From positions 54,607,187 through 54,671,186 of the forward strand of contig NC_088301.1 of the NCBI RefSeq assembly GCF_032854445.1: 64,000 nucleotides of DNA, read 5' to 3'. The notes beneath the pieces are model-generated. The model did no database searches. It saw nothing but the letters and a program-made list of their open reading frames with translations, and had not been told where the DNA came from. This stretch comes from Liolophura sinensis. Lineage: Eukaryota > Mollusca > Polyplacophora > Chitonida > Chitonidae. Both the position numbers and the translations under genes were made by a program. Shown piece by piece: positions 1-64,000 of the stretch. How positions within the stretch are numbered: position 1 is the first letter of the stretch; each line of letters begins with the position of its first letter.

Positions 1-89
1 TGACATACATGGGCCAAAAATACATTGGTTATCTAGAATTGAATGTACTATAGTTACCTCTGAAGGAAAATGTTCTGTTTGAATTTCAG

Positions 90-3000
90 ATCTTCCACCT
101 GCTCAGATGATTCGGCATCTGGTGTCATGGTGCCCTGGGGAAGAGAAAGGTACTAAAGTACAGAACTTGTCGCTTCCGGATTATGATCGAGGTTTTCAAA
201 CCACTTTTCCCCAGAACTCTCTGATCAGCAGGCCTTTGCTACATGACCTGTTTGTGGAGCAAATCCTGATACAGCGTCAGCACAACAGTGTAACAGGTGT
301 GCTGCATGTGCCCAGTAAACTCTATGGTGAAAAGTCAAATATTGGATCTGTTGTCAAGCCAAAAATGAACACTCCAAAGGTTTGTATGCCTGAAGTTACA
401 GCAGGTGTTTGGAACAAGAAAACAGTGTTACATGAGGAAGAAGTTTCCAAACAAAAAGTTTGTGATAGTGGCTCCATAGTTTGTATTGACTTTAACGGTC
501 CATCCTGTGAAATGTCTCCAACAATGATATCCCCGGACACAACTTTTCCAGATCATGATCCCAAGGTCAATCCCTTAGGAACTCTGAAGGTCATAGAGCA
601 TACCCTAGAAGATACGGTATCAAGTACTGTTTCTGATTTGAATACAAGTGTATCTCCAGACACGCTCACAGATGAACTTGCAGAGCAAATAGTCAGGGGT
701 TATCGTCCAAGTTCCCATCGTGTAAATGCAGACCACAAAAAAGTCAATTTACGAGATCCAAGGAAAAGAAAACTTCTAGAAACACTGACAAAAGTTGCCA
801 GCGGGCAACATAGTGCTATGGAAACCGACACAGCCAAGAAATCATGTTACAATCAGGGGCATGTTGAGTTGAATTCAAAGAAAGACACGTTACTTCCAGT
901 GACTTCATCAGTTTCAGCCATGGAAAACACTCCCTCAGTTAGTGATACTGACCTTGCTTCCTTTTCACCTGAACCTTCTGATGGTAAACAGGAAAACAGT
1001 GCCTATGAAATCAATATTGTGAAAAAGATTCCCTCTGAACAGTTAGTCCAGAAGACATCTTTGGCAAGTGATCAAACACAAAAAAAGCAGGTTGAGCCAG
1101 ATATTGTGATCACAGCTCTAGGCATGAAACAACTCCTAGACAGTGATTTGGAAGACCCAAGTCTCAAAGTTAATGACGGCTCTGAAGATGAATTTGAGGA
1201 ACCTACACCAGAAGAAATTTCAGATGCTCTTGACAGACGACTTTTGATGGATTCATTAAAGCAATCAATTAAAAGCTCCAAAACCAGTGGACCGATATTG
1301 ATAACACCTGGACTTCGTGTCACAATCAAGAAGAAAGCTGACAGTTCAGTCATATCATCAGCAACGGACATGAAATCTTTCCTTAACTTGAATGTATCCT
1401 GTGTTGATTCAGTGGAGACTCCCACTGGGTTAAGGGAAGTTCCTGGTGGAATCGCTAAGGCAGTTTCTGCTGCACAAGACCAATCCAAACCACCATTGTT
1501 TGTTCAGGGAACACCCATTAAACCTAAAGGAGACACTGTTAATATAATCAGGACAGAAGACTCTCCAGTAGGCGTCCTAAGAGATGAATCAAAATTAAAG
1601 GCAAGTGCCAAAAGCCCAGTGCTGTGGAAGGACAAAACCTTTTGTCTTGAACTTTTGAAAAAACCTACTCCAAAAGAAGTCATCCAAGAAGATTGCCTTC
1701 AAGCCAATAAACAAAGGTTAGTACAAGTTCTTTGACTTTTCTATGCACTTGTAATTTGGAGTGAATTGTTTCTTAAATGCTAGATACTGAGCAATGTACA
1801 GTAATACTTATTTACTTATTGCCCCTTGTTCTTGAATTTGCCTGTCTGTTTGTTTACTTGTTTCCTTGTTTACACAGATTCCCCCGAATGTTTACATGTT
1901 GTATACCACAGGTACATCAAGATTATGGGAAAAACCCTATTCATTTTCTGTGTTCTCGGTCAATTACTTCTTCTGGTGATATAAGTAATATTTTTTGTGA
2001 TAGGCTTGATACAGTATCTCTTGAACTTATTAATGAATTTTCAACAAACTGGTACAAGATGACTTAGATCTGATGTAGACCTAGTGGTGCAGAAGGGCCT
2101 AATTTTTATTTTCTTGGACCTATTTTTTCCCAGGCCTAACTCTCCATTTATTTACCTTGTAAACATACATGCACTATCTACAGGCCTCGACATAAGGATG
2201 AATGAGGGGATCAGAAAATCGTTCTCCTGAATTCTCAAAGAGGAGATCGAAATTCTGATCACCCCTACCCCATCAATTGATCCTCCTCAAGCTTACACGT
2301 TACGTCCAGCTTTGCACTGTGTGTTTATTTCGCCAAATTCTCTGTAATCCGGAGGACGTCACCCTCTAGATAGGTGTGTGGGAACCCCAAACCCACATAT
2401 TAAAGTAACAGTCTGATTACAGACAGGCCCTGTGTCTGTGGCAGTATTTCATGGTACATATGTCCACGTTGCCGTGTAAAGATAATGGGCCCCAACGAAC
2501 AAGCTACATGTATTTGTTTTCCTCATTTTAAGAATCAGGTTTGATCGTGTTTGAAAGAAAACTCATACAGAGAATTGTCATCTAGATGTATTGATTTTAG
2601 CAATATACTTTTATACTGATTTATTTTAATGTGGTAGTAGCGTTAATTGAAATATTAATCATTAAATTACAGTCTATATTCTGTTTCGAAGTCATTTTTA
2701 AAACCATGTGCGTCCAGAAACTACTCAGAGGTGTGAACATTTATTTGGGATTATGACACCAATGAAAACCTTTCATTGGTCACACAATTTTAGCTGAGCC
2801 AATCATAGGTCACATTACATATAAGTAGTCTGTGCTCACCGATGCAAATAGCAATTTTCATTTTACAGACAACGGTCATCAGTCCTTTTTCTATTTAAAC
2901 CGACATAAAGTTTGTGCAGATTTTCCTTTAAGATAAATAAATTTAGTTATTTGCAACCTACTGAGAGCACATTGTACTTGCCAACACGTGAAATTATCGT

Positions 3001-6000
3001 TCCCCTGGAGTTTACATGGTGATCGAAAATTCGTTCCCCTGAATTTACGTTAGGAGTTTAGGAGATTGACAGGCGATCGGCCGGTTCGATCGCCTCTTGT
3101 GTCGAGGCCTGATCTCTTATAACTGTTCTGATGGCTGAGAGTTGTATAACGCATAGCACATCATTGCCTAGTTGTTTCCTGGTAAGATTTGTTAAGCCCA
3201 CTGGCATATTATACTGGTTATCATCTGATATGATGAAAAAATATTTTCCTTGTTATTTTCCTTTTTATTTCACTTCTCTTATAGTTGTTTATGTGATGCA
3301 GCCTGGATGGTACATGTAGAATTGTTTTAATTAATTCAAATCTTATGCAGAAAGTCTTCTCTTTGTTTTTCTTTCTGAACAAATAATTGAATTGGCAATA
3401 AGAGAATGGACCATATGTATCATACTTTATAATACCGCCTGGATGTCATATGGAACACGATCCACCTACATGTAAGACATAGCTTACATCTGTATTTTGA
3501 TGTCTTCGACAGTCCTTACACCTCTAATTTATCCAAGAATGATGCTCATGGTCTGAGTGATTCCACAGGTGAAGGTAGCTTATCTGCATGATATTTTTTA
3601 TGGATTTTTTTCTATTCCAGCATGGTTGAACTTCATTGATAATAGTGTATTTTAAAATTGTTTGATGTGGAATGGTTTTGTGAGAGACAAAGACCATTAT
3701 TAATCCAGTGCTTTCTTGGCGTCTTCAGCAGTTGTGTAGTTTATGAACAAATTGCTTATTCTGAGAATGTGTTTGCTTTGAAAAGTAACTTTTAAGATTT
3801 GCTTTCTGGAGAACCTGCATGACAAAATACATACAGTTTTGATAGAATTATGTCTTCCTGTTGCAGATGCATATATACATGTATGCAGCATGCTGTATTA
3901 TTGTGTTATCATATTTGACCCTAAAATAAAAACATATATATTTACATGCATCTGATTCATAATTTATAGTTCAGGAACAAAAAATTGTGTTGACCATTAT
4001 CCCATGTGTACATGTACTAACAGATGTTTCATGTGCATGGGAAAATGTAAAACTTTTGCATTTGATAACTCCATCTGTATTGTTCCATATTAACTGCTCA
4101 GAACCTTTGCACTCACCAACTTGGAACTCAGTTGTGTCCCCAGAGCTGCCCTGCAAGTGTCAAAGGGAATAATAAAGACCATAATGTCTCAGTTACCAGA
4201 AATGAAACTGATGGAGACATCAACTCATACAACAGCCAAAGAAGTGGCCAGTTACCCTTTTAGTGGTGTAGATTTTCATGTTTTTAAACCAAATGTTCCA
4301 CTTTTTTCTAGACCATGCCAGATATGGACGACTAGAATATAAAATGGCGTTGAGATAAGTTTGGGTTTTAAAATTGCTGTTGATGCCTTAAATACATAAA
4401 TCCGTCATCACTGAGAATTCCACATTTCAATTTTCCAATCCCTCCATGATGTTCATGCATTAAAAATTCCTTATTTGTAACTAGCGAAGCTTTTCCTTAT
4501 TTTGCCGAGACTTTTTTTTTTATGAATAAAACCTGTTTGTTTATATACTTATCTGTAATTTTATAACTTTATATACATGTAGCATGTCAAAATTACAGAA
4601 CTTACTGTAGACGCATAGGATAAAATTAGTCAATTGCTTATACACATTAATGCATGAAGTACATGTTCATAAGTTTGCATCACGTTTTTTTAGCTGTAAA
4701 ACTGTTCTCATTGTTGTCGAAAGGTCATTTAATCAACATGTATTTCTCAGTTGCGAATGTATTTTTTATTGAGAGCATTTTAATACATGTACATTTAACT
4801 CATGCTTGTTACAATGCATGTATTTAATGATGGCAATATTTATGTTTATCAGAGTTGAACATGGGCACATGTATGATGCACCTTTCCAAAAAATTGTCTC
4901 ATTTAAATCTGGCAAGTCAGGAGGTGTGTCAGGTACCTGGAGAAGGCCAGTGGTTTGCTCCGGGAACTCCTCCAGAAAACCTGACTGACTTCCTGTAAGA
5001 GCAAAATTCTTGAGGATGTTAGTCTCTGAAATAGACTTGTCATTGTCGTGATGCCCAGTAACAAAGGACAGCTTGGAATACAGTAGTGGCATTTTTGCCG
5101 AGGTAATAGGACAAATTGAGTTGATCACAGGGAAAATTGAGTCGATAACTGGCTAAACTGAGTTTTCGCATAGTAAGGCAAGCAACTGGCTTTGGCCAGG
5201 TCACATATGAGTCAACACCATTTACCATTATACAGTGTACTAAGATTAAATTTGTTCTCCTATTTCGTGTTCCTTTTGGGTTTTAATGCTAAAGTAGTTC
5301 AGCCACCTGTTAGCATGCATGTGCCACATTTTCTGGCTTTTCCTTAAGTGTATCGGCATGTCAATGAATGGACAATTAAAAATGAAATATTCTAAATGCA
5401 ATATGTATTTTAAACTTATTTTGAACTGTCCACTTCTCATCCTTAAACTTTAACAGAAGTAACTATGCTATCAAAACTGGATATATGTGATACACATGTA
5501 CGCGGAATGATTTTACGTAGGCATTTTAAACTGTTCAACTATGGCATCTTTACTTTGCATCAATTTGAGTTTAGGCATGTAATTGTACGCTTAGTTTGAA
5601 ACTGTCAGGTGTATACATGTAGTCAAAAGGTTATTAAACTCTTGTGTAGGTGCACCAAATTACAGGATTTCTTCATTGGAAACTTGCGGAGTGAAGGGAG
5701 CTGCAGCCTTGTTCAAAAAAGGCTCTGATGAGGCCACCCAGAAGAACAGCCAGTACTGTTACCTCTGTATACCCCTTCCCCAGCGACCTCCTATCAGTCA
5801 TCTGTTCCCAGGCAGTAGCTGCTCCAAGACTATTCCTGCAGGCTTCTTCAGTGATGCCCAATGCCTCATAACCATGCCTAAAAGCAGTGGCCGTGCTGTG
5901 TTTGAAGAAGATGTTGTGATTTCTGATTTGGCTGGCAACTTGAAGGCAAATGACTTACTTGTATTTCTCACAAATGTGGCACAGAAATACAACCACTTTG

Positions 6001-9000
6001 TTGGTGACTATCTCAAACAGGCTGGGCTCGATGAAATTTTACTGGATTCTGGACGTATTACTCCTCGAAAAATATCTGTTGGCATTCTTTATCCAGACAT
6101 GACTGTAACAGTGCCAAATGGTAGTCAAGGAGAGGATGACCTAAAAGTCTGTGTTTTTGAAGTTCTCCACGGGTGAGTAAATTTAGTGTCGGAATCCATG
6201 TATTTTTTGTCTTGATCTGTGTTTCTTGTTTACATTCACTGATAGATGTTAAGTAATAAATTAAAGGAGAGTTCCAGACAACAAGATTGAAAGGCATTAT
6301 TCAAAAACATTATAATCTGGTATAAAAAGCCAATACAACTGACAAGCATGAGAGGGCTACAAAATGCCTGAGTGCTAAACATAGTGTTCAAACGATGAAT
6401 GTAAAGTTAAGATTTTTCAGTATTTTGGAGAACGACTTTGTAAACAGAGGCTCCCCAACTTTCAGACATGTATAAGCAGATTCATGTAAGGAAAGCATTA
6501 TGTCATCATTTTGGTTATGATGGCAGCCTACAGGCTTTCAGCAAGATACATTAGGCCAACAATCTTTGGGCATATAGCAGTATTTTTCTGGTGTTATACT
6601 TTTGCCCTGTTCTTTTTTGTAGTAATTTTCAGAAAGTTTTAGCAAAATTCTATCCTGGAGTTCTCCTTTAAGCTAATTTACCAACCAGTTTTGTTCGTAG
6701 TGCTTTATATTTAGTATGTGTCATGGACTGCTTTTGTGAAGTTATGTGCATATGCCTTTATCCACAAATATTTTAAGAATTAAAAAGACACCGAAGATGA
6801 AAAGTAGACATAGAAATTCAGTATATATATTCTGTAATCCAGTTGACTAAAATGGCCAAGAATACAGTTTTGTTTGTGAGTCTGCTCACCCATTTAGAAC
6901 AGATTGGTCTAAATTACCTTCTGTAGTGTTAGCCTATGACACATTCTGTCGAATTATTACTATGAACCATGTAAATATATACATGGTCACATTGTTAATT
7001 GTATTGTGGTGTATTTTTGTGTATATGTACATGTAAATGTAGTACAGTCTTTAATAGGTGTACACTGTGACCATTTGCCAGCTATGACACTGTCAATGCT
7101 GCTCTGGTCTTACTCTCTGTGTTGTATGTCCATCACACTGCTGTCGCTGCTCTGGCTTGGCTCTGTGTTGTGTACGTTTGTCACATGTCGTCGCTGCTCT
7201 GGTCTGGCTCTCTATGGTGTACCTTTGTCTATCACATTATTGTCGCTGCCCTGGTATTAATCTCTATGCTCTTGTTCTATCACACTATCGTCACTGCTCT
7301 GGTGTTACTCTCTGTGCTGTACGTCTTTCACACTGTCATCGCTGCTCTGGTCTTATTCTCTGTGCTGTATGTTTACCACACTGTTGTCGCTGCTCTGGTC
7401 TTTCTCTCTATACCCTACGCCTATCACACTGTCGTCGCTGCTCTGATCTTATTTTCAGTGCTATCACATTGTCATCGCTGCTCTGGTGTTATTCTCTATG
7501 TTGTACGTCTGTCACACTGTTGTCGCTGCTCTGGTGTTATTCTCTATGCCGTACGTCTGTCACACTGTTGTCGCTGCTCTGGTGTTATTCTCTATACTGT
7601 ACGTCTATCACACTGTTGTCGCTGCTGTGGTCTTATTCTCTATACTGTACGTCTATCACACTGTTGTCGCTGCTGTGGTGTTGTTCTCTATGTTGTACGT
7701 CTGTCACACTGTTGTCGCTGCTCTGGTGTTATCCTCTATACTGTACGTCTATCACATTGTTGTCGCTGCTGTGGTCTTATTCTCTATGCTGTACGTCTAT
7801 CACACTGTTGTCGCTGCTCTGGTGTTATTCTCTATGCCGTACGTCTATCACACTGTTGTCGCTGCTCTGGTGTTATTCTCTATGCCGTACGTCTATCACA
7901 CTGTTGTCGCTGCTCTGGTGTTATTCTCTATGCCGTACGTCTATCACACTGTTGTCGCTGCTCTGGTCTTATTCTCTATGCTGTACGTCTATCACACTGT
8001 TTTTGCTGCTCTGGTGTTATTCTCTATGCTGTACGTCTATCACACTGTTGTCGCTGCTGTGGTCTTATTCTCTATGCTGTACGTCTATCACACTGTTGTC
8101 GCTGCTGTGGTCTTATTCTCTATGCTGTACGTCTATCACACTGTTGTCGCTGCTCTGGTGTTATTCTCTATGCCGTACGTCTATCACACTGTTGTCGCTG
8201 CTCTGGTGTTGTTCTCTATGTTGTACGTCTGTCACACTGTTGTCGCTGCTCTGGTGTTATCCTCTATACTGTACGTCTATCACATTGTTGTCGCTGCTGT
8301 GGTCTTATTCTCTATGCTGTACGTCTATCACACTGTTGTCGCTGCTCTGGTGTTATTCTCTATGCCGTACGTCTATCACACTGTTGTCGCTGCTCTGGTG
8401 TTATTCTCTATGCCGTACGTCTATCACACTGTTGTCGCTGCTCTGGTGTTATTCTCTATGCCGTACGTCTATCACACTGTTGTCGCTGCTCTGGTCTTAT
8501 TCTCTATGCTGTATGTCTATCACACTGTTGTCGCTGCTCTGGTGTTATTCTCTATGCCGTACGTCTATCACACTGTTGTCGCTGCTCTGGTCTTATTCTC
8601 TATGCTGTACGTCTATCACACTGTTTTTGCTGCTCTGGTGTTATTCTCTATGCTGTACGTCTATCACACTGTTGTCGCTGCTGTGGTCTTATTCTCTATG
8701 CTGTACGTCTATCACACTGTTGTCGCTGCTGTGGTCTTATTCTCTATGCTGTACGTCTATCACACTGTTGTCGCTGCTCTGGTGTTATTCTCTATGCCGT
8801 ACGTCTATCACACTGTTGTCGCTGCTCTGGTGTTATTCTCTATGCCGTACGTCTATCACACTGTTGTCGCTGCTTTGGTGTTATTCTCTATGCCGTACGT
8901 CTATCACACTGTTGTCGCTGCTCTGGTGTTATTCTCTATGCTGTACGTCTATCACACTGTTGTCGCTGCTCTGGTGTTATTCTCTATGCCGTACGTCTAT

Positions 9001-12000
9001 CACACTGTTGTTTCTGCTCTGGTGTTATTCTCTATGCTGTACGTCTATCACACTGTTGTCGCTGCTGTGGTCTTATTCTCTATACTGTACGTCTATCACA
9101 CTGTTGTCGCTGCTGTGGTCTTATTCTCTATGCCGTACGTCTTAAATATACACAGTATATTCTGTTGAGTCTTCATGTGTCAAGTCTCCAAGTCAAGTGT
9201 ATTCTAAGTGCTGCTAAGTATTTGTTAGTTATATATTGTTGGCCAGGTAGATTAATGCACATTATAATCTGTGTTATATATGTAGTCTGATGATGTTAAT
9301 TACCATATGGAGGGGATACAGTTCATTTTTGCATAGCTTTATGTATATTTCCCTTTAAGAAGGAACATCCTTTCTTTTTCTTGTAGTGTTCTGTTTCACT
9401 GTTTGTATGCCTGTTTGCTTGGTTTACCCCAGGGTAATTTTCCATCTCTTAGCAAACCAAATCTGTATGGTGTATATTATATTTTGCACTGCTTGTTTTA
9501 AAAAGTATATTGTGTGTGGTTCTGTATAAAGCCCTGTTGATTCATCATCAAGAAGTTTGTTATTTTACTAATTTTAAATAGTGTTAATTATGTTCTTAGA
9601 TGTTTTCTTTTTGGCATAATATGTCTTGAAGACGTTATTCATGCATTTGCATCATTTGGTATTTGTAGACACAGTGAGATGCACTGGTTTATGTGGGAAC
9701 TTCATTTCTTATTTTTTTGTAGATGAATATTGTAGATTGATGCTTAGAAACTGGGTATACTTTAGCGATTGATGTATTACTTTGCAGTGTATCTCCTTAA
9801 AAGCTCATTTAAATAAGTGTGCATCAGATTTATTTTGGTTGAAAATATGTAATATTTAAGATTACATTAGGAATTAGGACATTCCTGGTACTATTTACAC
9901 AACTATATTATTTTCCTGGTAGGTAATATAGCAGGAGGTAGTTTTTTAGGCTTCCAAACTGGAAGCCTACTGTTCTTGCTCAGATGATTAAAAAATGTTC
10001 TCAGAACCCACTTTCTTTTGGCCATGTATATGACATGTGGCCATTGCGACAGCCAGCCTGTAACAGGTTTTCTACCCTACCACACATCAGTATGTTGAAC
10101 ATTTAGCTCTGTGATCCATGTTGACATATAAGACACATACATGTATATAGTTTGATGTTTTTGTTTTAAATATTTTAATGTAGTATTCTTTATTTGAAAT
10201 TTTGGACATTTTCTCAACATCAGCCTGGGAACTGCTGGAGTTGACAGCTTTAATTATTTATCTCTGAAAGTTTGTGTCATGTCTGCTCATGTCTGCAACA
10301 AATACAGCTACAATGTAATTCATGAATTCAGACCTACATGTGGTTTAACTTTCTGTCAGAAATGGTGTACCTTTTGTGATAAGTTCAAAACATATTACAG
10401 TTAAAATCAGAAGAATGACTGATTTCCCTTGAACATTGTATGGTGCTAACTGCACATTAGAGGGTAAAATAAAAGGCAATCAGAAAATGAGAATTAATTC
10501 AGTTTTATGCAGAGCTGCTCAGTTTTCACTTAATATAGCAAGGCTAAGATTGTAATGATCAGAGTGATATTGTTGTAACTGTTCGTATATAACAGTAGGC
10601 AACAGAAATATATGTGTGTATATTAACAAGCTCAATCAAATGCAATCAAGCAGGCCGGCAAAAGTTATGTTGCTTTCTGGGTTAACATACCAGTTTTTCT
10701 TGTTCTGAAGAAGACACTAAAAACTGAGTACATACTTGGAAGCCATAGGACTGCATGCAGTTTTAAGTTTTGTAGTTCGTGCTAATCAAGAAGATGGGTT
10801 TTAAAAAATTTAACTTTGAGAAAAAAAATACAAAGAAATTCCATTAAACGTCCAATATAAATTTCAGAGCAGAGCACATTTTTAATCTTCAGCCTCTTTG
10901 GGCTAAAGGATAGGAAATTCATAAAATATTGCGGAAATGGCCATTATGACTGATGTGCTTGTTGGGCATTTTAAATCTGTCTATATTAATTTGGGTATTA
11001 ATCAGCAAAATTTTTGCATAAGGATCACCAATGTGTCACTTCATGTGATATCTGTGAACGTATTGAAAGGAAATTCATGAAAATTTTCAGAGATGTAGAT
11101 GTTCTTTTTGACCATTGTAAGTTTATCAGTGATTTAATTTGCATAGTAATGAGAATAATATGAATCACTATCACTTTTGCCTTCAGAGTGGTTACCTTAA
11201 GTACTTGATGTTGAAAATTGCAAACATCAGAATTATTGCCTTGATAAGTAAAGGAGTTGAGATTCTCAAACAGTAGAGTATTTAATATGGAGATTCAGGC
11301 ATGCAAGCATTAATGTTTCTGTCCACACCGGTTCAACAGACAACTGTGATATCTGATGTATGTTATTTTTTAGCAGGAACAGCGTACCGCCACTTGATGA
11401 CAAGAAAATGGGGGTCTCTGATTTCGTTAATTCTGTGATCCACACCAGAGGACTTCCAGACACCAGTGACAGACATATAGAGTTGACTGAGAAGATCTCG
11501 CTGGAAAAATGTCGGTTCACAGAAGGATAAGTCTTGCAAGGAGAAATGTGATGTAGACATAGCACCTTGTATTGAACATGGGCGATCAAAGCCAGTCATC
11601 AAGGCCTGTGATGGAGTTGCACCTCAGATTTCCAAGAAGGAAACCTTGTTGACCAAACTGACTTTCTTGTCTGGAACTACAGATAGAGAATGTGCAGAAA
11701 CCCCTGGTGAAACCATTCATGGCTCTCTTGGGCCAAGTTTATCAACTGGGGCCAATCAAAGTTCATCCATCACATCAAGCAGAAGTTCTGATCTATATAC
11801 ATGCCCAGATGGCATGACACCCGCATCATCTGGCAGAGACACTCAGGCACCTGAAGTTCACTTTCAGGCCGAGGAAAATGTTCAGCTGGAAATTTCAAGT
11901 GTTAACAGATCAAAACTCTCTTTACAAACTTACAATAGTGAGACAGGTGCTCCTAATAGGTGTTTGGCAGTGATTAAAGAAGAGTCCATTGGAGGTTTAC

Positions 12001-15000
12001 AACCAAAGAGGTGTTCTCCAAGTCATTGTGTGGAAGAGATGTGTCCCCTAGTAAATGTCACAGAGTCAACTGATATTTCTTACAAGCATTCAGGAGAATG
12101 TATTTATTCGAAGAGCACTGGAGGGACTGATAGGTTTCAATCATTTGAATGTATACCAAGGAATGAACCAAAGTCTAGCCTTAAGGAAATTGCCAAGCTG
12201 ACCACAACAGTTGTATCAACCAGTAACCATTCTCCTGTTAGTGGGGAGTGTGCAGAAGAGCACCACCTTGTTTGTCAGGAACTACAGTCCCCCAAAACAA
12301 GGAAACCACACCAGATGAAGCCCAGTGATGTGCAGAAACCCAATTCTCATGAAGGGATCACAATCGTAAGACTTGTTTACCGTTTTCTAAAGGTCAGCTG
12401 GGCTGTTTACCTGTGAACAAAGTTGCCATTACACTATAATGGCTGAAGGATTAGAAATACCAGCCTATGAAAGTTTCAATGTCATGTATTTTTATCATAA
12501 TGATTCATAAAGAAATGTTTTCAGTAGTTTATCTGGCATTGTTTTTAATATTGAGATGTCATTTTCTTTAATATTAAAACACCATTCTGATCACATAGTT
12601 ATCAGTAAATGTTTATTTTTCTTATCATTCAGCCTGTGAAAGTGAGTTCTACAAGAAAATGTGATGAACAAACATGCAGCAATACCCATACGTCAAGGTA
12701 ATATTTTCTGTATAATTTTTCTTACGTTTTTTGGTTTTCATACTGTGACTTTTTTTTCCAATAGATTTGCAAGTTAACAATACTAACCCAGATAAGTCTT
12801 TATAGTTGTAAAAACATACAAGATAAACTTACAGGTTGTTTGTGTATTTGTAGTGGATTTAAATAATCTTTAGTTGCACAAAACTTCAAGCGTTTTTGAA
12901 ACTTGTATCCAGTGTGGTTATTTGTTTTACTCTACTGATTTCTTCTTGGCTTTGAATGACACATGAGGTGGTTAGTGTGCCAGCATAGCACAATAACTCA
13001 GGAGCCTCTCTCCAGTGCAGGCGATTTGAGTTCAAGTCCAGCTCATACTGACTGCTTTCTCTCCGTCTGCTAGCAACCTGCAGATGGTCGCACATTATTA
13101 TTCTTGCTTAATACATTAATAAAAGCCTAATTCATTGTTGTCTTAGTGTTTAGGTAAATGTTAAGGGTACCTCAAAAGTACGTCATGCATTGAACTTAAG
13201 ATTTACATGCATGTAAAGGATTATAATATGACGAGATATTTCACTTTTTGACCTGTGGTCAACCTAATTACAGAAAATGATAAAATTCATGACTTGGTTC
13301 GTACTATGTATTTATTCAATGCTAAGGCTGGTACATATATCTCAAAAAGAGATACAGGTAGTACCCTTCAGTTGAAGTTATACATTGATATTGTCCAGAG
13401 GTTAGCACTACAGAAGCCTTACTACCAATATATGTTTGATGCAGAGCTGTTGGTCTTACATGTGCATGTGATTGGTTTGTTGTCTGTGATTTTTTAACAG
13501 TACGACCGTGGCTGTACTTTTATATATTTGCTTGTTTCATTCTTTTAGGCAACACCCTGACATGTCAATGGAAAAAACTTTTGGAGAGAAACCAAACAAC
13601 GTGCATGTTTCAGATATAGTGTCTACATCCAGTTATAGTGGTAAATGTGTGGCAAGCCATATCAGAAATACACAGGCTGAGGGATGTAGAAATCTAAATA
13701 AAACTGAAATAACCATTCCTGCCAAATCTTTGTCTGGAAGGCCAGCAAAAAATTCAATGGCAAGACATAATTTTTTGTTCAAATTTTGGAAAAAGTTATC
13801 AAATGAAAAGGAAACAATTGTAGATAAATCTATATCGAATAAATGGTCAGACAAACCAAACAGTGGGTCACTGAAACAACAGAATCCCAGCATAAGTTCA
13901 ACACTTTCTAAAGTAAAGCCAGTTGTGAAATTTAAAAGGACATTTCAGACTGTAAAACCTGAAATAGTAACAGATAATGACAGTAATAGTAAAGAGGGTT
14001 TGTCAAAGCCTTTCAGAACTGTTGAAATACGACCTGGAAGCTTCTTACCCCCCAAAATACAGTTTTCACAGTTTGATACAAAAAGTAATTTGGTGAGTGA
14101 AAAGGAACCCAGTATATATCAGAATTATGATCAGGTGAGTCTGCCAGACTGTTTATCTGTGGATACAAACTCTGAAGCACAAGACCAAAATAAGAAGAGA
14201 AAGTCATCTCTGAGTGCAGAAACTCATCAGATTCAGCCAGATTGTCTTCTGCAAAGTGACTTAAACTGGTGTCCTGGATATAAAAAACAAAGAAGTTCTG
14301 GGGAGGAGAGTTCGGTCCCAGGGCTTAAGCAGACCTTTTTTTCTGATTCTGCTGAAGATCTAGCCATGGACTCTTGTTCTGATTATATCCCAAACAGGAG
14401 CAGACATAGTCATCTTTTATCAAACTGTGATTCTTGGCATTCAGTTGGTGACACCTGTGGGAGTCTATCAACACTTCCACAGGATGATGGGGTGGTGGTT
14501 CATGGGAAGGATCTCCTCAACAACAAACCTTTGAGCAAAAGTGAACCCGATGTGAAAAATTCTGGAAGTGAGGAAGATTCTGCCCCCATGCTAGAAAACA
14601 GGGGTAGCGAACTGTATGACCCATTTGACCTTGATGATCGGTCTTTGTCCCCATCTCCACCTGGTTGTTCTGCAGATCCTGATTCAAATATGACTTCTTG
14701 TAAAACACCATGGATACCAACTCCAAAATCTGTCACTGAAGTCAAGGAAGAAATTGCTCCAAAGCTAGATTTTTTATTTACTGCAGGTCTGAATTACAAT
14801 TCTACCAAACTTCTAAATTACCAAGGTTCACCACAGACAAAATCCGATTCTGTGTATGAGGATGCTAGAACATTAAAAGAGAATAACAGAGACTCAGTGG
14901 ATTTAGGCCAAATTTCATCTCTACTACATAAGGACCCTAATGATGAAAAGCACAGGATGGTAAGAGAAATTAATGTGTTTAATTACAGACCAGGCAATAT

Positions 15001-18000
15001 GCACACAGCACCGTACTGTGCCACTAGGGTGGCAGACCCCGTTCTTTCGCAGGAGGAGAAAAAAAACAGAGAAAGCAAAGGTTCTCACGTTAAGAGTAAA
15101 AGGACTTCAAGGTGGGGAAAACCTTTGTTTGAAGACCCAGTTCCGTTGAATCTGAAGGAAGGGACTAAGAAAAAACCCTCTACATTGTGTGTGAAAAGGC
15201 TTAAGAAGGTAGATCCTGTAGGTAAAAGCACTGACACCAGTTGGTCAGTTAGCACAAGAGCCAGCGAGGAGACCTGTTGCACTGCAATCTCAATCAAAAC
15301 TCACCCAGAATCAGTTATGCTGTCAAACAAAGATGTTGTGTTAACACACGGGGATATGACCAACCTTTATTTGGATGAAGTGAAAGCCAGTTCAAGAGAG
15401 ATGAAGGCCACGGCTACAGTGGAAGTATTGTGTGACAGATATTCTTCAGTCTCCTCACAGAAGTTTCCTTCCAGTGATTATGATAGGAGAGCAGTCCTTA
15501 GTAATCCGGTGACTCTGAACAGTTTGAGCGGGAAGAGAACTGTTTCGTCAACTAAAGTGGTACAGCTGAGGGGGAAAGTCTTCAAAACGCCCACAAGGAC
15601 AGCCTGTCTGTTACCAGCCAGTGTGTCATCCTCATCTGGAATCTTGCCTGCTGCTGGTGGTATTTTGATACCTGACGACTCGGTGTACCTAGAGTCCAGT
15701 CCAGGTGAGTTTACCCCTTTGGTCTTCACAGGTTTACAACAAATTTACATTTTCTGATTTTCTCTGGACATGTACAGTCTAAGGTGTATGTTCCTGTATC
15801 TTGTAGCCAATTCCATATGATACTAGTGTGTTTCTGTTGACTAGGTTATCTCTTTTGGTTTAAGTATTCAGGTATGAAACAGTGACGTGGCTGGAGCAAG
15901 TCATTTTCTGACGTCAGCCTTCTGCGCTGTATTTGATGGGTATTTTGCAGGATAAATTCAGAACATGATAGCTCAGTATAAACATGTATCCTGTCACTGA
16001 GTAAACATGTAGTTAATATTATCCCGCATCAGACAAAATACTCAGCTGTTCACTGGACCACAACAGTCACGGGGGTGGGGGATTGGTGGGAGGGGTCGTC
16101 TGTATTCTCGAATTCCGCAGATCCCGAGTTTCTCCCTTTGTTCGGATCCTATACATTGGTATTTTTCCTCCAAATCCATAATTTCAATCAGCACATTTTA
16201 TTTCCTCTTGGCAGTCGTACAGTATCTGCTAGAATTGGAAGGGGCCTTGCATCAGAAGCCACTTTTATACGAAATGGACAAAGCCACCCGCTGGAAAGAT
16301 GCTTGAATTTTTTATCTTTTGATATGTTTGTATAAATATTTGAACGTCGTTTGTTAGTACTTAAAAGTGAATATAAAGTCTGAAGCTGTATATACATAGA
16401 ATGTCAAAATTTTTGTCGTCTCCTGATTGTTAGCATGGCGTCTTATGGTGGATAGACAGATATTTATGCAAGTTGATGTTATTTTCAGAATTAAACTGAA
16501 GCATTTTGATCCAAGTTAACAGTCAAACATTCATGTGAAACTGAGAACAAATATATGTTGGACAAGAGGCTGCAGTATGTTGTGTAAGCTGGTAACAAAA
16601 CAGCCATTCCCTGAAATTGAGAGGATTTCTTTGAGTAATTTTTCCTAAACAATGCCAGATTTATTAAGGACGTGTCTTCAAAATGACAGGAAAGAATATT
16701 TTTAGTATGTTCCCTGATGACTGTAGGCTGGCATGTTTACAACCAATGATGCAGGCATAGACCAAGACAAAAAGGAATGCAGAAAGATGACTCAGTGCTC
16801 ACAAAAATCGCCCTAACACACTACCACACTCGAAGAAACTCTTGATGTGGATATATCGCGCTTCTATTTGTATTTTTCAGATCTAGTGCCTGACTTTATT
16901 GACTTGTATGTGGCTAACTTTTTTGTTCAGTTTAATGAAATCTTTTTTTTTTTTTTTTTTTTATATTTGACTAGATAATCTAGAGCGAATTTTAAATCAC
17001 CTGAAGAAACAACAAGAAAGAGGCTGTGATTTGACAGTGAAAGTTCACTCCCAGCAGATCTGTAAGCTTGCCACAAAAAGGTCAGTTTGAGAAAGAGGTG
17101 CATCCTATAAATTGTCTCCCTCTAACATCTCGTTCTAAGTGAAGGCACACAGGAACAGTTTTACTGAAAGACATGCCTCAATTCTGTTTGGCTATGCTCT
17201 CACATGTTTTTGCCATTTTCTTCACATTCATGAAGTTTTCCCATGAAATGCAGTGAACACATCTTGTTACAATTAATAAAATTCCAAATATTGAAAACTG
17301 AAAGTTTGAATGAATGAACATTTTTGAATGAAAAAAAATGCATGCTGAATTAAGACAGACTTGTATGCCAGTGAACAACACCAGTGAAAAAATATTTTCA
17401 ATCAAAGGTTCTAATACCATTCTCTGCTTTTTCTGCAGGCGGATTTTTAAAGAGGGAAGTTCTGCCAATGCCCAGGCAAGTGGTGTGCTTAGATTATTGA
17501 CTCAGTTCATCAAAGAAGGTGTGGTAGATCTTCTCCAGCAACATAGCTGTGATTCTTCACAATTCCTGTCAGCAGAGGAGTCGGTGGCATGTGCCTGTGA
17601 CCTGCACAAGAAGCACTGCTCTGTGGACCAGGCAACAGTGCTACTGTCCAAGTCAGGTAAGCAGCCTGAAGGCTGAGGTTGGCAGATTTCCTTTAGGTTG
17701 GAAAGGCATGACAGGCAGCGAAATTTGGCGCGAACGAAACCGTCGGTCGCGCAACGGTTACGTGCGGTTCAATTTGGCTAACCGGAAAATCGGTTAGGCC
17801 AACTGTCCAACGAGAACGTCCTTAGAGTCAGTGTGCATTAGGTAACTACAGATAAACTGGACTGAACAGCTTTCATAATCACAACGCGGCCAGTATGCGG
17901 TCAGCCACAGCCAGCTGCCTGTGCTGGTCACATGGAAATGTAATCATTCATATATGCTTTACAGGCTTTGAGATAATACTCAAATTATTTATTTTGACTT

Positions 18001-19512
18001 ATCTTTTCACATATAAGCCTGTATAACGGAATTTCACGTAAAAATGTGCCACAGGAGTCAAGTACCAACCAGGCAACACACAACGTTGAAACACCGTGTG
18101 AGTGTAAAATTTCTCTTTCTTTTGTTCACCAACCTTACGGTATGAGCTGCTAGATATAGAAAAGAAAAACAAACATAACATTGAGCTGAATACTTTTATT
18201 AATGATCCATAATGATGCCTGAAACATAAACCACGTAACAATTAGCGTAACCGATCGGGTTGATAAACATACGTGGCGTAACCGAATGATCGGTTAGGCG
18301 AGGCGGAAAAGACGTAACCGATTTCTGGGTTTCGCCGGCAGGCCAAATTTCGCTGCCTGCATGAGACAGATTCATGCGATTTTCACCACATGGTTGTACA
18401 AGTACAGGAAATCAGTGAGTGATGAATTATTTCGAATTTATTGAACGAGTGGTGTACAAGTGAGTTACATAGATGTATGTTTCTCACGAGACGCTCGGAA
18501 AATTGTGCCACTTTTTCAGTAACTTTGATACAACATGTCACAGATTACATACCCTGTTTACCCATAATTTATCTTGATTGGAATTAAGGATATTGAAAGA
18601 AGTCAACATCTGTTTGTTTAGTCTCGGATTCTGAAGTTCAAATCCAGTTTATCCCCATTTATTCTTACCATTTGTTTATCTCTATTATCATAAAAACACC
18701 ATATGTACCAGGCTAGATGCTAACACACTAGTAGCCTGGCAGCACTGTTGGCTAACAAATTAAATTGTACATGGATCAGTATTTCTGTAATCCAAGTTGA
18801 CGAGTCTACATGGACCAAGAAGCTATTCGATATAAGGTTTATGAAAGTCACTGGAGTAGGTCTGAGTGTGTTCTGTGACGTATGTCAGTAGGCATATTTG
18901 TAGTGGCTGCATGGGTACTGCTAAATTTCCTGTGCGCACAAGTCTGTCCTCTTTCAATAAGTGAATGTTAAAGTATTTAACACTCCTGAAGTAAACAGAT
19001 TTATAGCAAATACTATACTCTTTACACTTGATTTTATCCAAGAACCATTTTTAGCTACGTTGTATAGCAAAAGTGTCAAACCATATATAGAATGCCAGTA
19101 GATAATGTAATTAGAAACAACCATATTGGAGTTTGTTCATATATGTAGGGCACTTGTCAATCTGTATGTAAGTGAAAGCAATGATTTTGGTATATTTGTA
19201 TATTGCGTCATGTACTTATCAATATGTATGTAATCAGACACAAGGCTTTCTGCCACCAAAACCGTGACTGCCGTGATATAAGTGAAGTATTGTTGAGCAC
19301 AGCGTAAAACATCAATGAAATAAGTGATACATAAATAAATCACATGAAAACACTGACACTGTTTTAACCAGTAGATTCTTGTTAATGTATTTTGTGTTTT
19401 GTTACTTACAACTTTGTGTATTTCAGGGGATGATAAGCTTCAGCAAATGGGTCATGAGTACGGGCTTCGGACAGCTACTATTGGTGAACTCTTGGGTATT
19501 TGTGGAGATTGA
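90..19512 (+). CDS. Large Ser/Thr-rich, probably nuclear protein with PIN-like C-terminus (5' end outside window)
   Basis: Eight exons with GT-AG borders and matching phases: 90-1716, 5666-6172, 11374-12365, 12633-12697, 13549-15704, 16975-17080, 17439-17656 and 19427-19512 (stop TGA 19510-19512). Together they give about 1,900 residues and begin mid-protein, since a split codon enters at 90. Most of it is low-complexity, Ser/Thr/Lys/Asp rich, with basic patches such as RDPRKRKLL and KKKPSTLCVKRLKK (NLS-like) and an acidic S/P stretch DPFDLDDRSLSPSPP. Exon 2 is more ordered, with hydrophobic LLVFLTNVAQKY. The last three exons contain VLRLLTQFIKEGVVDLL and QATVLLSKSGDDKL...GLRTATIGELL, which resembles the end of a PIN fold. 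TASOR/TEX15-type proteins (very long, low-complexity middle, C-terminal PIN-like domain in TASOR) are one candidate family. I do not recognise the protein firmly. Exon 3 carries a 1-nt frameshift near 11,526. Confidence 0.7.
1717..5665 (+). other. Intron with a TIR element
   Basis: This intron (GTTAGT...TTACAG) separates exons 1 and 2 of the large gene. It contains the 931-bp TIR element at 2181-3111. Around 4915-4990 a short stretch (GTCAGGTACCTGGAGAAGG...) looks like a fragment of an old interspersed repeat. Nothing else in it resembles a gene; the short open frames lack splice logic or compositional bias. Confidence 0.6.
2181..3111. mobile_element. 931-bp non-autonomous DNA transposon-like element
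   Basis: The left end CAGGCCTCGACATAAG is mirrored by the right end CTTGTGTCGAGGCCTG, giving 16-bp terminal inverted repeats with one mismatch. The flanks are ATCTA on the left and ATCTC on the right, a possible imperfect 5-bp target duplication. Both subterminal regions carry related GATC(A)GAAAATCGTTCTCCTGAATT motifs. No transposase frame is present, so this is a MITE-like, non-autonomous copy. The superfamily is not assigned. Confidence 0.65.
6173..11373 (+). other. 5.2-kb intron dominated by a minisatellite
   Basis: Intron GTGAGT...TTTTTTAG between exons 2 and 3. It contains the 48-bp array at 7082-9140. At 9947-9969 there is a hairpin TAGGCTTCCA-AAC-TGGAAGCCTA, perhaps a transposon end. 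The remaining DNA is A+T-rich, and I see no gene in it. Confidence 0.65.
7082..9140 (+). repeat. 48-bp minisatellite, about 42 copies, open in all three forward frames
   Basis: The unit reads CACACTGTTGTCGCTGCTCT + GGTGTTATTCTCTATGCCGT + ACGTCTAT (48 bp). Because 48 is divisible by 3 and the unit lacks forward stops, three overlapping frames stay open (723, 662 and 560 codons), each with a 16-residue repeat such as LLSLLWCYSLCRTSIT. The array sits inside an intron, has no splice or start context, and three frames are equally open, so I treat it as non-coding. The first copies (7086-7480) are divergent and vary in length. Copies after about 7500 are nearly identical, implying recent amplification, with larger duplications of 528 and 624 bp (11 and 13 units). 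Confidence 0.95.
11374..12365 (+). CDS. Exon 3 of the large gene, with a 1-nt frameshift
   Basis: Acceptor TTTTTTAG precedes 11374 and donor GTAAGA follows 12365. The entry frame joins exon 2 (CAC GG|C AGG) and reads to FTEG, then stop at about 11528-11530. One base later the other frame reads DKSCKEKCDVDIAPC and stays open to the donor in the phase needed by exon 4. The exon is 992 nt; removing one base from the GG at 11526-11527 restores phase at both ends. A single inserted G is the simplest explanation, either an assembly error or an allele-specific break. Confidence 0.7.
12963..13092 (+). mobile_element. SINE fragment (tRNA-derived family)
   Basis: It contains GTGGTTAGTGTGCCAGCA, TCCAGTGCAGGCG, the box-B-like GAGTTCAAGTCCAGCTCA and TAGCAACCTGCAGATGGTCG, matching the fuller copies at 32017-32286 and 38168-38428. 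The 3' half is missing. It lies in the intron between exons 4 and 5 of the large gene (12698-13548). Confidence 0.75.
13549..15704 (+). CDS. Exon 5 of the large gene (2.2-kb single exon)
   Basis: Acceptor TTCTTTTAG lies before 13549 and donor GTGAGT after 15704. The entry phase fits exon 4 (TCA AG|G CAA) and the exit fits exon 6 (CCA G|AT AAT). About 718 codons are open without a break, rich in Ser, Thr, Lys, Asp and Pro, with no clear folded domain. The continuous opening across 2.1 kb with phased ends argues strongly that it is coding and well assembled here. Confidence 0.8.
15705..16974 (+). other. Intron 5 of the large gene
   Basis: GTGAGT at the start; the acceptor TTTGACTAG follows a T run of about 19 at 16943-16961. 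An AAAGTGAATATAAAGTCTG motif near 16365 recurs near 20540 (AAAGTGAACATAAAGTCTG), so each may mark the end of a dispersed repeat. No gene is seen. Confidence 0.5.
17712..18359. mobile_element. 648-bp TIR element with 5-bp target duplication CATGA
   Basis: The left end CAGGCAGCGAAATTTGGC is inverted at the right as GGCCAAATTTCGCTGCCTG. The element is flanked on both sides by CATGA (17707-17711 and 18360-18364). Inside are GTAACCGAT/ATCGGTTAGGC subterminal motifs near both ends. No transposase frame is present. It lies in the last intron of the large gene (17657-19426), which otherwise holds only a SINE 3' piece. Confidence 0.8.
19251..19341 (+). mobile_element. SINE 3'-end fragment
   Basis: GACTGCCGTGATATAAGTGA followed by AGTATTGTTGAGCACAGCGT and AAAACATCAATGAAATAA matches the conserved tail of the other SINE copies here (GCCGTCGTATAAGTGAAATA). 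Confidence 0.65.
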
Positions 19513-22461
19513 AGAAGACATTTTTCCAAAGGGTGTGGGTGTGCATAAGTGCATTGTTTACCCGAGGCTTCTCTCTGAATTAGGGCTGTCGTGACAGGCC
19601 TATCTGCATGCACGTTAGAGAGAGAACTTGAATATGGAATATGGGTATGTGGTGTATTTTGTTCTGGCAGTAGGAATGAAAGAGTCTAGTATGTGAGATT
19701 ATTTTTAGTAAAGTAGTTGACACCGGTTACTAGATTACTTAAGACCAGTGATGTAACACATGGTCTCATTCATCACAGTGAATTTTTATAGCTTTGTATG
19801 GTCCATATCAAAAAGATTTTTTTCTTTAGATTTTGTGAATCTGCCATAATACCAATACATACATGTGTCATTTGTAATAATTCACAGTCACTACTGATGT
19901 TACACTTGCTGATAAAAGCTTAAAATAGGGGCCTCCTTGGCTGAGGGGCTTAGCTAGCCAGCCTGGAACAATGACCCAGGAGTCTCCCACCAATGCAGTC
20001 GCTGTGAGTTCCAGTCCAGCTCATGCTGGCTTCCTCTCCAACCTTATGTGGGAAGGTGTGCGGATGGTTGTTGGTTTCGCAGTACCACATAAACACCAAT
20101 CAAATAAATAAATAAAATCTTAAAACAACTACAACTCTAAGAAACCAAATAATACTTTTTGATTGAGTGTTTTACATGTGGGATTTTGTGGTTTTTTTTG
20201 GCTTTAATGATGTTGGTATGTTATGCAGTACCTGAAAGCAACTTTAGAAGGATCTGAGGATGGTTTGGTGAATGTTCTTGTTATAATTTTGGTTAACTTT
20301 ATAAAAGATACAATGAATTTGCCAAGCCTTCTTGGTAATCATGAATGATGAGATTCCTGAAAATAGTGCAGGAATTTTTGAAGTTATTTTGATATCAACA
20401 AAGTCTGTATGTCACCTTACTTTCTCGACCCAAGCAACAAAGCCAGTAGTAAATGTGGGATGTCTCCGTGAGCTTGAACACGTGTCCAAAGTTGTCTGAT
20501 TGTAATAAGTGAATTAGAGTATTATTGTCCTCCATTAAAGTGAACATAAAGTCTGCCACTATATATTCTTAGAAAAAGTGATATTGGGCACAGTTGTCAC
20601 AGAAAAATAAGTGTATCCTATGAAGTTTTGAAATCCGAGTTCAGCACTGCGGATATGGCACTGACGGACAATCCACTCTGAGTAGCCATTTTGTATATGT
20701 CCTTGTGAACTTGGCCAATCACCAGCGCTGAAAGCGTCATGTGATAATTGGCTATCACATCAAGAAATCTATTAGCTGTTGATTGTCAGTGTGGTTTCTT
20801 AAATTGGGTAAACAGATATCAATGCAGTAAACTGCGTTTTGCTGTTAGTTCAAGTGTTAAACTGATGTATTTTGAACCACACATTGCTGAGCAGTTAACT
20901 GAGAACGGCTGTCCCTGTCACAATGTGTACATGTTGGGCAGGATACTGCAGTAACATGTCAGGGTGAGCTGACAAGAAAACTGCCTCGGGTGAGTCATAG
21001 CTTGAAAAATATGGTGAAAATAGTTGCATTATTTTCCCGTATCAAAGGCAGATTTATTACGAAAAATAAATATGAATGAAAGAGACTGTTTTCAATCAGA
21101 AGTTCCTACTATGTTCGCTCTATACCCAAAATTCGGTACAGTCAGCTAGGCCAAATGCCTCCCCCATGCAGGACAGGGGCAAGCAGAGCGACTAAAACAC
21201 AACGCATGTGTCCACAAAAATGGCTCTGACCGAATGCCAAATTAAAACAAAATTGGCCCTTTGAACACGGAACAGAGCTGACACTCATTGGTTGAGTATC
21301 AAGCGCTTTTGGTATTTTCTCATTGTCACATTGTTGAAAACTGATGGTACGGGAGAGCTCCAAGGTTCTGTGACGTCAGTGTAGATAGCTATAACATGGC
21401 AAAATGGCGTCACCAAATGGGTGGCTAGGTACTGATGATTGTTTGCTATTTATTTTGTTGATAAGCTGTGTAGAATTTTAAAAATATTTTTACAACATTT
21501 CTGGAATACTACTTTATTAATTTATTCATCTTTAGTGACTGAATTTATATTTTCTTTAAACCTCCTAACTTCACGTAAATAATTCTAGTTTTCAAATGTT
21601 AAGCTGTGGGTGGATCACTTTTTCCCAAAACTAGCCATGATATTGGATTGTTACATGTAAAAGTTCGGCTAAGAAAGCTTTGTCATATGTTTTACTTTTT
21701 GCGTTATCACTTTGTGCTAAACCATGGAAATTCTGTATCTGTTTCTCCTGTATACGAAATCAATGTGTAGATGGCCATTGCAGTGTGAGAGTTTTTCCTG
21801 GATTTCTTCTATTATGATCAGCAGCCGTGTTCATTTTATACCATTGTCTTTCTGCGGTCACATTACAGCCAAATGGAGTGAGTAATTCCATATGTAAATT
21901 CTTGCTGGAGCTTAAGTGTAATATTTTGACGCCTAGCATGCCTTCAAAGATGCACATGTTGTAATTGTATTGTTGTCTGGGCACATGAGAACCCCTTTGT
22001 TGTTCCATTGGTTTAGTACTGACTTATGTAAAATGTCACGATTATTACAACCTTGAAATTCTTTATGTTAATTTGCTTTTTGAACTTCTTCACAATTGAA
22101 TATTAATCGTTTCTTGTTTAGGCAACCTTTTGTTTTAAATAACCATATTTATTATGGTTTATCTTTATTTCATATGTAGGATGAAATACCCAAATACTGA
22201 AGATTTCCACTAAAAGCCCCCTTTCCCCCTCCTTTCCAGACAAACACACGCATATGTAGCAAAGGTGTAAGGGGGGACATCATTACACAATTATACTAAC
22301 GGGATCAGTGATATGCAATCAAGATTTTAATCTTCTTTCTTCATAGCGCCATTCTGTATGTTTCCAAATGAACTGCCATGCATTCCTTTTCCCTCTGTGT
22401 CTAAAAATAAGTAACTTAACTATCCACCCTATGAGCAGGGGACAAGTTGTATTCAAGTACA
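19513..22461. other. 3' flank of the large gene; no other gene seen
   Basis: It begins with the probable 3' UTR. AATAAA occurs within the SINE tail near 20103-20115 and could serve as a poly(A) signal. The segment holds the SINE at 19926-20125 and A+T-rich DNA, including CATTTTGT- and ATGGCGTCA-containing stretches that may be old repeats. Short open frames here show no domain or splice support. Confidence 0.45.
19926..20125 (+). mobile_element. SINE with internal deletion
   Basis: The head GGCCTCCTTGGCTGAGGGGC differs from the TCAGTTGGTTAGCGCGC head of other copies. The middle keeps CCAATGCAGTCGCTGTGAGT and CAGTCCAGCTCATGCTGGC. The tail ACACCAATCAAATAAATAAA is intact, but the central GTCGTATAAGTG block is lost. 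Confidence 0.8.
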
Positions 22462-23035
22462 TTTTGTGAACAAAGTGGGGACACACACTCTTGTCTTGGC
22501 AGTTTGTGATCAAAGTGGGAACACACACTCCTGCCCTGGCACCTTGTGAACTAAGTGTGGACACACACTTTTGTTTTACCAGTTTGAGAACTGAGTGGGG
22601 ACCCTCTGCTGTCTTGGCAGTTTGTGATCAAAGTGGGAACACACACTCCTGTCCTGGCACCTTGTGAACTAAGTGGGGACACACACTTTTGTTTTACCAG
22701 TTTGAGAACTGAGTGGGGACCCACTGCTGTCTTGAAAGTTTGTGAACTAAGTGAGTACGCTCACCTGTCTAGACAGTTTGTGAACTAAGTGAGCATACAC
22801 ACCTGTCATGGCGGTTTGTGAACTAACTGGGGACACACTGCTGTCTTTGTAGTTTGTGTACTAAGTGTGCACACACTCCAATCTTGGCAGTTTGTAAACT
22901 AATTGGGGACACATCAGTTGTGACACACTCATCCATTTAAATTTTATGAACTCGGCGGGGACACATTCCATCCAATATTTTATTAACCAAGATATGACAC
23001 ATTCCTGTCAGTGTTTTAATAATTAAGTGTGGAAT
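22462..23035. repeat. 39-40-bp tandem array, about 12 clear copies
   Basis: The unit is about TTTGTGAACTAAGTGGGGAC + ACACACTCCTGTCTTGGCAG. Copies drift and the last ones (22925-23035) are very degenerate. A matching remnant (GGGGACACTCC...GAACTAAGTATGGACA) resumes at 25143-25225, beyond the fold-back complex. Confidence 0.85.
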
Positions 23036-23049
23036 CAACTGCCCTTGTG

Positions 23050-25139
23050 AAAAGTTAAGCTTGTCACAAGCTATCCACAAACTACCCCTGCCAGCTAAAG
23101 TGTTAGCTGCCCACAAACTGCCCTTAAGCATCATTTGATACGTAGCTAGCTAACTCTTCTAGCTGATTTAGATCCATGGTAGCTGACACTATCGTAACTC
23201 CCCGTGTTAACTTGCGCTAGCTCTCCTGGCTATATTGGACTAGCTACCCATACTATGTCGTGCTAGTTTCCCTGACAAGCTTGGGCTTTTTTCCACAATC
23301 TTAATTAAATCACGAAATGTGGGCTAGCTTGCCAGGAGCACCTTGTAAGCTCCCATTTGAAACATGCATAAAATATTTCATGAACTTTCACAAGTCTTTT
23401 GACAACCATATTGCATCTTTTTATGGAATGTTCCAGTTGATATAAAATTTATGGAAAAGATACCAGTTAACATGGTTAAATGGACATTAAAAGCATCCAG
23501 CCAATATACCTGGTAAATGTCCCAGTGAATACTGCCTGAGAAAACGATCTGTTAATTATTAATGAAATCTGAATGAGGTCTTTATTCACATGTTAAAAAA
23601 TGGACATAATGCACACCGGGATCACCAAAAAGATAGTGCTCCCTTTGATATTTACCAAGACTGGTGAACCTGATTGGAGTCGTTATCATTAGCGATGCAT
23701 CGATACGTATAGTTTCTATACCATCCGATCGTGATGGAGAAGTGGTGCAGTTATGACAATTACAAATGCAATGCACTTATATGTCACGTTCTTTTATACA
23801 GAGAAATTATCCAGTATAGGCTCAGGGGACAATTAAAGAATTACAGGGTACCTATTTTATGTATGATAAAGTATCAATTAATTGAAAAATATACAAGATT
23901 ACTTTGACAGTGAAGGTGAAAATAGGGACTCACACTTTAATACAGTATAGCACTAGTAAATGTTCAGCTAGGCCATGCAGACAGTTTCCAACCTCACTCC
24001 TCTTGATATACATGTAATCCAGGCTTGATTTACTTTGTGAACACAGAGGCTTCACTGTTCAACTACATGTAGACACTCTTTGTAACACAATGTCATTACT
24101 GCAAAACAAGCAGTACATTGCCACTGATGGTAAGGTACAGAAAAGAAAGTTCAACTTTCTGTACATCTTCCTGCTCCTTCTGGCCATCTGACAGGCTTAT
24201 TACGTGGACAATTTCTATACACCCCATGTTAAAATTGGGTGTCCAGTGTCCTGTCTTAATGTTTTCCACATGTGCTTTATTAGTACCTAGGAGAGTGACT
24301 TACTTGAGGGGCAGTGGCTGCCTCAGCTTGAACACCCAGAAAGACTTTGAGTGAAGAGCTTGTGCTAGGCCGTACAGAAATTTAAGCTTGTGCGCCACAA
24401 GCTATCCTTAAGCTATCCAAACTTCAAACTTTAAATGAGCTTGTTGATATTCCCTGCTAGCTTACTGAAGTTTCCCGCTTGTTAGCACAAACTTCCCACT
24501 ACCTAGCACAAGCTTCCCACTGCCTAGCCTAAAGTCTCTGCAGCTAGCACAAGTTTCCCACAAGCTAGCACAAGCTCTGCAGTTAACCTGTGCAAGCTCC
24601 CCAGTTTTGCCAGTAGTTAGCAGGAACTCCCAGGCTGTGACTGCTAGCAAGCACAAGCTCTGCAGTTAACCTGTGCAAGCTCCCCAGTTATGCCAGTAGT
24701 TAGCAGGAACTCCCCGGCTGTGACTGCAAGCTAGCACAAGCTTCCCACAAGCTCTCAAGTTAACCTGTGCAAGCTCTCCAGTAGTTAGCAGGAACTCCCC
24801 GGCTGTGACTGCTATCTAGCACAAGTTTCCCACAAGCTAGCAAAAACTCTCCACTGTTTACTTATCTAGGGAGCTATGTTTCAAATAAGACCTACAGGAC
24901 AGCTTGTGGGCAACTTACACTTTGGCTGGCGCGGGTAGCTTGTGGATAGAATGTGACAACCTTAAATTTTCATAAGGGAGGTAGTAGTGACAATCAGGCA
25001 GCTCCTGTTAACTACTGGCAAAACTGGGAAGCTTGTGCAAGCTGGCAGAGACTTTAGGCTAGGTAGTGGGAAGCTTACAGATAGCTTTTTTAGATAGTTT
25101 AAAAGTTGGATGGCTTGTGGCAAGCTTAAATTTCTGTAA
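23050..25139. repeat. Fold-back inverted-repeat complex of about 2.1 kb
   Basis: The left arm AAGCTTGTCACAAGCTATCC (about 23055) pairs with the right-end complement AAGCTTGCCACAAGCCATCC (about 25110-25129). A second nested pair is 24372-24640 against 25000-25139 (ACAGAAATTTAAGCTTG, AGCCTAAAGTCTCTG, CCAGTTTTGCCAGTAGTTA). A third is 23040-23125 against 24895-24975. The centre holds 3-4 units of about 85-100 bp (CTAGCACAAGCTTCCCACAA...GCAGGAACTCCCCGGCTGTG). No protein is encoded. Confidence 0.75.
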
Positions 25140-25308
25140 GAGCGGGGACACTCCTCTATTTACACCTCTTGAATTATGCGGAGCAACACATTCCTTTCAG
25201 TGATTCATGAACTAAGTATGGACAAACTACTTAATAAACTTAATAAGTAGGAATCATTATCTTAAGTGCGAACACTATTCGGGTTTACTGTTTTATTTAT
25301 TTAAATAT

Positions 25309-25462
25309 TTCTGTGGTATTTTACGCCTTTCTCAAAAATATTTCACAAATACAAGGGCGGCCAGTATTATGGTGAAATTCACAATGGTGGACCCCTAAGC
25401 GACCACTTGGATGGGGCGCTTAGGGGTCAGTCTTGTGTGCTAACTCCCTCGGCCACGGAGGT
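25309..25462 (-). mobile_element. SINE, inverted, with Ser/Leu-tRNA-like head
   Basis: On the minus strand the head reads CCTCCGTGGCCGAGGGAGTT. The 3' part (GCGGCCAGTATTATGGTGAA, TTTTACGCC, ATTTATTTA on the + strand) is the common SINE tail. The middle is replaced or deleted. Confidence 0.7.
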
Positions 25463-27633
25463 TAGAGGTTGACTATTCACTTTTGCCACGGCTAATTGTG
25501 AGAACTTGCAGTGTTCACAGACTGATTAATCGCAATTCTGTTTTCCGCAAATTTTAATAAATAATGTCTAGTTATTAAAAACGTACCGGCCTATTTTTAT
25601 GCATAGTGTGGTGTGGGATTATTCTAGGTGTAACCATGAATGTTGCAAATTTAATGTTATGTATGTGCATGTATCCGGCCGTATGTGTTGAAAGCCTTTT
25701 AGCAAACTGCGGATGGTCGTGGGTTTCCCCTGGGCTGTGCCCGGATTAATCCCGCCATAATGCTGACCGCCGTCGTATAAGTGAAACATTCTAGAGTACG
25801 GCGTGAACTTGTGAACAAACTGTGTAGATCAGCTGGAGAGACAAATGTGAGAAGCTGAATATCCTATCACTTACTGTTCTACAATGTTACACACTGCAAT
25901 ACGAAGCACAAAGCCATGCTCTGGAAGCCTACACTTGTACGTTATAATGGGGACGATTTCGTATCCCTGTTACATACTGCTGCATACCGGGGACAAACGT
26001 CAAAAAGGTGCACACCACACACGTGTAGAATACGTGTACCGCCATGCTAACTATAAATACAAACCGGGGACTGGACCCTTTTCACCCCCTTCTTTCAAGA
26101 GGGCAACACCACAAAGCAGACCCGGGACGTCCCCAGTAGGAGCTGTCCCCACTAGAAAGGTGTTTGTCCCCGCCATACATCTTTGGACAACGCACACACA
26201 CACACACACGAGTATGGTAACAAAATGGCACATGATAGGAGATTACTGCTGGGTGTTCAGGTTGATTTTTTAATGTTATTTACTGTCTACAAGGCTTTCC
26301 GTCATGTATGTGTAAGCTATAGAGTAGTTGTAGGCATGTAAGCTAAACAATTCAGCCGCTCACTTAATTTGAGATTAGAGAAGTTGAAAGCGCGGAGGTA
26401 GAATAGATTCTACTTCCGTGTTGAAAGTCATTTTCCCAAAAGTGGAAGCTTTTAAAACTAGTATTTAAATAAACTGTTACATTTTTCTTTATTCTGGGTA
26501 CAGCGCAACTTCACAAGGAAGATGAGGTGGTCAAATAATTTTTACGTTATTTAAGATGTTTTTATTCATTGTGAGAGATTCCATGTATGTAGAGAGGCCG
26601 TCATCGTCAGACTATTACTCATAATTTTCAAAAACAATGTCATCCGCATCCTCCGTAAAACGTTCCCAGTTGATTGGGGAGCCTGTGGTCCCTGCTGATA
26701 CCGTTTTTATATCTGAAGGTCAAAATTTGTCTTATTAGAAGCAGCGTGAGTGCAAATTTTCTCAATGCCCGTGTTTTGATCAGAAACTACATACCAAGCA
26801 TGTCATTGTTGACGATTACTTTGTTATCACAGTTTGAATTTCACAGTCGTAACTTTAACGATTTTAAAGACATTTTCTGTTGCTGATCAATTCTTTCCGC
26901 TTAAGTATGTTTCAAGACTGCTCTCTAAAAACTCCTTAATTTTAATTTTAAACCTTTGAAGTTAAGGTTTTACTGTAACAGCTCACGCGAAACTAAAATA
27001 GTTGTCGTAAGAACTTAAACGCCAACAAGTATTTTGACTTAAATAACATGAGGTAGAAAAACAACAGTGATGTTAAAATTTAAAATGTCAACGGGCTACA
27101 ATTTCTCAAAAGCTGTGATGTCATCACATTTAATAGGGGGTGGTCTTTTTATGGTCGGTATATTACCTGAACATGGCGGTAGAGTTACGCACTCGCTTTT
27201 GTCAGTGCCTACTATACCATAAGGCTCTGCAATAAACATAAATAGTCTGTCCAACTTAATATGGAAAGATATAAACTAGATTCAGTTAAAACTTATGATT
27301 GAATATTATCAATGTTGAAATTTAGGAATTTTAAATCCATAGAAGTTTTTTGGTCGATATTTGAGGAGCAAGTATCAAAAACTTGGGTAAACCTATTGGT
27401 CGACATTTTTTACCGTTTGTCAGTGATACACTGTTCCTTTTTTCTTACCAAAAACTGTAAATGTATCATTAGGAAACATTTTCTAAATTTTACTTCATTT
27501 CTGATAAACTAGAGGTCGACTAGATTTGCCCCCTTCTTTCGAAATATATTTTGTTCACTCAATTTAGGCTATTCTACTTCCCAAGCCGTTTTTGACCAGG
27601 CAGGAGTAGGTGTAAAATCTCCGGAACACTTAC
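25463..27633. other. Intergenic; no gene seen
   Basis: It contains the SINE at 25683-25806, a short (CA)n at about 26190-26209 and A+T-rich DNA. The motif TGATGTCATCA (about 27117) and AACATGGCGG (about 27171) lie close together. They resemble CRE/ATF and YY1 sites, but no transcript follows convincingly. Confidence 0.4.
25683..25806 (+). mobile_element. SINE 3' half
   Basis: AGCAAACTGCGGATGGTCGT, GGGTTTCCCCTGGGCTGTGC, CCATAATGCTGACCGCCGTC and GTATAAGTGAAACATTCTAG match the body and tail of the full copies. The tRNA-like head is absent. Confidence 0.8.
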
Positions 27634-27815
27634 TTATGATACCAGAAACCAAGGATCGAGTCGGCCTCTGTATTTATAAATAAACTGTGTTATTAGAAGT
27701 TCCTGTACCATATCTTAATACAAGGCGATATTTTTTTCACATCACAATGGAGAGCAGAATTGTGTCAATAATAACCTCGTGATCCAGAAGCATTATGTCA
27801 GGAATATTCACTTAC

Positions 27816-30545
27816 CACACTGACCTCCGTTCTTCGGTTCAGGACATTTACACTGTCTCTCTCTTGTACGGTGAGGGCCTCCGCTTATTGTATCCAGGCA
27901 TCCTTCGCACGTGCTCCACACCCCCCACTCGCACCAATTACCATTAACTAAGACAAACGAAAAAAAAAAAAAAAAGCAACGATGCATGTGAACATTTATT
28001 TATTTGTTTTGTACGGGTGATCTGGTGAGTAGCTTGATAAGTTGTCTAATGGGTTTTAAGCCAATTGCTGGCCGAAAGTTTGTTGTTTTCTAAAGATAGT
28101 CTTTGAAATACGTTATTGTAAAATCATCTATATTTCATATGCATATGTTCTGGGCCCTCTTTTCGACCCAAATATATACAAGAAAACACCACAGTGAATG
28201 TTAATTACTTTCTTCACTGTTGAATCGGGTTTTAAAACATTTCTTTTAATTGGATCAAACGTGGGGGGGGGGGGGGGGGCGTTTATGTCGTCAGGGTATT
28301 TTGAAATTTTGTAATTTGCAAAACTGAGCATTCAAACGGAGTGAAAACACACGACTACTAATTCCTCCGGAAGGCCCCAGCCCCCAGCAAAATTCAGTGC
28401 AAGACCTGCCCTGTTTTATGGCAATTTTTCAGCAAGGCGATAATATTTAAAAGCGATGTTAATGTTTTATGAAGCCATGTTTGTATGTTTCTATCACAAA
28501 GAACGTAAGAATATAAATATCGAGTTTCCCTAGGTTTTTATCATAGGTTTTTCTTAGGTTTTTGCCACTTTGTGGATGCTCCTAGCTCCCGTTAAGATTA
28601 TCTCCATCTTAGCACACAAATTTCGAATTAAATGCTCCCTACATTTGCTTATGTTTACTATAATTGGTCGAAAAGGCATATCTCCAGACGTCTGGAATCT
28701 CGGCGCTTCCGGGGTTTAGGTGGCCCCTTGACCCTTGCCTATAATAAATTGACTGGGATAGTCGTTCCGCTGGCCTATGTACGACCCCACCACCTCTCCG
28801 CCTTGTTGCCTATACAGACCTGATTACTCTGGTCAGTGTATAATAAACATTGTTTAGTTTATCCGCATGCGCTATTAGAGTAAATATTTTACAACTCACA
28901 TAGCGTATCGTTAATCCAACGGAAAATAAGTGTATTCAAGTAAAGTATGGAAGCGATCCGAAAACGAAATTTGTGCCAAATTGTGCAGTATAGGCCATCT
29001 TCATTACAACCTTGAGGATGGATATGTTTTTTTCTATTAAAACACGTTCAAACGCGCCTACGGCTATGTAGGGTTCTAGAGCTTCCAGGGTCTTGGCGGC
29101 CCCTGAGCCCTCATCTCATTGGTTGGGAACTCCCAACCCCACCCCACTTTTCATTTGCTTCCTACGCCGATGTATACCGATATACAACCGTACAAGACGA
29201 TGTATGAAATCTGGAGATGGATTTTATGGATTTATTTATTCATGATAACGATCATATTTATCTGTCCCACCAATTGTTCGATAGTAAACGACCAATGTAC
29301 GCTTTCCTACGCCTTTGCATTTATAAATACACATAAACGTGGACGATTTCAATCCGTAAATAAACATTATTGAAAATATTTCTTAGGGTGTTGCCAGAAA
29401 TTTAGCCCAATTGAAACGCAAGCTGCAAGAGACCTGCATGAAACGCAACATTTAAAGAGATTACACCGGAATTTTTTGGCAGAAAATCCGTGTTCGCTAA
29501 TCAAATCAATTATTTTTTTTTTGCATTTACACTCATTTGGAATAGCTCAAATTAATGCCGTTCAGCTGGGACCAATATAACGGTTACATTAGTGCCAGCT
29601 TTCATTTAATATCAGACTCGTGTCTGCACCGTTTATTATCAAATCACTTGAAAGTTCGAAAAAGTTCTAATGAAAACTGCTTTTAGGAATTATGGTAACT
29701 CTATTACCCATTTTGAACGGTAAAAGCGTGCACATACGTGGTTGATACTCTGTGAAAGGTGACTATTTGGACTATACTAAAATAGAAACAAAAATTCGAT
29801 TAATAGATTAGAGTTACCCATTTAACACATTACGCCCCACCAACCACGCACTCTCACTCTCGGTTTCCACCGAGGTAAACCAATTCTAACCTTCAGCAAC
29901 CAATTTATCGTTATGAAATAAAAAGAATTGTGCGTAAGGGTGGCAAGGCGGCAAAAAAGTGGTCTTTGCTTTTAACATCATGTTTATGAGACACTAATCA
30001 CTCAAAAGGCGAAAGAACTACAGGGTTGTCTTTCAGATATCACCCAGCAATGGTTGTTATGCAAATCTGTGAAGCAAAAAGTACCGGTAAATATAAACTT
30101 TCAGTTGGTACCTTTAGGTATTTTGATTTTCTATTAATGTGGTTTGCTTATTTTTCAAATGACTATGACGTATGTTTCTTACTTCGTTAATGAGGGAGGG
30201 GAAATACCTGTCCCCTAAAGATGTGAGCTTATCCATCTATAAATAACTCGCAAAGCCTCTTCAGTGTTTATTACCTGGACATGTGGAGCCCTCAGGTGTA
30301 CACAGCCGTGATCTGTACCGGGTACCTCTACAAGGGGAACCCCCATCCACGGGGTAAGGGTTGTTACATCGCCTATAATCAAAGACCGTCCCGGATGTGG
30401 CATTGCACGTGTGTCCCGTACACTTACGTATCTGCGTCCAAGCTGACCAACCCCCCATCCTCTGTCAGACCCAAAATATGCACATGATCTTCATACATCT
30501 ATATGAAAAGTGTTCAAACTCAAAATCTGTTGTCCCATATAAACA

Positions 30546-30606
<61 letters not shown>

Positions 30607-31438
30607 AATGGATGTGTGACGTAGGCTTAATGGGCTCGAATTAGTTTTCAGTATATAGGGGCCCCCGTTGTCGAGTGGTTAGCGCAATGACCCCGGAACT
30701 CGCTGCGAGTCCATGTCCAGCTCATACTGGAATTCTCTCTACAAGGGAATTTTCTCCCACAATAATGCTTGTCGCCATCGTACATACAGCGTAAAACATC
30801 AATCAAATAAATATATTTTCGGTATACCCTTGAGTTTGGTATAAAAAAAGACAATAAATTAATAAATCATTTCTTGAAATTGCGAAATGGCACTTGCCTT
30901 TCCACAATATGGTACATATTTAGTCGGTTTCTTGAAGATTGAATCTATAAAACAAGGCCTCCCATGTTTTATGTTGTTATATACAATGACTAAGGAGGCG
31001 ATGAGTTGTATGGGCAGAAGAAATAAATTGGCAGAGCCCCAGGGAAATAGGATTGCACATGGCAAAGTACTTCAAGACCATCCTGACATCAAGCCGCAGA
31101 CCAACGACTGGTAATCAAGTAGTCGGCGCCCAATAGTGGAATTAATGGTCAGATTTTAATTCCAGGGTTGGGGAATATGTCGTTTTGTTGTAAAATTTTA
31201 CAGTTTTTGGAGTAGCCAAGAGTATGACGTCAAAACTATGTTAAATCTGGAATAATGTATGGTAGATAAGTGGTTGAAAGCCAGGTCCACACGTGAAAAA
31301 GCCTGAAGATTCTGTTATAAAGTTTCTGTTATACACCATATACAGCAAAAATTTGAGTTCATAAAGGGACTAACCTCGAGTAGCAACAAGGATGGCGAAC
31401 AGAGCTACGAACCCCAGGTTCACCACAAGACTCCCCAT
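27816..31438 (-). CDS. Secreted two-TSR protein, truncated paralogue of the properdin-like gene
   Basis: Minus-strand exons: 31375-31438 (signal peptide MGSLVVNLGFVALFAILVA, donor GTTAGT), 30275-30461 (TSR) and 27816-27947 (TSR), with matching phase-1 introns. The first TSR (GGWSAWTQIRKC...CTPEGSTCPG) resembles TSR5 of the neighbouring gene (GGWSSWTSYAPC...CLNDEGCPG). The second (NGNWCEWGVWSTC...PKNGGQC) resembles its TSR6 (NGEWCRWSKWSPC...PKNGGKTC). TSRs are small Cys/Trp/Arg-layered secreted modules that bind proteins and glycans. The second exon has one extra G in a G6 run (about 30447-30452) that breaks the frame just before WSAW; the rest is open. The 3' end is not found: a 34-nt candidate exon at 27634-27667 joins in phase but is weak. 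Confidence 0.65.
27948..30274. other. Intron of the two-TSR gene
   Basis: It contains an A run beside the exon 3 acceptor (27960-27974) and a G17 run at 28263-28279. It also holds two diverged copies of a short repeat near 28690-28735 and 29080-29110 (CTTCCGGGGTTTAGGTGGCC and CTTCCAGGGTCTTGGCGGCC). No coding sequence is seen. Confidence 0.5.
30545..30602. repeat. (TA)n microsatellite
   Basis: About 28 uninterrupted TA units lie in the first intron of the two-TSR gene. Confidence 0.97.
30657..30812 (+). mobile_element. SINE with TGTCGAGTGGTTAGCGC head
   Basis: The head CCCCGTTGTCGAGTGGTTAG is Ser/Leu-tRNA-like. The body GTCCATGTCCAGCTCATACT and the tail AGCGTAAAACATCAATCAAA are shared with the family. 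The central block is shortened. Confidence 0.8.
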
Positions 31439-31491
31439 ACTCCCTGTTCCCTTCGAATTGTAAACACGCAATGTGAAAACTATTTACATTA

Positions 31492-31499
31492 CTTAAATA
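31492..31499 (-). promoter_or_regulatory. Possible TATA-like box of the two-TSR gene
   Basis: On the minus strand TATTTAAG lies about 55-60 bases upstream of the signal-peptide ATG (31438). Position and sequence fit a core promoter, but the transcription start is unknown. Confidence 0.25.
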
Positions 31500-33975
31500 C
31501 CGGCCTATGCGGACCTATTTAGACTGTAAATACTTTTCTCTTGTTGGATGTATTTCACATTCTGCGAGTGTACATATGAAGCTCAGTTATGCCGGAACCA
31601 GGTCCTCACAATGGGAAGGCGGATGCACTCCTATCATAGCCGGAAGCAGCTGTTGTACATTTATGTACGTTGTAAAGTTGCTTACAATCTAGATGCCAGA
31701 TTGAGAGTGACATTATATCATTAATAGGGGTAACTTTAATTCTTGAATTAAAGTCTTTGAAGCTCAAAGTCTCACGACTGGCAGGATTACGGTAGACCTA
31801 GTGAATTCCACCGTGACGAAATCACCATTCGTTTGTCTACTTGAACTTTTTCCCTATTGAAAACTTTAATTCAAGACCTCCATGGCGCTACATGTAGGTA
31901 ATGGTTATAGGGCTATTCAACGTAATATGGCAACTCCGTTATATTCCATTGAAAGCAAGTCTAGCCTGCTTCAAAATCCCGTGAATCACATGAAACAGAC
32001 AAGATTACTGAACAAATGATTTATTTATTTATTTATTTATTTATTTCATCGATGTTTTACGCCGTACTCAAGAATGTTTCATTTATTCGACGGCGGCCAA
32101 CATTATGGTGGGAGGAAACCGGGCAGTGCCCGGGGCCATCGGACCATCCGCAGGTTGCTGGCACACCTTCCCACGTACGGCCGGAAAGGAAGCCAGCATG
32201 AGCTGGACTTGAACTCACAGCGACCGCATTGGTGAGAGACTCCTAGCTCATTACGACGCGCTAGCGCGCTAACCAACTGAGCTGAACAGATGACGTGTTT
32301 TAGTAATGATCTGCGAATTTAGGATTCACTTTTAGAGAACTCATTGCTATGGTTGACTGTAGATGGTAAATATGAAACTCACGTTGATAATTATTTATTT
32401 AGATAGGCCTTATACAAGAAAAAAATGCGTGATGGAATCACAAAGTCTCCTTGAATTACGAGTACGATTTTTCAGGGTTTTATGCATAAAACATTTTATT
32501 GAAATGCATTAATACTAACAGGCGAGAGCATATTTTAGGCCTTTATATTACGTGTCTATATCATTACAACGTAGTGATATTTAAAACACAGTCTGATATC
32601 CGCGTTGTATGTAAAGTCGCCCGTTGCTCTACTTGTCATATATTAAAGGGCAGATATATCTTTTCTGCCCTTTTTCTGTAGATTTCTTAATATATACATT
32701 AAAGTGCTGTATTAGCAGGCAGTATATATACCTAAGGGAACCTTTCCCCAGTAAATTAGTTCGGTTCTAATCTATGTAGTCTAATATATTTATTCCTGCC
32801 TATGCGATGACATAGGCGTTACTCGTGCATTGCAACAGACCAATCAACAGTCGAGTCGATTAGCCATTACGCAGGAAAATGGGGACCATTCCAAGAGTAA
32901 AACTTCAAGAGCACAGATATTTAGAAATAGTTTGAAAAAAACAAATGAAACGGATCTTTATTTATACTACATTCTACCTGGTAATATTACTTTCGAAGAT
33001 TGTTTCTTAAAGACACGAACAGTACAAAAATTTTCCATGGAACGCTGAAATTCCAAATTTGGGTTTGTAAGAATAGTTCTCAGACAGATCCAGTCTCTAC
33101 TGGTATAATGGTATAGCAGCTAACAACAGGTAGGTATATATACTGATCCCAAACATGTGGCTTCTTCCTTGACTTTTCCCTGCGCCACCCCTTGATACAT
33201 ACATCTAAATATGGTACAGAAAATTCGTGGGAAACACTTAACGCCTTATGCTCACGTAACTGATACGTGAGGCCAATCGATACAAAATGTCTCAAAATAC
33301 TGTAAAACAAATAATACCTAAGCGAAGGTAGGTTGATTTTGCATTGAGGTATGATTTTAATGCCTACTTTAAAGGAAAATATCCAAAGACAGTGTTTCTC
33401 TAGACCAGCTAGATGTTGTCTTTTTTTTCTCGTTCGAAATAACCATTACCATACTCCATTTCCACTTGAGATCTGTACTATGTCAATTAGTTCACAAAAA
33501 CACTGGCGTAATCATGCCATTATAACTGAAACGAGTGAAATCGATCACAGCTATGAAGTACAGTAGTAAATTTAAACACTGAAGTGAAAATGCGACATTT
33601 GAGTAGTTTTTTTTATTAGTATACACTACACCAGCAAATGACATTCCACAAAATTATCAATATCAATAAATAAATCGTGGAAATTGCAAATTTTGCTATC
33701 CTCTTAATTTATCAGTTAAAATCAATATATGAGTGTTGAAGGCAATATTGATATTTCATGATCTATAACTTGAATGAAGTGAAAGGTTTTAAACAGTACA
33801 TAATTTGTTTTCCGCTTCACAAATCACAGAGAGCATTTTTGTTGATTTCAGAGATGCATCATGCTTGGGATACATTATGTACAACTTCTCACGAAGTAAA
33901 CAAGCACATCAAAAGGAGTTTTACCAGTATTTACACAAAACATATATAAACGGAAAGTATAGCCGGTTCCCAGAC
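31500..33975. other. Intergenic between the two TSR genes
   Basis: It holds the full SINE at 32017-32286. A minus-strand AATAAA (TTTATT at about 33610) lies some 370 bases past the larger gene's stop and may be its poly(A) signal. Nothing else is supported. Confidence 0.45.
32017..32286 (-). mobile_element. Full-length tRNA-derived SINE
   Basis: Read on the minus strand, the head AGCTCAGTTGGTTAGCGCGC has box A. CTGTGAGTTCAAGTCCAGCT (box-B-like) follows, then CCTGCGGATGGTC, GCCGCCGTCGAATAAATGAA and GTACGGCGTAAAACATCGAT. It ends in (AAAT)n, seen as (TTTA)n at 32018-32048. Confidence 0.9.
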
Positions 33976-36900
33976 TCATGTGTCGGTCTCACTATTATCC
34001 TGTGCACCACTTCCGGACCACATGTCAGAATCTGTATCCGGGTCTTGGACATCGTCCTCCTGCAAGTGCATGCGAGAAATGTATAGGGGTTCGTTGTTTG
34101 AATGTTCGTTGTGTATGAATAGGTTTAACATTTAATATCCCTTCTAATACATATATCATATGTTATATTTTCTGAATAATATAACTATGGTAGAAAAGAG
34201 GCAGACAAAGGGATGTCATTTGTCAAATTCCCATGTAAATACATTCTTTACGCTACTGTGATTACCGTCGAGTTTTTGCAGTTATTATTTCTTCACAATT
34301 ATCGGCATCAGCTTGTAAGAAAATATACTCGCTTTGCAGTAACATCTCACAAAGGTAAAGGACATGGATAATTTTGATCGTGTTTTAATGTTACCTGATC
34401 GCAGGTAATGTCACTCCCATCTCCTGATCCAGGAGAATCCCCCTTGCACCCCCTTGATAATTCCTTCTGTGGTTCTGAATTTCAAAACACATGAAACACT
34501 GATTGTTTAGTTGTTAATTCTGAAAGTTTAATTACAAGCTACAGTAAATTTCCCAACTGTCTATAGAAGGTCACAAAATTATTATGTCATTGTAATCTTT
34601 GATTCCTGAGAGGTGATAGGACAAACTTTAGCTGCCAAAACTTTAGTCCATGTTTAAATGTAACGAAGGATACCATTTATAATTTGATTCAACTTTATGC
34701 CGATATCACAACATTACCCCAATTATACATGATAAACCTATCAAACCAATGATACAACAGTCGAGTGAGTTTGATATTAAAGTATCACATACAGAGTATA
34801 AATCGAACCCCAGGTACTCGAACCCCAGGGTACTCGACTTACTCTCCTTCTGGGTAGCCAGTTATAATCACACATTGGTACGTCAGCACATTCTCGAACT
34901 TCAAACCCCGTGGCCTCTGGAACAAAAGAAATCGGGGTCATCCAAAGAAGAACTGTTTACACTCTGAACTTGTTTGAATGGATGGTATGATTTTTTAACG
35001 TAAGGAATTAGCGTCGTGTGAATCGGTGACAGCACAGCAATATCTTGGATCCGCTTCGCCACATTTCTCTGAATAATTTTAAGCATAATATTTATTAATG
35101 TATAACTTAAAATAAGTACGCACCATCTGTATCACACGTTTTTCCGCCATTCTTTGGAAATGGACACGAACAAGTCCGTTCTCGCCGCTCATATGCAAGG
35201 TGATTGAGGAGACTTTTGCATGTAGCAATGCATGGAGACCATTTGCTCCATCTACACCATTCTCCATTCACTGAAAAAAGGAATCACTGAAGCCATTAGT
35301 ATCGAGATATGTCTGATCATTATTAGCCTGCGTCATATATTAAAGCACATTCCATCCGATAACAAAAAGATTCAACGGCTGGATTATTGTTAAAAGATGT
35401 AGGATTGATTAGCTATGCTAGGCCTATAAAGAGCCCATACTATACAAGCGCTGAAAATAGCATTGCGTTTAAAGCAACCTTTCAATTTTTTATAAAAATA
35501 ATAATAATAAAATAAAAATTTCCGTTCAAAGAAAATTACCTGGGCAACCTTCGTCGTTGAGGCATTCTAGAGAAAGGAAGCTGTTCCCTTTACAAAATCT
35601 GCCACCAAATCTTGGCCTAGGGTTTGTACAGCTGCGAGTTCGGATTCGGTGTCCCGGCTTCCCAGCTGCACCGTACTGCGTCACAGGGGGCGTAACTCGT
35701 CCAGGACGACCATCCGCCGTCAACTGAATAGAAACGGACGTATAGATTTGGATTCCATAGAACCAAGATAACTAGATATTCTAGTACAACGAAAAGGTTT
35801 ATACACCCAAGGTGAAGAAAGATACGCTTTTTTATTCTTCCAATGCGTTCACTGTTATATAGAGGATAAAAAAAATTAAATCAGCTGAATATCTACTTCC
35901 ATTGCAAAGATACCTGGACAAGGCCTGGAACTTTTACACTTCTGATCATCTTTAGAAGGGCCAGTGCAATCTTTGCCGCCATGTCTTGGTTTGGGCTGTC
36001 ACACTTCCGGTTCCGTGAGCGGATACCAGACCCGCAAGTGACACTGCAGGAGGTCCACTCTCCCACAATGACCATCCCCCGTGTACTGTAACAAAAACAG
36101 ACAAGTTGTTGGCCTCTGCTAGATAGGACCTGTTAAAAAAAGTATATCCATTAATTTTATATCAACCAAAATCGATCTAGTTATTAAACCTAAAAAAAAG
36201 ATTATCCTGCATCTCTCTTTCCAAAACAACAATTCATTACTCACGAAATCAAGTGGTCTCACAAACATCAAAATAAGATCAAAAATATTCTAACTACGTT
36301 AATCATAAAAATGTCCAATTTTTGGTTCTTAATTAATTTTCAACTTCTTGTAAGGTTGATATGCAGAGTACTCACAGTAACTTAATTAGCCTTTACATGC
36401 AGTTACATTTTCTACAAAAGTCACATTTCGTAAGGATGGAAATATCAATGAGTTTATAGATTCTTAATCTCTGAAATTCTTTCACATTTTTTTTACACAT
36501 ATCAGGTAAAGGCTTAATCTTGTACTTGTATACTAAGCCATAGATTTACCTGGACAAAGCCTGTTCGTGCACCTCCTCTGCTCAAAACGGGAGCCAGGAC
36601 AGTTTTTACCACCATTGCCCGGCTCTGGATTATTGCACAGCCTTGTTCTGGTCATTGTTCCCTTTCCGCACGTAACGCTGCATGTGAAAACCTGGACCAT
36701 TGCCCCCAGCTTCCATCCACTAGGTGAAATATAAAATGCATTTACATGATATACAACAAGTTTCCTACTGTGGAGATAGGGGCAAATCCCTTAAGGCTTG
36801 ATAATATTCCTTGATCAACATTGTAAATCTGTGCTCTGTCAACAAGGCCTAGACATATGAAAAGCTTTTTATTCAAAATTTCCTAATGTCACCCCGATCG

Positions 36901-39900
36901 TCGTCTCTGACTTCCTGCTGAAATGTTCAATGCCATTCCGATACTTAATGTTACGAAAAGATTGTATTATGACTATAAATGTATAGCATATACAAGTTAA
37001 CAGAGGAAACTTTCTGGCAGAATGTACTTAAGTATAGATATATCACATTCAATACATATCAGCAGACAAAGGATGATGACTTTCCAGGTTATTCGCCGTA
37101 CAATGTCGTACGATATGGCGCCAACCGGAAGCACTATCATTGACAGTTAAGGAAATCACCCTGGGCAGGTTTGGGTGTTACACTCTCTGTGCCCCTCTGC
37201 TTCTCCTTGACAGTATTTTCCGCCATGACTTGGTGATGGGTAGTTACAGTGCCGCACACGAGACTGCTTTCCGCCGTCCACAGGAGGCAGAGCAAGACTG
37301 CCATGGATACCACGGGCCCCAGTTCCCGTCAACTTAAAATGACAATTTCAAGAATACATGTAGTGTGGTCAGGAGGAATCATTTCTTAATACCTTCGCTC
37401 GTTGTATTAGTATTGTAGCAGAATTGTGCAAGAAGAGGATTTGATATGTTCTAGACACAAGTAGTATAACTCATTGACCGTATTGCAGAATGGTCAATGC
37501 AGGGATTTTCATGAATACAATGTTCTCCAGAATTGTAGATTAACAACATACCTGGGCAATAGTGCTTTTCTATGCATGGCTGAACCTGCATGTTTCTCGG
37601 ATCTGTCGCCACACAAGTGTTACAAAGTCGAACACGTGACCTCCAGCCAGCGCCACACGTCACACTGCACGCACCCCAAGACGACCAGCCTTCTGAGGCG
37701 GAATCTGAAAAAACGGACAGTTTTCTTATCATTATGCAGCTGAAATGATTTTCCAAAACAGATTCTCTTCCTGATGCAGTTTATGCGATAACATAAAAGC
37801 ACACAGTTTACTAACCTTTTTTTCGTTTTTTCTTTCTCTGTCTTGTTCTGTTTAGGTTTGTTTTTGCCTGGTGTCTTTCCACCCAAGGCTTCACACGGAG
37901 TACATAGATATAGGTTTCGCTCCACGTTTTTCCTACAATATTAATGACAATATTTCTTTCTTCTTATAAACGTAAGAAATCATGAATTAATTATACCATG
38001 TTTCTGTCAAATTGAGTTTATCATGTTAAAGGTAAAAATGACCAGAGACCTTAAAGAGTTTTGCATAGTTTTCATCACACTGTTTATTATGTGTGACCAT
38101 ATAAATAATAACATTTATACATTTTATACATTATACACATTTTGATATTATAGACTTACAGCTTAGAGGGGGGTCTCCGTGCTCAGTTGGTTAGCGCGCT
38201 AGCGCATCGCAATCACCCAAAATTCTCTCACCAATGCAGTCGCTGTGACTTCAAGTCCAGCTCATGCTGGCTTCCTCTCCGGCCGTACGTGGGGAAGTGT
38301 GCCAGCAACCTGCGGATGGTCGTGGGTTTCTCCCGGGCTCTGCCCGGTTTCCACCCACCATAATGTTGGCCGCCGTCGTATAAGTGAAATATTCTTGAGT
38401 TTATCAAATAAAATAGATAAATAAAAACAGCTTAGAGAGTAAAGCCTGTACGGCGACGACAGTGTAATAATTGGCAAATGATAAAACGTAACCGGTGAAA
38501 TACGGCCTCTTGTGAATTAACCTCAGTCAGGCTTTAAGTTATTCTAGACCAGTGACGTAATATAAATTGCTATACAAATCATTGCATTTTCTTTTACCCA
38601 GTCCAGTTCATTTTGCTAAGGGTTGTGTTAGCTGCTATTATTTACGGTTTACATGAATAGCTTGAATCAAACCTTAATTGAATTGAATCTACCAATTTCT
38701 GGAAAACACACAGTCGTCGCTGCTCTAGTTCTATATGTAGTCTTATGTATTATGGGATAAAATTAACACGTAGTGGTCTCAACCAGTAAGCAGTGAACCA
38801 AACCTTAGCGGAAATGAAAATTGAGAAGTAAATCGTGGGAAGGCTAATACTTTCTTATACAACTTTTTAAACATTGATATAGCCAAATCATTAACACAGG
38901 TATCATCTTTTATTAATACAAAGACTGTCTGCTACGTACCTTCTTCACAGCAAAACCAACACCTTTTCTGGACGAACAACAGGCTGAAGCCGTCGCGTAC
39001 TTGTTTTTACGTATAGGGCCCTTACATTTGTTTTTGCGTTGCACATACTTCTTAAAACAAACTTGCCCCTCTGGAAAATAAAGCATATAAGAAAGATGGG
39101 ATATCAATAAATTTTAAAAGCAGTTATCGTGTGGGTCATAAGGGATAATGCTGGTGTATTTCGTCTTAAAGGTAAAGGCATCCATATTTATTTTCAGTTG
39201 CCACGTCTAAACACTCGATTGGAAAAAACAAGAGCGCATCAACACCAACATGCTGTTAAGAAGTGGATAGGAAATCCATTCCGGGCTTCTTAGTTATAAA
39301 TCAAACTGCATGGTTGTATTTCTTTCAAGCAACTCATTGTCGCGTTCAGAGGAAAGTCTGGCATCGAAAACAGAGTACATCCAGTCAGTACATAGTTCTT
39401 CACAGCATGTATTCAGTACGATTCTGATGAGTGATATTCATATTTTCCCAAGCTATTAAAGGATTTTTATCAACAAGTGTTTTAAATCTCGATTCTATTT
39501 CTTTACTAGGCGTTATATTGATGACCGTTTAGCAATAAATAATTATCATGTAGTCAAAGCGGTGAACATATCTCTTCTTGTAGCATTTATTATAGATCAT
39601 GTGAAATATGTGATGATTTCCGTTATAAGTTATTCATTTAAGTGACGCCAGTGTGCACGCATACACCATCAAACATAAAAAAACTACAGCACACAGAATA
39701 AAACCACAGCAGCGATAGCTGATAGTTAGCAAATGATGTCTTTCCTGGAATATCGACTGTATTCCCTGTAGCATTGAAACTGATGACTGCTTCTCTCTTA
39801 CGTGTTGCCGGCTTTATATTCTATTTATGTATTGTTACTTAAATATTCAGTGATGGTTGAAGATGCTATGGACATGGGCCTCGTCATTATCTACATGGAA

Positions 39901-41967
39901 TGTCTGTGTTATGTGACGATTTAAATCAGCGTCACAACTTATTGCCGCAAAAACTAGTGTGTCAAGGTTATTCCGTCAAATAGATTTAAGTTTCTCAAAT
40001 TTTACGGTATGTAAATATGGACAGACTCCCTGTCACTCTACTTCATAAGGTTGTCTAATTCCGCTTAACTCGGGGCTAGGGACAGTTTATTCGTCGTGTT
40101 GAATTAGGTCGATATTGATTTAATTCATTCGCGTAAAACATACCTTGCGTGTCTCCATTATCATTGAAAACTGTTGAAATCGACATTACGTCACTGTGGT
40201 TTTAGTTAATGTTGTCTGAGATTCCTGCGGACTTATATCACACGTCAATATTTAACAACGAATTCAAGGCGTTCTGAAAACGACACCGTGTGGTCTTATA
40301 GCGATTACATCACTTTTGTAGTTATGTTTGTGTTACACAATGGGAGTTTGGTGAAAACTGCCTTGTGACAGTTACTCCCGACGACAACTGTGTAAAACTG
40401 AACTCAGGACGCTTGACATTCATTTGGAAAACACTCGAACATATCTAAGTCTAACAAACTACGCCTCCTGAAAATTAGTGTTGTTTCCTACGCTTAGCTT
40501 GTGAGTTCCAGCTCTTGACACCTCTACGGTATCACATAGGTCATCAGCTAAGGATACTGGATCTAAACGAAGAGAAGCGCATGCGGTTATGATCGGGGTT
40601 ATGGCTGGTCTTTGCTATTGACTTGATGTATTCTGTGGATGTTTGGCCTCTAACCATTTGCGGACGTTGTATCACGTGATACTTCTCCTTCGCTGTGCGG
40701 GAATATATTGCCTAATATGATCAAGCAAATCGGGACATTACTAGATATATGGTGTGCATGTGTAAATTTAATGAATATATTATCGATAAGTCCAGATTGA
40801 CTCGCCATGGACCCGCGAGTGCCCGGTTATCGCAGTTCCTACATACATTTGTCTACAAGGTAAAGCTGAGAAGGAGATCTGTTCCCCTGTCAATTTTCAG
40901 ACTTTTTATTCTAATCAAACCCGGAAAAGTCTCCTATCACTGATACGCCACTTTGTACTGTAGCACATGAATATTTATCGGCGATAAAAATACATGGAGA
41001 AATGAGCCATCAACAGCGAGAGAGAATATTGATCAGATCCAGCCAGTACACGCCAGCAGTTGATGCCACTGAGTCGAATGAATTATGTGTACATGTACTT
41101 ACACGTATGCCAAAGGCCTATTTGTGCTATTCTGTTTATTCTTCTCTGACTTTCCATGACACCGAAGCTGTTGGTACATTTCAATTAATTCTTACATTAA
41201 ATTCTTACGCATTCTATGGATGTCAACATGGTTTAACCGAAAATGACAGAAACCTTTTGTTTGAGGAGTGTAAAGAAAAAAAAATCGCATCAAAGCCTAA
41301 TGCCTACAGGTCTATCAATCGTCGTCACTATGACTACTAAAATACTTAATTTGTCCTCAAAGAAATCTCGTGAAAGCTTTCAAGGAAGTTATTATTGATA
41401 GACAGGAGCGATCGAAAGATTATAGTGTATTTTATCCTGTGTTGTGATATATTATGTATGGGTTTGTTGTGATTTTTATCAATATATTCAATATATTAAA
41501 TTCATTTTAGTATGAATAAACTAAACAAAGTTTTAAAAATTGCAATGTGCATGTATTTCTGTATACCTGAATTTCTGAATTTCAAATAAAAATGCCTGGC
41601 TATAGAATTTGTCTACAGACAATAATTTACCAAAATAATCTTGTATATAAGAAAAAATGTATAAGAAAATCATCACCTGCGACATGGATGGTTTGATGTT
41701 TTCTTTCAAAGGTTAACTTGTCCTTGATATGATGGTTTTACAAAAGTTAAATAATTTAGACAAAATGGTTAGAATATACCTGTCTAAGTAAACTTTAATA
41801 AATCATGTGTACAGCGTTTCTCACTTTGTAATGGTTAAACTTATAGAACTGTCAAACGTTTCAGGTCAGAGTTTATGTATAAAACTACAGAACGGCTTGG
41901 TCTACTTACCTGTCACTGAGAAAGTTCCAAGGGCAATGATTAGAAAGACTAGATAAAGTAAATCCAT
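33976..41967 (-). CDS. Properdin-like secreted protein (TB/TSR0 module plus six TSRs)
   Basis: Minus-strand exons, 5' to 3': 41910-41967 (signal MDLLYLVFLIIALGTFSVT), 38940-39070, 37816-37932, 37552-37704, 37160-37332, 36550-36719, 35914-36085, 35540-35723, 35124-35270, 34843-34916, 34395-34474 and 33976-34059. Exons 2-3 give CFKKYVQRKNKCKG...CC...LCTPC, the cysteine pattern of the N-terminal TB (TSR0) module of properdin, then a Lys-rich linker. Exons 4-8 are TSR1-5, each with WxxW and CSVTCG-type motifs. Exons 9-10 are TSR6, ending VRECADVPMCD. An acidic tail EDDVQDPDTDSD may follow. About 510 residues; vertebrate properdin has the same module order and about 470. Properdin binds and stabilises the alternative-pathway C3 convertase. 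Single-base frame breaks occur in exons 3, 5, 6, 7 and 8 and at exon 11; cysteines and splice sites are otherwise intact. Confidence 0.75.
34843..35270 (-). CDS. Exons 9-10 of the properdin-like gene: TSR6 split by a short intron
   Basis: Exon 9 (35124-35270) reads VNGEWCRWSKWSPCIATC, then RRERTCSCPFPKNGGKTC. Exon 10 (34843-34916) continues EATGFEVRECADVPMCDYNW. Phases join exactly and no indel is present. The closing VREC-x3-PMCD resembles the end of the last TSR of vertebrate properdin. Confidence 0.8.
35540..35723 (-). CDS. Exon 8 of the properdin-like gene: TSR5, frame broken
   Basis: Entry frame gives VDGGWSSWTSYAPCDAVRCS. After one extra base near 35660 it reads GKPGHRIRTRSCTNPRPRFG and then NDEGCPG. 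The CDAVRC start replaces the usual CSVTC, as in the TSR5-like exon of the neighbouring gene. Length 184 nt (183+1). Confidence 0.75.
35914..36085 (-). CDS. Exon 7 of the properdin-like gene: TSR4, two frame breaks
   Basis: Entry frame gives VHGGWSLWES. After one missing base SCSVTCGSGIRSRNRKCDSP continues, and after a second missing base PRHGGKDCTGPSKDDQKC and SSRPCPG. The length of 172 nt is two short of 174, which agrees. Confidence 0.75.
36550..36719 (-). CDS. Exon 6 of the properdin-like gene: TSR3, frame broken
   Basis: Entry frame gives VDGSWGQWSRFS. After one missing base near 36688 it continues TCSVTCGKGTMTRTRLCNNP, then GNGGKNCPG...CTNRLCPG. The length of 170 nt is one short of a phase-1/1 exon. 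Donor GTAAAT. Confidence 0.75.
37160..37332 (-). CDS. Exon 5 of the properdin-like gene: TSR2, frame broken
   Basis: It reads DGNWGPWYPWQSCSASCG in entry frame, then stops. One base later KQSRVRHCNYPSPSHGGKYC and HRECNTQTCP continue. The break is an extra base at about 37268 in TGTGGACGGCGG. A GGG at the donor may add a second. Confidence 0.75.
37552..37704 (-). CDS. Exon 4 of the properdin-like gene: TSR1
   Basis: Intact 153-nt phase-1/1 exon reading SEGWSSWGACSVTCGAGWRS, then RVRLCNTC...VQPCIEKHYCPG. It has WSSW (the consensus for C-mannosylation of the first Trp), CSVTCG and six Cys. Donor GTATGT. Confidence 0.85.
37816..37932 (-). CDS. Exon 3 of the properdin-like gene: end of the TB module and Lys-rich linker
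   Basis: In the frame that continues the module it reads NVERNLYLCTPCEALGGK, then KNKPKQNKTEKEKTKK. LCxPC matches the end of the properdin TB module. Entry and exit phases are each off by one base. A5 at the start and A7 at the end are homopolymers, and one A fewer in each restores both joins. The linker is unusually basic and might bind polyanions (inference). Confidence 0.65.
38168..38428 (+). mobile_element. Full-length tRNA-derived SINE
   Basis: Head TCCGTGCTCAGTTGGTTAGC, then CTGTGACTTCAAGTCCAGCT, GGCCGTACGTGGGGAAGTGT, GCAACCTGCGGATGGTCGTG, GCCGCCGTCGTATAAGTGAA and ATATTCTTGAG. It sits in an intron of the properdin-like gene. Confidence 0.9.
38437..38740. repeat. Copies of the dispersed repeat that seeded the 48-bp minisatellite
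   Basis: The minus strand of 38437-38500 reads GGTTACGTTTTATCATTTGC, then ATTACACTGTCGTCGC. On the plus strand at 38703-38735 there is CACACAGTCGTCGCTGCTCT. Between them, GACCAGTGACG...ATTGCATTTTCTTTTACC also occurs at 55303-55370. The element may be fold-back in form. Confidence 0.6.
38940..39070 (-). CDS. Exon 2 of the properdin-like gene: first part of the TB/TSR0 module
   Basis: Acceptor TTTTCCAG, donor GTACGT. With the G carried from the signal exon it reads EGQVCFKKYVQRKNKCKG, then SACCSSRKGVGFAVKK. The C-F-x2-Y-x5-KCKG...CC spacing is diagnostic for the N-terminal module of properdin and is not part of ordinary TSR proteins. The exon is intact. Confidence 0.75.
39071..41909 (-). other. 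First intron of the properdin-like gene
   Basis: A 2.8-kb intron, GTAAGT to TTTTCCAG. It is A+T rich; I see no further exon, repeat or promoter in it. Confidence 0.55.
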
Positions 41968-44900
41968 ATTCTAAAAGAGAGTAAGTTTCCTTATATCGGC
42001 ATATGTCTCCCAACTAATGGAACAGTGATGCTGTACTAGTCGATTATATTCCAGGAAATTCGGCCCCACTGTTAACTTCCTGTGCTATGAAGTGTAAAGC
42101 CGTAGGATGGCGCGGAGGAGATCAAGTGGTACCACTTCCTACAGTTCCGGTCTCACAACCGTAGGCTGGTTGAGCCACCAGACGCTTTCACCTAAATAAT
42201 AATGAGGTGGCTGTTAAGCTAGGCCTGTCAGTATCATCCCTCCCTTCTCCCTAGTTTGGTTAAATCCTCTGACACTGCGTCACTTTCGTGATAATACGTC
42301 TGACCCTTACTGAATCTACTTATAGACACTGATATACATGCTGCTACTACTTGTAGCACAGAAAGTTACACATGACTTCACACCTAGAGGTCCGCGTTAA
42401 ACTGTTACGGTGTTGTTAATCATTCATCACACCTTTCATCTTTGCAGTTTAGCTCGTTAAATACTTCTCTGGAATAATGTCATTTATGTCATCGCTAAAA
42501 ACCACTGAGACTAAGAACACTACTTACATCACAGCGTAAATGTGCTAATAAAATTTGTTACATATTTCATTGCTCCTACGTATTAATAATTACTGTGGAA
42601 ATCAGACAAAAATTATGATTGTGGCATTTTAAATTCATGAGCTTGTTTATAACTTTTAGTATAGCAGGTTGACAAATTCTTGGGTATGGTGTTTAAAAGC
42701 AATGAAATAAGAAAAGAAATAGTGTGGTCGATGTATGTGTTTGCACATGATAAAACTAATGACACCAACACTAAATTATGTTACATGTATATGTCAGGGA
42801 AAAGTATGTGGAGACACCTTGGCCTGTGAAAGAGAGTTCGGTTTATTATCACCTTTGACAACTTAATTTAAGACGCGAATTTTCGCATACATTATATTTT
42901 AAACATGTATGAATAGGCAATCAGATCGTACCGTAATCAAGACATATTTTCTTGTGGGAGTGACAAATATTAGCAAAGTAGGGTTTAGTTTGATGCAGCT
43001 ACATCGTTGGTAACCAGTACAAAAAGTTGTGAAAGTGGCGCACGAGTTTTCTTTAGGCCTTGTATGATAAATAGGATACTAAAATATAATCAAGTAATTT
43101 ACCCTATGTCATAAACATTGCACATAGTACGAGGTTGTCTGTAAACCTAACACCAAATTAACTATTCATGTCTCTCTTGACACATGGTATTGTCAAATCA
43201 AGCTTGTGAATTGAATTTAGAACAATGACATCACTATTTGCCAGATGTTCCAATTAGCTTGTTTGTTCTAGTATATGAACATACCAATTGTGTTAAGGAT
43301 TAATCTATAAGTCAACTTGGTGCCACATACGCAAGATACAACAGCAGTGAACTGATATCCTTGTCCGGGCACCAGTCCTTATGTAGTTATGACAAGCCGT
43401 TTAGGTCATATCGTGTACTAGACGGGTAGTTTATCGATACCATCTCGATCCGAGACTCACTAACGCACCAGGTGTGTGCTACTGTCTGTGCTAATGAGTA
43501 TTGATCTACATAACGAATGGACAGTATATGGATAAAATCAACATCTGTCCCTTACGGCTTATCCCTGGATAATCCGTCAGTGATACTATCAAACCGTGTG
43601 TCAAATAGAACATGCAGGGACACAACTTACCAATTCTTATACTAATGACCATTATAAGTGGAAAATATCTACCGATACTTACGTATGTGTCTTTCCACAG
43701 GCTACTATTTGTGGATTGTTTGGTGGTCTTAATTTATTAAAAGGCTTTTTCTGAGACTCGTATTAGCAAGATGGAGAATAGCATTCCTCTTTTAACTTGC
43801 CCTTTCCCATACAACTACATATATTTATTTTATTCATCTTTATTCATCTTACTTATGAACATGGATATATACCAATTTTTTGTCTATGATTTTATATATA
43901 TAACATGCTTAAAGGTCTCTCACGCATGAAAAATATGTGATATGTGCAGCTGACAGTTATATTTCATAAAATATATAGCAAACAAACATGTCTCTTACTA
44001 TATCAAAAGTTTACGGGTTAAACTTTTTGATTCTCGAAATACCTAGCTCTTTCGTGTTTGGCACGTCGTATCGATAAATGATTGTCATATATCGCCTCCT
44101 GCATTATCTGTATAGATGATAACCGAGAAATTCCAAAATCTGTAATCTATTCATCGCAGGGAATTATTTAAAAAAATAAAATCCGAATATAGTTTCCGAG
44201 TTTTTTCCGTACGCTATAGTCCATAGGATGACTGTGCACTGTAGGTGTAGCATTTTCGCCACAAAAGGGTTCATTCGCCAACCGCGTCATGTTCTTCGTC
44301 ATGCCCTCCAAGTGAGCCAGCACTGTATCAGCATTTAGATTGGCTTGTTGAAAGGATACATCGTCATGATCCACAATGCCTCAGAAATATGAGTTAAGCC
44401 ATACCGTTGTGTCTTTGCTCCATTGTAGTATTCGTGGTCCAAGTAAATGCCTATGTCAACTTACCGCCTTCAAACCTACGCCAGCCGACGGATGACTCAA
44501 GCAGCAGAAGACAAATAAAGATGCAGTGATTTTAATAGCAACTTACCAGACATCACTCGTCAAGAATGACTGATAATGAAAACAATAATAACAAAATCAT
44601 ACAAAAATAATACGAAGTGCGTTTTTGTTGTTTATTTTAAAAAAAAAGACAACTGTTTTGATCAATACACGGAAAATGAAAGTTGCTTAATTAGTCCTTA
44701 CATAGCAACAAATTTCAATTTTCCTTATTTCAGTTAAAGACACTGCACAAAAATGGGAAAACATGCAAAAGCTGTACACGAGGCTGTAACCAGACATCTG
44801 GTCCGTTAGCCAATGAAATTGAAAATATCCAGGTATCCTTTCCGTTATATGAATCTTTGGTTGTATACATAACTGACAAGGCGTTCTCTTTTCACTGACA

Positions 44901-46141
44901 TGGAGCAACAATACGGATATCTGTTACATGATATGCAATATAAGTTTCAAAGAATAAAAAGCTCTATGCCCAACTAATTAACAAGTTTTTTTTTTTAAGC
45001 CAAACATGATTGGACGGGTATACATTTGTATTTATGCTGTTTAGTCGAATCAGTCGAATCTTTAAAATTCTTATGAGAGTTTTATTTTATACAAAACATG
45101 GTAACACCAATGAATTACCGAATCCATCTGGTCAACAAAAAAACAACAACAATGAATAAAATGAGTAGTGTAACAAGCGTCACATTCGAATACTTTCATT
45201 AGCTAGTTGCTGATGCAATTTTTTTTTTTTAATGATCACATTTTCTGTAGACCTAATATTTATGCAACTTAAGCAAAATGATAACACAGATCCTTCATCG
45301 TCAACAATTGGACCGAAGTTTTAACATTTCTCACAGACGGAAAACAGTCAACTCTTGGTGAAATTGAAATTGAAATTACTTACTGGATGTCATTGGCACA
45401 CGGGGTTTCCCATAGAATAGGAAAGGGTCATCCAATATATGAGCGCGCTTACATTATTTAAATCACTGTACAGAAATTAAGGCTTTCAGTTTGAGGGCAT
45501 GTACATATAAATACAAAAGTAAACTGAAGTTGCGGGGGAAGAAAACAAAAAGTAAGAGTTTGTATTATAGGACTTCAAAACGACGATATACAAGAGTTAT
45601 AAAATAAAAGGAAACCTGACATGAAATATGGTGCGAAGGAACACAACCATTACCGGCCAGATTGTTATTCACAATATGTACAATTTTAGACATTGAAAAG
45701 TCCGACTGGGGTTAGAGCGCATTTCTGTTCAAGCGTCATTGTCTTCAGCTATGCTTCCATTTGGTGAACATTATCAATGTTACATAACCTTTTGCTTTGA
45801 ATATACCTTTGTTCGTTGACATTCTGCAAACGCAAAGTCTGTATATTGTCTAGATTTTAAATCAAGTTTATTGTTTTAGAACCACATAATGTCCTATTGC
45901 GTTGGTCTCTGACTAATATAGAGCACTTGTACAGAGTTTCTCGTCTTCCCTAGTCCTCACAAGTGACTTCACTCACGGGATACACGTGATCACACACGCT
46001 TAACTGACCCTATGCACTAAAGTTTCACCAAGTGGAACACGTTCACCGTTTCGTCGACTGCTCTCCTTTTCTAATAGCCCTATGAACATTCTCCATTTTT
46101 GTTCATCATCCAGTAGAACAGAGTAGCAGCCTTTTGATCAC
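41968..46141. other. Upstream of the properdin-like gene; no gene seen
   Basis: Immediately upstream of its ATG the minus strand reads CTCTCTTTTAG just before AATATGG, a good 3' splice site, so a 5' UTR exon may lie further right. GATATAAGG slightly farther upstream is TATA-like. The rest is A+T rich. A 68-codon minus frame at 44168-44374 has no supporting features. Confidence 0.4.
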
Positions 46142-49100
46142 TTATTGCAATTCTTTCTCACACACGAAGTAACCAGTGTCCAAAAGCCCTATGTCCCTCA
46201 AGGTTAAATCACATTCAACTGAGTTGACCATAGCAGCTGTATCATATGGGCCGAAGAATGAGCCTCTGTTATCTGGTTCACCTTTCGCCTTACACCACAC
46301 TTGGGCGTTCTCACTTAAGAAATCTCCGCTTTCCCAAAGCCAGTCTCCCTCTCTGACTCTATCCGATGCCCCCACGTGGAAAAGCATATCGGGAATATTA
46401 AGGGCTAGAAATGCAAGAAAAAACATAAATTGAAATACATCTCAGCCTTTTTCCTTTTTCTACTGAAAAATAGAGTATAGATCTTATGTCAGAGCTCAAA
46501 TATTAGATCTACTAAATCAACGACACCTTACACGGCCAATCTTTTGCATCACGTTGCAAGACCGTCTGTCACTTGTCGATCAACATTGAAATGTTGGAGC
46601 AAGGAAACAGGGCCGGAGAGGAAGCCAGCATGAGCTGGACTGGGTTCTATTAAAATTGTTAGGAATATCATTACTCTCGGGAAAACTGTGTCACGTTTTT
46701 TTAACAAACATGGTCAGTAAGTAATCCGTCGATTTCAGCATGTTTTAGGATAGAAGTTGTGCCCCGTAACTACTGGCCAATTCGGTCACGTGGCTTAGTG
46801 TCCATATTTGGATTTTAATGAAAACCCTTTATAATGACACTTCTCATAGGCACATGAATCTGCTGACAGGAAAATAGTGCAGATGTTTCCTACATGAAAT
46901 TTCCAAAAATGTTTGTAAACATCATGAAGTGACACATAGACATACTCAAACTAAAGGATATGTTTGACTTACACAGCTATTTTAACTGGATTGAAACGGC
47001 ACTACAAATGCGTTCGAATATGCTCGGAGGACATATAAGTGAGCAAGACAGGAGAGAACAGCAAAACATAATTTCATAAAAAAAAAATTACACACGCTAT
47101 GGATTATTAAATAAACGGACATAAATTGAATTGTCATATTAACAGACTGGAAGTGACATCATCAAAACCGGGTTCTTCCCCGGGGAGAAACAGCATTAGA
47201 TTCCCCGAACCACGGAGTGACTGCTTAGGCAGCTCACAAATGACGTTAACGAATTGGAAGCAATGGTTTACCCTTTACAAATGAGACATAAGAGGAACAG
47301 GATTCAGTATACCAATGCATAGATGCATGATCGATTTTTGTTACCATATTGCCATGGGTAAGAAACGTTACTTCTCGATAATGGTTAATTCCATTGAGCT
47401 GTTATTTAACAGACACAACGTTCGGACAAATTAAGTTTGCCAAAAACACGTTTATATCTTGAAAAGTATGGAAGCCACATGTCCAAAAATGTTTGATTTT
47501 CAATATTTTGCGTATAGTATCTGACGGAGTTTTTCATGCTGATCACAATTCCGGTCCTATTTCTTTTCTCTGCCTTACGGTTTTGTCATAATGTGCGATC
47601 AACGTGCAGAAAAGTCCAATTTTCCGGTGTTTGTAGGTTTCGTTACGGCAAACTCTATTAGTTGGAAACTTGCTACTTTCAAAATGGCATGATCATTTGT
47701 TTATGTCTAAGGTAGTTAAACTGAATCAATAAATATAGGATTTGTAGGGTTTCAAAAACTTTTAAATATAATTTAAAGCGTGCAACATAAAGACCGATTT
47801 ATTACGTGTAAAATATCGCCATGCAACATTGATGGATAGGAAGAATGTACACTTTCTAATTAAGTTGCTTATCTCCCCATGCACAAAAGACACCATTCAA
47901 TTAATCGGAAGTGAAGTTACGTAAGATAGAAATACCAGCTTGAACCGCTGCTTTAGCTATATTTATAGTTTGGTATTGTACAAGTATGTACTTACACGGG
48001 TGGTTTCTAATTATATTGGCGACAAACTGAAACTTTGGCATGGTTTCGAGTGAGGCGAGTTCTGCTCCGTAAAGCCAACAAGTCATCTTTGCAACGTCCC
48101 AGGTCAACTGTAGTCCGTAATGGATGGTAATATGGCTGTTTGGCTTAAAGCTGAACACTAGATTATCCGGGTCTTCTGAAACACAACACCAGAAAATAAT
48201 ATTTTCTTTTCGCCGCCACGATAAAAGATCAATTTTCTTATTGCATAATAAAAAGGGTTCAATTAGCCTTAGTTCCAACGTGAGAGATCCAAAAACCCCT
48301 AATAAAACCAACATTCTCAGTGGATCTCACTTGTGTGTTTTAACACTGAGTTGATGTTGTTGTTTTCCTCCTTAGATGTTTTTTGAATATTCAAGGACAG
48401 ATAGTTGCATGTGCGGTTCTATATGTGGATAATAATGCTCATTTATTTATTCGTTACGTTGTACAGTACAAGTAATATAATCGTCACCAACTGTAAATAG
48501 GTCTAATTCACTTCAGTATCTATGCATTACTTTTGTACATGTATAAATAGAAAGTCAATTTTTTTAGCGAATCTTATCTTTCTTAAAAATTTAACACGCT
48601 TGTCCGTTCAGGTGTTACTAGTATTTGTGTGGACAGAAAATGTTAGTCTTGCACAGACATAGCGAAACTTTTACGTAGAGGAAGTACTGCCCAATGTAAG
48701 GAGGCCCAATTTATTGTGAGAAGGGCCAGTGGATGTAGGTAATTCATAATTTAATATCTGTAAATAATTTCTTTAAACAATCCCATGGCGCATAAATGTG
48801 AAGGCTATGTAGAAAATCCTGACTATATTGTCATGTCCTAAAAACTCGAAAAAAATTTGAAAATACACTCGGGTTTACACCTAATCAAATGACTTCAAAG
48901 AGATACATTATCGTGTTGGCAAAGCTTAAAATTGCTTGATTTGCTTTGGAGACCATGGGATAATAAATATCGATGAAGGAATTATCAATATCAGAATCAA
49001 TAAATTACTCATCGCCATAGATAAATGAGACAGTATTGGACTTTGAGCCTGTTGCTCGAGATCATATCGTATATTTGTCCAGAAGTTTACGCTACACTTA

Positions 49101-50306
49101 AAAAAAAGAACATTCGCCACAAATCTGACAATGCTGAAATAAAGCTGCAGATGATGAATTCTCTCGGCGGGAAATGAATTTTCTCGGCTGGAAATGGATT
49201 CTATCGGCGGGAAATAGATTAGAACAGTGGGAAATGGAATCCGTCGGTGGGAAATAGATTAGAACAGTCGTTATTTCATCAGGAGCCCCCCAAACTTTTG
49301 TTCTAAGCACGTTGTCTCTTTGTGCTGTGACGTAATTTTGTCTCAGTGCCACTGGAGGTGACGTTGATCTGGAGTTCTCATTTCGTCAAGACCCGAAGAT
49401 TGGATTAGAGGTACCGAGGAACTTTGATGACTTGCAGAGAAGTTGGATGTCAACTATTTGTTAGTACGCCTTTGTTGTCTGCATGCCAGTGATATCTTTC
49501 ACTTAGGAATTCACGAGGAACTGTGGATGTGCCTGTTCCTGAGATTAGACAGTGAGACTCCGTGCGTTTGAACTGGAAGTGTGCCTGTGGGTCTCCTTAA
49601 GAATCCATCAGTTGCTGGCGTGACATTAATTGGCATGTTGCATATAGGCTGTACTATTTGTAATAAATTGTTTAGTCATATGTATTGAATTTATCTGAGC
49701 ATACCTTTACAATTCGATCTGGGGAAATAGATTCTATCGACGGGAAACAGATTCGAACGGTGGGAAATGGCTTGGAATGTCTGACAATTGGCCAAACTGT
49801 TGACACCTTATTTGCGCTTGTTTCCGTATAATGTAATAAAGAAACAAAGGTCAGTATATAAATGAATCTGTCCACCATAACGATAACACAATTGATCATT
49901 GAAACGAAGACGTGTTTCAGTAGAGAATTAATTGCTATAACATTTGATAAAAATAGTTGGAAACTTTGTAGAACTTACCTGCGGCAAGAAGGACATAATA
50001 TTTCGTACCTAGGCTGGTCTGACTGTTATCCGTGTTTTGAAATATTTCCGTATTGGTCTGACAAAATCCATTCGACTTTTTGTAGAAATAAGACTTACAA
50101 AGCATGTTCTGAAGACAGTAAGCCTGGCATCTGATTGGAGAAATCACGCCTTTTACAATTTCTAACGTAAAGTCTGAAATTAACATGTCATCAAGCATGT
50201 GATCTTTAACCCCTGTAACTTTTCGCAACGATGTTGTAACGAAAATACATTGACAGAACGCCACGACACTTGTAAATATCTTAAGCTGCACCCTGTATAC
50301 ATACAT
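46142..50306 (-). CDS. Secreted PAN/apple + C-type lectin protein (EPD-type)
   Basis: Three minus-strand exons with clean phase-1 joins: 49979-50306 (ATG at 50306), 47996-48175 and 46142-46404 (stop TAA). About 257 residues, frame intact. Exon 1 gives an N-terminal hydrophobic signal and a PAN module (RCQAYCLQNMLCKSYF...GFCQTNTE...GTKYYVLL). Exons 2-3 form a C-type lectin domain: WDVAKMTCWLYGAELASLET, FHVGASDRVREGDWLWESG, VWCKAKGEPDN, VECDLTLRD, GYFVCEKELQ. The EPD triplet sits where EPN (mannose type) or QPD (galactose type) occurs in Ca-dependent lectins, but the usual WND is not evident. Such proteins are typical secreted recognition molecules of invertebrates. A plus-strand paralogue lies head-to-head 3.1 kb away. 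Confidence 0.8.
46608..46648 (-). mobile_element. SINE scrap
   Basis: The plus strand GGCCGGAGAGGAAGCCAGCA then TGAGCTGGACT is the middle of the SINE family; both ends are missing. Confidence 0.6.
49157..49772 (+). repeat. Two direct-repeat blocks of a GGGAAAT motif
   Basis: Block 1 (49157-49265) has several about 22-bp units such as TTCTATCGGCGGGAAATAGA. Block 2 (49720-49772) repeats GATTCTATCGACGGGAAACA and GTGGGAAATGG. They lie about 530 bp apart in the same orientation and could mark two ends or two copies of one element. Confidence 0.55.
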
Positions 50307-51109
50307 GTTTAAGTAATGTGAAACACTCTATGCGCCAGCAAATATTTTTGCATGGGTACATTCGCTGACAATATCGATGGCTATCTGTTTATCTCAAGAA
50401 TTCCAAATGCTATAAATCCAGGTGGTCTTTCTGGTTTTGAACGCTTACAAGGCAGAAAATGACAACGAGCTGTCATTAAGACAAAATTCGTGTCAACCCG
50501 TGGTTATTCCAATGATTATCTGTCTGAACACTATGGCTTCAAAACAATACAAGGTTTTGGTATGTTTGGTGTTTTCGCAGAACGCGCAGATTTATTAATC
50601 TGTATTGATCGTCAATTCATCGCAAGTATCCTCAGTCGATATGAACGTTGTTTTCGAAAATATTATAGGCTTCCTTAAGTATTGTAAGTAAAACATTAGA
50701 CATTAACACACTTAACACATTAACACAAGCTGCAGTGTATTCCGCCAAGAAATTTTATTTTTGTCTGCAGCTTAATACTGAAAATTCAATGACATTAAAT
50801 CAATGAAGTGAAAGGTTCACCAGTATATCCAACTTATTGCTTTTGTCAAAATGTTGTATAAATAATATGTGCTTGGTACCAAATAACACCAACGTTTCAA
50901 TGTAGTCAAAATACGTAAAAGCCAATCTGCTATAGAAGTGGCCACAAGAACTAACAAGAGTTCGGGTGAACAAAATATGCGCAATAATAATCTCAATAAT
51001 AGATTTGTCTGAAATGTCTAAAAGAATATCAACGCAAAATTGTGATGAGTATAAACCCCAAAGTACTTCAAGGGAATTGGTGGTGTGTTTTAGTATGAAA
51101 TAGTAACGT

Positions 51110-52510
51110 GACAAGTATACATGAAACATCATCACATCTGTATCTATTCAAAAAAAAAACAATGTATGAAAAACAATAGAACATATAGCCAGGACACAAA
51201 TATGGACGAAAAGATGGGCAAAATTGCTATACCGTAATCGCGTATAAAAATGGATAAATATGAGGTACAACACGTCATACCTGTACCAATACATCAACCA
51301 AAACTGCAAATATCAGACTTCAGAAAAAGGACAATCTGGTTACTATGGTAAATGTGAGTCTCGACATATCATCACATCTGTACCTGTGTACCCACCAAAG
51401 AGTAAAACTGTACGTGGGAAACAATTGCAGCTTTAGTCCGAACACTAAATCATATTAATTTATGTACTATATGTAGGGACGATGGCAATCTGCTTACCGT
51501 GGCAATGGTGAAAATGAACAAATTTGAGTCCCGATACATCGTCACCTCCGAATCTAACTATCCACCAAGAATTAAATTTTAATACGGAAAACAATTGGAG
51601 TTGTGGTCCTTCACGAAGTTCATGCCTAACTATATGGTAGATATCAATGAAATGGCAATTTGATTACCATGGTAACAGCAGAAATGGAGAAATGTGAGTC
51701 CCAACACATCGTCATCTGTATGTCTTTGTATCGTTCCATCAAAAATTAAAACTCTGCTTGGAAAACAGTTGGCATGGTTGGAGTTGTAGCCTGGACACGA
51801 AACCATACAGTATATGTGTAGGGATGATGACAAGCTGGTTACCATGGCAACAGTGAAAAATCGGCAAATGGGAGTCCTGACACATCATCACCTCTGCATC
51901 TAAATATCCATCAAGAATTAAAGTTGAATATGAAAAACAAATGGAATTGTAAACTGTAAAAGTTCATATCTATATAACTATGTAGTAGATATCGGGGAAA
52001 TAGCAATCTAGTTATCATAGCAACCACACAAATGGAAATGAAATCATACCTATTTGTGTAGTATATATAAAGAAAATGGTGAACTGGAATGTGAAATGAG
52101 ACACATCGTCATCTGTGTATCCACCAAAACCCACTACATGGAAAACGGAGTTGTAGCCCGGATACGTAATCATATTTACTTATTTATTTATTTGATTGGT
52201 GTTTTACGCCGTCCTCAAGGATATTTCACTTATGCGACGGCGGCCAGCATTATGGTGGGAGGAAAACGGGCAAAGCCCGGAGGAAACTCACAGGTTGCTG
52301 CCACACCTTCCACGGCCGAAGAAGACAACAAACACGACACGAAATCATATTCATTTGTATATTATGTATGTATGGAAATCTGGTTACCATGGGAACCGCG
52401 GAAATGCAAGAATGTAGTCGTGACACATCATCACCTCAGTATCTACATTTATGTAGCCACCATAAATTAAAACTTTCCACATGAATGCGGACGAACAGTC
52501 GGACAGACGG
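51110..52510 (+). repeat. About 170-bp tandem array, about 7 copies, interrupted by a SINE
   Basis: A recurring core CAATCTGGTTACCATGGCAA + CAGTGAAAATGG... + GAGTCCCGACACATCGTCAC + CTATCCACCAAGAATTAAA occurs at 51332, 51486, 51656, 51831, 52004 and 52376. Spacing is 154-175 bp except across the SINE. Copies are moderately diverged. Confidence 0.85.
52172..52320 (-). mobile_element. SINE inserted in the 170-bp array
   Basis: The plus strand reads TTATTTATTTGATTGGTGTT, TTACGCCGTCCTCAAGGATA, GCGACGGCGGCCAGCATTAT and CAGGTTGCTGCCACACCTTC, the reverse of the family tail and body. The tRNA-like head is missing. Confidence 0.85.
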
Positions 52511-53397
52511 ACAGAATGGGTTTAACATAAGACGACTGGCCTAATGGTGGGGGTATAAAAACACAAGTTTAACAAGAAATTTTCAAGCAAATGACCGAGG
52601 TTTTCTTACCATAAATTACAGGTCGTCAACCTTTGTGAATAGCAGATCGAATTTGACGTATTTTACCATCGAAACTGGGTTGTATCAACCACTACATGTA
52701 TGCTAATATGTACAATGTGAAGTTTGCATTAGATTACAGCTTCTGATGCAACAATAAGGCAATATGCGAGGAAGAAACTGTGCGTGAAAAGTTCGATCAT
52801 TTTAATATAAAAATTTGCATTAGGTTATGCATAACTGCATAATGTCCATTTTATCCAATTTTAGGTCTAAATCTACACTCATGGATATTTGATTTTTATA
52901 GCAATTACACTCTTAAAATTATTTCAACAAATAGTTCCTGTATATTTCAGCTGACGTCTGAACTAGATGTCTTTGTTACAAGATTGTGGAGCGAGCAGGA
53001 CTTATAACTAATACACACCAGTCGTGCTTGAACATCATTCATGACATAAAATCGTAGTAATGGAAAATTTTCAAAGCGTACATGCTAATCAAGGATTCTT
53101 CATGTGGCAGGCTGAAGTCTCGTCATTGTTAGGATACTGGAAATTTGTGAAGAATACAGCCCTGTCACTTACAGCCGCCTACTGCCAAAGCAAGATTTTT
53201 TGCCGCTGGAAATTGACAACATAGATTTCCGATATTAGAAAATCCCTGAAAGCTTAGTAATGATGAACCACTAACAGGGAAAACAGCATGCGTGATTGGC
53301 CTGCTGGCTACTCTTTATCAAGCAGTGCGCATGCACACGTGTCTTTCTTGAATTCCTTTAACTAAGAAAAGAGGTGGAAAGGCGTCATAACAATCAG

Positions 53398-56358
53398 ATG
53401 CATCTTGAGCTACGAGAAACAATGTTACTAGTTTTCTTCTTAGCTCTAATATACCAAAATTCTTCAACATTTTGTTTCAAATATCATCAATCACTCTACG
53501 GCGATGTTGCAAAGGCATTCAACAATATCTTGATATCTAAATCAATTTTAATGAAGAAATTTGAAGTATTTTCCAAAGTTCAGTGCCAGGCACAGTGCAT
53601 GCACGATGCTTCGTGCATGTCTTTTTTCCACAGGCAAGTCGAAGGTTTGTGTCAGACACATTCCATTGTTTTCCTGGATGCTGGGTATGGAGAAACTAGC
53701 CATGGCACTCGCTACTATGTCCTACACGAAGGTGAGTTTTTTTAAACTCATAAAAATATTACACCAAATTAAAATCTATGAAATATTTGTGATACTGGTT
53801 TATGTAATATATACAACTGATATTTCTTATCGATTAAATCTGTGAGCTTTCAATTTTGAATATTTTATACATTCCTTTGTTTTTTTCGTTGTACTTCAAA
53901 TAAATCTAACTAGTTTTAAAATTACCTTATGATCTATATGTTCAGACGGCACTGTTGTCCAACACACCGACAGATCCTACTTACAGGTTAACATACATCA
54001 CAAGACAGCAACAATATCGCAGTCCTGTAAGTACTGGTAGTCCTTAACATTGCATGTGTTTTAGCCTTGTTGTAACTCTCCATATTCTAGTAAGCTTGCA
54101 CATATAACCCTCATCTCTTCGGGTTCCAGCTGACAACCGCAATCCGAATTACCTCTACAGGCGAGACTTGGACATGAAAGTTACCATCTATTCCAACAGA
54201 TTAAATTGGGAAGGGGCAGATAGAGCGTGTCGCAGACTTGGACAACAGCTGGTCTCATTAGACACATGGCCCAAATTCCGATTCGTCACGGACGTGTTGA
54301 AAGCATCAGGCTGTAAGTTACAATTTTGTTTGCTTGCTTACAGATGAAATCTCCCCAATACCAAATTGTTGTGCATTATCATAAAAGGATTGTCTATACA
54401 TGTACAACATTTGTATGATTCGGCCTGTGGACTGAGTATCCTCGGGATCTGGCCCTGGGATCACAAAGTGATCTTAAGACTTGGGGCAAAACTTTAGTCA
54501 ATAAAATGTGTATGTTTCTTTCCATTATTTCATCTGAAATTTGTTATAAATTAACTTATCCAGAATTTACAGTGTCAAGCAAAATTTTGACCTTGTAACA
54601 TAAGAAACAAGAATATTAAGGTAATTTGAAAATTAAGCTTTCATAAAGCTGTGTTTTCTGTGAATAGATTAGATATCAAAAGCTTAGTAATTGTATATAC
54701 AATAAATGAGACCATTTTATATACCTTTTCTGTACACATGCGTCAGAAAAAGACCTACTTTGATATGCATTGTAAACACACTTTGTGGTAGGCGTACATC
54801 GACAGGCTCAATGACTTCAAAGAAAAATCAACTGAAGCAAATATGTTACTGAATACACTTATGCTAAACCAAGAGCATGTTACTATGTTTTGTACGGTTT
54901 GATATAGTTCATTTTATTCAGTGCATTTCGATTTAATACAGTTTTAAACTGTGTAATGTTATGCAACAGTATAGAAAGAACTAAATCATAATTAAGAGCA
55001 ATAGCCATGTTACGTGTGACCATTTGTCAGCTACCACACTGTCGTCGCTGCTCTGGTTTTACTCTCTACAGTGTAGCCTTTAATTATATTGTATCCATCC
55101 CTACATAAACCTGGGTCTAGTTTCACAAATGCATTCGTCGTGTGCTATTTTGTACGTCATTATTACCGCACCATTGTCCTATATATGCTATTATCGTACA
55201 TTGCCGACGTATTTATGAAACTGGACCCAGGATTCTGCTGGTGGACTAAGGATCCCCTGGTTATGGTAACTTAAATGTGATAGGCTCTTTTGAGTAATTC
55301 CAGACCAGTGATAAATTAATCTAAATCTATTAAATGTTCAATTAACATCACTGCATTTTTTTTACCTAATTCTGCTTAAGGCATGGTGCTAGGGAGCGAG
55401 TAATTTTTCCCCGTTACGTTTCACCATTTGCCAGTTATCACACTGTCGTTGCTGTTCTGGTTTTACTCCCTGCGCTATTTTGTTTTAGTGATGTTTAATG
55501 GTCATCCCCAGAGCTGACAACTTCAGTTGTTTAAAGTACATAGTTTTGTGCCATTTGCCATTTTGTTGCATAATAAATATTGAATGATTCGCTTTAAATC
55601 ATATATTTTTTAGTTTACCTGTTTCACGGTGTACTAGTGATAGAGACTAACTCCACTTTCCTTGAGGATTTTCTTATGTTCACAAACGTTCAGTTTCGTT
55701 TTTTTAATTGTTTGTCTACTCTTAACAACTTCTTAGATCCTCGTGTTACAATTAACGTCATAAAAACGTCGTTGCTTAACATCACACAGATGACATGGTA
55801 CAGAGGGACAACTTTACCTTTCGCGATAAAAGACTTCGAAATCGAAAGTTTAAAACTATCGTCAGTTGTAAATGTTGTAGTAGACGTATTTAACTCCAGT
55901 AAAGAATATGACAGTAATATTTTTGCAAATAAGATGACATCATTAGAATCTGTATCAGCTGGAACAATGGTATATTTTCCCTGAAGTACAGCAAGTTTGG
56001 CCCTCCACGTGTAGGGCAAATTGCCGTCAGATAAATGACGGAGTTGAAGAGTTTTTACTTCAAATCATTTATCTTTATTGTTTTTTTGTAGTTTACAACG
56101 TAAAATCAAGTGAATTTCACGTTGGACTGTACGAACCTGGGCCAAATGGCATATGGGTTTGGAAAAATGGAGTCTCCATGGACATTAACTCGGAGATGTG
56201 GTGTAAGGCAGATGACCAACCAGACAATGGCAATATTTTTTCTCCACAGAGAAGAGCATCTTGTGAACAAAGTTGTATGTCCAATGACCCTTGATGATAA
56301 GTTTGATTTAGAAAAGTCTTATTACATCTGTGAATTACCATCCTCTAAGCTGTTTTAG
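53398..56358 (+). CDS. Secreted PAN/apple + C-type lectin protein (QPD-type), one frame break
   Basis: Exons: 53398-53731 (signal MLLVFFLALIYQNSSTFC plus PAN: VQCQAQCMHDASCMSFFHRQ, LCQTHS, GTRYYVLHE), a possible extra 81-nt linker exon 53946-54026 (in phase), 54130-54312 (lectin first half: NWEGADRACRRLGQQLVSLD) and 56092-56358 (FHVGLYEPGPNGIWVWKNG, MWCKADDQPDNGNIF, stop TAG). The QPD triplet is the galactose-type motif of Ca-dependent lectins. In the last exon the frame shifts at a T6 run (about 56232-56237); removing one T continues LHREEHLVNKVVCPMTLDD and YYICEL to the stop. ATG at 53398 is the first in frame; 53422 would start right at the signal core. It is paralogous to, and points away from, the 46-50-kb gene. 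Confidence 0.75.
54313..56091 (+). other. Intron of the plus-strand lectin gene
   Basis: It contains the dispersed repeat at about 55012-55490. The forward frame at 55637-55984 is A/T-driven and lacks a domain. Confidence 0.5.
55012..55490 (+). repeat. Dispersed repeat with two single copies of the 48-bp minisatellite motif
   Basis: At about 55019-55070: CCATTTGTCAGCTACCACAC then TGTCGTCGCTGCTCTGGTTT. At about 55420-55480: CCATTTGCCAGTTATCACAC then TGTCGTTGCTGTTCTGGTTT. The same leader CCATTTGCCAGCTATGACAC precedes the first unit of the 48-bp array at about 7070. Boundaries are uncertain. Confidence 0.7.
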
Positions 56359-57205
56359 AGACCTTGTTTCTGTTCAAACATGTAGCATTTATAAACGACT
56401 ACATATAATACAAGCACAGAGAAAAAAGGTTTTGAGAGGCCTTGTTTCCATTTAAATCTTTAAAATTACTGCATTTGTAAATGTGAGTTGATGTTAAATA
56501 TTACAAGGTCTGGGGAAAAATTTCGCCTTGTACATGGCTTTGTGAAAGGATTTTTGTTTTCATACAAATATTCAAGAGAATAACCTGGAAGCGCGTACAA
56601 TGATTGGGTATCCATGGATTTATCGAAATGTTCTAAAATAGCTTAAATTATTTATTTCTCCATTATAATTTCTATTTTTCTACACTTTATTCGAGTTAAA
56701 AATGATTCAAGCATTCATATTTGGTTGTTAATCACCACATGAAAGCAAACACCTGTTAAAGCGATCGCTCAAAATAAATTCGCCTGCAACACAAATCAAA
56801 AGTTTTATAACCATTCAACACAACCTGGTGCAAATTGACAAGTGTAAAAATAGAAAGATATGTGAACAGAAAAATGACATGACTCCACCCATTCCCTTGC
56901 AATGTAACTTTGTACTGAAAAATGCACTGAAATGGATCGTCATGTATTTGTGAAAAGAGAATTATTTCGCTTCGCACCTATATGCCCAGCTTCTGAACTA
57001 TCAGACAAGGACATGTATTGTTTTTCTTTCTCCATGCAATGCTGAGAAAAAGTAATGTAAATTTTTATTTATATATCGAGTTTTTTGTTCGTGAATAAGT
57101 TCTGAGAACGGGGGAAGCCATTTATCAAGGTGAGACAACGTTGATTTATATTAAAGCCAGCGACATGGAGACAAAGTCATGCTGACTCTCAGCATGGCGT
57201 CCTCT

Positions 57206-57241
57206 GTCGATAGGCAGGTTCACTTGAACCTGCCTATCGAC
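57206..57241. repeat. Near-perfect palindrome, 17-bp arms
   Basis: GTCGATAGGCAGGTTCA, a 2-base loop (CT), then TGAACCTGCCTATCGAC. AGGTTCACTTGAA recurs just downstream at about 57261. It has no U-tract or gene context to call it a terminator. Confidence 0.9.
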
Positions 57242-58749
57242 ACTAAATGCCTCTGAAAGAAGGTTCACTTGAAGGACAAAAACTTTGTTAACAGCTATTG
57301 ATATTCTTGTTTGTTAAATATTTCAGCTGCTTAGAATTTGTAAATGACCTTATTCCCCTCTAATTATCAAGCAGTCTGCCGAAGCGTGACATTTGGCAAG
57401 TAAATTGGTGTAACAAATGTTCGAATTACGTCCTGAAGTCACAGTTGTTCCAGAATGGAATGAAATGTAACGTTGTTGGTGTGACCCAGTTAATCATGGC
57501 GAATTTTCGGAACTCCATAAAAGTACCAAGCCATTTTTAGCAGAGATGTATATGACAGTTGGTAGACCTGTTGGTCACTTGCCAGATGTCTCAAAGCGCT
57601 GGATCTGTCTTTCGAGCAATAGTATCGCAGCATCACACACATACGCTTTAGAGTATATAAAATTTAAGGAATAATGATTCTTAACCTGATCATTATTGTA
57701 CATTTTACTACAGTAAATGTGGATGAGTTGAAGTTTTACAACGAAACGCAATATGTATGTTGTAAGAAAATCCATAGATAAGTTAAATGCTGGAACTAGG
57801 ACATTAATCGTTCGGTGTTATAGTGGCACGTATATATTGATTATCTTTGGGCCGTATTTCACATTTGACATGTCAGTGATTCAGTAAAAGGGCGTCAACA
57901 TTTAAAAGATTAACAGATCATTAAGTCTGGCTTTTATTTTAGTGGCCATTTCTAACCCGTCTCTGTGTGAGGTGCGCCACCTGATATTGGCGAACATAAT
58001 AAAATCTGCGAAAAGACGGACACATCTGAACTGACATATTTTTCTGCATCCTATCAAGAACCTTAGAGACACTGACTAACGACTAACGTGTACTGCGCCA
58101 ATATCGGCTTTGGGGTCCGACCAACAAGGATCGAGTCGCCCGGTCAGAAGCTTTGGACGTATCTTGATGATTAATCGTCTTAAAAGAACAAAAAGACACA
58201 GAATGAAATGGACAATGTTGAATATATTCAAAAAGTAGGACTTTCCGAGCAGAACTTCACTGCTAAATGCTACCTAGTTACCTGGACCATGGGCATAGGA
58301 CAGTACGAAAGTGGGCATGATTCACGAAGTTGAAGGTATGACTCTGGGTGCAAACTTTTCTCAAGGAAAGTATAATGAAAATTGACGAAAAGTTTACTGA
58401 TTACCCAAATTCACAAAACACCATAAGTATCCAGAAAATGAGTAAGCCTTGTCCTCGGTGTTAACAAAAGTTATACATGGAAACATTTTAGGAAAGACAG
58501 CGTTGGCCGGTTACGAGCTACATTTGGGGAAGAAATACAACAACGCCGGTGTTTGACAATTAAAGCCATTATAAAAATGACGGATTTATTGATTACAAGA
58601 TGTAATGACGAGCTTGTCTTTCAGGTTTAAAGTTTCAAGAGAAGTTAGCAGTAATTTTTAATTAAAGCGAGAAAAGGCCACATGTAACAGTTATAACTGA
58701 TATAACCCCGCCCGAAGTCTCTGACACAAGATAAAATTTCACTACTTAC

Positions 58750-58876
58750 ATGCCGGTGTAATATGATGAGCTACGAAGTAGGGCAGTCAAATTCTGGTCC
58801 TTTGTACTTTGTGCTACAAAAACACCCTTTGATATAAAACTATCCATACAGGATAGGCGAGGTACGTTACAGGTGA
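58750..58876 (-). CDS. Possible orphan exon of unknown gene
   Basis: Minus-strand acceptor TTTCATTCAG and donor GTAAGT bracket 127 nt reading TCNVPRLSCMDSFISKGVF, then AQSTKDQNLTALLRSSSYYT. The splice sites are good and the stretch is open, but no neighbouring exon or domain is recognised. It could be chance. Confidence 0.25.
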
Positions 58877-59489
58877 CTGAATGAAACCAGTATTCAATCA
58901 TATACCATGCTAGAAAATAAATTGTCGATAATAAAATATGCATCTCAGTTGCGCGTTGATTGCAACTGACCATATATCCAACGTGGTGATCTAATTCAAC
59001 ATGATGAATATCTTGCCAAGTAGATATTATCCTCATACGGTACATGTGTACGTGTATCTGAGCGTCTAGTTCTTCAGTGAGACCTTTAGATTTTTTAAGT
59101 ATCCACATGAAGTTGAGGCCTGATTTTTTTTTGCAATTGCACAGTGTGACATCCGACAAATTGTTCTCATCTTTTCTAATAATGAACACACCATCAAAGT
59201 GTGTTGATATCCAGATTAGGTTAGATCTTTTCCACCTGTTGATATGATATTTGTTTTTTCCACGTTTAGAAAAGCTACGTTCGTTCTGTATACTTCACAT
59301 CAAATATTAGAACAATCCGATAAGGTTGAATCTATATCTCTATCTCTCTCTGTTCCTCTCTGGTTAGACCGTGGTTTTACGGCAATAAAATTGCCAGCTA
59401 CATGAAATAGGACAGGTGTTTGGTCCACACGCCTGTTTTCCTCCATCTGCATACCACCGTCAACAGTTAAAAGAGCATTCTATTCAAAT

Positions 59490-59770
59490 CCTTTATCTTT
59501 ATTTGTCTTTGTAGTCTACAATGTCGAATAAAGTGAATTTCACGTTGGACTGTCCGAACCTGGATCAAATGGCATATGGGTTTGGAAAAATGGATATATT
59601 TTCTCTCATAGTCAAAAGCATCTTTGTGGAACAAAGCTGTATGTCCTACGACCCTTAATGATAATTTATTGAGCTTGCTTATTACATCTGTGAGATTCCA
59701 TCCTAAGCTTTTGTAGAGATCTGGTTTCTGTTTAAATATGTAGCATTTATAAACGCCTACAGATAACACA
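59490..59770 (+). pseudogene. Decayed copy of the last lectin exon and 3' UTR
   Basis: 59515-59714 aligns with 56092-56358. Shared strings include GTGAATTTCACGTTGGACTG, CAAATGGCATATGGGTTTGG and, beyond the stop, ATGTAGCATTTATAAACG. About 70 bases from the middle of the exon, including the QPD region, are deleted. An in-frame TAA follows YNVE near the start. Similarity extends into the preceding intron tail and the 3' UTR, so it arose by DNA duplication, not by retrocopy. Confidence 0.85.
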
Positions 59771-61864
<2,094 letters not shown>

Positions 61865-62235
61865 TCACGACTGATGTCATTACAGTGTCCCTTTGTAGCA
61901 CGTCAGATATCACAACTCTGACTCCTTGTGGCACTCCTGATATCACAACAGTGTCTTTGTAGCAAGCCTAATATAACAGCAATGTTTTCTTGTAACATGT
62001 CTGAATTCACTACGTGTATACTTCGCCACACCTGATCTCACAACTGTGTCTCCTTGTAGTACGACTGATAAAACAACTGTGTATCCTTGTAGCATGACTG
62101 ATATCACAACGGTGTATACTTGTAGCATGAGTGATATCACAACGGTGTGTTCTTGTAGCATGACTGATACAAAAACGGTATCTCCTTGTAGGATGACAAG
62201 AACAACAACGAAGTCTCCTTGTAGCATGACTTGTA
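61865..62235 (+). repeat. 33-bp minisatellite with Thr/Cys-rich translation, about 11 copies
   Basis: The unit is about GATATCACAACGGTGTATAC + TTGTAGCATGACT. One forward frame reads an 11-residue repeat such as TDITTVYPCSM; it is broken by stops and a shift in the middle copies (about 61960-62040). The minus strand also stays open with MLQGYTVVIS-type repeats. Either a degenerate coding repeat or a non-coding minisatellite. Confidence 0.8.
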
Positions 62236-64000
62236 GCTTGGTTGGCACAGCTACCTTAGTGGAAAGTGTTCTCGAAATTACCGGATATTACACACCGATA
62301 AGAACACGTAAACTTTGAACCGATCACCACCTTTACATAAAGCGATAATTGCCAAATTTCATTACAACGAGGAACAACTTTCCGAAAACTTCGGAAGTCA
62401 CGTTCCTAGTAATTTATTTCGCAAAACATTGCCTAGCGCCAGATATATCAGAGAAAAGTGACGAAGTTTGAATTTGGACCATGGGAAATATTGATCCTGG
62501 ACAAATGCCCCGCGGACAGAAGCCACGTGGACAAGAACCCCGTCGGGCAAAAGCCCCGTCGTCTTAATTAACCGACAAAACATATCCAACAGTGTAACAA
62601 ACATGATGTAAATATTTCTTGACGGGAATTCATTTAGTGTGACTTTGATATCCATCTAGAAAGGACTCGGCGCTGTAAAGCGGAGAATCGGACCCAGAGA
62701 GGTACGACAAGAAAGTGCAAATTTCAAAATCTCAATACAATTCTGTAATTTTCGGAATCAGAAGTATAAAACTTGGTCGAAGGACTCATGAAAGTTATAA
62801 TGCCATAAAACAGATGTTTGATTAGTAATAACCGTCCAAAAATGCACTCTCGATCATAAAGTTTTTCGTTCAAACGAGGCACTGTTTTTAATTCACTGTA
62901 TCAAGATCAACCCTAACCAGAAAATATCTTTGCTGAAACCTTCATGTTTTTATTTCCGCGTGCCATCAAAGTTTCGTTTTGTTTAACGTTTGTCCTTATG
63001 TGTAAAACATACATATTATATTTACTTTATCATGTACTGAGTTTGTCATGTTTTATCAAGTTTAAAATCTGTATTTGGGCATTGGTCTATCAGGAATCCT
63101 TCACAGTATATTGCGCTAACGAAGTCGCTGCGGAGAAAAGCTTACACATCGGGGAAGAGATTGAACCTTTGTGGTTCTTTTTTTTCTTTGGAAACATACT
63201 TTTGTGTAAATAAAGAGAAAGACGGTCTTGCATTAAATAAGTGTTATATTGCATTAGAATGGCTAAGCTATGGTATTACGAAAAATTTGGTAATTATAGA
63301 AGACGTATAAGGCTGAATTTTATATATGTTAAACATTTATTTAATTGATTAAATAAATTTAGATTTAATTTAAATTAAATTTAGTTGGTGCACAACCGCG
63401 TGCTCAAGAATTTTTCAAAAAGATACATTTGTAGAGTAGTTTATAACTCTACAGTGTCTAATGCCAAAAAAGATATTTAAGTGTGAATGTAGCCGGTTAG
63501 AATTTTTCGATTTTATAACCTATACATCGCTTCAACAGAACTGAAAAAAGAAGTAGCCTTACGAGTGTGTTAGCAGCTGTCAGTCAAAGCTGTGGTCATT
63601 TTCTCTGCTCGAGGTTCACAGTTTCTTGCACTGTAGTATACAGTAGGATACTCCGTCGAAATCATTGCGGAGGAGTCGTAATAGCGGAGATAATGGTCAA
63701 ATCATAGGAAACAATTGTATTCGAACACACCTTCGATCTCTTTGACCAAATTACAGTAAGAGCGACACATTAGGTGAATAAGCCTTACTCAATGTTTTTG
63801 TATCAAAGTATATTCCTGTTGCGTTTGTATATCATATTATTATAACATTAAAAGAATATGAACCCAACAAAGCTGTCTGACACTTTTTCAATTTTTTCAA
63901 AATGAATTAGATATAGGTCTAATACAATAACATTGTCACTACCATGGATCGATAATCACAAATGTGAGGCGAAATAAAATGTATTTAAAATGGTCAATAC
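62236..64000. other. Right edge; no gene seen
   Basis: A short 15-bp-period run at about 62492-62565 (CCCCGCGGACAGAAG, CCACGTGGACAAGAA, CCCCGTCGGGCAAAA) is probably part of a dispersed element. A faint SINE tail (GTGCTCAAGAATTTTTC) is at about 63385-63417. The remainder is A+T rich. Confidence 0.4.

Follow-up and report, generated by a model that had tools for sequence, protein, structure and literature searches.

We asked whether an invertebrate genome encodes a properdin-like protein, with a TB module followed by six TSR units, as a sequence-only reading of this locus had proposed, and whether such a protein would act on a C3 convertase. The window, by which we mean the whole 64,000-nucleotide stretch analysed (C7:54607187-54671186), lies on contig C7 (60.4 Mb) of a 609-Mb genome in 632 contigs. 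Gene A occupies the minus strand, with 12 exons from 41967 down to 33976 and chosen borders AG/GT, and gene B lies 2.5 kb downstream of it (26615-31438, minus strand; Table 1). On balance, we favour a tandem pair of secreted TSR genes, in which A has the properdin architecture and is most likely a distant properdin homologue and B is a short relative made of the head only. The earlier observation stands, with corrections to frames, junctions and tail and with extra exons. Its module list was right: the signal peptide has an exon of its own, the CF..Y.....KCKG...CC...LC.PC module is spread over exons 2 and 3, and the six TSR units were found in seven exons, the last unit being split and containing VRECADVPMCD. 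The interval 33976..41967 does hold the gene A exons, but further TSR exons lie outside it, at 27167-30461.

Table 1. Exons of genes A and B, in positions of the window
Feature	Coordinates	Strand	Content
Gene A exon 1	41910..41967	-	Start codon and signal peptide MDLLYLVFLIIALGTFSVT, phase 1 donor
Gene A exon 2	38940..39070	-	TB-type module, first part (CFKKYVQRKNKCKG...CC...GFAVKK)
Gene A exon 3	37816..37932	-	TB module end (RNLYLCTPC) and Lys/Asn-rich linker; both junctions out of phase as given
Gene A exon 4	37552..37704	-	TSR1, intact frame
Gene A exon 5	37160..37332	-	TSR2, 1 frame change
Gene A exon 6	36550..36719	-	TSR3, 1 frame change
Gene A exon 7	35914..36085	-	TSR4, 2 frame changes
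Gene A exon 8	35540..35723	-	TSR5, 1 frame change; C-x4-C between first two cysteines
Gene A exon 9	35124..35270	-	TSR6 first part, intact frame; 2 extra cysteines (EWC, TCSC)
Gene A exon 10	34843..34916	-	Remainder of TSR6 (VRECADVPMC)
Gene A candidate exon 11	34395..34474	-	C-terminal region; exon 10 junction out of phase as given
Gene A candidate exon 12	33976..34059	-	Acidic tail EDDVQDPDTDSDMWSGSGAQDNSETDT and stop
Gene B exon 1	31375..31438	-	Signal peptide MGSLVVNLGFVALFAILVATR, phase 1 donor
Gene B exon 2 (X)	30275..30461	-	TSR5-like, C-x4-C; length 187, 1 frame change near start
Gene B exon 3 (Y)	27816..27947	-	TSR6-like first part, intact frame
Gene B exon 4 (Z)	27167..27226	-	TSR6-like remainder (SECVTLPPCS), intact frame
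Gene B exon 5	26615..26712	-	Acidic tail (...ERFTEDADDIVFENYE) and stop, intact frame

With the frame changes bridged by X, the gene A exons read signal peptide, TB module and TSR1-6 in that order. The joined protein matched Pfam TSP_1 at 1.3e-40 and, among PDB entries, human properdin at 1.6e-45, and its likeness to TSR proteins is therefore not due to chance. Of the two properdin profiles, PF22195 (properdin C-terminal TSR) gave 41.7 bits on the whole protein (cut-off 27) and PF18487 (properdin TB) stayed below its cut-off of 25. As given, the junctions of exons 2/3, 3/4 and 10/11 are out of phase, which makes the middle of the TB module, the linker and the tail less certain. An alternative AG 13 bases further on restores phase at exons 2/3 and gives a closer match to human properdin (GFAVKKRNLYLCTPC vs AFAYQKRSGGLCQPC); it looks like no strong acceptor. 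The acidic tail suspected earlier has candidate exons that are open, the last with an acceptor in front, but its attachment is less certain because it runs through the doubtful junction of exons 10/11.

The TB module is of the properdin kind. Its six cysteines are spaced like those of properdin and would fit the same three-disulfide type. Aligned with human properdin TB, it scored 75 and 62 under the two splice choices (z 6.6 and 5.9), scores that none of 5000 Cys-fixed shuffles reached, and 17 of 46 aligned residues were identical. The follistatin N-terminal TB-like domain is among the closest structural neighbours of properdin TB (PMC6736995), and it too ends in C-x-P-C like the gene A module. 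It showed no similarity to the module beyond Cys-fixed shuffles (z 0.1 and 0.7); a follistatin-like module was accordingly rejected, and the comparison did not place the module nearer to this other family. Human properdin TB itself does resemble follistatin (z 5.3; FST_N 1.5e-4), so that either what the window module has in common with properdin lies outside the likeness between properdin and follistatin, or the module has diverged too far on that side. A Pfam TB domain was rejected as well, PF00683 not being listed up to E 10. When the module was searched against the PDB in its shorter splice form, properdin made up 9 of the 14 distinct sequences listed, at a best E of 0.015; up to E 10 the list contained no follistatin, fibrillin or LTBP. 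The first row of that search was SAKe6AR (3.5e-7), a sum of weak stretches none of which passed alone. Judged by sequence, the likeness to properdin is real but remote, remote because PF18487 gave the module only 11.5 or 10.5 bits; the profile did not list it with the longer splice choice, and human properdin TB reached 77.3 bits. Exon 2 of gene A had three matches listed in the 609-Mb genome, one being itself and the next at E 1.03; among these there is no other strong match. PF18487 found no match in the genome, an uninformative result because its controls were equally silent.

The exon plan points the same way. In human CFP, the signal peptide comes from exon 2, the N-terminal region from exon 3 and TSR1-5 from exons 4-8, and TSR6 is divided between exon 9 (its first 38 residues) and exon 10 (the remainder) (PMC3632793). 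Gene A parallels this arrangement: TSR1-5 each occupy a single exon and TSR6 occupies two. The properdin architecture claimed earlier is borne out in module order, and the exon plan agrees with it. Like vertebrate properdin, gene A combines a signal peptide, a short TB module, six TSRs and probably an acidic C-terminus. It differs in an extra intron within the TB module, in a TSR6 split after about 49 residues and not at the aligned human place, in a Lys/Asn-rich linker absent from human properdin, in the eight cysteines of TSR6, and in the frame breaks that it has in this assembly.

Matched against the repeat order of human properdin, the order of the gene A TSRs ranked 17th of 720 permutations. 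TSR1 and TSR5 contributed most of this fit, and several off-diagonal cells were larger than the diagonal. For all six, with TSR2 and TSR5 joined without X, a TSP1 or UNC5B repeat outscored the properdin repeat of the same position: 87 against 79 for TSR1, 171-191 (best TSP1 repeat) against 122-145 for TSR2-4, and, with UNC5B repeat 1, 138 against 81 for TSR5 and 114 against 49 for TSR6. TSR similarity alone was therefore rejected as proof of properdin. To our knowledge, neither TSP1 nor UNC5 has a TB module followed by six TSRs. The whole-protein score of PF22195 arises by summing the starts of generic TSRs: its best stretch was TSR2 (profile 2-39 of 90), and TSR6 alone gave 9.9 bits (profile 2-37).

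We then compared the sites through which properdin acts. Human properdin grips C3b by the thumb of TSR5, nine residues between two cysteines, and by the index finger of TSR6, a 31-residue insert (PMC10087229, PMC6713926, PMC6736995). In the alignment both are missing from gene A, which has C-x4-C where the human protein has C-x9-C and lacks the insert. Among the C3b contacts, gene A has nothing to match R329, R330, Y414, V421 or E422, and its residues differ at Q343, R353, R359, Q363, Q364 and H369; W318 is kept, K427 aligns to a K inside a gapped stretch, and the others checked are changed or gapped. Among the residues of the oligomer interfaces (TB-TSR4, TSR1-TSR6), F62, C312, S90 and P459 are kept, L47 and L124 are conservatively changed to I and V, and L58, L275, I305, R76, E317, S97, W122, P399, L456 and H457 are changed; at the TB-TSR4 contact positions, two of six are identical and one is conservative. 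The proposal of a "factor-P-like positive regulator of a C3 convertase" found no support in these comparisons, with the loops absent, most C3b contacts different and the TSRs closer in score to TSP1 and UNC5B. Because the thumb and index-finger loops are missing, stabilisation of a vertebrate-type C3 convertase by gene A is unsupported, though the convertase partners in this animal may differ as well. Nor do we file gene A as factor P, because neither the loops nor most contact residues were found and the TB module fell short of its Pfam cut-off.

The genome was also searched for C3, one of the partners that the sequence-only reading had named. At least 50 matches to thioester-domain exons were listed, and GCGEQ was present in 8 of 9 thioester loci scanned, some of them overlapping; C3 itself was not identified by these searches, whose power is too low to argue that it is missing. 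The open stretches lying downstream of the two best thioester loci resemble, by eye, alpha-2-macroglobulin ends. NTR gave three matches, netrin-like by eye and none near the 50 listed thioester exons, and ANATO gave no match in the genome with its controls silent, an uninformative result. Bivalves have C3 and some clams have factor B-like proteins, while oysters seem to be without a typical factor B, according to the text of PMC8089394.

The sequence-only reading took properdin to be described mainly from vertebrates. Properdin or properdin-like names do occur for sea star (PMC4503460), coral (PMC8698432) and Nematostella (PMC12549020), but the passages that use them give no functional test. 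The term "properdin" is absent from the main text of a complement-gene survey (PMC11312191), and among the papers listed, titles and abstract openings named no gene with a TB module plus six TSRs from a mollusc or other protostome. A molluscan parallel is a byssal TSP-1 protein of Pinctada, likewise an invertebrate TSR protein likened to properdin, which was modelled by Phyre2 on properdin and C6 (PMC4597212). Unlike gene A, it has 24 TSRs, low-complexity repeats and a vWFA domain, and its domain description includes no TB module (PMC4597212). Gene A is plausibly distant kin of properdin, as far as its sequence tells, and an immune role is possible. Names such as "properdin-like" are also assigned automatically in protein databases.

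The neighbouring gene B encodes a relative of the C-terminal head of gene A only. Two of its exons were first found by a TSR model built without window sequences, and the rest by reading around them. Its signal exon was spotted by eye: a first filter, demanding a purine at donor +3, passed three exons in the window and none at 30.5-34 kb, and a second, with the purine no longer required but a match at 7 of the 8 donor letters needed, passed only two phase-1 signal-peptide-like exons on both strands of the window, exon 1 of gene A and exon 1 of gene B. An AATAAA/ATTAAA-type signal lies 48 bases past exon 5. Among the eight repeats compared, the TSR6-like pair of gene B was closest to TSR6 of gene A (score 142, z 13.3), and of the 27 further places in the genome listed as matches to gene A exon 9, exon 3 ranked first (E 1.1e-6); the extra TSR6 cysteines are common to both genes. 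Exon 2 scored highest with TSR3 (122) and next with TSR5 (106), which means that its assignment as TSR5-like depends in part on the C-x4-C spacing. Over 59 codons of intact head exons, comparison of A with B gave pS 1.04, which is saturated, and pN 0.45. This result points to constraint on the head exons after an old duplication.

Four other readings, not mutually exclusive, compete with a properdin homologue beside a head-only relative. Gene A could be a true factor P that binds a C3b-like protein and stabilises this animal's own C3 convertase. Its module architecture, its TB module and its exon plan would fit, as would the many thioester-domain exons and the C3 and factor B-like proteins of bivalves and some clams, but the absence of the gripping loops, the change of most C3b contacts (W318 stays), the netrin-like NTR matches away from the listed thioester exons, the alpha-2-macroglobulin-like surroundings of the best thioester loci and the apparent want of a typical factor B in oysters make this improbable. 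Gene A could also encode an ordinary matrix or adhesion TSR protein specific to its lineage, with a TB-like module that arose by convergence. This would fit the six TSRs, each of which scores higher with a TSP1 or UNC5B repeat, and would sit well with the many TSR clusters in the genome and with a byssal TSR protein that could be modelled on properdin and C6. We think it no likelier, since the TB similarity exceeds Cys-fixed shuffles, as similarity to follistatin does not, and the exon plan parallels human CFP. There is similarly little to recommend the idea that gene B is no separate gene and that X, Y, Z and tail form an alternative 3' end on TB-TSR1-4 of gene A, swapping heads. Same strand, downstream position, phase-compatible borders and the shared TSR5-TSR6-tail order would all permit it; against it, a signal-peptide exon with a phase 1 donor, one of only two to pass the loosened filter, stands just upstream of X.

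The most serious challenge is that gene A is a pseudogene of a formerly working properdin-like gene, with gene B possibly the surviving member. The sequence-only reading counted the six units correctly but overlooked frame changes in TSR2, TSR3, TSR4 (twice) and TSR5: gene A has at least five across four exons, and gene B has one exon with a frame change. The exons of TSR2-TSR5, at 173, 170, 172 and 184 bases, are none of them multiples of three, despite phase 1 borders that call for this. Elsewhere in the genome TSR exons are mostly whole: of 97 listed from beyond the window, 85 cover 40 or more of 49 positions, one of them with an internal stop. Broken TSR exons thus number five of seven at the locus (E4-E9 and X) against 12 of 97 listed elsewhere (Fisher p 0.001), a comparison in which the former were judged by frame and the latter by span, the genome list favours whole exons, and the whole exon Y was omitted from the seven. 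This concentration of breaks at the A/B locus speaks for a dead gene, as do open stretches of 550, 309 and 755 codons elsewhere in the window and the outcome of a search for a second copy or haplotig of exons 4-8, which found none. A uniformly noisy assembly was rejected as the source of the frame changes on the evidence of those long open stretches and of the mostly whole TSR exons elsewhere. Yet the 445 codons read from gene A contain 44 Cys and 18 Trp; the cysteines of its TB module and TSRs are in place, and so are the chosen splice borders. A sequence would escape every stop and every Cys or Trp loss with a probability of 0.16, 0.026 and 0.0001 after 12, 24 and 60 neutral substitutions, an indicative estimate only, which used no ancestor and pieces picked as open. 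Most frame changes also border short single-base runs by eye, and the five broken exons are rich in G+C (0.535-0.572 against 0.381 for the window), though the whole exons E4 (0.549) and Y (0.530) are rich too. Weighing both sides, we lean somewhat towards local sequence errors over a dead gene, which remains a substantial minority possibility and the strongest of the four rivals.

If gene A is a properdin homologue that is spliced as drawn, its product would be a secreted, disulfide-rich rod made of a TB module, a basic linker, six TSRs and probably an acidic tail behind a signal peptide. Chains could join through the TB/TSR1 end and the TSR6 end, and TSR5, TSR6 and tail would form a ligand-binding head. 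The gene B protein would consist, after its signal peptide, of TSR5-like and TSR6-like units and an acidic tail, and could compete with gene A or act alone. The architecture would then be older than the convertase-gripping loops, or the loops were lost here. Homology of gene A with properdin would let one ask what the first job of properdin was and how the loops were added, with the head-only gene B serving as a natural experiment on the head. The boldest version is speculative and we give it little credence: in it, the whole properdin plan of TB module, six TSRs, split TSR6 and acidic tail predates vertebrates, an invertebrate lineage already had this plan when the C3b-gripping loops had yet to evolve, and a head-only tandem paralogue competes with the full-length protein.

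Around these genes, the TSR model (E up to 1) found no further TSR exons within 100 kb on either side, and four matches to single window exons in that range (E 0.27-0.51) were taken as chance. A tRNA scan returned nothing. The long open stretches of the window gave no Pfam match themselves; a TASOR-PIN exon lies downstream of them, on the strand that they share.

A second TSR gene, gene B, which the sequence-only reading did not mention, lies beside the properdin-architecture gene (gene A). It encodes a signal peptide of its own, only two TSRs and an acidic tail. Large TSR exon clusters also occur outside the window, on three contigs (C7, C11 and C13) of the source animal's genome (G000).

The arms of an inverted dispersed-repeat pair, which we take from its look to be SINE-like, show 91% and 82% complementarity, and one copy lies in the intron of gene A between exons 2 and 3.

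We infer that three long open stretches, for which a Pfam search returned no matches, form one gene with the TASOR-PIN exon that follows them. Elsewhere in the window, the PAN-domain exons and the C-type-lectin match may belong to a PAN/lectin gene family spanning 46142-56294.

Features in the window (window coordinates) and TSR exon clusters outside it
Feature	Location	Strand	Remark
Long open stretches	83-1735, 11487-12416, 13490-15757	plus	
Tandem array	7098-9142		48-base unit, ~43 copies; three plus-strand frames open
TASOR-PIN exon	17332-17676	plus	Pfam, E 1.1e-7
Gene B	26615-31438	minus	
Dispersed repeat	32040-32282, 38181-38426		inverted pair
C-type-lectin match	46142-46441	minus	weak, below cut-off
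PAN-domain exon	49935-50327	minus	above cut-off
PAN-domain exon	53362-53745	plus	above cut-off
Large TSR exon clusters	C7:11.62-11.65 Mb, C7:32.12 Mb		outside window
Large TSR exon cluster	C13:17.49 Mb		outside window
Large TSR exon clusters	C11:0.50 and 0.72 Mb		outside window
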